A program made the position numbers and the translations under genes. Of a stretch of 37,728 nucleotides of DNA, positions 1 through 37,728 are shown one piece after another. The notes beneath the pieces are model-generated. The model made no database searches, was not told the DNA's origin, and worked only from the letters and a program-made list of their open reading frames with translations. The stretch lies in contig JAKADP010000017.1 in assembly GCA_021820465.1 (NCBI GenBank), forward strand, positions 1 through 37,728. The letters are read 5' to 3'. This DNA comes from Bacillota bacterium. GTDB taxonomy: Bacteria; Bacillota; Sulfobacillia; Sulfobacillales; JAIMBI01. The first letter of the stretch is position 1, and each line of letters begins with the position of its first letter.

Positions 1-7
1 CCCCGTC

Positions 8-370
8 ATGCTGGCGGGGCTCGGGGTGGGCGGCGCGGCCGCCGCCTGGGTGCGGGAGGCCGGCGCCGGGCGACTGACCGCCCCGCCCGCGCTGCAGGGG
101 CGTCCCCGCCCGTATCGACTCCACGTCCTGGTGTGCGTAGATGGGCCGTGCCAGCGGGCGGGCGCCGCCGAGGTGCGCGCGGCGATGGCGAAAGACCCTC
201 GGTTTCGGGCCGGAGCCGGCGTGAGAGTGACGGCGTCGGGGTGCCTCGGCCGGTGCGCGGACGGTCCAATTTGCTGGATCGAGCCAGCAGGGACCTTAAG
301 GGCGCATGTCGAACGCAGTAGCTTAGATGACCTGTTGGCCACCTCGGTGGCCCGGGAGGGGCCCGCATGA
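8..370 (+). CDS. Thioredoxin-like [2Fe-2S] ferredoxin domain protein (5' end uncertain)
   Basis: The central part reads CVDGPC, then about 35 residues later SGCLGRCADGP, the four-cysteine pattern of thioredoxin-like [2Fe-2S] ferredoxins (the NuoE/Shethna fold). Such proteins are soluble electron carriers. The first 35 or so residues are Ala/Gly-rich and are not part of the domain, and the frame is open to the window edge, so this could be the C-terminal part of a longer protein, and the ATG at 8 is only the first one visible. Its stop overlaps the start of the next gene (ATGA), so the two are probably translationally coupled. The partner is unknown. The downstream SDR may act in the same redox process. 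Confidence 0.75.
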   Translation: MLAGLGVGGAAAAWVREAGAGRLTAPPALQGRPRPYRLHVLVCVDGPCQRAGAAEVRAAMAKDPRFRAGAGVRVTASGCLGRCADGPICWIEPAGTLRAHVERSSLDDLLATSVAREGPA

Positions 371-516
371 ACTGGGTTTTCATTGCGATTGTGCTGTTGG
401 CATTGAATGCGGCCCTGATGCTGGCGATCGTGGCCATGCTGCGGCGGCTGGAGGAGCGGATGCGTCGGTGGGAGCAGAAACGACCAGCGCGGCGGCGGCA
501 GACACCACGCGCGTGA
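367..516 (+). CDS. Small single-helix membrane protein (49 aa)
   Basis: This short frame starts at the ATG overlapping the previous stop (ATGA) and ends where the next gene begins (GTGA). Residues 1-25 form one hydrophobic helix starting MNWVFIAIVLL. Residues 26-49 are strongly basic and amphipathic (LRRLEERMRRWEQK), so the tail should lie in the cytoplasm. No family is recognised. Both overlaps place it firmly in a three-gene operon, which is the best argument that it is real. Confidence 0.6.
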   Translation: MNWVFIAIVLLALNAALMLAIVAMLRRLEERMRRWEQKRPARRRQTPRA

Positions 517-1376
517 GGGCCCCGTCCGTCATGGTGACGGGCGCCAATGGCCTATTGGGCAGCCACCTGGTTCGGCGCGCCGCGATGAGCGGCTACCGGG
601 TGTTTGGGGCGGTGACGACCCCTCAGGACGGTGCGGGCTATGTCCCGTGGCCCCTCGATCCCGAGAGCGGCGTGCCGAAGGGGCCCCCCGAGGAGATGGC
701 GGCGCTCCTGATGGTGGCTGGGCCGTCCTTTGCCGAGGACATGACGGTGGCCGGTCCGCGGCACCTGGAGGCCGTGCGGCGGATGCTGGCCTGGGCTCGC
801 CAGTGGGATGTGCGCCGGGTGCTGTTTGTGAGTGCGGTCGGGGCGGACGGCGACAGCCCATCGCCCCTGCATCGGGTGAAGGCGGAGGCGGAGGCGCTGG
901 TGCGCCAAAGCGGGCTGGACTGGACGATCGTCCGGCCCAGCATGATGTTTGGCAAGGAGAGCGACTTTTTCCGGCGCATGGAGGCGTGGGCGCAGCAGAT
1001 TTTTGCCTTGGTGCCGAAATCCCTCGGGGTGACCCAGCCGGTGTATGTGGGAGACGTGGCCGAAGCCATCCTTCGCCTGATGGTGAGCCCCGGCATGGAG
1101 GGGGCCACCTACGAGGTGCCGGGCCCCCACCCGCTGGGTGTGTACGATATTGTCAAGCACGTAAACGGCGACGCCAGCGTGTGGTCGCCCCGGTGGACCA
1201 TTCGGGTGCCCGAGGCGTGGGGGGAGTCGGGCGTCGTGCAGTGGCCCTGGACGGTTGCCGAGTGGGACTACTTCAGCAGCGAGCCCTACGTGCGCGACGT
1301 CCGCTGGATGTCGGAGCTGGGCATCCTGCCGCGGCCCTTTTCCATGTTCTACGGGCCTCATCCGCATCAGCTGTAG
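513..1376 (+). CDS. NAD(P)-binding atypical SDR, NDUFA9/NmrA-like
   Basis: A Rossmann fold starts at once with TGANGLLGSHL (TGxxGxxG). Later motifs include SAVGAD, a Lys in place of the usual YxxxK, TIVRPSMMFG and QPVYVGDVAEAI, which are typical of the atypical extended SDRs related to the complex I subunit NDUFA9 and to NmrA. These bind NAD(P)H, and many lack classical catalysis. The GTG at 513 is chosen because it overlaps the preceding stop (GTGA) and leaves only six residues before the nucleotide-binding strand. The protein is 287 aa. The C-terminal region (WTIRVP, VQWPWTVAEWDYFSSE) has no recognised domain. It probably serves quinone or respiratory redox chemistry with the ferredoxin-like protein encoded upstream, but the substrate is not known. 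Confidence 0.8.
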   Translation: MRAPSVMVTGANGLLGSHLVRRAAMSGYRVFGAVTTPQDGAGYVPWPLDPESGVPKGPPEEMAALLMVAGPSFAEDMTVAGPRHLEAVRRMLAWARQWDVRRVLFVSAVGADGDSPSPLHRVKAEAEALVRQSGLDWTIVRPSMMFGKESDFFRRMEAWAQQIFALVPKSLGVTQPVYVGDVAEAILRLMVSPGMEGATYEVPGPHPLGVYDIVKHVNGDASVWSPRWTIRVPEAWGESGVVQWPWTVAEWDYFSSEPYVRDVRWMSELGILPRPFSMFYGPHPHQL

Positions 1377-1475
1377 GCCCGGCTGGCCGGGGTGTGGGCA
1401 GCGGGATAAATGGGTGGGACGGAAATCACTGCCGTGGATTGGATTTAGGCCCACTGGGCAGTATCATGAGCTCAC

Positions 1476-1499
1476 GGTTGGCGCTCCGGCCGGCTTTTT
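1476..1499 (+). terminator. Putative Rho-independent terminator after the SDR operon
   Basis: GGTTGGC (1476-1482) can pair with GCCGGCT (1489-1495) through a six-base loop, with G-U pairs, followed by a run of T to 1499. The stem is short. It would separate the SDR operon from the Rieske gene. Confidence 0.45.
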
Positions 1500-1523
1500 G
1501 AGGTCGAGTCAGGGAGGTGTCGC

Positions 1524-2111
1524 ATGGCGAGGCGACCGCCCCGTCGCGCCGGTTGGACCCGGCGGGACTTCTTTAACTGGATGTTGAACGGGGTCATGGG
1601 GCTCATCGCGCTGGTTGTGGCGATTCCGGTGGTGGTGGAGGCACTCACCCCCGTGTTCGCGAAGTCGACGGAGCAGTGGGTGAATCTGGGTTCCGCTACG
1701 AGCCTCCAAAGCGCGTCGATGCAGGCGGGCAGCGCGGGAGTGGGCGGCGTGGCCCGTACGCCGTACAGCTACATTCAGACCGACCACTGGGCGAAGCTCC
1801 CGGCGGCCGACTATGCGTACCTTCGGTATATTGGCGGCGACTGCCCCTTTTACGTGCTGTCCCCCATCTGCACCCATCTGGGTTGCCACGTGAACTGGGT
1901 GCAGAGTGCGAACCAGTTTCACTGTCCCTGCCATGGCAGCGTGTACACCATCGACGGGCTGAACGTGTCAGGCCCTGCCCCCCTGCCGCTGGGGGTATTT
2001 CGGTGGAAGCTTACCGGCGGCGATGTGTACATTGAGTTGGAGTCCACGTTTACCCACGCGCATCAGCGCACGGGGGAGTCGCCTCAGCAGCCCTGCCTGC
2101 GGATCGGCTGA
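1524..2111 (+). CDS. qcrA: Rieske [2Fe-2S] iron-sulfur protein of a cytochrome bc complex
   Basis: This 195-aa protein has a basic N-terminus with a Tat-like TRRDFF followed by one transmembrane anchor (about residues 20-45), then a Rieske domain. Cluster box 1 is CTHLGC and box 2 is CPCHGS, giving ligands C116, H118, C134 and H137, with C121 and C136 for the usual disulfide. It should accept electrons from quinol and pass them to a cytochrome c outside the membrane. The cytochrome b genes it would need lie 23 kb away (25114-26702), so the complex is genetically split. The start has a good GGGAGG ribosome-binding site. Whether this Rieske partners with that cytochrome b is inference. Confidence 0.93.
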   Translation: MARRPPRRAGWTRRDFFNWMLNGVMGLIALVVAIPVVVEALTPVFAKSTEQWVNLGSATSLQSASMQAGSAGVGGVARTPYSYIQTDHWAKLPAADYAYLRYIGGDCPFYVLSPICTHLGCHVNWVQSANQFHCPCHGSVYTIDGLNVSGPAPLPLGVFRWKLTGGDVYIELESTFTHAHQRTGESPQQPCLRIG

Positions 2112-2152
2112 GCGCGGTTGATGGGCGCATTTCCTTCTGTGACCTAATTTTG

Positions 2153-2180
2153 GTCTATGTCCCCCCGGCTCTCATACGGT
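2153..2180 (+). promoter_or_regulatory. Sigma-E-like promoter candidate for spoIVFAB
   Basis: GTCTATG (2153-2159) and CATACGGT (2173-2180), 13 bp apart, match the Bacillus mother-cell sigma-E consensus (GKATATT, CATACAAT) at 5/7 and 6/8 positions. In B. subtilis the spoIVF operon is sigma-E dependent. Transcription would begin near 2187, about 14 bases before the spoIVFA ATG. Confidence 0.5.
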
Positions 2181-2197
2181 GAGAGGCGAGGGGGGAC
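2159..2197 (+). promoter_or_regulatory. Nested hairpin covering the spoIVFA ribosome-binding site
   Basis: GTCCCCCC (2159-2166) pairs with GGGGGGAC (2190-2197), and inside it CTCTCA (2169-2174) pairs with TGAGAG (2180-2185). The right arm is the purine-rich Shine-Dalgarno region of spoIVFA, three bases before its ATG at 2201. In a transcript reading through from the Rieske gene this would block translation. A transcript from the sigma-E-like promoter would start after the left arm and escape. Confidence 0.6.
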
Positions 2198-2200
2198 CCC

Positions 2201-2833
2201 ATGGACAGCCACTCCACGCGCGAGCCGCTGAACCGGCGCGGGCATCACTGGCGCCCATGGCCTGTCCAAGTGCTGGTGGCCGTGCTGCTGCTGGGGGGCG
2301 TGGTGGGCCTGCGGCGGGTGGCCTCAGCCGGCCCTCTGCTTGCGTCCGTGGCCCGAGTGACCGCGGGGTGGACGTGGCCCCCGCCTTCGGCGATCACGGC
2401 GGCGGCCCGCTTTGTGGGGCGGCGCAGCTGGGGCACCGTGGTGGATGTGTGGGAGGCCGCCCTCCCCCCCACGGGCCCTGTCACGCCCGTGCCGGACGGA
2501 CGCGTGGTGGACGCCTACGGGTGGCGCCGGGTGAGGGGTGGCTACCACTTTGACCCGGGGACGGTCATACGCGGTCCCGCCGATGGCCCGGTGCTGGCCA
2601 GCGCCGGCGGCACCGTGGCCCGCGGCGCGCACACCGTGTGGATCGTGGTGTCGCCCGCCCTTCGGGTCGGCTACCGCGGGCTCACCGCCGTGGATGTGCG
2701 GGCTGGCGAGCGGGTCGCGCCGGGCGTGGTGTTGGGCCACAATCCCAGCACGGTCACGGTGCTGGTGTGGAGCCGCGGGTATCCCGTCAACCCGGCGTCG
2801 ACCCGCTACCTGGGATGGCTCGGGAGGCGCTGA
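2201..2833 (+). CDS. spoIVFA: Stage IV sporulation protein FA (SpoIVFA-like)
   Basis: A 210-aa protein with a short basic N-terminus, one transmembrane helix (about residues 24-44) and an external C-terminal domain that looks like a degenerate M23/LytM fold (GPVLASAGGTV, VGYRGLTAVDVRAGERV). In B. subtilis SpoIVFA holds the pro-sigma-K protease SpoIVFB inactive in the outer forespore membrane until a forespore signal arrives. The classical metal ligands of active M23 peptidases are not evident, as expected for a structural regulator. Identification rests on this layout and on spoIVFB directly downstream (1-nt gap). The hairpin and sigma-E-like promoter before it fit mother-cell expression. Confidence 0.8.
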   Translation: MDSHSTREPLNRRGHHWRPWPVQVLVAVLLLGGVVGLRRVASAGPLLASVARVTAGWTWPPPSAITAAARFVGRRSWGTVVDVWEAALPPTGPVTPVPDGRVVDAYGWRRVRGGYHFDPGTVIRGPADGPVLASAGGTVARGAHTVWIVVSPALRVGYRGLTAVDVRAGERVAPGVVLGHNPSTVTVLVWSRGYPVNPASTRYLGWLGRR

Positions 2834-2834
2834 G

Positions 2835-3710
2835 GTGCAGGTGGGCCGGGTCTTGGGCGTGCCGCTGAAGCTGCATCCCAGCCTGCTCGCGCTGATGGCG
2901 GTGTATGTGCTCGCGGGGCAGGGATTCCAGATGGCGCTGGGCTTTTTGGCCGTGCTGGGCCATGAGCTGGCGCACGTGGCGGCCGCGCGGGTGCTGGGGC
3001 TGGACGTGCAAGGGGTGGAGTTGCTGCCTTTTGGCGGTGTAGCGCGCCTGGCGGGCTTGGACAGCGAGGATCCGGCGCGTCAGGTGGTGGTGGCGATGGC
3101 CGGACCGCTGTCGTCTCTGCTGCTGGCGGCGGTGGCGGTCACTGTGCCGGTGGTGTGGCCGGTGAACGGCGCGCTGCTGCACTTCTTTGTCCTGGTCAAT
3201 GTGGGGCTCGCGCTCTTCAACTTGCTTCCCGCGGCTCCTCTCGACGGAGGGCGCCTCTGGCGCGCGCTCCGGGCCACTCGGGTGGGCTATGCGCAGGCGC
3301 GGCACGAGGTGCGCCGGGTCGCGGAGGTGGGGGCTAGCGTGCTCGTGGGCTGGTTCTTCCTGCTTGCCGCCTTTGGGGTGTTTTGGTGGCAGGTGGCGGT
3401 GCTGGGCGTCTTCCTCTGGTGGGCAGCGCATCGGCCTGATGCCGGGGCGGCCTGGCCGGTGCGCGATCTCGCCCTGCGCGCGGCGGCCCTTCAGCGCCAG
3501 AGCGTGTGGCTGGTCGAAGATGTGGCGGTGCGCGAGGACGCGCCGCTGGGGGATGTGCTCGCGGCCATGCGCCCGAAGAAGCTCCATCGGGTGGCCGTGC
3601 TGTCGCCGGGGCAGGAGGTGCTGGGAACCGTGTGGGAGAAGGATCTGCTGGCCACCCTGGCCACGTCTGGGCCCGCGACCCCGGTGCACCAGCTGGTCCG
3701 CCGGTCGTGA
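2835..3710 (+). CDS. spoIVFB: Site-2 protease SpoIVFB (pro-sigma-K processing) with C-terminal CBS domain
   Basis: A membrane-embedded zinc protease of 291 aa. HELAH gives H43, E44 and H47, and NLLPAAPLDGGR gives D137, the same numbering as B. subtilis SpoIVFB, which supports the GTG start at 2835 (GGGAGG seven bases upstream). Several transmembrane helices are followed by a soluble CBS-like domain from about residue 220, including VAVREDAPLGDVLAAM. Its known job is intramembrane cleavage of pro-sigma-K in the mother cell, with activity sensed through the CBS domain. It follows spoIVFA by one base, so the two form an operon. A terminator-like hairpin follows. Confidence 0.92.
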   Translation: MQVGRVLGVPLKLHPSLLALMAVYVLAGQGFQMALGFLAVLGHELAHVAAARVLGLDVQGVELLPFGGVARLAGLDSEDPARQVVVAMAGPLSSLLLAAVAVTVPVVWPVNGALLHFFVLVNVGLALFNLLPAAPLDGGRLWRALRATRVGYAQARHEVRRVAEVGASVLVGWFFLLAAFGVFWWQVAVLGVFLWWAAHRPDAGAAWPVRDLALRAAALQRQSVWLVEDVAVREDAPLGDVLAAMRPKKLHRVAVLSPGQEVLGTVWEKDLLATLATSGPATPVHQLVRRS

Positions 3711-3714
3711 CAGC

Positions 3715-3753
3715 CCCGGCGGGCTTCGCCCCTCGGCTCGCCGGGCGGTTTTT
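3715..3753 (+). terminator. Terminator after spoIVFB
   Basis: CCCGGCGGGC (3715-3724) pairs with GCTCGCCGGG (3736-3745) with one G-U pair, and a TTTTT run ends at 3753. Confidence 0.7.
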
Positions 3754-3823
3754 GCCGACGGCGCCCGGCGTGGTATGGTGGTAAGGGTTGGGATTCAGGC
3801 GCCGTGCCCCTGGTCCGTCGCAA

Positions 3824-3852
3824 TTGACCAACTGGTGTGAAACTTTTATCAT
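3824..3852 (+). promoter_or_regulatory. Sigma-A-type promoter of the RNase E/G gene
   Basis: TTGACC (3824-3829), a 17-bp spacer, and TATCAT (3847-3852). It lies just after the spoIVFB terminator and about 170 bases before the RNase gene, in locally less GC-rich DNA. Confidence 0.75.
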
Positions 3853-3858
3853 GGAGCC

Positions 3859-4022
3859 AGCCGCGAGAAGGCGCAGGGCGCCGTCCCGAGGGAACGATGC
3901 GCAGAGCCAGGAGCCAAGAAGAAGGCGTAGAAGGACAAGAAGTAAGGGGGGGATGCCGCGGCGTACGGCAGTGAGAGCGTTTCTATTGGACCGGCAATAC
4001 ACAATCTGAAAGGAGCGTCCGC
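3859..4022 (+). promoter_or_regulatory. Long purine-rich 5' leader of the RNase E/G mRNA
   Basis: From the predicted start near 3859 to the ATG is about 164 nt, rich in AG (GAAGAAGG, GGACAAGAAG). A frame opening at 3851 would encode an Arg-rich 52-aa peptide ending before 4010, but its ATG overlaps the -10 box, so it is probably not translated from this promoter. In E. coli the rne leader mediates autoregulation by the enzyme. A similar role here is inference only. Confidence 0.4.
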
Positions 4023-5894
4023 ATGGCGCGGCGTAGACGGCACCGGAGCACGGCTCCGGACGATGGACAGGCGGCCGCGGCACAGGAGGCCATCCCCGGA
4101 AGTCCGGTGGAGCCCAAGAGCCCGGATCGACCCCCGGCTCGGACGGCCGCTAAAACGTTCAAGGAGCTTTTGGTCAGTTTTAGTCCCCGATTTAGTCGCT
4201 TGGCTGTTATCGAAGACGGTCAGCTCGTGGAGTTTTTCATCGACCACGAAGACGAGGAGCACGCGGCCGGCAACATTTACAAGGGCCGCGTGGAAAATGT
4301 CCTCCCGGGCATGCGTGCGGCGTTCGTCAACATTGGGTTGGAGAAGAACGCGTTCCTCTATGTGGACGACGCCATTCTGGAGGCGCCCGACAAGGCCCAT
4401 CCGCGCACCATCCAGGATGTGCTCAAGGTGGGCCAGGAGATTGTGGTCCAGGTGGTCAAGGAGCCGATTGGCACCAAGGGAGCGCGGGTCACCACCCATC
4501 TCTCGCTGCCGGGGCGCTATCTGGTGCTGACGCCGTACTCGGATATTGTGGGAATCTCGCGCCGCGTGACGGACGACAAGGAACGGGACCGCCTGCGGCA
4601 GATTGCGGAGAAGATCCGCATCCGCGGCATGGGGCTCATCGTGCGCACGGTGGCCGAGGGCCAACCCGCCCGCACCTTGCAGCGGGACCTGTCGTACCTG
4701 CGCCGCCTCCTGATGCGGGTGAACAAAAAGGCCAAGAGCGTTAAGGGGCCGGCTCTCCTGCATCATGAGGTGAGCCTGGTGGCCCGCACGATCCGGGATC
4801 ACATGGATGAGTCGGTGGACCGCCTGGTCATCGACGACCCGGTGGCGTTTGAAAAGGCGCGGGAAATGGCAGCGTCGCTGTCGCCGAAGCTCAAGGACCG
4901 CATCGAGTTGTGGACCGACCCCGTCCCGCTGCTGCGCGCCCGCGGTGTGGAGGCCGAGCTGGATCGCTCGCTGAAGCGCCGGGTGTGGCTCAAGTGCGGC
5001 GGCTATCTGGTGATGGACGAGACCGAGGCCCTGACCGTCATCGACGTCAACACGGGCAAAAACGTGGGGACCACCGATCTGGCGGACACGGTCATGGTGA
5101 CCAACCGCGAGGCCGCCGTCGAGATTGCGCGTCAGCTGCGGCTGCGCGACATCAGCGGGATCGTGGTGGTGGACTTCATCGACATGGAGGCCGAGGCTGA
5201 CCAGGCGGAGCTGGTGCGGGTGTTCCAGCAGGCGCTGAAAGCGGACCGGACACGCGTCGCGGTCCTGGGCCTGACGCGCCTAGGGCTCATGGAAGTGACG
5301 CGCAAGAAGGTGCACGAAAGCTTGCTGTCCCAGATGACGCGCCTGTGCCCCACGTGTGAGGGGCGGGCTCGCATCTTGTCGGAGGAGGTGATTGCCGCGC
5401 GGCTGCGCGAGCAGATTGCCGATCGCCTCCGGGAGTCGGCGGCCGAGGCCATCCTGGCGGAGGCAGCCCCTCCGGTGGCCGCCCACCTCATTGGGCCCGG
5501 CGGCAACAACTTAAAGGACCTGGAGCGCGTGACCGGCCGCGCGGTGTTTGTCCGCGGGGCCGCGGACTGCGGCCCTGAGGAACTTCGCATTAAGATGCTG
5601 GGATCGCGCCAGCAGGTGGAGCGAGCGGCGCTGCCCGTCCGCGATGGCGAGCGCATCAAAGTATTGGTGGAGGAGCGGCATGCCAACAACCCCAAGGATG
5701 GCATCGCCCGCATTGAGGGGTATGTGATCGACGTGGAGGGGGCGGGCTCCCTGGTGGGGGAGCGCGTGATGGTGGAAGTCCAGCGGTCGCTGAGGACGTT
5801 TGCCACGGCGCGGGTGGTGTCGGCGAAAGCGCCGGCCAAGCGCGTCGCCGAGACACCTCCATCGCCCGTGGCCGAAAGCGCCTTTCGCACCTGA
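4023..5894 (+). CDS. rng: Ribonuclease E/G family endoribonuclease
   Basis: A 623-aa protein with a basic, low-complexity N-terminus (1-45), an S1 RNA-binding domain (about 80-165, with NIYKGRV and AFVNIG), a 5'-sensor/RNase H-like region and the DNase I-like catalytic core. Metal-binding D341 (DVNTGK) and D384 (VVDFIDME) are 43 residues apart, and the Zn-link CPTC (C442, C445) is 101 residues after the first Asp, both spacings as in E. coli RNase E. The C-terminal extension (about 530-605) resembles a TRAM-like OB domain, including IEGYVIDVEGAG. It cuts single-stranded RNA and processes rRNA and mRNA. In many Firmicutes this gene sits just before rplU; here the two are 21 kb apart. Confidence 0.95.
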   Translation: MARRRRHRSTAPDDGQAAAAQEAIPGSPVEPKSPDRPPARTAAKTFKELLVSFSPRFSRLAVIEDGQLVEFFIDHEDEEHAAGNIYKGRVENVLPGMRAAFVNIGLEKNAFLYVDDAILEAPDKAHPRTIQDVLKVGQEIVVQVVKEPIGTKGARVTTHLSLPGRYLVLTPYSDIVGISRRVTDDKERDRLRQIAEKIRIRGMGLIVRTVAEGQPARTLQRDLSYLRRLLMRVNKKAKSVKGPALLHHEVSLVARTIRDHMDESVDRLVIDDPVAFEKAREMAASLSPKLKDRIELWTDPVPLLRARGVEAELDRSLKRRVWLKCGGYLVMDETEALTVIDVNTGKNVGTTDLADTVMVTNREAAVEIARQLRLRDISGIVVVDFIDMEAEADQAELVRVFQQALKADRTRVAVLGLTRLGLMEVTRKKVHESLLSQMTRLCPTCEGRARILSEEVIAARLREQIADRLRESAAEAILAEAAPPVAAHLIGPGGNNLKDLERVTGRAVFVRGAADCGPEELRIKMLGSRQQVERAALPVRDGERIKVLVEERHANNPKDGIARIEGYVIDVEGAGSLVGERVMVEVQRSLRTFATARVVSAKAPAKRVAETPPSPVAESAFRT

Positions 5895-5908
5895 GCCCCT
5901 TGCGGGGC
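5895..5908. terminator. Short hairpin between convergent rng and thiM
   Basis: GCCCC, loop TTGC, GGGGC lies in the 21-bp gap between the two stop codons. There is no T-run, so terminator function is weakly supported. Confidence 0.3.
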
Positions 5909-5915
5909 CCGCGGA

Positions 5916-6722
5916 TCAGGGAGGGCCGCCGCTCGGGGTGATGCGGGCTGCCGCATCCACTTGCCCAGGCTCCAGCGCGGCCAGCGCGTCCAACAGCAGA
6001 GGCGCAAAAGTGCCGGGGCCGCCAGCCTGGCGGGCGGCGGCTTCACCGGCCACTCCGAACACGGCTAAGGCGGCCGCGGCGGCGTCTAGCCGCTCGGCCG
6101 GCCGCGCCACGGCCAAAAAGGCCCCGACCAGCGCGGACAGACTGCATCCGGTGGCCGTGACACGTGCCATCAGGGGATGGCCGTTCGCGACGCGACGGGT
6201 ATCCGCGCCGTTGGTGGCCACATCCACCGCCCCGGTGGCGATGGCCAGCACGCGCTGGCCGCGGGCCCAGGATGACAGGTCGCTCTGCGGAAGTGCGCCC
6301 GCGGCATCCACGCCCTGCACCGTGCCCCGCAGGCCCGCGAGGGCGGCCAGCTCACCGGCATTGCCCCGCACCGCCGTCATGGCTCCCGAGGCCAGCAGAT
6401 CCCGCGCCACCTGCGTGCGGAATGGGGTCGCGCCCGCCCCCACGGGGTCCAGCACCACGGGGATGCCGCGGGCTGCCGCCGTGCTGGCAGCGATGTGCAT
6501 GGCGTCCACCCAGGCCGGCTCCAGGGTGCCGATGTTGAGCACGAGGGCCTGCACCTGAGCGGCCATGTCGGCCACCTCCTCGCGGGCGTGACTCATCACG
6601 GGGGACGCGCCGGCAGCCAGCAGCACGTTGGCGGAAAAGTTCATCGCGACAAAGTTGGTGATGTTCATGACGAGCGGCCGCTGGTCCCGGATGGCGACCA
6701 GCCAGGCGCCGGGTGATGTCAT
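5916..6722 (-). CDS. thiM: Hydroxyethylthiazole kinase
   Basis: A 268-aa protein, the usual length for ThiM. The N-terminus contains PLVMNITNFVAMNFSANVLL and AAGASPVM. The middle has VVLDPVGAGATPFR, and the catalytic loop RVTATGCSLSALVGAF carries the conserved Cys. It phosphorylates 4-methyl-5-(2-hydroxyethyl)thiazole in thiamine salvage. The start at 6722 is preferred over longer upstream frames because GGAGGG lies about seven bases before it. No other thiamine gene adjoins, and I found no TPP riboswitch sequence (no CUGAGA, no conserved 3' block) in the 230 bases upstream. Confidence 0.93.
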   Translation of the reverse strand: MTSPGAWLVAIRDQRPLVMNITNFVAMNFSANVLLAAGASPVMSHAREEVADMAAQVQALVLNIGTLEPAWVDAMHIAASTAAARGIPVVLDPVGAGATPFRTQVARDLLASGAMTAVRGNAGELAALAGLRGTVQGVDAAGALPQSDLSSWARGQRVLAIATGAVDVATNGADTRRVANGHPLMARVTATGCSLSALVGAFLAVARPAERLDAAAAALAVFGVAGEAAARQAGGPGTFAPLLLDALAALEPGQVDAAARITPSGGPP

Positions 6723-6895
6723 GGGGAATCCCTCCCTGCTGACCATAGCGCAAATCACCGGGCTGGACGCGCCCACCGCAAGCCCCGCCCCGATCTGTCG
6801 AGTGTGTGGCCCCCCTCGGGGCCATGGGTGGAGGGGCACGGGATCGCAGGCCCCGCGGCGGGTCGTGCAGGAGACGGGCGAGAAGTTGGTGGCCG

Positions 6896-6937
6896 GTGAC
6901 CGTCGTCACAAGCGGAAGCGGTCGTCTCCGCCATAGT
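6896..6937 (+). promoter_or_regulatory. Crp/Fnr-type site and -10 for the OsmC gene
   Basis: The palindrome GTGACCGTCGTCAC (6896-6909) is followed by CATAGT (6932-6937), which starts 29.5 bp from the site centre. That places the site near -41.5, a class II activator position. It fits the local consensus GTGAY-N4-RTCAC. Confidence 0.6.
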
Positions 6938-6972
6938 GGCCGCATCGTCGATTCGTGGAGGAGGGCTATCGG

Positions 6973-7422
6973 GTGGCAGAATTAGTATTTCACGTGTCGG
7001 CCGTGTGGAGCGGCAGCGGCCGCGAGGGGTCGGGCACGCTGTCGATGGGAGGACAGCGCATCGCCTACAGCGCGCCAGACACCATGGGAGGCCAGGGAAA
7101 GGGCACCAGTCCCGAAGAATTGCTGCTGGCGGCCGTGACAGCCTGCTACAGCGGCACGCTGTTTGGCCTGGTCCAGCGGGCTGGATTGCCCATCGCCCGC
7201 GTCGACCTGCACACGGAGGGCACGGTGTCCCATTATCCCGCCGCCGCTCGGTTCAGCGGGATTACCGTGCACCCCACCATCATGGGCGGCGATGCCGCCC
7301 AGCTCACGGAGTATCGAGCCGCCGCGGCGGCGGCCCGGGATCACTGCTTTATTGGGCGCACCGTGCGGGACCATTTGGAATACCGGGTCGGGGTGGTGGA
7401 CGTCCAACCGACTGCCCAGTAG
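6973..7422 (+). CDS. OsmC/Ohr-family peroxide-reducing protein
   Basis: A 149-aa OsmC-fold protein. The two redox cysteines are C58 in TACYSG and C125 in DHCFIG, the arrangement used to reduce organic hydroperoxides through a disulfide. The region GTSPEELLLAAV is also typical. The GTG at 6973 is chosen because GGAGGAGGG ends six bases upstream; an in-frame GTG at 6955 would include the ribosome-binding site itself. A GTGA-N6-TCAC palindrome lies 64 bp before the start, suggesting co-regulation with the nitrosative/redox-type genes downstream. It could also belong to the YhfA/SACOL1771 subgroup. The substrate is not determined. Confidence 0.88.
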   Translation: MAELVFHVSAVWSGSGREGSGTLSMGGQRIAYSAPDTMGGQGKGTSPEELLLAAVTACYSGTLFGLVQRAGLPIARVDLHTEGTVSHYPAAARFSGITVHPTIMGGDAAQLTEYRAAAAAARDHCFIGRTVRDHLEYRVGVVDVQPTAQ

Positions 7423-7436
7423 CGGTGGCCACGGGA

Positions 7437-7466
7437 CCCGCCTCCGCCGCCATTGGCGGGGGCGGG
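7437..7466. terminator. GC-rich hairpin between convergent genes
   Basis: CCCGCCTCCGCC (7437-7448) pairs with GGCGGGGGCGGG (7455-7466) with one G-U and a six-base loop. There is no T-tract. It lies between the OsmC stop and the stop of the small minus-strand gene and could end transcription in both directions. Confidence 0.4.
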
Positions 7467-7488
7467 CCCGCGCCTGCCCGCGTGGGAC

Positions 7489-7632
7489 CTAGTGCTCGGG
7501 GGCAGCTTCAGGGTTTTCCCGCTGGTCCCACCAGCTTCGCATCACTTCAAACCAATCCTGGGGTCGGCCGTCGCCGCGCGCCCGGTCCCGGTCCCCGGGC
7601 CGCGGGTCGCGGCTGGCTTCGTGTTCGTCCAC
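7489..7632 (-). CDS. Small hypothetical protein (47 aa)
   Basis: A short frame starting at GTG 7632 with an excellent AAGGAGG seven bases upstream. The protein is highly charged, rich in Asp, Arg and Pro in the first half, with a Trp-rich C-terminal half (PQDWFEVMRSWWDQREN). It has no signal peptide or membrane helix. No family is recognised. Four 11-bp tandem repeats directly abut its ribosome-binding site. An overlapping ATG in another frame gives a less protein-like product. Confidence 0.5.
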   Translation of the reverse strand: MDEHEASRDPRPGDRDRARGDGRPQDWFEVMRSWWDQRENPEAAPEH

Positions 7633-7644
7633 AGCATGACCTCC

Positions 7645-7688
7645 TTGCAGGTTCCTTGCAGGTTCCTGGCAGGCTCTTGGCAGGCTCT
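7645..7688. repeat. Four tandem 11-bp units
   Basis: Plus strand: TTGCAGGTTCC twice (7645-7655, 7656-7666), then TGGCAGGCTCT twice (7667-7677, 7678-7688). Within each pair the copies are identical; the pairs differ at three or four positions. The array ends against the AAGGAGG ribosome-binding site of the minus-strand 47-aa gene. Confidence 0.9.
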
Positions 7689-7849
7689 TCCCAGCGATGT
7701 GCGCGGATTGACGGATGTCTGAAACGGGAGGTGCCCGGGCCACTGGCTCCATCCTAAGCCGGGGGCGGCGGGCCAGCGTGCGCTGGCGGACGAACGGGCG
7801 TCAGGTCGTCCAAACGGCCGGGGGTGGCGGATAAGCGGTCCTGGGCGCC

Positions 7850-7878
7850 ATGCCAAATATCCCCCCATGCCATAGAAT
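7850..7878 (+). promoter_or_regulatory. Possible promoter of the LytS/LytTR operon
   Basis: ATGCCA (7850-7855), 17 bp, TAGAAT (7873-7878), 39 bp before the kinase start. It matches sigma-A at four and five of six positions. Confidence 0.4.
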
Positions 7879-7916
7879 GGAGCGGGCAGGGCGTCACGGG
7901 AGAATGGAGGAACTCG

Positions 7917-9029
7917 GTGTCGATGGAGCGGACACACCGTTGGCCCCAGGAAGACCGCGAGGACGGTGCGGGGGCGCCCCCGGGGCTAACCGAGGAAGCG
8001 GCGCAGAAAATCGCGCGCATTATTTACCGCATCGCCGACGTGGAAGCCGTGGCCATCACGGATCGCCTCCGCATTTTGGCGTACACCGGCGGGGGCTGCC
8101 CCCACATGCGGCCCGGGGCGCCGGTGCAAACCCAGGCCACGCGCCGCGTGCTGGACACCGGAGCGCTGGCGCTGGTGCGCGACCGCGAGGAGTTGCACTG
8201 CCCCGATCCCGACTGCCCCTCGCCGATTCAGTCGGCGGTCGTGGCCCCGCTGCACGTGGGCGGCCGGGTGGTGGGGGCGGTGAAGCTCTATCGGACGGAC
8301 CCGGGCGACATGCCCCCTTACGCGACACGCCTGGCGCAGGGCATGTCGGAGCTGTTGAGCCTGGAGCTGTCGCTGGCCGAGTCGGAGCGCCAGCGGGAGC
8401 TGTTGGCGGAGGCGCGCCTCGATGCCCTGCAAGCGCAGATTCGCCCCCACTTTTTGTTCAACGTCCTAAACACGGTGATTGCCACGAGCCGGCAGGATCC
8501 CGAGGCGGCCCGGCGCCTGTTGACCGAACTGAGCCAATTCCTGCGATCCACGCTGTCGGACCACCGCGAGCAGACGACGCTGGCCGAAGATCTGGCGGTG
8601 GTGGACCTGTATTTGCGGCTGGAAGGCGCGCGCTTCGGCAGCCGCGTCAAGGCCACGGTCGATGTGGATCCGAGCCTGCTGGCGCTGCCGGTGCCGGTGC
8701 TGACGCTGGAGCCGCTGGTGGAGAATGCGGTCACCCATGGGGTGGCCGTCCGTGAGGCCGGGGACGGCATCGAGGGACATGTCGTGATCCGCGCGCGCCG
8801 CCGCGCGCGGGCGGTGGTCATTCTCGTGGCCGACAACGGGGTGGGCATGAGCCCCGATCGCGTGCGCGACGCGTTTCAGCCGCGCGTGGGGACGGGCCTC
8901 GGCCTGGGCTTGTGGAACGTGCGGGAGCGGCTTCGGGGCCGCGCCAGCCTCTCACTGAAGAGCCGCCCCGGGCGGGGCACGGTGGTGCGGCTTGCGTTTC
9001 CGGCGGCCGCCTGGGGGCCGCCCGCATGA
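7917..9029 (+). CDS. LytS-type sensor histidine kinase with GAF domain
   Basis: A 370-aa protein without clear transmembrane helices. Residues about 25-150 form a GAF-like sensor (QSAVVAPLHVGGRVVGAVKL). A short coiled segment leads to the His_kinase box QIRPHFLFNVLN with the likely phospho-acceptor H178. The HATPase domain shows LVENAVTHG, DNGVGM and GTGLGLWNVRERL. This is the LytS/YpdA class that pairs with LytTR regulators, and the next gene overlaps it by ATGA. GTG 7917 is taken because GGAGG ends six bases before it. The GAF region holds several Cys (GGGCPHM, LHCPDPDCPS) that could bind a metal or Fe-S cluster; that is inference. The kinase is probably cytoplasmic. Confidence 0.9.
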   Translation: MSMERTHRWPQEDREDGAGAPPGLTEEAAQKIARIIYRIADVEAVAITDRLRILAYTGGGCPHMRPGAPVQTQATRRVLDTGALALVRDREELHCPDPDCPSPIQSAVVAPLHVGGRVVGAVKLYRTDPGDMPPYATRLAQGMSELLSLELSLAESERQRELLAEARLDALQAQIRPHFLFNVLNTVIATSRQDPEAARRLLTELSQFLRSTLSDHREQTTLAEDLAVVDLYLRLEGARFGSRVKATVDVDPSLLALPVPVLTLEPLVENAVTHGVAVREAGDGIEGHVVIRARRRARAVVILVADNGVGMSPDRVRDAFQPRVGTGLGLGLWNVRERLRGRASLSLKSRPGRGTVVRLAFPAAAWGPPA

Positions 9030-9775
9030 CAGGCGATCGGGCGGTGCTGTCCGCCCTCATTGTGGATGACGAAGCGCCGGCCCGGGCCGAGCTGCGCTTT
9101 CAGCTGGAGCAGATTCCCGCGGTGCGGGTGGTGGGGGAAGCGGCCACCGCCAAAGAGGCGCTGGAGCTCATCCAGGCCGTGGGACACGATGTGGTGTTCC
9201 TGGACGTGGCGCTGGGCGGCCCTGATGGCCTGGAGCTGGCCGAGCAGCTCCGGCGCACCACGCCGGAGCCGGCCATCGTGTTTGTCACGGCCTACGACGG
9301 CTATGCCGTGGACGCCTTTCGCCTCGAGGCGGCCGACTATCTGCTGAAGCCGGTGGTGCCCGAGCGGCTGGCGGCCGCGGTGGGCCGAGTGCGGGGCCGA
9401 AGGGCATCGGCCGCGGGCCAGGTCTCCCCATCGCCGCCGCGGCGGTTTGTGGCGGGCTACGTGGACGGCCGCACCGTACCGGTGGCGCTGTCCGACGTGC
9501 TGTACTGCGAAACCGTCGAGAAGCACGTCGAGATGGTGGCCGTGGGGGGACAGCGCTACCTAGTGCGCGAGACGCTTCAGGCCTTGGAGCAGAGCCTGCC
9601 GCCCGATCTCTTTCTGCGATGCCATCGCGGCGGCCTCGTCAACTTGCTGCACGTCAGAGACATTCGCCCATTTTTCCATGGCACCTATACGATTCGCCTG
9701 GACAATGGCGACGAGGTGCCCGTGAGCCGGCGGCTGGTGCGCACCTTGAAGCACGCACTGCATCTGAAACGGTGA
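9026..9775 (+). CDS. LytTR-family response regulator
   Basis: A 249-aa protein. The receiver domain (1-125) has IVDDEAPAR, the phospho-acceptor D60 in VVFLDVALGG and K108 in LLKPVVPE. The C-terminal LytTR DNA-binding domain (about 145-245) includes LRCHRGGLVNL and NGDEVPVSRR. It starts at the ATG overlapping the kinase stop. LytTR regulators bind pairs of roughly 9-bp direct repeats; targets were not identified. Its stop codon lies inside the Crp/Fnr-type palindrome controlling the next gene. Confidence 0.93.
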   Translation: MTGDRAVLSALIVDDEAPARAELRFQLEQIPAVRVVGEAATAKEALELIQAVGHDVVFLDVALGGPDGLELAEQLRRTTPEPAIVFVTAYDGYAVDAFRLEAADYLLKPVVPERLAAAVGRVRGRRASAAGQVSPSPPRRFVAGYVDGRTVPVALSDVLYCETVEKHVEMVAVGGQRYLVRETLQALEQSLPPDLFLRCHRGGLVNLLHVRDIRPFFHGTYTIRLDNGDEVPVSRRLVRTLKHALHLKR

Positions 9776-9814
9776 TCGGCGTCACCATGGCCCGACTCGG
9801 CCCCACGGTATCCT
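9772..9814 (+). promoter_or_regulatory. Crp/Fnr-type site and -10 for the DUF2249 operon
   Basis: GTGATCGGCGTCAC (9772-9785) overlaps the LytTR stop codon. TATCCT (9809-9814) starts 30.5 bp from the site centre, which fits class II activation. The next start codon is at 9867. Confidence 0.6.
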
Positions 9815-9866
9815 GATCCCCGGCGGAAGCAGCCACGCGTTGGGAGCGCTCCGCGGGAGGTATGGC

Positions 9867-10370
9867 ATGGAGCAGAAGCCCATGGTGGTCGAGGTGAAGA
9901 GTGTGCTGCAGCAAGGCTTGTCCCTGTTCAGCCACATGATGAAAACTGTGGACCAGCTGGAGCCGGGGCAGGCCCTCATCGTCAAGTCCCCCTTCAATCC
10001 GCGGCCCCTCCTGTCGCAGATGCGGCGCCGGGGATACCAAGTCAGCCAAGAGCGCGTGGGCAAGCTCTTGGTCACAACGTTCCTCCCCGGAGGGCTGGGG
10101 AGAGACCATGTGACACCACCCGCCCGCGCGGCCACCGCAGCGATTGCAGGACCGGAGACCTTCCTGGACAATCGCGGCTTGGTGCCGCCCGAGCCGATGC
10201 AGCGCACGCTGGCCCAGTTGGAGGCGGCCCCGGTGGGCGCCGTGCTGGTGATCCGCAACGACCGCGTGCCCGTCTTTCTGCTGGCGCAGCTGGACGAAGG
10301 CGGATATCCCTACGAAACCCAGGCTCAGGCCGACGATTCCGCGGTGGTGCGCATTTTAAAGTCTCACTGA
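9867..10370 (+). CDS. Tandem DUF2249/TusA-like protein
   Basis: A 167-aa protein made of two small TusA-like domains. The first (about 5-75) has LEPGQALIVKSPFNPRPLL; the second (about 95-165) has LDNRGLVPPEPM and RNDRVPVFLLAQLDE. DUF2249 domains commonly sit next to hemerythrins, Fnr-type regulators and nitrogen-oxide genes, but their biochemical role is unproven. The start has GGGAGG six bases upstream. The gene is followed by the first 12-helix protein after 62 bp and is probably co-transcribed with it. The catalytic Cys of true TusA is not seen in the second domain, so sulfur transfer is doubtful. Confidence 0.8.
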   Translation: MEQKPMVVEVKSVLQQGLSLFSHMMKTVDQLEPGQALIVKSPFNPRPLLSQMRRRGYQVSQERVGKLLVTTFLPGGLGRDHVTPPARAATAAIAGPETFLDNRGLVPPEPMQRTLAQLEAAPVGAVLVIRNDRVPVFLLAQLDEGGYPYETQAQADDSAVVRILKSH

Positions 10371-10432
10371 ATGCGGCTGGGCTCAGGGCTCGCCTGAGGC
10401 GGCTCGAGTCGAGGGAAGGCGGGGCATGCGCG

Positions 10433-11761
10433 ATGGAGAAAGCGTTTCAGGCCACCACGAGCGAGGCAGCATCGCCGCGCACGGCCTACAAGCCCAGCAT
10501 TAATGTGGCGCAGGCGCCGCCGATGGGGGCACCCCTGCTGTACGTGGCGGCGGCCTACGGGTTTCTGGCGGCAGCGGCCGTTCTCGCCGTGGTGAACGCG
10601 CCCTGGCTGGCGCGCGGAGACTATGCGAGCCCCCGCGTGGTGGTGGTGGTGCACTTGGTGACCCTGGGCTTTCTGTCGATGACCGCGATGGGCCTGCTGC
10701 AGCAGTGGGTCCCGGTGGTGTTGGACGTGCCGGCCGTCTCGATCCGTCGGGCGGCGTGGGGGTTTGCTGGGTATGCCCTGGCGGTGGTGGGGTTTGCCTG
10801 GGGCATCGCCCACCAGCAGGGGATGGTGCTGGGGATCAGCGGAATTCTCTTGGCGGCCGCCATCGTATGGTGGAGTGCAGGCGTCCTGACTCAGCTGGTG
10901 CGCTCCACCAAGCCGCGCGACGCCGTGCACTGGGGCATCGGGGCGGCGGTGCTGGGCTTCAACGCCACGTGGATGCTGGGGCTCTGGCTCGGGCTGGCGC
11001 TGGCCGCGGGGCGGCCCGGCGGCCCCGTGCTGCGGGTGCACATTGCCACGGCGCTGGTGGGATGGCTGGGGATTTTAGTGTTCACCGTGCAGTTGAAGCT
11101 CGTGCCCATGTTTGCGATGGCCAAGCTCACCGCAGCCGACAGCCGCCGCCTAGGCATGGCGCTGGGGTTGGCGGGCGCCGGGGTGCTGATCGCTTGGGTG
11201 TCGATGGGCGCGCCCCGGACGGTGGAGTCGATGGGCGCTGCCCTGTGGACCGCGGCCGTGATCCTGGCCATCATCCAGTTGGCCCGGGTGGTGCGGCGCG
11301 GGAAGACCCCGCGCTTCGATCGCGTGTTTGTCGGCGTCGCCGCCGGGTGGGGGCTCTTGCTGGCGGCCGCCGCCGCCTCGCTGTGGCTTGACCCCCTGGC
11401 CGTCGTGCTGGCACTTTGGGGTTTGATCGTCCTGATTTTCAGCTATCAGGCGCGCATCGTCCCGTTTATCGTCGCGGGGTCGGCCGCCAAGCGTCAGGCG
11501 GGTCCGCCGTTCAACGCCTTCTACCTCGCTCGGGCGATGCAGGCTGAAAGCCAGCCGGTGGTGGCCGCGGTGCTGGGTTGGGCGGGGGCCGTCTTGGCGG
11601 TGTGGGGGCAGGTGCGGGGCAGCCCAGGATGCGACGTGGCCAGTGGCCTCACGCTGCTGGGGCTGCTCGGCTGGCAGGTGGCCGGAGTGGGTGCGGCGCT
11701 CTGGCGCGGACGCCGGGGTCCGGTGCGGGCTCCGGCGGCGGGCGCGGGCCCCACCCTATAA
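10433..11761 (+). CDS. Twelve-helix heme-copper-oxidase-like membrane protein, paralog 1
   Basis: A 442-aa protein with about 12 hydrophobic helices after a 30-residue soluble N-terminus. Three times along the chain a helix ends in a Q/Y-rich turn with a Pro: MGLLQQWVPVV, VQLKLVPMF and YQARIVPFI. This matches the pseudo-threefold build of heme-copper oxidase subunit I. Two His are shared with the other paralogs, H74 (HLVTLGF) and H203 (HIATALVGW), and could ligate heme. The full active-site His set of true oxidases is absent. It is related in plan to NnrS/NorB/CcoN-type proteins; function unknown. It probably shares a transcript with the DUF2249 gene before it and the Crp/Fnr gene after it. 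Confidence 0.75.
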   Translation: MEKAFQATTSEAASPRTAYKPSINVAQAPPMGAPLLYVAAAYGFLAAAAVLAVVNAPWLARGDYASPRVVVVVHLVTLGFLSMTAMGLLQQWVPVVLDVPAVSIRRAAWGFAGYALAVVGFAWGIAHQQGMVLGISGILLAAAIVWWSAGVLTQLVRSTKPRDAVHWGIGAAVLGFNATWMLGLWLGLALAAGRPGGPVLRVHIATALVGWLGILVFTVQLKLVPMFAMAKLTAADSRRLGMALGLAGAGVLIAWVSMGAPRTVESMGAALWTAAVILAIIQLARVVRRGKTPRFDRVFVGVAAGWGLLLAAAAASLWLDPLAVVLALWGLIVLIFSYQARIVPFIVAGSAAKRQAGPPFNAFYLARAMQAESQPVVAAVLGWAGAVLAVWGQVRGSPGCDVASGLTLLGLLGWQVAGVGAALWRGRRGPVRAPAAGAGPTL

Positions 11762-11773
11762 TGGGTCGGGGGG

Positions 11774-12436
11774 ATGCCGATGACCGACGAGCGTCGGGCG
11801 GTGCCGCTCCTGGAGCTGATTCCTGCCGCCCACCGCGCCGAGACACTCGTCGAGCGCCGCTATCGGGCGGGGGACCACATCTTTCAGCAGGGAGAGGCCA
11901 CCACCGGGCTGTGGTTCGTGTTGGATGGGCGAGTGGCGGTGGAGCGCGTGGGCGCCGACGGCACCCTGAGCACCACCGGGATCTGGACCGCGGGCGACAT
12001 GGTGGGCATCGCCGGGCTGTGGGATCGGCAGGGCTACCCCGCCTCCGCCCGGGCGCTGTCGAGCCCCACGGTTATGGGCTGGCTGGCGCGGGACGCCGTG
12101 ATGCGCCTGCATCAGGAGGTGCCGGCGTTTGGCTTGGAAGTGAGCCGGCTCTTGGCCGAGCGCCTGCGCTTCGTGCAGGAGTCCGTGGCGGGCCGCCTCG
12201 GCCGGCCCATTGTGAATCAGGTGGCGGCGGTGCTGTGTACGCTGTCCGACCGGATGGGGCCATCGGTGGGCCTGACCCACGAAGACTTGGCCCACATCAT
12301 CGGCACCCACCGCGAGACGGTCACGCGGGCCCTGCACGCGCTGGCGCAGGACGGGGCGATACACTCGCGCCATGGGGCTGTGGACGTGCTCAATCGCCAG
12401 AAGCTGGAGGAGTGGCGTCAGGCGCCCGAGCGCTAG
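11774..12436 (+). CDS. Crp/Fnr-family transcription regulator
   Basis: A 220-aa protein (218 aa if the ATG at 11780, better spaced from the GGGGGG at 11767, is used). The N-terminal cyclic-nucleotide-binding-like beta-roll (about 15-120) has FQQGEATTGLWFVLDGRVAV; a dimerisation helix and a winged helix-turn-helix follow (LTHEDLAHIIGTHRETVTRAL). The Fnr N-terminal Cys cluster is missing and the only Cys is in VLCTLSD, so it is not an Fnr-type Fe-S sensor. It could sense NO through heme (Dnr-like) or another ligand. HTRETVTR-like recognition helices of this family bind TGTGA-type half-sites. It is the obvious candidate for the GTGAY-N4-RTCAC sites around it. Confidence 0.9.
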   Translation: MPMTDERRAVPLLELIPAAHRAETLVERRYRAGDHIFQQGEATTGLWFVLDGRVAVERVGADGTLSTTGIWTAGDMVGIAGLWDRQGYPASARALSSPTVMGWLARDAVMRLHQEVPAFGLEVSRLLAERLRFVQESVAGRLGRPIVNQVAAVLCTLSDRMGPSVGLTHEDLAHIIGTHRETVTRALHALAQDGAIHSRHGAVDVLNRQKLEEWRQAPER

Positions 12437-12464
12437 CCGGCCGGATGGGCGGGGGGCGTGCGCG

Positions 12465-12506
12465 GTGACCGCTGTCTCATCGCGCAGTTGGCCGGTTCTC
12501 TAGAAA
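12465..12506 (+). promoter_or_regulatory. Near-match Crp/Fnr-type site and -10 before the broken Rieske ferredoxin
   Basis: GTGACCGCTGTCTC (12465-12478) differs from the palindrome at one base. TAGAAA (12501-12506) starts exactly 29.5 bp from its centre. A small hairpin GCATCC/GGATGC follows at 12510-12526. Confidence 0.4.
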
Positions 12507-12648
12507 AAGGCATCCCGCATGGATGCGGGCTGGGCCCGTGGGATCCCGCCTTCCGCGGCCTCGGAGCCGGAGTGACCCGCCGCCCGCCGCCGAGCAACCA
12601 TCAGGCTGAGGGTCTGGCGGGGACCGGTTACGGGGAGGCGGGGGGCCA

Positions 12649-12909
12649 ATGGCTGAGACCACACCTGAGGCATGGGCCAAAGTGCCGCGGGAGGAAGACA
12701 TCGACCGTGGCCGGCCGCTTGGTGTCGTGTGGAACAACCGGGGGGTGGCGGTCTATCGCACGGCCGGCCCGTCTATGCCACCGGCGACACCTGCTCTCAC
12801 GCGGGTTCGCAGCGGACGCGCCATCAAGATGCCCGCCAACGCGCCCATCGAGGTATTTCCGGTCCGAGGGGATGGCGGCGATGTGTTTCTCGCCACCGAC
12901 GAGAGGTGA
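12649..12909 (+). pseudogene. Broken Rieske-type [2Fe-2S] ferredoxin
   Basis: The 86-codon frame begins like a small Rieske ferredoxin (MAETTPEAWAKVPREED, GVAVYRT) and ends like one (SGRAIKMPANAPIEVFPV). Between them the sequence continues in another frame as PVYATGDTCSHAG, the first cluster box, and the second box (CPxHGxxF) is absent. The simplest reading is a frameshift near 12765 plus a deletion of roughly 60 bp near 12810 joining the first box to the post-cluster strand. The product could not hold a Rieske cluster. A good GGGGAGG site and the Crp/Fnr-like promoter are still present, so decay may be recent. The intact form would have been a soluble electron carrier. Confidence 0.7.
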
Positions 12910-13069
12910 CGACGGTCAGGCGCCGACGGGGGGTCGAGGCCTGCTGAGGTGCCGGGCAGCGCCGCTCCGCGCCCACGGGGACCGGCACCGCCATCCGTTG
13001 CTGCCACGCGCGACTCGACTGGGCGAGGCCCTGCCTCATGCTCGTGGGTCCAACGGAGGGGTGGGGTCA

Positions 13070-13555
13070 CTACTCATTACTGATGCCCTCCGGCAAAATT
13101 AATGGCCACTGGCCCTGGTAGCCCACCATGGCGCGCACCTGGCTCTTGCTCGCCGACAGGCGATGGCGAGTCACCCCCTGTAGGGTGACGGTCACGATAT
13201 AGTGCAGCTGGGGTCGGGCAACCGTGAGTGTCTCCGATAGCTCGCCCCGCCGTGCATCGTAGCGCCACCGTGGCGGTCCAAACTTTGAAGCCTGCTGAGC
13301 CGTGACCTCACGTTCGACGACCGTCCACTGGGGTGTCGCTATCGTGGCCATGTTCGGGTGGCAGGGTTGGCGGCACGGAGACAGCTTTGTGCGGTGCCAA
13401 GCGGGAGTCTGGGGAAGATAGAAGGACAGAAAGCCGCCATATGGCGCCCGAACCAGCGTCCAGGCAGGCGGGCCCCCACACCCCAGAAGGGTCAACAGGC
13501 CTCCTGCGACGACCGCACAAAATGCGCTGACGCCGTTGCTTTTAGGGTGCAACAA
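13070..13555 (-). CDS. Putative lipoprotein of unknown function
   Basis: A 161-aa frame beginning at TTG 13555 (AGGGAG six bases upstream). Residues 1-26 are a lipoprotein signal with lipobox LLGC. The mature part has several aromatic stretches (GGFLSFYLPQTPAWH) and beta-like segments (LHYIVTVTLQGVTRHRL). No family is recognised. Codon use is visibly less GC-biased than that of neighbours, so acquisition by transfer is possible. It faces the DUF59 gene across a 406-bp gap. Protein reality is supported by the signal and ribosome-binding site only. Confidence 0.6.
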   Translation of the reverse strand: MLHPKSNGVSAFCAVVAGGLLTLLGCGGPPAWTLVRAPYGGFLSFYLPQTPAWHRTKLSPCRQPCHPNMATIATPQWTVVEREVTAQQASKFGPPRWRYDARRGELSETLTVARPQLHYIVTVTLQGVTRHRLSASKSQVRAMVGYQGQWPLILPEGISNE

Positions 13556-13961
13556 TAGAAGCTCCCTGGTCTGGAACGGGTGGCCCGGCGAAGGGCTTCC
13601 ATACTGCCGGCCACGGACCGGACATCTTCACCGTATCACCTCCGGGGGCCATCACAGGGCTGGGACGGCTCTGAGTCCAAGTTTAACCCACCGTTCGGGT
13701 GAACCCAGCCCTCTGCGGCACGGGCTGACGCGCGGGCATCAGCTGTGGTCCACCAGGGCCATGACGCCAGGGCGTCGCGTGGCCCGCGGGCGGGGCCCCG
13801 GACGATGCGCCGGCTGGACAGTTACCGCATCGAGAGCTCCGCGGACGTGCGCGTGGGACATGGCTGGCCTGTTTTTGGCCAAAGGGGCCGCACCGCCTTT
13901 GGTCGCGATGCCAGGTAGGCGAGAGCGCCGGTGCACAGGAATGCGCCGCCAACGGGATGGC
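13556..13961. other. Region without a convincing gene
   Basis: Open frames here are Arg/Pro/Ala-rich with no ribosome-binding site or recognisable motif. No palindromic regulator site, promoter or repeat was found. It is spacer between the lipoprotein start and the DUF59 stop. Confidence 0.5.
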
Positions 13962-14267
13962 CTACTCCAAGCCGAAGTGGCGCTTGGCTTCGTCGGACAT
14001 CATCGAGGGGTCCCAGGGGGGCGACCACACCACCTCGACGTCGACATCGTCCACTTCATCCATGGATAGCAAGCGCTCGTGCGTGCCGTTCTGGATGTAC
14101 TGGCTGGCGGGACAGCCCGGGGTCGTCATGGTCATCACCACCTCCACGCGGCTTTCCTGGACGGTGACGCCATAGATGAGTCCCAAGTCGACGATGTTGT
14201 ACCCAAGCTCCGGGTCAATGACGTCCTTCAGTGCGTCGCGCACCTGCTCAGCCCTAACCATGGCCAT
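13962..14267 (-). CDS. MIP18/DUF59 family iron-sulfur assembly factor (PaaD/SufT-like)
   Basis: A 101-aa protein, the usual size. It shows DALKDVIDPELGYNIVDLGL, then MTMTTPGCP with the conserved Cys, the signature of the MIP18/SufT/PaaD family that helps mature Fe-S proteins. The C-terminus has an acidic run EVDDVDVEVVWSPPW. ATG 14267 is taken; a second ATG two codons later is possible. It is divergent from the hemerythrin gene, and the 268-bp region between holds two Crp/Fnr-type palindromes. It may serve an Fe-S protein of the same regulon. Confidence 0.9.
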   Translation of the reverse strand: MAMVRAEQVRDALKDVIDPELGYNIVDLGLIYGVTVQESRVEVVMTMTTPGCPASQYIQNGTHERLLSMDEVDDVDVEVVWSPPWDPSMMSDEAKRHFGLE

Positions 14268-14350
14268 AGATGCCACCCTTCCCTTCGGTGCCGTGGTGCC
14301 TTCGGTGATGTCCGTGACGGCGGCTGCCTGCCGATCCAGCGGATGCACCC

Positions 14351-14392
14351 AGCATGGCCCCCGCAGAGCCCGTTCATCGTGACAGAGATCAC
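14351..14392 (-). promoter_or_regulatory. Crp/Fnr-type site and -10 for the DUF59 gene
   Basis: GTGACAGAGATCAC occupies 14379-14392. On the minus strand CATGCT (14356-14351) starts 29.5 bp from the site centre, so this palindrome is best assigned to the DUF59 gene. Confidence 0.5.
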
Positions 14393-14435
14393 CGGGCGCA
14401 CGAGAAGTCCCGCGGGCGGCGGGGTGTCCGGGGCT

Positions 14436-14479
14436 GTGACGACCGTCACCGCGGGGGCCGGCGCGCGGCGCACCATAGA
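14436..14479 (+). promoter_or_regulatory. Crp/Fnr-type site for the hemerythrin gene
   Basis: GTGACGACCGTCAC occupies 14436-14449. A weak -10-like CATAGA (14474-14479) starts 31.5 bp from its centre. The hemerythrin start is at 14536. Confidence 0.5.
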
Positions 14480-14535
14480 GGCAGCGAGGCAGTCGCCCCG
14501 GGCGATCGGCCATCGAGTGAGGGAGGCGCTGCGGA

Positions 14536-15003
14536 TTGGATCTCATCGAGCAGCTCCAGAGTGAGCATCAAGAATACGTGCGAGAGCTGGCCGAGTTGGC
14601 AGAAATCGTTGAGGGGATTCGCGTGAACGGACGCGGCGGGTACTTCATCGTGAGCCTGGATGCGCTGGTGGAGCCGCTGACTACCCAATTGGACGCGCAC
14701 GCGTCCCGGGAGGAGGCCTGGGTGTTTCCGCGCCTGGTGGAACGGGCGCCCGGCAGCCCGGTGGCACTCATGCTGGAAGAGCATGGGGCCATTCGCGCGC
14801 ACAGTGCACGCTTGGCCCGCTGGTACCCGGCTTGGCGTGCGGGCGCTGACGAGGCGTACCCCAAGTGGGCCGAGGCGGCCCTAGAGCTGCGCGGCCTGCT
14901 GTCCGCGCACATGCAAAAGGAAAACCTGATCCTGTTTCCCTTGGCGCGGCGTGTGATGACGGCCGCAGAGCTGTCCGAGTGGGCCGCGCTGGGCGAGCCG
15001 TGA
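14536..15003 (+). CDS. Hemerythrin HHE domain protein
   Basis: A 155-aa four-helix protein with the diiron ligand pattern LQSEHQEY, DAHASREEAWVFP, LEEHGAIRAH and SAHMQKENLILFPLA. Hemerythrin-like proteins of this type bind O2 or NO, or deliver iron in Fe-S repair (RIC/YtfE group). The RIC N-terminal domain with its Cys pair is missing here. The start is TTG 14536, with GGGAGG nine bases upstream. It is divergent from the DUF59 Fe-S assembly gene and lies behind a Crp/Fnr-type site, a context typical of nitrosative-stress genes. The ligand was not determined. Confidence 0.9.
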   Translation: MDLIEQLQSEHQEYVRELAELAEIVEGIRVNGRGGYFIVSLDALVEPLTTQLDAHASREEAWVFPRLVERAPGSPVALMLEEHGAIRAHSARLARWYPAWRAGADEAYPKWAEAALELRGLLSAHMQKENLILFPLARRVMTAAELSEWAALGEP

Positions 15004-15102
15004 CGGCGCCGCGGTCTTACGCTCATGGAAGTCGCCAAGCGCCGAGGGGCTTCAGCGCGCGCCGATGCCGAGGACGTTCGGCGGGTGACGGCGTTCCCCC
15101 GG

Positions 15103-15144
15103 GTGACATCGATCACGGTTCGAGCCGGCGGGGCGATCCATCGT
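15103..15144 (+). promoter_or_regulatory. Crp/Fnr-type site and -10 for the cupin operon
   Basis: GTGACATCGATCAC (15103-15116), with CATCGT (15139-15144) starting 29.5 bp from its centre. The gene start is at 15221. The remainder of 15004-15220 shows no convincing gene. Confidence 0.55.
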
Positions 15145-15220
15145 GAGGCGGCAGGCCGCCCTCCAAAGGTGGTCCGCGATGGCTGGCCCATGGTCCCGCC
15201 AACAAGGAGCGTGAGACATC

Positions 15221-15568
15221 TTGGTGTGGAATGTGAACGACCCCGAACTGTATCATCCGGACCATCTGGTGGTGCGGCACATGTTTGATGCCGATCAGGC
15301 GGCCGTCGTGTGGTTTGGCTTCCAGGCCGGCCAGGTACTGAAGGACCACGAGACGTCCAGCACCGCGCTTATTCAGGTCCTCCAAGGCCGCATCCGCGTC
15401 AATGCGGTCGAGGAGCGCGTGCTGTCGGCCGGACAGACCGTGGAACTGCCCCCTGGAGAGCGTCATGCGCTAACGGCGCTGACGGACGCCTTGGTGCAGT
15501 TGGTGCTGGTGCCTCATCCGCGCTATCACAGCCTTGGGCAGGAGCTGGGGATGACCACGCGCCCCTAA
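15221..15568 (+). CDS. Cupin-domain protein
   Basis: A 115-aa single-domain cupin. Motif 1 is around AGQVLKDHETSSTALIQVL and motif 2 around GQTVELPPGERHALTAL, giving His and Glu residues suited to bind one metal. The start is TTG 15221 (AAGGAG about 11 bases upstream) or the next GTG. Small cupins of this kind often sit with Crp/Fnr-controlled stress genes, but the reaction cannot be told from sequence. It is 58 bp before the second 12-helix gene and is probably in the same operon. Confidence 0.82.
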   Translation: MVWNVNDPELYHPDHLVVRHMFDADQAAVVWFGFQAGQVLKDHETSSTALIQVLQGRIRVNAVEERVLSAGQTVELPPGERHALTALTDALVQLVLVPHPRYHSLGQELGMTTRP

Positions 15569-15626
15569 AGGGGCGGCGTGACGCGGCCCCGGCACCAGCG
15601 GTCGAAGGAGAGGGGGGAGGGCACGC

Positions 15627-16907
15627 ATGCGGGGAGTGCGGCTGTCTCGCTGGAGCATGAGCTACTTTGCCGCGGCGTTGACCTCACTCATCCTGGCTGA
15701 AGTGCTGTGGGCGTCGGGGCTGGCTGATCCTCTGGCGAGCATCGGGGACCCCTGGGTGCTGGTGGGGGTTCACCTCACCACACTGGGCTTTCTCACTCTC
15801 CTGATGATGGGCGCGCTGCACCAGTTCGTGCCTGTCCTGACCGAGACCGAGCTGGCGAGTCAGGGAGCATCCGGCGCCACGCTGGCCGCGGTGGCCGTGG
15901 GCCTCGCCTTCATGCTGCTGGGCTTCCTGGCGCTGCCAGGCGGCGCCTTGCCCGTCATGGTGTGGCTGCTGCCCGTCGGGGGCAGTCTCGTGATTCTGGG
16001 CTTGCTGGTGGCCGCGGTGAACTTGGGCATCACGCTGGGGCGGGCCTGGCCCTGGACCCTCTCCGCCTGGTTGGTGGCCACCGGCCTCGCGTTCCTGCTG
16101 GCCACGGTCGGCGCCGGCCTGCTGCTGGCGCTGTCGCTGGCCGCGCCCGAGCTCCTGTCGCGGACGCTTCTTGCCGCCGTCGTCGGACGCGGGCTGGCGG
16201 CGCACGTCATGGGAGGGATTGGCGGGTGGCTCACGCTCACGGCGATGGGGGTGGCGTACAAGCTGCTGGCAATGTTCACGCTGTCGGATGAGCATCGCGG
16301 GGCCCTGGGCTGGGGGGCCTATGCGGTGACCGCCACGGGCCTCGCGCTCGCGTGGGCGGGCCGTTGGCTCGGCCCGAGCCCCTGGGAGAGATGGGCGTGG
16401 ATGGCGGTGCTGGTAGGCTTGGCTGCCTATGTGGTGGACATGCGGACGCTCTACCAGACGCGCAAGCGTCGCCCGTTGGAGCTGAACGCGCGCTATGGCC
16501 TGATCCCGCTGGGATTTCTGGCGAGCCTCATCGTGGTTGGCGTGGTGCTGTATCGGGACGGACTCACCCCGCGGGCGGAGCTCGCGGTCGCTTTCTGGGC
16601 GCTTTATGGGTGGGTGGGGGGGCTGGCACTGACTCAGCTGTACAAGATCGTGCCGTTTCTCACCTGGCTGAACGCGTTTGGGCACCAGATGGGCAAGAGT
16701 CGCGTGCCCCGTGTGCAGGATCTCGTCGACGAGCGGCGAGACCGCTATGCCTATTGGGCGTACTTTGCCGCGGTGGCGCTGGGGGGAGCCTTTTTGTCCC
16801 TGGGGTGGTGGGAGGCGTTTCGCGCGGCGCTCGCGCTGGCGCTGCTCGCGACGCTGGACATCGGCCGCGCCCTGCATCACGGGGCGCACCCCGTGCCGTT
16901 AGGTTGA
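15627..16907 (+). CDS. Twelve-helix heme-copper-oxidase-like membrane protein, paralog 2
   Basis: 426 aa, about 12 helices. The three repeat turns are MMGALHQFVPVL, MGVAYKLLAMF and LTQLYKIVPFL. The shared histidines are H49 (HLTTLGF) and H193 (AHVMGGIGGW). An additional His occurs in the first turn (LHQF) where the other paralogs have Q or Y. A polar loop (DEHRGALG) and a basic loop (TRKRRP) separate the bundles. It follows the cupin behind the palindrome at 15103. It shares the plan, not the full ligand set, of heme-copper oxidase subunit I. NnrS-like heme binding is possible. Confidence 0.75.
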   Translation: MRGVRLSRWSMSYFAAALTSLILAEVLWASGLADPLASIGDPWVLVGVHLTTLGFLTLLMMGALHQFVPVLTETELASQGASGATLAAVAVGLAFMLLGFLALPGGALPVMVWLLPVGGSLVILGLLVAAVNLGITLGRAWPWTLSAWLVATGLAFLLATVGAGLLLALSLAAPELLSRTLLAAVVGRGLAAHVMGGIGGWLTLTAMGVAYKLLAMFTLSDEHRGALGWGAYAVTATGLALAWAGRWLGPSPWERWAWMAVLVGLAAYVVDMRTLYQTRKRRPLELNARYGLIPLGFLASLIVVGVVLYRDGLTPRAELAVAFWALYGWVGGLALTQLYKIVPFLTWLNAFGHQMGKSRVPRVQDLVDERRDRYAYWAYFAAVALGGAFLSLGWWEAFRAALALALLATLDIGRALHHGAHPVPLG

Positions 16908-17026
16908 AGGGATCTCCACCGATCGGGCCGCGCGCGGCCGCTTCCGCGCCCCGAGGCGCCCCGACGGCAAGCCGCTCTGGAACAAGCGCTCAGGAGACAG
17001 GTCTGAGGAGGCGAGAGGAGAACAGG

Positions 17027-17503
17027 ATGGAAGTGACGGGGAACCTATGGGAAGCTTCTGGTGATGTGGCCGCCTTCGCGACGCGCGTCTCGCGGTGGCG
17101 CTCGCAGGCCGATGGGCGGAGTCGCCTCGTGGTGGTGGGCGTCCGGGCGTGGATTCAAGCGCTGCTGGCGGTGAGCCCCGCCGAAAGCCGCGAGGTTTAC
17201 GCGCCGGAGGGCGCGGACGGCTCGATGGCCGTGCGATGGGCGTCTGAGCCGGCGTGTGCCAAGACGGCTTGGCAGGGCGAGGAACACCGTGCCCTGCTGC
17301 TCATCCTGCAGGACGCGCTCATCGCCGTGGCGGAGCAGGACGCGGATCGGGCCGCACGGCTCGCCGCACGTGCGTGGGTCAACCTGAAGACGGATCCCAT
17401 CGGGCAGCGCCGCTTTGATGGCCTGCTGCATCGCTTCACCGGCGTGCTGCACCGCGGGCCACGCGCCAGTGCCTCAGAACGGCCCGATCCCCCTGCGCGG
17501 TAG
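17027..17503 (+). CDS. Hypothetical protein (158 aa)
   Basis: A soluble protein with no recognised family. It is mostly predicted helical, with an Ala/Arg-rich C-terminal helix (QDADRAARLAARAWVNL) and a conserved-looking middle segment, EGEEHRALLLIL-type. The ATG at 17027 has GAGAGGAG upstream. The 119-bp gap after the 12-helix gene has no palindrome, so it may belong to the cupin operon. Function unknown. Confidence 0.65.
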   Translation: MEVTGNLWEASGDVAAFATRVSRWRSQADGRSRLVVVGVRAWIQALLAVSPAESREVYAPEGADGSMAVRWASEPACAKTAWQGEEHRALLLILQDALIAVAEQDADRAARLAARAWVNLKTDPIGQRRFDGLLHRFTGVLHRGPRASASERPDPPAR

Positions 17504-17527
17504 GATGGGCCCATAGCCGGTGAGTTT

Positions 17528-17569
17528 GTGATCCGCGTCACGCCGCCGCGGGCGCGGGGCGGACACCCT
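17528..17569 (+). promoter_or_regulatory. Crp/Fnr-type site before the second DUF2249 gene
   Basis: GTGATCCGCGTCAC (17528-17541) is a perfect match to the local consensus. The hexamer at the expected distance is poor (CACCCT, 17564-17569). The DUF2249 start is 160 bp downstream. Confidence 0.45.
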
Positions 17570-17701
17570 GGTGGTGGGCGGCAAGCGCCGCGCTTCCTGC
17601 TCGCAGCTGGCGGCCATCTGGCAGGTATGGACGAAGGTGCGCAGCTGACCATCTGCAGGATAGAACGTTAGAGAGTGTGTAAGGTAGAGGGAGGCATTTT
17701 C

Positions 17702-17935
17702 ATGGCCGATCCCGTAATCATTATCAACGCTCCGCTGATTCCCCCGCCGGTCAAGCATCAGGCGATCTTAGCCGCTTTTGACGCGGTCCCCCAGGGCTTT
17801 TCAGCCCTACTGATCAACGACCATGACCCTAAGCCCCTGTTGTATCAGCTGGACGCGGAGCAGCCGGGCGTGTTTGCGGTGGAATATCAGGAGCGGGGGC
17901 CAAGCCGGTTTGCCATCGTGGTGACGCGAACCTGA
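17702..17935 (+). CDS. DUF2249 protein, single domain
   Basis: A 77-aa protein, the full length of one DUF2249 domain. It has the family hallmark LINDHDPKPLLYQLD and a closing FAIVVTRT strand. The ATG has GGGAGG upstream. DUF2249 proteins have a TusA-like fold and recur beside hemerythrins and nitrogen-oxide reductase genes, but their activity is not established. It is followed by a perfect 23-bp inverted repeat. Confidence 0.88.
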   Translation: MADPVIIINAPLIPPPVKHQAILAAFDAVPQGFSALLINDHDPKPLLYQLDAEQPGVFAVEYQERGPSRFAIVVTRT

Positions 17936-17946
17936 TCGAGCGACTC

Positions 17947-17998
17947 ATCCCCAGTCAAGCGGCGGGGGCCCAAGAGCCCCCGCCGCTTGACTGGGGAT
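17947..17998. repeat. Perfect 23-bp inverted repeat, six-base loop
   Basis: The arms at 17947-17969 and 17976-17998 are exact complements (outer ends ATCCCC and GGGGAT, inner ends GGGGGC and GCCCCC) around CCAAGA. Neither side carries a T-tract. It lies 12 bp after the DUF2249 stop, so a terminator, mRNA 3' stabiliser or insertion/recombination footprint are all possible. Confidence 0.8.
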
Positions 17999-17999
17999 C

Positions 18000-18013
18000 G
18001 TGACCGTTGCCAC
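18000..18013 (+). promoter_or_regulatory. Near-match Crp/Fnr-type site
   Basis: GTGACCGTTGCCAC differs by one base from GTGA-N6-TCAC. No clear -10 lies at the expected distance. It is 48 bp before the next start. Confidence 0.3.
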
Positions 18014-18060
18014 AGCGGGCGACCGCAGGATCGCGAGACTGGACTTAGGAGGTGGAGATC

Positions 18061-18549
18061 ATGGTTCATGCCGAAGCCCCGGTCTGGGATGGCCGCGAGT
18101 GGCACTGCCGCGTGGCGGTGCGAGAGGGCGTGTATGAGCGCGCCGACTACCCGGTGACCCTCACGTACCTGGGGCCCATCGCCGGCGCGGAAGACAGCGC
18201 GGCTCTTCTGGATGCCATTCGGCGCGTCGTGGAAGGCGTGGTGGCAGCCCATCTGTGGAAGGGAGCGCTGGCGCCCGCCGGGATGTTGGTGAACTGGCGC
18301 GAGCAACAGGATGAACGGTTTGCCGGCCAGGGGTTGGACGCCGTCCGGGCGCTGGCGGATTGGGTGGACGCGCGGGTGGGGCGCATGTCCCACGCCGATG
18401 GCCACGGGTACTATCATGCACGGGACCGCCAACCGACTATGAAATATGGAAAAGATCAAGATGGGAACCCCCCTGCGGTGGCGGGCCGGGAGCTGGGAGC
18501 GTGCGAGTCGCCCGTGCTGACCCAGCCCGCGCTGGCGTCGAGCGCGTGA
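18061..18549 (+). CDS. Hypothetical protein (162 aa)
   Basis: A soluble protein of no recognised family. Residues 1-100 look ordered, with beta-rich WHCRVAVREGVYERADYPVT and then helices AALLDAIRRVVEGVV. The last 50 residues are polar and probably disordered (HGYYHARDRQPTMKYG). The ATG at 18061 follows an AGGAGG eight bases upstream. It is convergent with the third 12-helix gene, 38 bp apart. Confidence 0.65.
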   Translation: MVHAEAPVWDGREWHCRVAVREGVYERADYPVTLTYLGPIAGAEDSAALLDAIRRVVEGVVAAHLWKGALAPAGMLVNWREQQDERFAGQGLDAVRALADWVDARVGRMSHADGHGYYHARDRQPTMKYGKDQDGNPPAVAGRELGACESPVLTQPALASSA

Positions 18550-18587
18550 AAGGCAGGTGACAAGGCCCGTTGAGCCATCTCGTGTCC

Positions 18588-19934
18588 TCACGAAGAGGAT
18601 GGCGGGCGTCCGCGACGCGATCCGGGCAGATGGCGCCGGTGTCGCGCCACCACAATCATGCGCACCCCCATCACCCCGACCCACGACTGGACCGCCGCGA
18701 GCACAACGACACCGGCCTGAATCACCGGAGCCAGCGCGAGCCCCAGCCCCGCCGCCAGAAGCCCCACACCGCCGGCCGTGAGCCAGGGACTGACCCGGCT
18801 GGCCTCAGAGGGCCAGAGTTCTTCCAAGTGGGGCAGCGTGCGGGCGTCGCGGCCACGCGCTGTCGCCGTCCACACCATGAACGGCCAGATGCGCTGTCCG
18901 AAGCCGAGGATGGCGGCCAAGAACACGCCCAGCACGAGGGCCGGCAGTGCTGCCGCCAGCCCGCGCGGATGCGGATACAGAAGAGACTGCAGGCCCGTCA
19001 GCGCGACCAGCACCAAAAGAATGCCGGCGAGCTGCACCAGCCGGATGCCGGGGTCCGGACGGCGCGCTCGGTGGGTCCGCCAGTCCGCGGCCCGGTCGGA
19101 CAGAAACATTCCCGTGGCGCCGAGACCCAGCACGACGGCCGCCGCGAGCGCCAGCGACACGCCGAGAATGCCGACCGCGGCCAACAGGATGGCCGCGTTC
19201 ATCGCTACCAGCACCGCGCCGGCGCGCTGCGGCTTGACCCGGGACACCACGAACATCGGAAACAAGCGGTAGGATACCCCCCAAAGCGTGAGACCCAGCC
19301 ACCCGGCCACGGCCACCACGATATGCAGCGCCAGCAGCCGGGACGGGCTCACCCGAGCGAAGTGCACGAGACCGGCGTCCAACACCAGGCCCAGCACCAC
19401 GGTGAGAGCGAAGTACATCAACCCGGCCTTCACAAACAGAAGGGGCAGCAGCGCCCGGTCGGATCCTCGGATCGTGGCGGCCATCACGGCCAAGAAGAGG
19501 CCCGCCCCGACCGCGAGCAGGCTGCCGCCGACGGCCATCAGCAGGGAGTTGGCTTCCCCGAGGCCAGCAATAAAGCAGAGCAGCGCGAGGACCCACGCCA
19601 CGAAGTGGCCACCGGCCAGCGCGGGACTGGCCAAGGGGCGCCCCGTGATGACCGGGACCCACTGGTAGAGCATCCCCATGACGGTGCTGGTCAGGAACCC
19701 CAGGGTGAATGTGTGCACGGTAGCCAGCACGGCCGGCTGGGAAAAATGAGCGTGAGCTAAGGCGGGGGCATTGGCGGCGGCCAGCGAGAACCCCACCAGC
19801 GCACTTACCCAGCCAACGACCAGAAACCGCAGGGGGATGGTGAGCGCAGGGGCGGCGCCCGTCGAAGGCTTGCCCATCTGCCAGCGCCCGGACCGGCGGC
19901 CCGGCTGACTGGGCCCGTTGGGCATGTAGGGCAT
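18588..19934 (-). CDS. Twelve-helix heme-copper-oxidase-like membrane protein, paralog 3
   Basis: 448 aa, about 12 helices after a 30-residue polar N-terminus. The repeat turns are VMGMLYQWVPVI, LWGVSYRLFPMF and ILGFGQRIWPFM. The histidines aligned with the other paralogs are H74 (HTFTLGF) and H204 (LHIVVAVAGW). It is closest to paralog 1 in spacing (129-130 residues between the two His). Unlike the other two it lies on the opposite strand, and no GTGA-N6-TCAC site was found before it, so it may be controlled differently. GAGAGGAG supports the start at 19934. Function unknown; heme binding inferred. Confidence 0.75.
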   Translation of the reverse strand: MPYMPNGPSQPGRRSGRWQMGKPSTGAAPALTIPLRFLVVGWVSALVGFSLAAANAPALAHAHFSQPAVLATVHTFTLGFLTSTVMGMLYQWVPVITGRPLASPALAGGHFVAWVLALLCFIAGLGEANSLLMAVGGSLLAVGAGLFLAVMAATIRGSDRALLPLLFVKAGLMYFALTVVLGLVLDAGLVHFARVSPSRLLALHIVVAVAGWLGLTLWGVSYRLFPMFVVSRVKPQRAGAVLVAMNAAILLAAVGILGVSLALAAAVVLGLGATGMFLSDRAADWRTHRARRPDPGIRLVQLAGILLVLVALTGLQSLLYPHPRGLAAALPALVLGVFLAAILGFGQRIWPFMVWTATARGRDARTLPHLEELWPSEASRVSPWLTAGGVGLLAAGLGLALAPVIQAGVVVLAAVQSWVGVMGVRMIVVARHRRHLPGSRRGRPPSSS

Positions 19935-20396
19935 AAGGATGGCTCCTCTCGCGCCCCATGCGGCGGCGACGTGCCGTTGGCTGACGGGCCCATTCTAGAG
20001 TACCTTGTCGCTCCTGGGGATCCCATGGAGATTCAACCGGTGGGCATGCAACCGGCGGTGAAGTGTGGGGAGAACCGCGGTTGGTTGGCGAGTCACGTCC
20101 TTACGCGGCTTGTGGGTAGAGCAGTGGTCGAGAGTGGCGCGGCCGTGCCAGCCGAAGAACCTCATGACGTCCTCGTGAAGGTGCTGGGGGAAGCACATTA
20201 ACGCGGCGGCTCGCCCCTCCGTGGCGCGGGCGATGGGACCTACCCCGCATGCTATGGGCAGCGCGGCCACGCCACAGCGTCCGCACCTCCGGCGCGGCGA
20301 TGAGCGTATGGCCCGCCGTTGGGGCCCGGAGGAGGACTGCGGTCTGGGGCATCTGGCGAGGGAGAGGCGTGCGCGGCGGGAATGCTCGCTTGCGCG
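19935..20396. other. Region without a convincing gene
   Basis: No supported coding frame. A minus-strand frame (about 20270-19995) contains VMRFFGWHGRATLDH then STH, faintly like the last helices of tyrosine recombinases, but the catalytic Arg and Tyr cannot be placed. A remnant is only a guess. Confidence 0.3.
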
Positions 20397-20824
20397 CTAT
20401 GTCGACGGGTGCTTTACGGTCAGGGTGGCAAAGTAGGTCCCACATATGCCGCGGTCCCATGTCAGCAGCGCCGAGGTGACCACCGAGGCATGCGCCCCGA
20501 TGAAAAAGTCCGCCAGGATGTGCCGGGGGCCACCGATGCGCGCTCCGCCGCGCGCCGGCGTATGACATATCTCTGCCAAGCCGATGCGGCGGCTGGCAAA
20601 ACGGCCAAGGGCATTTGGGTGTCCACTTCGATTCCCATGCCGCTCAAGAGGCGGTAGACGCTGTTCTGTGGGCGCGCGGCACACAACTCCGCATACACGA
20701 CACTGCTGGCCAGCACTGGCCCGGCGGAGAGCGCCTCCCGCAGGGCCTGTGCCGCGGCGATGGCCCGGGGGCCGCCGATGAAGATCTCCGAGAGGACGTT
20801 GGTGTCCACCGCCGTTCCAATCAC
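20397..20824 (-). pseudogene. PIN-domain (VapC-like) toxin, frameshifted
   Basis: The frame from GTG 20824 begins with VDTNVLSEIF (catalytic Asp) and YAELCAA (Glu), typical of PIN nucleases. After about residue 90 the match moves to a second frame, GPRHILADFFIGAHA then LLTWDRGI, ending at 20397. Together they form a complete PIN domain, so there is a single frameshift near 20545 in a GC-rich run. This is either real inactivation or a base error. It overlaps the antitoxin stop (GTGA). PIN toxins are Mg-dependent RNases that usually cleave tRNA or rRNA. Confidence 0.75.
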
Positions 20825-21093
20825 AGGTCGGCGGGCCCCCGCAGGTCCTCAACCAGCGCGTCGCCCGTTCGGTAAGAAACCTGGTCTCGCCAAATGCCGA
20901 TGAACGGCTCAAGGGCCGGCACTGGGCGGACAGGTGCCACCGTTATGCGGCCCTGGGCGTCCATGGAAAACTGTACTTGGGCCCCGGCCTTGATGCGCGC
21001 GGAGCGCATGAGAGCCACCGGCAGGGTAACCTGGTTTTTCGAGCTGACGCGTCCCTGCCTAGCCGTCGTTCCATCGCCCATGTGATCGCCCAT
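20821..21093 (-). CDS. AbrB/MazE-type antitoxin of the PIN toxin
   Basis: A 90-aa protein with an N-terminal SpoVT/AbrB swapped-hairpin domain (RVSSKNQVTLPVALMRSARI, then AGAQVQFSMDAQGRITVAP) and a C-terminal tail (SYRTGDALVEDLRGP) that would block the toxin. The ATG at 21093 or 21081 is possible; both have weak ribosome-binding sites. The stop overlaps the toxin start by GTGA. It likely represses its own promoter. Confidence 0.82.
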   Translation of the reverse strand: MGDHMGDGTTARQGRVSSKNQVTLPVALMRSARIKAGAQVQFSMDAQGRITVAPVRPVPALEPFIGIWRDQVSYRTGDALVEDLRGPADL

Positions 21094-21908
21094 GCACGAT
21101 AGTAAAGAGATAGGCCCAAGGAGTCCAAGGAGGAAACCGTATATTTTGCGGTGCCGGTGCGTCGGCAGCACGGGTGGACGCGCCCGAGGACTTGGCCAAG
21201 CATCTGTGACATCGGGGTAGGGTCATAGACGGGGGGCGGCTTCGCGCCGGGCGGGGGGTGCCGAACTTCTTTGATGAGTGCGGTCGACTGTGCGACGGCA
21301 TGCGGTTTCGGAGATGGCTTGCCCCGGTGCGGCGCTGGCTTACGAGGAAAAGTGGTTGTCGGGCCCAGCCCGGTCGGGCGGGCGGGATGGGGATGAGACT
21401 GACCGGGGGTATGAGCGGGCACCTGGGCGGGCCAGGGCAAGCCGGTGGAGCGTGGAGTTTCCACGCAGCTCGGACGGCGCGGCCATGCGCGGCGGGTATG
21501 CCATCCGGGCTGCTGCCCGCGCGTGGTCATAGGGCCGGGGCCGAAACGGCTGGCGACGAAATCGGGCGGGTGCAGCTCCACGCACCTGTGGCAGTTCCCT
21601 CGGAATGCCGTGCCGGCCCCCTTCCGATATTTCCATGGCCCGTGCGTGCGTCAGCGCCTAGAAGCTGCGCCGCGGCCGGAGGCGGCCATGGCTGGCGTGC
21701 AAGCCACCGCTGTGCCGCTACCCGAGTGAGGCCCGGACGGCCAACCCCTAGTGGGTACACGGGCCAGAAGGCGGGGGCCGGCCTCCGACCCCCGGTGGCT
21801 TGTCGGTGCAGATGGTGCGCTTGGTCACCGACGAGCCGCCCTTGACCCTTGGGTGGTACGCTGGCTCAAAGAGCGCGGCGTCGTCGCTCGCAAGACTGGG
21901 GGTGCCTC
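21094..21908. other. Region without a convincing gene
   Basis: About 800 bp in which all open frames are Arg/Pro/Ala-rich, with no ribosome-binding site, conserved motif or repeat that I can see. It contains the antitoxin promoter region on the minus strand and the start region of DUF488 on the plus strand. Confidence 0.45.
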
Positions 21909-22274
21909 ATGCCGGACGGATGGCCTGAGATTCTGATGGGCCGGGTGGGGGATGCGACCGCGCCGGGCGTTCACCGGGTGCTCGTGGACCGCCTATGGCC
22001 CCGCGGCGTGGCCAAAGCTGCGGCGCCGTGGGACACTTGGCTCAAGGACGTGGCGCCCACCGCCGCGCTCCGAACCTGGTATGCCCACGATCCCGCCCGC
22101 TGGGAGGAATTCTGCGAGCGCTATCGGCAGGAGCTGGCCGACGGCGGACACCAGGCTGCCATCGCCCAACTTCGGGCTATCTGGCGGCGGCAGCCCGTCA
22201 TGCTGGTGACGGCCACCCGTCATATCGAGCAGAGCCAACTGCCCGTCCTGCGGGCGTTTCTTCAGAACCCGTAG
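21909..22274 (+). CDS. DUF488 family protein
   Basis: A 121-aa protein with the DUF488 pattern RVLVDRLWPRGVAK, then WLKDVAPTAALRTWYAHDPARW, EEFCERYRQEL and a final LVTATRHIEQSQLPVL strand. The family is widespread and of unknown function. The ATG at 21909 is taken; a GTG two codons earlier is possible. Its stop directly abuts the stop of the convergent lipoprotein (TAGCTA, no spacer). Confidence 0.88.
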   Translation: MPDGWPEILMGRVGDATAPGVHRVLVDRLWPRGVAKAAAPWDTWLKDVAPTAALRTWYAHDPARWEEFCERYRQELADGGHQAAIAQLRAIWRRQPVMLVTATRHIEQSQLPVLRAFLQNP

Positions 22275-24173
22275 CTACAGAGACCCCGGCGGCGCGCTTT
22301 GCACCTGGGGAGGGCTGTTGGGGCCCGTGCCCGGCGTGAACCACCAGAGCCGCCCCGACGCCACCGTAAGGTCCTGGGCGCTGGCGGGCAGGACGGAGGG
22401 CGGGACGGCCTGCCAGTGCGAAGCGCCTGGGGACAGGACGTACCAGGTTGGCGTGTCTGTCGAAGACAGGGTGCTGCCCAGCAGGGCGCCGTTGGGCAGC
22501 ATCACGAGGGCCTGATACACCTGGGCGCCTCCTTGCGCGCTGGCGGCGGGCGGGTTGGGCACCGCCACGCTTTGCCACGTGCGTCCCTGGTTGGTGGTCA
22601 TCTCCACGGGGTAGGCGCGCTCACTGTCGATGATGAGGGCGTCGCCGTTGGCGAGTCCCACCAGCTGCATCGGAGCGAGCGCTATCTCACCCTGGGTCGA
22701 CGATACCCACTGGTGCGCGTGGTTTTCACGCCACACCGTTTGGATCACCGCCGCGCCCATGCCGGGATCGTTGGTGGGCCCGGGCCCCAACAGCAGGCAC
22801 GGGCCTGCGGCGGGGCAGGTCAAGGGGCCCGCGATCCAGCTGGCGCCGCCATTGGCGGTGAACTCGGCCTTGGTGCGGCTGCCTGCCGTCCAGAGCGCAT
22901 ATTCGCGCGAGCCCACCGCACGATAGCCGGCGAAGCTGCCAAAGGTCATCCCCGGCGGGATGGGCACCGGGTGCCACGTGGCACCCCGGTTGGTGGAGTA
23001 AAACGGGCTGTAGAAAATGGGCGGGCCGCCCCCGTACGGCGGCGGGGCCGTGTCCACGGTGATGAAGAGGCTATCAGGGAACCCGGCCACGCCCCGCGCG
23101 CTGGCGACCCGCACGGTGCCGCCGCCGTTCGTGGCCGGGTAGCCGAGCCGCGCGGCCTGCGGCGCTATGCCTCCCAGTGGCACCGGGGCCAGCGCCCGGG
23201 GCGATCCCATTAATAGGGACGTGCCGTTGAGTCCGGGGGTTGCCACCTCGGTGCCGACGACGGAAAAGGGGGCAGGCTCGGCACTCAGGCGCACGGGGGC
23301 CGACCGGATGGCGGCCCACGACAGGCCCGCCACCACGGAAAAGTGGGTCGGCGCGAGGATGACCTCTGCGTCGGGCGGCGGGGACTTGGCTCCCGAGTTC
23401 TTGGCCGGGGTCCCCACATTCGCGAACAGGTACGACAGCGTGACGGTCACCGGGCCCGGCGCGACCGGACGGCCATTCGCGTAGGCGGGGACCGTGAAGT
23501 GGCCGGACAGCCGTCCCGTCAAACTTTGGTGAATCGTGGCGACTGGGGGGCCGGATCCCCACACCAGCTCATACCCGAAGGGGCCGAGGGCGCCGATGAT
23601 GTTGGTGAGCGGGGCCCAGCCCGATACCGCCACCGCCTGTCCGGGTGCCGCGCGGGCCGGGGAGAAGCTCAGGTACGCGCTTGCCGGGGCGGCCGCGACA
23701 GGACCCGTGACCGTGAACGTGCCCCGCCCCTGCGCCGGGCCTTCGGCGCAGCCTTTGGCGATGGGGCCGAGGCAGCGAATCGCCACGGTGACGGGCCCGG
23801 GGGTCAGGCGCTGAATGCCGCCCGGGGCCAGCCACGCCGTCCGGGGCACCTGGAAAGTGACCGTGAAGTGCCCAGGATGACGGGTGGACCAATGAAGAGC
23901 GTCGGGACTGATGTCCAGGCCCCGGGCCAGTCCGCCAAACCGAATGTCACCGCCATACCGCCACTGTTGGCGCTGCTGGGCGGTCGCGGACCGCATCGCC
24001 GCGACATACCCGGTGATGGTCACGGGCGTGCCCGGCGGGCCCGATGCCGGAGTCAGCGTGAACTGGCGCGAGGCCGTCGCGGAGGCCGCCGGCCGGCCGC
24101 ATGCCGCCAGCAGGGCCATAGACGCCACACACAGGAGGAGCTCCCTGATGCCCCATCGTCGCTCAGCGGTCAC
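22275..24173 (-). CDS. Surface lipoprotein with Asp-box beta-propeller
   Basis: A 632-aa protein. The N-terminal lipoprotein signal ends in LLAAC. Two or three Ig/IPT-like segments (about 35-260) have the TPASGPPGTPVTITG pattern. A BNR/Asp-box propeller follows, with the boxes STNRGATWHPV, TANGGASWIAG and TTNQGRTWQSV. It is therefore an outer-face protein. Asp-box propellers occur in sialidases, photosystem II assembly factor Ycf48 and sortilin-like proteins, and no glycosidase catalytic residues are evident. Function unknown; ligand binding is likely. Confidence 0.85.
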   Translation of the reverse strand: MTAERRWGIRELLLCVASMALLAACGRPAASATASRQFTLTPASGPPGTPVTITGYVAAMRSATAQQRQQWRYGGDIRFGGLARGLDISPDALHWSTRHPGHFTVTFQVPRTAWLAPGGIQRLTPGPVTVAIRCLGPIAKGCAEGPAQGRGTFTVTGPVAAAPASAYLSFSPARAAPGQAVAVSGWAPLTNIIGALGPFGYELVWGSGPPVATIHQSLTGRLSGHFTVPAYANGRPVAPGPVTVTLSYLFANVGTPAKNSGAKSPPPDAEVILAPTHFSVVAGLSWAAIRSAPVRLSAEPAPFSVVGTEVATPGLNGTSLLMGSPRALAPVPLGGIAPQAARLGYPATNGGGTVRVASARGVAGFPDSLFITVDTAPPPYGGGPPIFYSPFYSTNRGATWHPVPIPPGMTFGSFAGYRAVGSREYALWTAGSRTKAEFTANGGASWIAGPLTCPAAGPCLLLGPGPTNDPGMGAAVIQTVWRENHAHQWVSSTQGEIALAPMQLVGLANGDALIIDSERAYPVEMTTNQGRTWQSVAVPNPPAASAQGGAQVYQALVMLPNGALLGSTLSSTDTPTWYVLSPGASHWQAVPPSVLPASAQDLTVASGRLWWFTPGTGPNSPPQVQSAPPGSL

Positions 24174-24970
24174 GGTGCGTCCTCTCCCCCGGTGTGCGTG
24201 TGAACCCGCGATGTGCGATCAACGCCAGCCGCGCCGCATCGGTTGCTCGCGCCCGACCCTCGGCGCCGCCCCAGGCGGCCGCCTACCGCCGTGCGGTCGG
24301 AGGCTGTCGCAGGCTGGACCGGTGCCGGAGCCTACGAGCACGATCCGCGGCCGGCGGGCAGCCGCTGCCACTGGGCGGCTGCCCCACTGGCGTCGCGCCT
24401 GGCCAGCAGAGCGACGCTCTCCACGTGCGGCCTACGCCTGACACGGTGGATGAGCAGGGCCGCGCCGTCTGGCCGATTGACGAGCTGCCGCGTGGAGCGG
24501 GTCATATCGCCTCGGGCCGACTGGACCCGTGGTGGGGGCAGGTTCGGCGGCAGATCGGCTGCAGCGTTGCCTCCGATGGCGCGGCTGAGCCGCTCGCCCG
24601 GCCCCATCAGTCAGCGCAACCGGGCCGGCACGCAGCGGCCTCCCACCCAGATAGGCCAGCACCGGGAAGCGGCTGGACAGGCGCCCGCTCAAGGCTGGGG
24701 GCAGCCAATTCACCACGGGGCGCCGGGCGGGCGCCGTCATTCGGGTTTTATGGCCAGCCGTTGCTTCTTCGAGGCCCGCGATGGGGCACCCGGGCGCCTT
24801 TAGGGGGCCGAAGGGTGTGGGCGCTAGGGCACAGCGGCCCTTGAGGAGGGTTCCGCCTGGGCAAGCAAATCACTCCTCTCGATCATGGTGGCGGCCGGCG
24901 TGCTGTCGCAAGCTGACCGCAGGCGCCGGCTGATGGTGTCAGCCGGTGGCGACGGAGGAGGGTGAGTGGC
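24174..24970. other. Mostly gene-free region with a possible broken minus-strand gene
   Basis: A minus-strand frame begins at 24740 (VVNWLPPALSGRLSSRF, LAYLGGRPLRAG) and stays open to 24432. A second minus frame runs from 24607 to 24332 (MGPGERLSRAIGG, MTRSTRQLVNRPDGAALL). They overlap at 24600, so together they could be one frameshifted gene of about 130 codons, but no family supports this. No promoter or repeat stood out elsewhere. Confidence 0.3.
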
Positions 24971-25063
24971 ATGTCCCCCAGTTCGGGCAACTTCATCGTC
25001 GAGGGGCTGTTTTTGGTGACGTTCTTGGTTGGGGTGCTGTGGCCTGCGCGCCATCGTGAGTGA
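24971..25063 (+). CDS. 30-aa membrane peptide before cytochrome b
   Basis: The ATG is preceded by GGAGGAGGG. The peptide is a single hydrophobic helix (IVEGLFLVTFLVGVLW) with a polar start and a basic end (PARHRE). It ends 50 bp before cytochrome b. Small one-helix subunits are common in b-type cytochrome complexes, so a subunit role is plausible. No homologue can be named. Confidence 0.5.
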   Translation: MSPSSGNFIVEGLFLVTFLVGVLWPARHRE

Positions 25064-25113
25064 GGTCGGCGGGTGGCGAGCGGGTTCTCACGCGGAGACA
25101 GGGGGTGTTCGCG

Positions 25114-25737
25114 ATGGCGAACTGGACGGTGACCTCAAAGCGTCTGCTGGCGGGTGTCATGTCGGCGGACACCTGGCTGCCGACGGAGTTGCCAGAGTAC
25201 GCCCGAGGCTTCATGTACATGCTGGGGTCGCTCACCGCGTCCAGTTTTGCGGTGCTGGTGGCCTCCGGCATTGTGCTGGCCATGAACGGCCCGGCAAGCT
25301 GGTCCTACAACGGCGCCGTGCACTTTGCGGCGGCGACACACTTTTGGGCGGTGCAGGCGTTCTTCTTCTTCATGATGCTGCATCTGTGGCGCGTGTTCTT
25401 TACCGGGGCATGGCGCGGAGGCCGGGGCCTCACCTGGCTATTGGGCGCCATTGCGTTCCTGATAGCCATTCCGACGGCATTCACGGGCTTTCTCATCAAC
25501 GGCGACCTGTATTCGCAGTGGAATGCCGTTCAGGCCAAAGACGGGTTGAACGCATTGGGGCTGGGCTGGGTGAACCTGACGAATGCCGGCCAGATGTTTG
25601 GCATGCACGTCGTGGTGCTGCCCCTGACGCTGGCCGTGGTGATGGGACTGCATATCACGCTGGTGCGCGTGAAGAGTGTTGTGCCGCCGTATCCCGAGGC
25701 CGACACGCCTGCGCTCACAAGGGGGGATGACGCATGA
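25114..25737 (+). CDS. qcrB: Cytochrome b6-type subunit of a bc complex
   Basis: A 207-aa four-helix cytochrome b N-terminal half. The heme ligands are H76 and H90 in helix B, and H165 and H180 in helix D. The latter pair is spaced by 14 residues, as in b6-type rather than mitochondrial cytochrome b. The loop FTGFLINGDLYSQW replaces the usual FTGYxLPW motif. ATG 25114 is taken; an upstream GTG at 25060 is in frame and overlaps the preceding small ORF stop. It should oxidise quinol together with a Rieske protein, the only one intact in the window being at 1524. Confidence 0.9.
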   Translation: MANWTVTSKRLLAGVMSADTWLPTELPEYARGFMYMLGSLTASSFAVLVASGIVLAMNGPASWSYNGAVHFAAATHFWAVQAFFFFMMLHLWRVFFTGAWRGGRGLTWLLGAIAFLIAIPTAFTGFLINGDLYSQWNAVQAKDGLNALGLGWVNLTNAGQMFGMHVVVLPLTLAVVMGLHITLVRVKSVVPPYPEADTPALTRGDDA

Positions 25738-26702
25738 TGCGGCAGGACGTGGCATCCGGCTACCGCCAGGTGCCCGAGGACTTCGTAAAGCACCTCCTAG
25801 GCACGCTCGCGATCGTCATGGGGCTGGTGCTTTTGGCATCGATTCTGTTCAGCTATCCGGAGAAGCCGCCGCTGACGATTCGGTCGTATGCTACGGCGCA
25901 TCCCGTGGCTTTTGAGCAGGTGGTGCTGCGCGCGCTCGACGGCCAGGGACAAATCGCGAACTACGGGCCGCCGTACAATCACGGCACGGGCAGCGTGCAA
26001 AGTTCTGTGCAGTCGCTGGTGGGTGTGCTGCACCCGGTCAACGCCGCCACGGACTTTGTGCTGAAGCCGCTGGGCATGGCAGCCTCCATCAATCCGGCCA
26101 TTGCCCCGGCCCTGAACGCATTTCGCCACGCGTCGGCTTCCCAGCAGACCCGCTGGGAGCAGGCGGCCAGCAACGGGCTCGGGCGGGCGACGCTGCGGAG
26201 CGGGCAAGTGGTGCTGCCCCCCGGACAGTACGGGCCGCTGCCCGTGCTGCTCAATGCGGCACTGGGCCTGGGCCGGAGCGGCCTCATGTCGGGAGCCCTC
26301 ACGCGGAACCCGGCGGTGTTCACGCACTTCAACACGCAGAACGACCTGCTGTTCCTGCAGGGAGCGCCTCTGCAGACCAATCCCGGCACCCAGACGCTGG
26401 CCGGCCCCAACTGGGGCATTATTCACCCGGCGGTCAATGGCTACCCGGCTGCCTGGTGGATGACGGTGCCCACCTGGATCTATCAGTGGCCCGCCGTCGC
26501 CAATTCCGCCGCCCCGGATGCGCTAGCCTTGATGATTGGGTTTGTGTTCTGGGCGATGCTGGCGTTCACGCCGTGGATCCCGCTGTGGAATCGGGTGCCG
26601 CGCTGGGTCGGGGTTCATCGCCTCATCTGGCAGGAATACTACCGGACCCACCCTGGCCGCTCGGCGCGTGTGCTCCGGGGACGCGAGGTGCCCCGTGCGT
26701 AG
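25734..26702 (+). CDS. Cytochrome bc accessory/subunit IV-like membrane protein with large external domain
   Basis: A 322-aa protein starting at the ATG overlapping the cytochrome b stop (ATGATG). It has one helix near residues 20-45 and another near 260-285, with about 210 residues between them that would lie outside. That part is Gly/Asn/Pro-rich (IANYGPPYNHGTGSVQ, NPGTQTLAGPNWG). True subunit IV has three helices, so this is a divergent replacement or an additional subunit. Position and coupling make a role in the complex very likely. Fold unknown. Confidence 0.7.
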   Translation: MMRQDVASGYRQVPEDFVKHLLGTLAIVMGLVLLASILFSYPEKPPLTIRSYATAHPVAFEQVVLRALDGQGQIANYGPPYNHGTGSVQSSVQSLVGVLHPVNAATDFVLKPLGMAASINPAIAPALNAFRHASASQQTRWEQAASNGLGRATLRSGQVVLPPGQYGPLPVLLNAALGLGRSGLMSGALTRNPAVFTHFNTQNDLLFLQGAPLQTNPGTQTLAGPNWGIIHPAVNGYPAAWWMTVPTWIYQWPAVANSAAPDALALMIGFVFWAMLAFTPWIPLWNRVPRWVGVHRLIWQEYYRTHPGRSARVLRGREVPRA

Positions 26703-26916
26703 GCCGCCCGCCGCCCCCCTGATCCGCCTAGTTGTGGGCATGGTCGTGGGGGTGCTGGGCTTTGGCACGGTGAGTCTGGGCGTCGTGCACTTCAGCGAAT
26801 CCAGCATCGCCCTGGGGCTTGGCGAGATTGCGGTGGGCGGGTTTGTGGCCCTCGGTGTGCTGGCGCCGCTCAGGCGCCCCGGTGGCCGCCGGGGTCGAAA
26901 CTCCCATGCCGAGTAG
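26695..26916 (+). CDS. Small two-helix membrane protein (73 aa)
   Basis: GTG 26695 overlaps the end of the preceding gene by eight bases, with a GCGAGG-like site upstream. Two hydrophobic helices (LVVGMVVGVLGFGTVSLGVV and IALGLGEIAVGGFVALGVLA) are joined by a short polar loop and followed by a basic tail. It is the last gene of the cytochrome b operon, and a small subunit role is plausible. Confidence 0.6.
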   Translation: MRRPPAAPLIRLVVGMVVGVLGFGTVSLGVVHFSESSIALGLGEIAVGGFVALGVLAPLRRPGGRRGRNSHAE

Positions 26917-27061
26917 GTCCAGCTGCTGCTGTCGGGCTCGCGCGAGTCTGCGGCCGGCGCCCAATTCCCGAGCGCGCAAGCCAACTTGCAGGCCAGGGGG
27001 ACTGCTTGGCGGTGGCGCCGGAGCGCGCCAGCGAGCCCCCGCCGGGCGCATCACACGCGGA

Positions 27062-27090
27062 TTGACAAACGCGCCGCCGCCGATTAGCAT
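27062..27090 (+). promoter_or_regulatory. Sigma-A-type promoter of the rplU operon
   Basis: A perfect TTGACA (27062-27067), 17 bp, TAGCAT (27085-27090). The resulting leader is about 40 nt. Confidence 0.8.
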
Positions 27091-27136
27091 GAGCGGTGCA
27101 CTTAGGCGCCCGTAGCGGTGAGGAGGGCCTCTTTTC

Positions 27137-27484
27137 ATGTATGCGGTGGTAGAGACCGGCGGCAAGCAGGTCAAAGTAGAGCCCGGGCAGGTCATTCTCG
27201 TCGAAAAGTTGCCAGGTGACGCGGGCAGCGAGATTCGGTTTGAGCGCACGCTGCTGCTGGTGGATGAGACGGGTGCGGCGCATGTGGGCCAGCCCTACCT
27301 GGAGGACGTGGTGGTCGTGGGTCACGTGGTGGCGCAGGAGCGGGGCAAGAAAATTTTGGTGTTCAAGTACAAGCCCAAGGTGAACTACCGGCGGCGGCAA
27401 GGGCATCGGCAGGACTTGACGCGTGTCCAGGTGGACCGCATCGATCGGGCGGAGGCGGCGCCAGCGGCAGTGGCCGAGGGCTAG
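27137..27484 (+). CDS. rplU: 50S ribosomal protein L21
   Basis: A 115-aa L21, with the N-terminal MYAVVETGGKQVKVEPG and the C-terminal KPKVNYRRRQGHRQ, which carries the basic rRNA-binding loop. The ribosome-binding site is GGAGGG. It heads the rplU-prp-rpmA-spo0B-obg operon. Confidence 0.98.
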   Translation: MYAVVETGGKQVKVEPGQVILVEKLPGDAGSEIRFERTLLLVDETGAAHVGQPYLEDVVVVGHVVAQERGKKILVFKYKPKVNYRRRQGHRQDLTRVQVDRIDRAEAAPAAVAEG

Positions 27485-27486
27485 CT

Positions 27487-27807
27487 GTGGTGCGCGTGGT
27501 CCTCACGAGCGACCGGGGTGAGGGCCACGTCATGGTGGCGGGCCACGCGGACGCGGGACCCTACGGGGCCGACTTGGTGTGTGCGGCCGTATCGGCGCTG
27601 GTGGAAACATGGCGGCTCGGCATTGAGCAGGGGCACGCCGGGACGGCACGCTGCCGGGTCGAGGCCGGGCGGGCAGAATTTTGGTGGGATGCAGCGAACC
27701 CGTCCCGTGCGGACGCGGTAGCAAGAACCATGACCGCCGGCCTGCGGGATTTGGCCCACAGTCACCCGCGGTTCCTGCGGTTTGAAGAGCGCGCAGCGAA
27801 GGAGTGA
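27487..27807 (+). CDS. prp: Prp protease (YsxB family) that processes L27
   Basis: A 106-aa cysteine protease with the catalytic pair H20 ([12 protein letters not shown]) and C32 (VCAAVSAL), the same 12-residue spacing as S. aureus Prp. It cuts the N-terminal extension from ribosomal protein L27, which is encoded next. It starts at GTG 27487, two bases after the rplU stop. Confidence 0.93.
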
Positions 27808-27811
27808 GCCC

Positions 27812-28090
27812 ATGCAGCTACAGCTGTTTGCACACAAAAAGGGTGGCGGCAGTTCGCGCAACGGACGCGACTCGAATCCGAAGTATCTGGGGGTCAAGAG
27901 CAGCGACGGCCAGTGGGTGACGGCGGGCAGCATCATCGTGCGCCAGCGGGGCACGAAGTTGCACGCGGGTCCCAACGTGGGGCTGGGACGTGACCATACG
28001 CTGTTTGCCCTCACGGATGGCCATGTAAAATTTCGCCACAGCTATGACCGCCGTTTCGTGACGGTCGTCCCGACGGCTGAAACCCCTTAA
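27812..28090 (+). CDS. rpmA: 50S ribosomal protein L27 with cleavable N-terminus
   Basis: A 92-aa L27. The N-terminal [15 protein letters not shown] has the Firmicute extension, with a Prp cut site expected after Phe6, so that the mature protein starts AHKKG at the peptidyl-transferase centre. [11 protein letters not shown] and [15 protein letters not shown] follow. It is placed directly after the protease gene. Confidence 0.98.
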
Positions 28091-28109
28091 ATCTAAGGAG
28101 ACGGTTCAG

Positions 28110-30757
<2,648 letters not shown>

Positions 30758-30769
30758 GCAACGCCGGAC

Positions 30770-30805
30770 AGGCGCATAGCGCCTTGCGCGGGGTTATAGT
30801 ATAGT
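30770..30805 (+). promoter_or_regulatory. Hairpin and -10-like sequences before the RRM gene
   Basis: AGGCGC, loop ATA, GCGCCT (30770-30784) is followed by overlapping TATAGT boxes (30795-30805) in otherwise GC-rich DNA. No good -35 is seen. Transcription from here would leave a leader of about 115 nt. Confidence 0.4.
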
Positions 30806-30926
30806 CTTAGTCAGGAGTTTCCCAGCATCCGAGGTCCTTCGCTTCCCTACGGAATCGGCGACCGGTGCCTGGGTCCCTGGCCGGAGGCCTTGGGCATGTA
30901 ACTCCCTGGGAGGTGAACGGATCTAG

Positions 30927-31184
30927 ATGGCTCGGACCCTTTATGTGGGAAACCTGCCGTGGTCGACGACTGAAGACGACTTGGTGCAGGCGTTTTCTCA
31001 GCACGCACAGGTCGTGTCGGCACGCATCATCACCGATCGGGAAACCGGACGGTCGCGGGGCTTCGGCTTCGTGGAGGTAGGCGACCAGGACGCGGAGCAG
31101 GCGGTGGAGGCTTTGAACGGCACCAATCTGGGCGGTCGTGACATCATTGTCAACGAGGCGCGCCCCCGGCAAAACTCGTACTAG
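30927..31184 (+). CDS. RRM-domain RNA-binding protein
   Basis: An 85-aa single RRM. RNP2 is LYVGNL and RNP1 is RGFGFVEV, with the standard beta-alpha-beta spacing and a short tail. Such proteins are abundant in cyanobacteria (Rbp, cold-induced) and patchy in other bacteria. RNA targets unknown. The start follows GGGAGG. It is monocistronic: a TATAGT region and a 110-nt leader before it and a strong terminator after it separate it from nadD and yqeK. Confidence 0.93.
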   Translation: MARTLYVGNLPWSTTEDDLVQAFSQHAQVVSARIITDRETGRSRGFGFVEVGDQDAEQAVEALNGTNLGGRDIIVNEARPRQNSY

Positions 31185-31189
31185 CCTGG

Positions 31190-31229
31190 GACAAGAAAAG
31201 AAGCCCCCTGCGGGGCTTCTTTTCTTGTC
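31190..31229 (+). terminator. Strong terminator after the RRM gene
   Basis: A perfect 18-bp stem (31190-31207 with 31212-31229) with loop CTGC. The right arm itself contains TTCTTTTCTTGTC. Confidence 0.85.
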
Positions 31230-31317
31230 TTCGCCTCGGCGCCCGCCCCGGGGTCGGGATGCTCTCTCGGGTCGCGAGCGTGTAGAGCTGGCGAAGGGCT
31301 GGCGAAGGAGGTGCGTG

Positions 31318-31914
31318 ATGGAGGAACGGTCGGCGCTGGCTGACTGGGCCGCGCCGCGGCTGGAGCGGCTGTCGCCCGGTCGGCGGGCGCACTGTCTGGC
31401 GGTGGCCCGCCTGGCCGCCCGCTGGGCCCCGCGCTGGGGCGTGGCGTCGGGCGACGCGTACGCCGCGGGCCTAGTCCATGACCTCGCCCGAGAGTGGGAC
31501 GGGCCCGCGCTCCTGCGCGAGGCGGAGCGGCTGGGATGGCCTGTGGATGAGGCGGAGCGCGCCAGTCCGATCCTCCTGCATGGGCCGGTGGCGGCAGGCT
31601 GGGTGAGGGAGGCCGGGGTGGGGAGCCCGGCCATCGAGGCCGCGGTGCGCTATCATACGACCGCCGCCCCATCGCTGGATGCGCTGGGCCGGCTGGTGTT
31701 CATCGCGGACGCCCTCGAGCCGGGCCGTGCGTACGCGGGGGTGGACGCCCTGCGCCGCGTGGCGGAGGCCGATGGAGCGGCGGGCTATCGGGCGGTGTTG
31801 GCGTCCACGCGGAGCTATCTGGCGGCGAGGGGGATCCCCGTCCACCCGCGGACCGCCGCGGCGTGGGCCCAGGTGGCCGGGGAGGGCAGAGCCGAAGAGG
31901 AGGCACCCAGTTAG
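31318..31914 (+). CDS. yqeK: YqeK-type HD phosphohydrolase
   Basis: 198 aa. HD-domain ligands are in RRAHCLAVARLA, GLVHDLARE, LLHGPVAAGW and YHTTA, with the tail FIADALEPGR. Firmicute YqeK hydrolyses Ap4A to ADP. It lies between nadD and rsfS as expected and has a GGAGG ribosome-binding site. Confidence 0.9.
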   Translation: MEERSALADWAAPRLERLSPGRRAHCLAVARLAARWAPRWGVASGDAYAAGLVHDLAREWDGPALLREAERLGWPVDEAERASPILLHGPVAAGWVREAGVGSPAIEAAVRYHTTAAPSLDALGRLVFIADALEPGRAYAGVDALRRVAEADGAAGYRAVLASTRSYLAARGIPVHPRTAAAWAQVAGEGRAEEEAPS

Positions 31915-31915
31915 C

Positions 31916-32275
31916 GTGGCAGACAGGGAAGCACAGGCCTGGGCGGCGCGCGCCGCAGCGGTGGCCGAGGATCATAAGGCGCAGGACGTGGTGGTGCTGG
32001 ACATGGGCGCGGTGACGCTCCTGGCCGACTACTTCGTCATCATGACCGGTCAGAGCGTGCGCCAAGTGGACACGCTGGCCGATTACATCGAGGAGGCCCT
32101 GGCGGCCGAGGGGGCTCGCCTGCGGCACCGCGAGGGCCGCAGCCGCGCTCACTGGGTGCTGCTGGACTACGGAGATGTGGTGGTCCACATCTTCACCCCG
32201 GACGAGCGCCGCTACTACGACTTGGAGCGGCTCTGGGGCGACGCCCGCGTCGTGGGGGGGCCGTCCGCTACGTAA
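31916..32275 (+). CDS. rsfS: Ribosome silencing factor RsfS
   Basis: A 119-aa protein with KAQDVVVLDMGAVTLLADYF and TGQSVRQVDTLADYIE, HWVLLDYGDVVVHIF and YYDLERLWGDA, the full RsfS signature. It binds L14 and blocks subunit joining in poor growth. GTG 31916 lies after the yqeK stop, with AGGAGG upstream. It overlaps the convergent DUF255 gene by eight bases. Confidence 0.94.
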   Translation: MADREAQAWAARAAAVAEDHKAQDVVVLDMGAVTLLADYFVIMTGQSVRQVDTLADYIEEALAAEGARLRHREGRSRAHWVLLDYGDVVVHIFTPDERRYYDLERLWGDARVVGGPSAT

Positions 32276-34049
32276 CGAGCGTCGGCCCCCCGGTGGGTGC
32301 GGGGTTCAGCAGCAGGCGGAACGCACTGCCCACCTCGGCCGGGTTTTGCACGGGGGGGCTGCACACGGTGCCGCGGCAGAGATACAGGGCCGGCGCAATC
32401 TCCTCGTCGTAGCCGGCGGCCTCGGCCTCCGGGGCCATGATGTCCATGGCCCTGATTGTCGTGTTGAGCGAGTACAGCTGATACACCGCGCGCCGATAGG
32501 GCAGGACCGCGTGGGGGTCGTCATCGGTGACCACGACGCCATCGAGGGCCGGCGCCATCAGCGCGGTGTATGCCAGGCCCCAGGACGCGCCAAACAGTCC
32601 AAACCGGCGGGCCACCTCCGCAAAGGCGCCTAAGAGGCCCCGCGCCCGCGCGACCAGATCAGGGCGCTCCGTGATGCGGCCTAGGCGAAACAGCAGCTGC
32701 GCCGCCTCGGCGTTGGCCGCGAGCGGCTTTTGCCGCGTGGCGAGCCGGCCCAGATCCTCGGCGGCGGGGCGGTCGAAGTAGCCGGGCCGCCCGCCGTCCG
32801 CCAAGTCGCGGTCCATAAGCGCGACCAAGCTCTCGGCGCGGGCCAGGTGTTCCGGATCCCCGGTCAGCAGATGCGCGTCGAGGCAGGCGTGGCCCACGCT
32901 GGCTAAATCGGCCAGCCAGTTCACCATCGCCCGCTCGCGGTCGTCGTGTGCCAAGCCTCGCTCGGGGTCGTACAGCTCGGTAAAGAGCGCCTCCAGGGCC
33001 GTCAGCCCCTCTGTGCGCCACCGGTCGTCGATAACGGCCGAGGCGAGCAGCAGAGCCGAAACCATGAGGCCGTTGGGCCCGGCGTACGCCGTGGGGTCCA
33101 CGTAGGGAGCGGCCCGATGCTTCCGCTCCTCGGGATTCAGCCGATAGTATTCTTCGTCGGCGTCCTGCGATCCGCCGAAAAAGCCAGCGGGTTGCTGCAG
33201 CGTGGTGCGGGCCCAGTTCAGCGTCCGCTGCGCGACGTCTCGGTACAGGTCGTCGCCCATCACCTGGTATGCGTGGAGAAACAAACTGGCCAGCCGCGCA
33301 TTGTCCTCCAGCATCTTCTCAAAGTGCGGGACGGTCCACTCGCGCGTGGTGGAATAGCGAAAAAATCCGCCGGCGGCCGCATCGTGCAGGGCGCTCCCGG
33401 CCATGGCATCCATGGTGCGGACGGCCATGCCCGCGGCCCAGCCCTGGCCCTCGTGCACAAAGCGGGCCAGGGCCAGCTCCCACACTTCGGGCTGAGGGAA
33501 CTTGGTCGTGCTGCCCACGCCGCCGTACGCGCGGTCAAATTCCTGGCGCAGTGCCTGGTCTATCGCCTCGAGCGGGGCCGGCGTCGGATCCAGCGGCTTG
33601 TCAGCAGGCTCCACCGCCTCCACCTGCGACACCTGCGCTTCCAACTCGTCCGCGTGTTCGGCGTAGTACGTGCGCACCTGCTCCAGCAGGGGGCGCATCT
33701 GCTCGGCGGGCACATAGGTCGAGCCCGTGATGACCTCGCCGGCCACCGTCAGGAACGCGGTGGATGGCCACCCACCCATGTTGTAGCGCAGATTGATGTC
33801 AGGTCGGGTGTCGTTGTCGACCCGCACCGGAATGAAGTGCTGGTTAATGGCGGCAATCACCTGGGGGTCGGAGTAAGTTGTCTCGTCCATGACGTGGCAC
33901 CAGTGGCACCAGACGGCGGACAGGGAAAGGAGGAGGGGCTTCTTCTCCTGACGAGCCGCCTCGAACGCCTCAGCCCCCCACGGCCGCCAAAGAATTTCAT
34001 GAGCGCGGTTGGGGCGCGGGGAAAACCGAAAGGCAACACCTTGTTCCAT
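32268..34049 (-). CDS. DUF255 (YyaL/SPATA20-like) thioredoxin-domain protein
   Basis: 593 aa. The N-terminal thioredoxin-like domain has WCHWCHVMDE (CxxC), DNDTRPDIN and GGWPSTAFLT. A long six-hairpin-like region follows, including TTREWTVPHFEKMLEDNA and GGSQDADEEY. The family is widespread. A role in disulfide or sugar chemistry is suggested but unproven. Confidence 0.93.
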   Translation of the reverse strand: MEQGVAFRFSPRPNRAHEILWRPWGAEAFEAARQEKKPLLLSLSAVWCHWCHVMDETTYSDPQVIAAINQHFIPVRVDNDTRPDINLRYNMGGWPSTAFLTVAGEVITGSTYVPAEQMRPLLEQVRTYYAEHADELEAQVSQVEAVEPADKPLDPTPAPLEAIDQALRQEFDRAYGGVGSTTKFPQPEVWELALARFVHEGQGWAAGMAVRTMDAMAGSALHDAAAGGFFRYSTTREWTVPHFEKMLEDNARLASLFLHAYQVMGDDLYRDVAQRTLNWARTTLQQPAGFFGGSQDADEEYYRLNPEERKHRAAPYVDPTAYAGPNGLMVSALLLASAVIDDRWRTEGLTALEALFTELYDPERGLAHDDRERAMVNWLADLASVGHACLDAHLLTGDPEHLARAESLVALMDRDLADGGRPGYFDRPAAEDLGRLATRQKPLAANAEAAQLLFRLGRITERPDLVARARGLLGAFAEVARRFGLFGASWGLAYTALMAPALDGVVVTDDDPHAVLPYRRAVYQLYSLNTTIRAMDIMAPEAEAAGYDEEIAPALYLCRGTVCSPPVQNPAEVGSAFRLLLNPAPTGGPTLVT

Positions 34050-34211
34050 GGGTTCACTCTCTTCCTGATGAATGTGGAATCCGCGAGCCGCCAGTCGCTG
34101 CTGTCAGTGTTCCCATGCTAGCAGGTTTCCTGTCCGGCGAGTAGGTGCCGGGCATGCGCCCCCTGCCCCCCGCCGCGTCCGGTGGGTGACGCGCCAGGGC
34201 TTTGCTACACT

Positions 34212-34244
34212 GAGGCCGAGAAGAGGCCGAGAAGAGGCCGAGAA
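34212..34244. repeat. Three tandem 11-bp units
   Basis: GAGGCCGAGAA is repeated exactly three times. A -10-like TACACT ends two bases before it (34206-34210 region). The SDR start is 114 bp downstream. Confidence 0.9.
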
Positions 34245-34357
34245 ACCTGAAGGTGGCGCCCGGCCGCCCGGCAGGAGAGATGACGGGCGCCGTTCGGGGG
34301 CTGGCACCGGTGTGGCCGCCGCCATGCGCGGCCAGGTCGAGGGTAAGGGGGCGCATC

Positions 34358-35077
34358 GTGCCGCATCACCGCGCAGATGCACGGGCAGACGGAACCTGGC
34401 TGGTCTTGACCGGCGCCACGGGCGCCGTGGGCCAGGCCGTGAGCGCGCGGTGGCGTCACGCGGGCGGCCGCGTGCTGGGCGTGTCGCGCACGGCCGGGGC
34501 AGGCGGCGGCGACGAGGGGGTGGTGGCGGATCTCCGCTCGCCGTGGGCGGCTGCCGGCCGGGTGAAGGCCGCGGTGGCGTCCCGTCCGGTGGGCGCCCTG
34601 GTGCATGCGGCGGGCGTGGTGTATGCCGACCAAGCGCTGCGCACCACGCCCGACGAGTGGGACCAGACGCTGGCGGTGAATCTGACGGCCGCCTTTGCGC
34701 TGGCCCGCACCCTCGCCCCCATCCTCACCTCCCCCCAGGGCGTGGTGCTGGTGGGCAGCATTGACGCGGACTTCGCTCCGCGGGAAGGGCCAGACGCCGC
34801 CTACGGCGCCGCCAAGGCGGGCTTGTTGGGCTTGGCGCGGCACTTGGCCGTCGAGTGGGGCCCCGCCGGCACACGCGTCAATGTCGTCCTGCCCGGGCCC
34901 ATGACGACGGGCATGGGCGTATCGGTGGCCCACGCGGCCGCGGGAGCCGCGGGGGCGGCCGACAGGCGGTGGACCACCGCAGAGGAGGTGGCCGCGGCCG
35001 TCATGTTTCTGCTCACCGCCGGCGGGGTGACCGGACAGGCCCTGCGGGTGGACCATGGGTGGCAGTTGGGCTACTGA
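34358..35077 (+). CDS. Short-chain dehydrogenase/reductase
   Basis: A 239-aa classical SDR, with TGATGAVGQ near the start (NAD(P)-binding), VVLVGSIDADF (Ser) and YGAAK (Tyr and Lys), then GTRVNVVLPGP. GTG 34358 gives the family length; a longer frame opens upstream. The C-terminal GGVTGQALRVDHGW is typical of FabG-like members. The substrate is unknown. Confidence 0.88.
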   Translation: MPHHRADARADGTWLVLTGATGAVGQAVSARWRHAGGRVLGVSRTAGAGGGDEGVVADLRSPWAAAGRVKAAVASRPVGALVHAAGVVYADQALRTTPDEWDQTLAVNLTAAFALARTLAPILTSPQGVVLVGSIDADFAPREGPDAAYGAAKAGLLGLARHLAVEWGPAGTRVNVVLPGPMTTGMGVSVAHAAAGAAGAADRRWTTAEEVAAAVMFLLTAGGVTGQALRVDHGWQLGY

Positions 35078-35088
35078 CGAGACGCTTG

Positions 35089-35106
35089 CGCGGGCCTCGG
35101 CCCGCG
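35089..35106. other. 8-bp hairpin between SDR and nuclease genes
   Basis: CGCGGGCC and GGCCCGCG around a TC loop. No T-run follows. It could be an mRNA stabiliser or a weak terminator. Confidence 0.4.
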
Positions 35107-35121
35107 ACGGAGGTGGGCAAC

Positions 35122-36354
35122 ATGGGCGGCAGACCCTTTCGGTTCCTGCATGCGGCCGACCTGCACTTGGACAGCCCGTTTCGCGGATTGGGCCGCGCCG
35201 CCCCGTGGCTCCGCCCGGTGCTGCAGGATGCGAGCCTCACGGCATTCAGCCGGCTGATGGATCTGGCGGTGGATGAAGCGGTCCACCTGGTGGTGTGGGC
35301 GGGCGATGTGTTTGACCACACGGCGCCCAGCCTGCGCGCCCAACTGGCGCTGCGCGATGGCATCGCGCGCCTGGGGGAACACGGCATTCCCGTGCTTTGG
35401 GCCCACGGCAACCATGACCCCTTCCATGCGCTGGCGGTGGACATCACCTGGCCGGACAACCTGACCCGCTTCCCGCCGGGGCGGGTGGGCCGCGTCGCGG
35501 TGCCAGACCCGGACGATCCCTCTCGGACACTGTGTGCGGTGTATGGGATTTCCTACCCCGCCGCCCGCGTGGTGGAGTCCTACGCCGCGCTTTTTGAGCG
35601 GGACGACGAGGCGCCGTGGGCGATGGCGGTCCTGCACGGCAATGTGGGCGGGCAGCCAGGCCACGACAACTATGCCCCGGCCCGTCTGGCCGATTTGACG
35701 GCCCGGGGCTTTGACTACTGGGCGCTTGGCCACATTCACCACCGGGCGGTGCTGTCCGAGGCCCCGTGGGTGGTTTACCCCGGCAATCTGCAGGGCCGAC
35801 ACCCTCGAGAGGATGGGCCCAAAGGGGCGGTCGTGGGCCACGTGGACGAGGAGGGCGCGGTGCGTGTGGCCTTCCACCCGCTGGCTCCGGTGGCGTGGCG
35901 CTCGGTGTCCCTGGATGTCACGGGGGAAGCGCATGCCGACCGCGTGGAGGACCGCCTCGCCGACGCGCTGGGCGGCCTGGGTGGCGGAGCGGACGGGACG
36001 CTGGTGCGCATTGAGCTGACCGGCCGCTCGCCCTTGGTGCGGCTCTCATCCGAGGACTGGCTGGTGATGGCGGACCGCCTGTCCGACGGCGAGCCGCGCC
36101 CGGGGTTCGTGTTTGTGGAATCTATCGTGCCACATCTGGCGCGTCCGCTGGCCCCAGACCCGCCCGACGGCCTTTTGGCTCGGGCCCTGGCGGAAGTGGA
36201 CCGCCTTGAGCTGCCGTCGGACTGGCACACCATCTGGCCCGCCGATACGCCATGGGTGCCGGGCGCCGGCGAGGACGTGCGCGCACGGGTCGCGGACCGC
36301 CTGCGGGACATTCTGGGCGAAGAGCTGCCGACCGCTGCCGAGGAGGATCGCTAG
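35122..36354 (+). CDS. SbcD/YhaO-like DNA repair metallophosphoesterase
   Basis: A 410-aa protein with the Mre11-family motifs DLHLDSP, WAGDVFDH, HGNHDP and GHIHHRAV for two-metal nuclease chemistry. The C-terminal half has no domain I recognise. The ATG has GGAGG upstream. Its partner ATPase begins two bases after its stop. Confidence 0.9.
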   Translation: MGGRPFRFLHAADLHLDSPFRGLGRAAPWLRPVLQDASLTAFSRLMDLAVDEAVHLVVWAGDVFDHTAPSLRAQLALRDGIARLGEHGIPVLWAHGNHDPFHALAVDITWPDNLTRFPPGRVGRVAVPDPDDPSRTLCAVYGISYPAARVVESYAALFERDDEAPWAMAVLHGNVGGQPGHDNYAPARLADLTARGFDYWALGHIHHRAVLSEAPWVVYPGNLQGRHPREDGPKGAVVGHVDEEGAVRVAFHPLAPVAWRSVSLDVTGEAHADRVEDRLADALGGLGGGADGTLVRIELTGRSPLVRLSSEDWLVMADRLSDGEPRPGFVFVESIVPHLARPLAPDPPDGLLARALAEVDRLELPSDWHTIWPADTPWVPGAGEDVRARVADRLRDILGEELPTAAEEDR

Positions 36355-36355
36355 C

Positions 36356-37728
36356 ATGTGGATGCGCCAGATGCACGTGGAACGGTTTGGGCCGCTCGAG
36401 CGGCGCACTTTGCGGCTGCCGCCCAAGGGTCTCACGACCATCGAAGGGCCCAACGAGGCGGGCAAGTCCTCCCTCATGGAGCTGATGCGCCTGCTGTTGT
36501 TTGGGCCCGCGCGGGGGATGGCGCCCAAAGAGCCCGGATGGGGCGGCCGCGTGGAGCTGGTGAGCGAGGACGGCCATGCCCTGTGGGTGGAGCGCACGCG
36601 CCAAGGGACGAGCATCCGGGACGACGGGGGTCGGGTGTTGGACGTGGGCGCGCTGGACGCCATGTTGGCGGGCACCACCCGGGGTCTCTACCACAACGTC
36701 TACGCCTTTGGGCTGACGGAGCTGCAGGAAATTGGGTCGCTCAAGGGTGACCAGGTTGGGGCACAGCTGCTGTCGGCCGGGATGGGGGCCGGCCTCAACT
36801 TGCAGCAGGTGCTGGCCAGCCTCAAAAAGGCTCGGGAAGACATCTACCTGCCCCGCGGCCAAAAGCCTTCCCTCAACCGGGCTCAGCGGGCCGAACGGGC
36901 GGCCGCCGACCGCGTCCGCCGGGCTGAGCGTGAGGAGGCGGCCTGGCAGCGGTGGCGGCAGGACGAGCGGCGGGCCCGAGAGGCCGCGGAGCGACTCGGG
37001 GCAGCTGACCGGGACTTGGCCGACCAGCAGGAGCGCCTGGACCGCGTGGCGGCGCTGTGGCCCGACTGGGCTCGGTGGCAGCAGCAGACAGCGGTGGTGT
37101 CCGCGGACAGAGAGCTGGCCGCGTGGCCGCCGGATGTTGGGGGGCGGGCCGCAGACGCCGCCCAGGCGCTGACCGCCGCACGCCACGCCGTGATCGCGGC
37201 GGAGTCCCGCCTGGCCGAGGTCCGCCAGGCGCTCCCAGAGCCGGCCCTCGTGGCGGCGCTCGCGGACCCGGCGTGGCAGGCGCTCATGGACCGCTGGCCC
37301 GCCGTCCAGCGGCGAGAAGAGGCCGCAGAGCGGGAAGCTGCGGCGCTGTCGGCGGCGCGGCAGCAGCTGGCGGTTCTGGCCAAGCAGATCGGCGCTGCGC
37401 CGACGGACGACTGGCCCGCACGGGTGTACGCCCTGCAAGATGGGCTGCAGGCGTTTGGGTCGGCCCTGGAAGCCCAGGAGGTCGCCCGGCGCGAGGCGGA
37501 GCAGCGTCTCACGGTGGCCGACGAGGCGTGGCGCCGGACGCTCATCGAAGCGGAGCGGGAGCGCGCGGCCCGCACGGCAGAGCTTGGGCCGGTGCCGTGG
37601 CTGGCGGCCGCCGGGGCGGCCCTGGCGCTGGCGGCGGGCTTCCTGCCGCCACCGTGGTCGTGGGTGGCGGGCATCTTGGCCGCCGGAGCCGGCGGGCTGG
37701 CCGCCTGGCGGGTGATGACGGCCGGCGC
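36356..37728 (+). CDS. SbcC/YhaN-like AAA ATPase (3' end outside window)
   Basis: The frame is open to the window end (457 codons). Walker A is IEGPNEAGKSSLMEL at about 36 and is followed by a Rad50-like N-lobe and a long Arg/Glu/Ala coiled coil. A pair of hydrophobic helices near 430-455 (WLAAAGAALALAAGF, WVAGILAAGAGG) is typical of YhaN rather than SbcC. It should work with the preceding phosphoesterase at DNA ends. Confidence 0.88.
   Translation, partial: MWMRQMHVERFGPLERRTLRLPPKGLTTIEGPNEAGKSSLMELMRLLLFGPARGMAPKEPGWGGRVELVSEDGHALWVERTRQGTSIRDDGGRVLDVGALDAMLAGTTRGLYHNVYAFGLTELQEIGSLKGDQVGAQLLSAGMGAGLNLQQVLASLKKAREDIYLPRGQKPSLNRAQRAERAAADRVRRAEREEAAWQRWRQDERRAREAAERLGAADRDLADQQERLDRVAALWPDWARWQQQTAVVSADRELAAWPPDVGGRAADAAQALTAARHAVIAAESRLAEVRQALPEPALVAALADPAWQALMDRWPAVQRREEAAEREAAALSAARQQLAVLAKQIGAAPTDDWPARVYALQDGLQAFGSALEAQEVARREAEQRLTVADEAWRRTLIEAERERAARTAELGPVPWLAAAGAALALAAGFLPPPWSWVAGILAAGAGGLAAWRVMTAG

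Follow-up and report, generated by a model that had tools for sequence, protein, structure and literature searches.

The Shine-Dalgarno sequence of a spoIVFA-like gene in a member of the Bacillota is predicted to be buried in a strong hairpin whose left arm lies within the spacer of a sigma-E-type promoter, and such a hairpin is kept in all four genomes of the genus (G000-G003), at -27 to -30 kcal/mol. We favour, with some confidence, the view that this element is a promoter-embedded translational insulator, closed on RNA reading through from the upstream Rieske gene and open on RNA initiated by sigma-E.

The locus and its hairpin

The window (the whole stretch of 37,728 nucleotides that was analysed) belongs to a 2.88-Mb genome, G000, whose near relatives are metagenome-assembled Bacillota. 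The genes on its + strand encode, in order, an SDR-type NAD-binding protein, a Rieske protein, the SpoIVFA-like and SpoIVFB-like proteins and RNase E/G (Table 1). The SpoIVFB-like product matches PDB entry 8vjl (Bacillus subtilis SpoIVFB; E 1e-13). We infer the identity of SpoIVFA, because its naming rests on this adjacency and on a Pfam M23 match of 22.2 bits, under the cut-off of 28.7; a comparison with PDB sequences gave no match at E<=1. Profile matches to sigma-E exceed the cut-off in five of six genomes of the family, G000 included, and SpoIIID is encoded in all six (above the cut-off in G000). In G000, spoIVA is present as two pieces on two contigs, and spoIIIAA was found with a score below its cut-off.

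Table 1. Features of the spoIVFA region, with positions in the window
Feature	Position	Strand	Basis or remark
SDR-type NAD-binding protein gene	531-1376	+	
Rieske iron-sulfur protein gene	1524..2111	+	Pfam PF00355 31.2 bits, cut-off 20.3
Conserved block CCTAATTTTGGTCTA, ending in the -35-like GGTCTA	2143..2157	+	14/15 columns invariant in 4 genus members
-35-like GGTCTA	2152-2157	+	same hexamer before spoIIIAA
Outer stem, 8 bp	2159-2166/2190-2197	+	fold
Left outer arm GTCCCCCC (anti-Shine-Dalgarno), within promoter spacer	2159..2166	+	fold and spacer shuffle
Single extra pair	2167-2187	+	fold
Inner stem-loop (7-bp stem 2169-2175/2179-2185, loop 2176-2178)	2169..2185	+	fold
Sigma-E-type -10 CATACGGT	2173..2180	+	identical octamer before spoIVA in G000, G001 and G003
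Predicted sigma-E start region	2187..2190	+	inferred from usual -10 to +1 distance
Right outer arm GGGGGGAC, holding the Shine-Dalgarno run	2190..2197	+	fold
Shine-Dalgarno GGGGGG, wholly in right arm	2190-2195	+	sequence and fold
spoIVFA ATG	2201	+	
spoIVFA-like gene, membrane protein	2201..2833	+	weak M23/LytM match, adjoins spoIVFB
spoIVFB-like M50 intramembrane protease gene	2835..3710	+	Pfam PF02163 69.8 bits
RNase E/G gene	4023-5894	+	
Left-arm pair, two-sided change	column -7		C-G to T-A in G002
Left-arm pair, two-sided change	column -5		G-C in G000, C-G elsewhere in genus
Left-arm pair, two-sided change	column -2		T-A in G000, C-G elsewhere in genus

The original prediction of an 8-bp outer stem that pairs the Shine-Dalgarno region with upstream sequence was confirmed by folding of positions 2140-2260 (z = -4.5; none of 200 dinucleotide shuffles folded as well). 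The inner stem-loop includes most of the -10 element. A repeated element was ruled out, the 39-nt sequence being single-copy in the genome at up to 3 mismatches, and an Rfam search of the window gave no matches.

The leader (-45 to +3 relative to the start codon) folds at -28.0 kcal/mol in G000. An energy of -28 kcal/mol or better over the same interval was reached at five of 894 gene starts (1.42 Mb of G000; mean -14.6), in a survey whose gene finder missed spoIVFA itself, and among starts with CATA at the hairpin top the spoIVFA element ranks second of 194; it is therefore unusual, not unique, within this single genome. Hairpins at G000 gene starts with other tetramers at the top reach similar energies. 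Taken alone, then, the hairpin amounts to no more than a roughly 1-in-150 event for a gene start of this GC-rich genome.

Conservation of the pairing within the genus

The corresponding leaders fold at -28.1 (G001), -28.0 (G002) and -30.1 kcal/mol (G003), compared with -17.7 and -19.7 kcal/mol in G005 and G006, which represent two other genera of the family, and the distance from GGTCTA to CATA is constant in all four genus genomes. Among these, pairs changed on both sides at three left-arm columns and on one side at two, the partners being taken from each genome's own fold, a choice that favours pairing. When each leader was folded with shuffled spacers of unchanged composition, its own spacer paired better than expected (p = 0.007 in G000, 0.016 in G001, 0.003 in G003 and 0.0002 in G002); these values are not independent, because the four genomes count as a single evolutionary event, within which G000, G001 and G003 are near relatives. 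The 13-pair stem of G002 has a sequence unlike the others, and its left arm reaches -17 to -26 kcal/mol with the right arms of the other genomes versus -27 with its own. In G001 and G003 the left arms are C-rich and accept most G-rich partners; specificity of pairing is therefore clear for G002 only.

It might be argued that, in a GC-rich genome, a promoter spacer rich in C pairs with a G-rich Shine-Dalgarno sequence merely as a by-product of composition, as the five gene starts of similar energy and the near-chance pairing in 34 other genomes (see below) would suggest. We find this improbable, since the shuffles retained composition, and neither the two-sided changes nor the differently built stem of G002 is what such a by-product would leave. 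A genus-wide hairpin with two-sided changes is hard to ascribe to chance, and this comparison weighs more than the fold in one genome.

A sigma-E-type promoter overlapping the hairpin

The original prediction also placed a sigma-E-like promoter across the hairpin, and this part of it gains support from the recurrence of both motifs at other sporulation genes. The hexamer GGTCTA also precedes spoIIIAA in G000, G001, G003, G005 and G006 (GCGTCTA in G002), with a spacer of 16 instead of the 15 found at spoIVFA, while the -10 octamer CATACGGT stands behind TTCATATC upstream of spoIVA in G000, G001 and G003, where TCATATC is followed 14 nt on by the octamer. A -10 of the form CATAnnnT and a suitably spaced -35 are thus present, as a motif match only, with the two elements falling in the left arm and loop region of the hairpin. 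GGTCTA is unlike the -35 of B. subtilis sigma-E promoters.

The pattern GGTCTA-N14-16-CATA has 11 matches in the six genomes, nine of them before spoIVFA or spoIIIAA and the remaining two on G000 contig C149 and G005 contig C38. The reversed pattern, used as a control, has 30, more than the real one; the evidence is therefore where these sites fall, not their number. A search with TTTGGTCTA-N15-CATA, allowing 2 mismatches, returned the four spoIVFA sites as the only exact matches. Across the order, a CATA or CGTA element and a short leader are common upstream of spoIVFA. A conserved coding extension from the upstream ATG at 2157 was rejected, because only in G001 do this codon and the start share a reading frame (the two ATGs are 44 nt apart in G000, 42 in G001 and 41 in G003).

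The block CCTAAATTTGGTCTA (2143-2157), outside the Shine-Dalgarno stem, hardly varies across the genus, including the part that precedes the -35. Its reverse complement resembles the SpoIIID site consensus. The inverted repeat could in principle be a DNA operator, for instance for SpoIIID, a repressor of spoIVFA in B. subtilis: the protein is encoded in all six genomes, and it binds DNA upstream of B. subtilis spoIVFA according to an excerpt of PMC517825. We regard this as highly improbable for the hairpin, whose arms vary in sequence between genomes while their pairing persists, the opposite of what a sequence-specific site would show; the block at 2143-2157 is the better operator candidate.

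Proposed mechanism

In our preferred reading, that of an insulator, an assumed read-through RNA from the Rieske gene would carry both arms and fold, locking the spoIVFA Shine-Dalgarno sequence in a GC-rich stem, and SpoIVFA would therefore not be translated from it. Sigma-E RNA polymerase would start inside the hairpin, giving an RNA whose 5' end falls in the right arm, so that the left arm is missing and the Shine-Dalgarno sequence stays free near that end. The model requires both read-through from the Rieske gene and initiation within about 2186-2191. The usual distance from -10 to +1, as we assume it, would put the start near 2187-2190, and a transcript beginning there would lack the left arm. 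The claim that transcription starts after the left arm is supported insofar as this arm lies upstream of any plausible start of the promoter, the start position itself being deduced from the motifs.

The modelled sigma-E mRNA starts 11-14 nt ahead of the start codon and has the Shine-Dalgarno sequence at its 5' end. On the long transcript this sequence is paired in silico, as in ribosome-binding-site hairpins that silence read-through RNA. The calculated cost of opening it in G000 is 16.6 kcal/mol on the read-through RNA versus 2.6 on the sigma-E RNA (start modelled at 2187); the corresponding values are 23.3 and 5.7 in G001, 12.9 and 2.5 in G002, and 18.9 and 5.4 in G003. These four differences are the largest among 24 genomes. 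On the proposed mechanism the two RNAs would differ in translation, and keeping the protease off in vegetative cells, as the original prediction has it, may be the benefit. Since spoIVFB has its own Shine-Dalgarno-like GGGAGG just 5' of its GTG start, silencing of the protease itself would presumably also need translational coupling.

The start has been placed by motifs, and if the true one lay upstream of the left arm, all spoIVFA messages would contain the hairpin and be constantly damped, in the manner of the small hairpin at the sigG ribosome-binding site of B. subtilis, which lowers expression 2-4-fold (PMC5942855, in excerpt). We judge this quite improbable: the motifs place the start inside the hairpin, and the sigG hairpin, put at -6 to -9 kcal/mol in the same excerpt, is much weaker than a stem of -27 to -30 kcal/mol. 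An RNA thermometer was rejected, for in silico the hairpin is folded and the Shine-Dalgarno sequence still paired at 80 C (G000, G002).

Distribution outside the genus

Sixty-one genomes were searched; a SpoIVFB match was found in 56, and 42 loci were examined. Promoter and start were assigned by eye in 38 of these (G011, G048, G052 and G055 are unassigned), all of which entered the fold and duplex shuffle survey, while the swap test covered the 24 genomes with leaders of <=31 nt. The structure is retained within the genus, unlike in G005 and G006, where a similar promoter is kept without such a hairpin. The 34 genomes outside the genus have little or no excess pairing: p<0.05 was obtained in two of 34 by fold and in three of 34 by duplex, near chance, with median p of 0.27 and 0.44, respectively. 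In the swap test outside the genus, a genome's own spacer ranks mid-field and swapped spacers pair about as well. Order-wide conservation was rejected; the hairpins of G013, G016, G023, G025, G034, G039 and G057 were convincing by eye, but the shuffle and swap tests disagreed. The hairpin is a genus trait.

In G057, a distant member of the same class, spoIVFA is preceded by an 11-bp hairpin that carries the -10 at its top and has a right arm rich in G. By energy, no outlier is stronger than G057 (fold p 0.028, duplex p 0.19), where the leader is long and the start codon uncertain. At spoIIIAA of G002, GCCCGTCCC in the spacer of the promoter and GGGACGGGC at the gene start are complementary; this is possibly a second case of the same layout, and no such complementarity was seen at spoIIIAA in the other genomes.

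The upstream Rieske gene

By tblastn, a Rieske gene lies directly 5' of spoIVFA in G000-G003 and at no other searched locus. The order SDR-Rieske-spoIVFA is found in G000, G001 and G003, and the stretch fetched from G002 has Rieske-spoIVFA without the SDR gene. In G005 and G006 spoIVFA directly follows the SDR gene, without a Rieske gene, and an SDR gene is near in many members of the order. The genomes with the hairpin are thus exactly those with the Rieske gene upstream (4/4), a coincidence that counts as one event.

This distribution would also fit a Rieske 3'-end element, either a terminator without a U-tract or a barrier to exonucleases, reaching into the spoIVFA leader by chance; the hairpin lies 48-86 nt past the Rieske stop codon, and the terminator scan listed no other terminator-like site between the two genes. 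We nevertheless hold it to be unlikely, as the right arm coincides with the Shine-Dalgarno sequence in four of four genomes, none of them has a T-run after the stem (the outer stem of G000 is followed by CCCATGG), and the scan did not list the hairpin, finding a terminator-like site with a T-run instead 3' of spoIVFB, at 3732-3745. An intrinsic terminator as such was rejected, there being no U-tract after the stem.

Returning to the insulator, we tentatively suggest that a Rieske gene was inserted before spoIVFA and that, with this insertion, an anti-Shine-Dalgarno strand arose from the spacer of the old sigma-E promoter. The promoter itself may so have become a developmental insulator that confines reading of the coding sequence to the mother cell during sporulation. 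If true, the gain and upkeep of an insulator could be traced in living relatives. In G001 and G002 the coding match to the Rieske gene is distributed over different reading frames, which may reflect either assembly or sequencing error or gene decay; with the frame broken, there may not be a working gene at least there.

Other observations in these genomes

Several interruptions of sigK were encountered. In G001 (C105, about 826-2850) the gene is interrupted at AARCIEN, and a large serine recombinase (Pfam Resolvase, Recombinase and zinc ribbon) abuts its N-terminal half; we take this to be a skin-like element, located at the B. subtilis site. The C-terminal half is preceded by foreign sequence in G006 (C37). 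G000 has both a continuous junction that extends as far as the end of a contig and a C-terminal half with foreign sequence (C107:7319-7672; end of C149), as if excised and inserted forms coexisted in the assembly. The gene is intact in G003 and G005. In G002, TTTGGTCGGCCGTCTTCACCCAGACATA recurs 18 times, mostly within 80 bases of contig ends (C4, C5, C12, C17, C23 and others), and probably represents a mobile element present in multiple copies, at which the assembly breaks.

Comparison with known systems

The principle proposed here is already known from phage T4 gene e and I-TevI and has been proposed at sigG, and spoIVFA is probably a new case of it; among the titles and abstracts retrieved from the open-access literature, no report of a hairpin of this type at spoIVFA was recognised. 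Our best reading is that the spoIVFA hairpin would work like these, as a putative member in function.

The comparison with T4 gene e made in the original prediction is apt. As described in an excerpt of PMC3014915, the longer early RNA of this gene is closed and yields 100-fold less lysozyme, and the late promoters of e, soc and 49 are located in the DNA that encodes the stem's 5' strand, which leaves late RNA open. As in gene e, the long RNA hides the ribosome-binding site (here in silico) and RNA from the gene's own promoter would be open; unlike gene e, spoIVFA is a cellular sporulation gene with a sigma-E-type instead of a T4 late promoter. For I-TevI, I-TevII, I-TevIII, segB and Aeh1 mobE, an excerpt of PMC2988022 states that RNA from the late promoter cannot form the ribosome-binding-site hairpin. 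Here too a gene is embedded behind another and RNA from its own promoter would lack the hairpin, but those genes are phage homing endonucleases, whereas at our locus the Rieske gene would be the insertion and the downstream gene the older resident.

The nearest precedent, which the original prediction does not name, is sigG; it shares with spoIVFA the sporulation context and, on our reading, the blocking of read-through RNA from upstream and a hairpin-free RNA from the gene's own promoter. According to an excerpt of PMC5942855 (its reference 52 being Masuda 1988), a large hairpin in B. subtilis is proposed to prevent translation of RNA that reads through from PspoIIG, and transcripts from PsigG are unable to form it. 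It differs in the gene concerned and in its stem of 20+ bp, and two-sided conservation is seen at spoIVFA. The B. subtilis spoIVFA-spoIVFB pair is under sigma-E (PMC517825, in excerpt), and the operon described here resembles it in gene pair and, by motif, in promoter type. If our reading is correct, the principle of a closed long RNA and an open short one, well established in phage T4 and proposed at sigG, would extend to the pro-sigma-K protease operon of uncultured Bacillota, with the appearance of the hairpin linked to insertion of an upstream gene, and promoter spacers that pair with a downstream Shine-Dalgarno sequence would merit a general search.

Follow-up and report, generated by a model that had tools for sequence, protein, structure and literature searches.

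The described proteins closest in kind to those considered here are the heme-copper oxidase homology (HCOH) proteins, a group that includes NnrS. In 2014 Pei et al. reportedly described HCOH proteins as having 12 helices in three units and mostly two conserved His, with their best similarity to oxidase helices 9-12. They are said to bind possibly a single heme and to be linked to denitrification and NO detoxification.

We analysed a stretch of 37,728 nt from a Bacillota bacterium (Sulfobacillia; Sulfobacillales; JAIMBI01), taken from contig JAKADP010000017.1 of assembly GCA_021820465.1 and referred to here as the window. It encodes three paralogous membrane proteins, P1, P2 and P3, which resemble the HCOH proteins, as reportedly described by Pei et al. 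2014, in having three homologous four-helix units, two conserved His and a denitrification context. We take P1-P3 to be, most likely, single-heme members of the HCOH proteins that protect Fe-S proteins from NO. Since 12-helix, two-His oxidase homologs tied to denitrification had reportedly been described in 2014 by Pei et al., the kind is already described and not new; the family itself is widespread, and P1-P3 are not wholly new.

As reported in PMC11218638, Pei et al. 2014 also connected DUF2249 with the heme-copper oxidase superfamily. In Haloferax, DUF2249 proteins rise in denitrification, one of them being a P-loop Fe-S carrier that includes a DUF2249 domain (PMC11218638); in Thermus, the DUF2249 proteins DrpA and DrpB are required for nitrate respiration and have been proposed to be nitrate sensors (PMC6282519). 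According to Stern et al. 2013 (cited in PMC11526790), NnrS reportedly keeps dinitrosyl-iron from forming in the iron pool. Our literature search found no report linking DUF2249 with NnrS, and none linking Sulfobacillus with hemerythrin and NO.

The three genes and their neighbours

The genes considered here are the following:

7824..9029, + strand, protein with GAF domain and LytS-type histidine kinase, upstream of the P1 cluster and possibly a member of it
8912..9775, + strand, LytTR response regulator, also a possible member; homologs adjoin P1 orthologs at two other loci (L088, L089)
9840..10370, + strand, two-domain DUF2249 protein (84.5 bits to PF10006 in two stretches), 62 bases before P1
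10433..11761, + strand, P1, 442 aa, group A copy of the two-His oxidase-fold membrane protein (H74, H203)
11774..12436, + strand, Crp/Fnr-type regulator, 12 bases after P1, a conserved neighbour
13962..14267, - strand, MIP18/SufT-type metal-sulfur cluster assembly factor (PF01883, 70.4 bits); the ORF runs to 14546, with the conserved part from about 14267 (estimated start)
14536..15003, + strand, hemerythrin-domain protein (PF01814, 62.9 bits)
15221..15568, + strand, small cupin (PF07883, 31.1 bits), directly before P2 and conserved there
15627..16907, + strand, P2, 426 aa, group B copy (H49, H193)
17675..17935, + strand, single DUF2249 protein (PF10006, 70.7 bits) with a conserved NDHDPxPL motif
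18052..18549, + strand, conserved protein with no family assigned and no Pfam match, beside P3 (cluster c8, 7 loci)
18588..19934, - strand, P3, 448 aa, group C copy (H74, H204)

The initial annotation had placed the P1, P2 and P3 ORFs at these coordinates and on these strands, and had considered them paralogs with an aligned pair of His and a repeated helix end; we find that it was correct on each of these points. BLASTP relates P1 to P3 (E 1e-18) and P2 to P3 (E 1e-14), while the direct match between P1 and P2 is weak (E 0.011), their connection running via P3 and common relatives. In a quick tree, with several long branches and some unsettled forks, P1 belongs to ortholog group A, P2 to group B and P3 to a smaller group C. 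The repeated helix ends read QQWVPVV, QLKLVPMF and QARIVPF in P1, with equivalents in P2 and P3. The His pairs H74/H203 (P1), H49/H193 (P2) and H74/H204 (P3) are aligned and, across 95 relatives, exactly two His are invariant, namely P1 H74/H203 and their equivalents; this result was repeated in a second, wider set (n=72). The copper site had been described as missing and, indeed, the CuB/FeB ligands are not conserved. We conclude that the CuB/FeB site is absent because no conserved His was found in helix 7 or helix 10 (which corresponds to helix X) in either family alignment (n=95; n=72), and only two His, in helices 2 and 6, are invariant.

The hemerythrin and DUF2249 neighbours noted at the outset are likewise present, at 14536 for the former and at 9840 (with DUF2249 twice) and 17675 for the latter, and all DUF2249 genes of the source genome are inside the window. 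Comparison of neighbours at 24 loci indicated that a DUF2249 gene immediately preceding the group A copy is a conserved arrangement. The MIP18-type factor has a Cys conserved in 60 of 61 sequences, and the hemerythrin-domain protein weakly resembles the Fe-S repair protein RIC/YtfE (TIGR03652, 38 bits against a cut-off of 204.7). No RNA families or tRNAs were found in the window. A scan for FNR-type boxes returned two one-mismatch sites, a result equalled in 23 of 100 shuffles; as this is chance level, the sites were dropped.

Fold, threefold repeat and histidine register

None of P1-P3 has a Pfam or NCBIfam match over the cut-off, consistent with the suggestion that the family falls outside standard oxidase or NnrS annotation. 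Pfam COX1 scored 17.1 bits with P2 (cut-off 34.8), 21.4 bits with P3 (E 1.2e-4, also under the cut-off) and did not match P1; Pfam NnrS (PF05940) scored 12.8 bits with P3 (cut-off 28) and matched neither P1 nor P2. The best scores of any single family member were E 4.5e-8 for COX1 and E 5e-4 for NnrS. A search of the PDB with the single P1 sequence gave no match, but a 72-sequence family profile found CcoN, a subunit of the cbb3 enzyme, with E values of 6e-4 and 1e-3. Wherever the family is annotated in public records, it is as ‘hypothetical protein’.

Structure models of P1 (pLDDT 91.0, pTM 0.90) and P2 (pLDDT 95.1, pTM 0.94), made with AlphaFold2 without templates, both display 12 long helices, the number that had been claimed. 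The P2 model aligns with CcoN 8smr over its whole length and collinearly (Z 36.8, 3.2 A, 392 residues), and collinearly with NorB 4xyd, with helices in the same order (Z 36.0; a Foldseek search was also run). Similarly, the P1 model gives full-length, collinear alignments with NorB 4xyd (Z 32.1) and CcoN 8smr (Z 32.0). Alignment of the models end to end with CcoN and NorB (Z 32-37) rules out, for P1 and P2, the refuting case of a model with no relation to heme-copper oxidases, and upholds the proposed plan of oxidase subunit I. P3 is clearly homologous to P1 and P2 by BLASTP, and it is near certain that all three share the predicted fold of heme-copper oxidase subunit I.

The whole collinear fold and a weak profile similarity are common to cbb3 CcoN (3mk7, 8smr) and the family, but CcoN has six ligand His where the family has two and lacks CuB and the helix-X ligands, and the window lacks the partner subunits of the oxidase. 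NorB (4xyd, 3o0r) is also alike in its whole fold, with unit 1 of the family resembling helix X, and norB is often nearby; however, the family has no FeB site, and it is found both alongside NorB in other genomes and in the source genome, where no NorB was seen. Identity as a catalytic oxidase or NO reductase was rejected, since the copper/FeB ligands and the helix-X His are not conserved. Identity as NnrS was rejected as well, with scores under the Pfam cut-off and a weak whole-profile comparison (E 0.14). NnrS (PF05940) and the family have weak sequence similarity, which includes a match of family unit 1 to the third NnrS unit (E 9e-4), and gene neighbourhoods in common, but the NnrS alignment has invariant H65, H67, H282 and H309 compared to the two His of the family, and at the R. 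etli, S. meliloti and M. loti loci NnrS and the family are encoded by neighbouring but separate genes. No NnrS structure figured among the listed structural matches. A scan of relatives for NnrS gave no match, but control genomes gave none either, and this does not establish absence.

The pseudo-threefold repeat that the initial annotation had read from the helix ends is recovered by profile comparison. When the P2 profile was cut into thirds (residues 1-142, 143-284 and 285-426), these aligned mutually with E values of 1.6e-7, 1.8e-6 and 3.4e-7, compared to 0.0017 or worse for reversed controls; judged by these alignments, each protein comprises three four-helix units that are homologous to one another. 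The unit 1 profile has its best match to NorB around helix X (E 1.4e-6), unit 2 matches the same region more weakly (E 0.0019) and unit 3 (E 0.011) does no better than the reversed controls. In the NorB alignments, the second HxH position is taken by H49 of P2 and the first by H193. The distance from His to the Pro position of the helix end is 20 for H49-P69 and 22 for H193-215 in 72 of 72 members, and the HxH pair in the CcoN of one locus (L148) has the same two spacings (20 and 22, by hand count). Each HxH His of an oxidase faces a pore of its own, one on either side of helix X. Thus, given the HxH-like register and the pseudosymmetry, we expect that H49 in unit 1 and H193 in unit 2 would face one common pore between these units. 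The pore that corresponds to units 1/2 under the collinear match is not known to carry a cofactor in oxidases.

By sequence profile, unit 1 resembles oxidase helix X and units 1-2 resemble CcoN helices VI-X. A circular permutation relative to the oxidases was considered and not adopted: the profiles match later units, the structure match is collinear and the threefold pseudosymmetry makes both indistinguishable. Because units 1-2 match later oxidase units by sequence profile, a permuted origin and a collinear origin are equally possible.

Distribution and gene context of the family

A profile scan of genome contigs from bacteria and archaea gave at least 511 matching stretches, and 80 of these relatives were kept for locus analysis. 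The relatives listed are mainly from Sulfobacillus and its kin and from Alpha-, Beta- and Gammaproteobacteria (such as Bradyrhizobium, Afipia, Mesorhizobium and Polaromonas), with a few others; group B, that of P2, is the group found in Proteobacteria. Plasmids carry the family in Rhizobium, Sinorhizobium, Thermus, Aliarcobacter (Campylobacterota) and the haloarchaeon Haloprofundus, and no P3 homologs were found in plasmids. The family is present in 41 of 61 related genomes, usually with two to four matches each, and in 9 of 199 genomes sampled from the phylum of the window. Members of the order usually have three copies, and the family is not special to the window.

The gene context in other organisms, with nar, nir, nor, nos or nnrS genes nearby, supports the link to nitrogen-oxide metabolism that had been suggested initially. 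The order on R. etli p42f is norCBQD-hemN-DUF2249-family-DUF2249-MIP18-nnrS-nirK, and that on S. meliloti pSymA is identical. In Aminobacter and M. loti the family is in nos clusters, in Thermus the order is narGHJI-transporter-DUF2249-DUF2249-hypothetical-protoglobin-family-MIP18, and in Haloprofundus the family is found with nirK and three DUF2249 genes. Group B copies of the Sulfobacillus order are near genes for an Mrp/NUBPL ATPase, ferredoxin, Rieske and NuoF-like proteins. Across the 80 loci, some of whose flanks end at contig ends, we found two-domain-type DUF2249 proteins in 58, MIP18-type factors in 62, Crp/Fnr regulators in 21, NorB and NnrS in 14 each and NosR in 7.

narG is more common in genomes with the family (23 of 41) than in those without it (1 of 20), counts that ignore shared ancestry within the order; outside the order, all three genomes that have the family carry narG, against 1 of 16 that lack it (p 0.004, for genomes that are not independent). 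narG or nirK is at most 4 kb from a family copy in six contigs. Nearness to denitrification genes is no proof of NO binding. We found no narG, NirK or NorB and only two oxidase-type COX1 genes in the source genome (165 contigs, 96% completeness), and these absences are tentative because this genome is fragmented. Since the source genome has the family without narG or NirK, denitrification is not the common denominator of the family, which could be NO stress or Fe-S damage. This lack of narG and NirK, the count of just two oxidase-type COX1 genes, the chance-level FNR-box scan and the presence of narG in only 23 of the 41 family genomes were counted against an NO-defence role.

Proposed function and its alternatives

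We give an even chance to the proposal that P1-P3, with their CcoN/NorB-type fold, hold one b-type heme on the two His and act in NO defence with Fe-S protection. The CuB/FeB site and the helix-X heme ligands would have been lost, while helices 2 and 6 each keep a single His, and these two His would most likely bind the heme in the space between units 1 and 2. The membrane heme might bind NO, turn it over or pass electrons on, while soluble partners, namely the DUF2249 protein and the MIP18-type factor and, in some genomes, an Mrp/NUBPL ATPase, hemerythrin and ferredoxin, would guard or rebuild Fe-S centres. We infer each step beyond gene context, from the heme and its position to the NO ligand, the Fe-S role and contact with the neighbours. 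Fe-S protection under NO is favoured because of the literature on NnrS and DUF2249 and because of the MIP18, Mrp and hemerythrin neighbours. If this role is true, it would explain the presence of DUF2249 and MIP18 genes in bacterial and archaeal denitrification clusters. In any case, a widespread ‘hypothetical protein’ family gains a fold, a ligand pair for mutation and a constant partner set.

Other roles were weighed against the same evidence. The proteins might instead be membrane heme sensors that bind NO or O2 and signal via the adjacent Crp/Fnr, DUF2249 or GAF/LytTR pair, which we consider unlikely. The Crp/Fnr gene that follows P1, the GAF kinase and LytTR regulator upstream, the Crp/Fnr matches in the wider loci and the proposal that DrpA and DrpB are nitrate sensors (PMC6282519) would fit such a role, but regulators are commonly found near denitrification genes, the family proteins have no fused signalling domain, and repair better fits the MIP18, Mrp and hemerythrin neighbours. 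Quite unlikely, in our estimation, is a single-heme electron carrier between quinol and a soluble partner, in nitrate/nitrite respiration or in Fe-S assembly. Electron transfer usually takes place at low-spin hemes with bis-His ligation, and the spacing of the two His also suits the low-spin pair X/II; the ferredoxin, Rieske and NuoF-like neighbours of group B copies point in the same direction. However, a single heme by itself offers no trans-membrane route, and the set of neighbours differs among lineages.

If the protein assembles or transports a metal or a nitrosyl compound, for example, the two His could bind something other than heme, and the MIP18-type partner does hint at metal-cluster assembly; both His are in registers that hold hemes in oxidases, and we regard this role as improbable. 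An NO reductase or oxidase that has diverged and rebuilt its active site would account for the NorB-like fold and for the nor genes in its company, but we judge it most improbable, given that only two His are invariant and that the missing helix 7 and helix 10 His leave the CuB/FeB site absent. Moreover, because nor genes are present alongside the family, its role is not simply that of NorB.

The preferred reading, NO defence with Fe-S protection, has a more specific form that is possible but doubtful: the heme would occupy the oxidase fold's third pore (units 1/2) and would be the point at which NO meets a conserved apparatus for Fe-S protection, formed together with DUF2249, MIP18-type and Mrp proteins and kept as three specialised copies in the Sulfobacillus order. 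If the heme does sit between units 1 and 2, every one of the three pores of the fold would have been used in evolution.

A conserved motif in single-domain DUF2249 proteins

The motif NDHDPxPL is almost invariant among single-domain DUF2249 proteins, including that of the window (17675-17935, + strand), and a His upstream of it is also kept. The conservation of the motif and this His, in 49-50 of 50 proteins, points to a metal or ligand site.

Other genes of the window

20465-21171, - strand: MazE/AbrB-type protein adjoining a small PIN-domain protein
21849-22274: DUF488 protein
22275-24173, - strand: protein of 632 aa with weak BNR repeats

The PIN-domain and MazE/AbrB-type genes look like a toxin-antitoxin pair, with both Pfam scores slightly below the cut-offs. 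A DUF488 protein is found again near genes of the two-His oxidase-fold family in 11 loci of the Sulfobacillus order, and in 14 of the 80 wider loci. Two homologs of the BNR protein lie in tandem at the equivalent position of the same-genus locus L053.

Family genes in Thermus and Aliarcobacter

In Thermus JL-18 (L179, 6574-8923), the family gene has a protoglobin gene on one side and a MIP18 gene on the other; nitrate-reductase (nar) and DUF2249 genes lie upstream of this stretch. On an Aliarcobacter butzleri plasmid (L180, 7461-9000), transposase genes flank the family gene and MIP18; this is a mobile copy.
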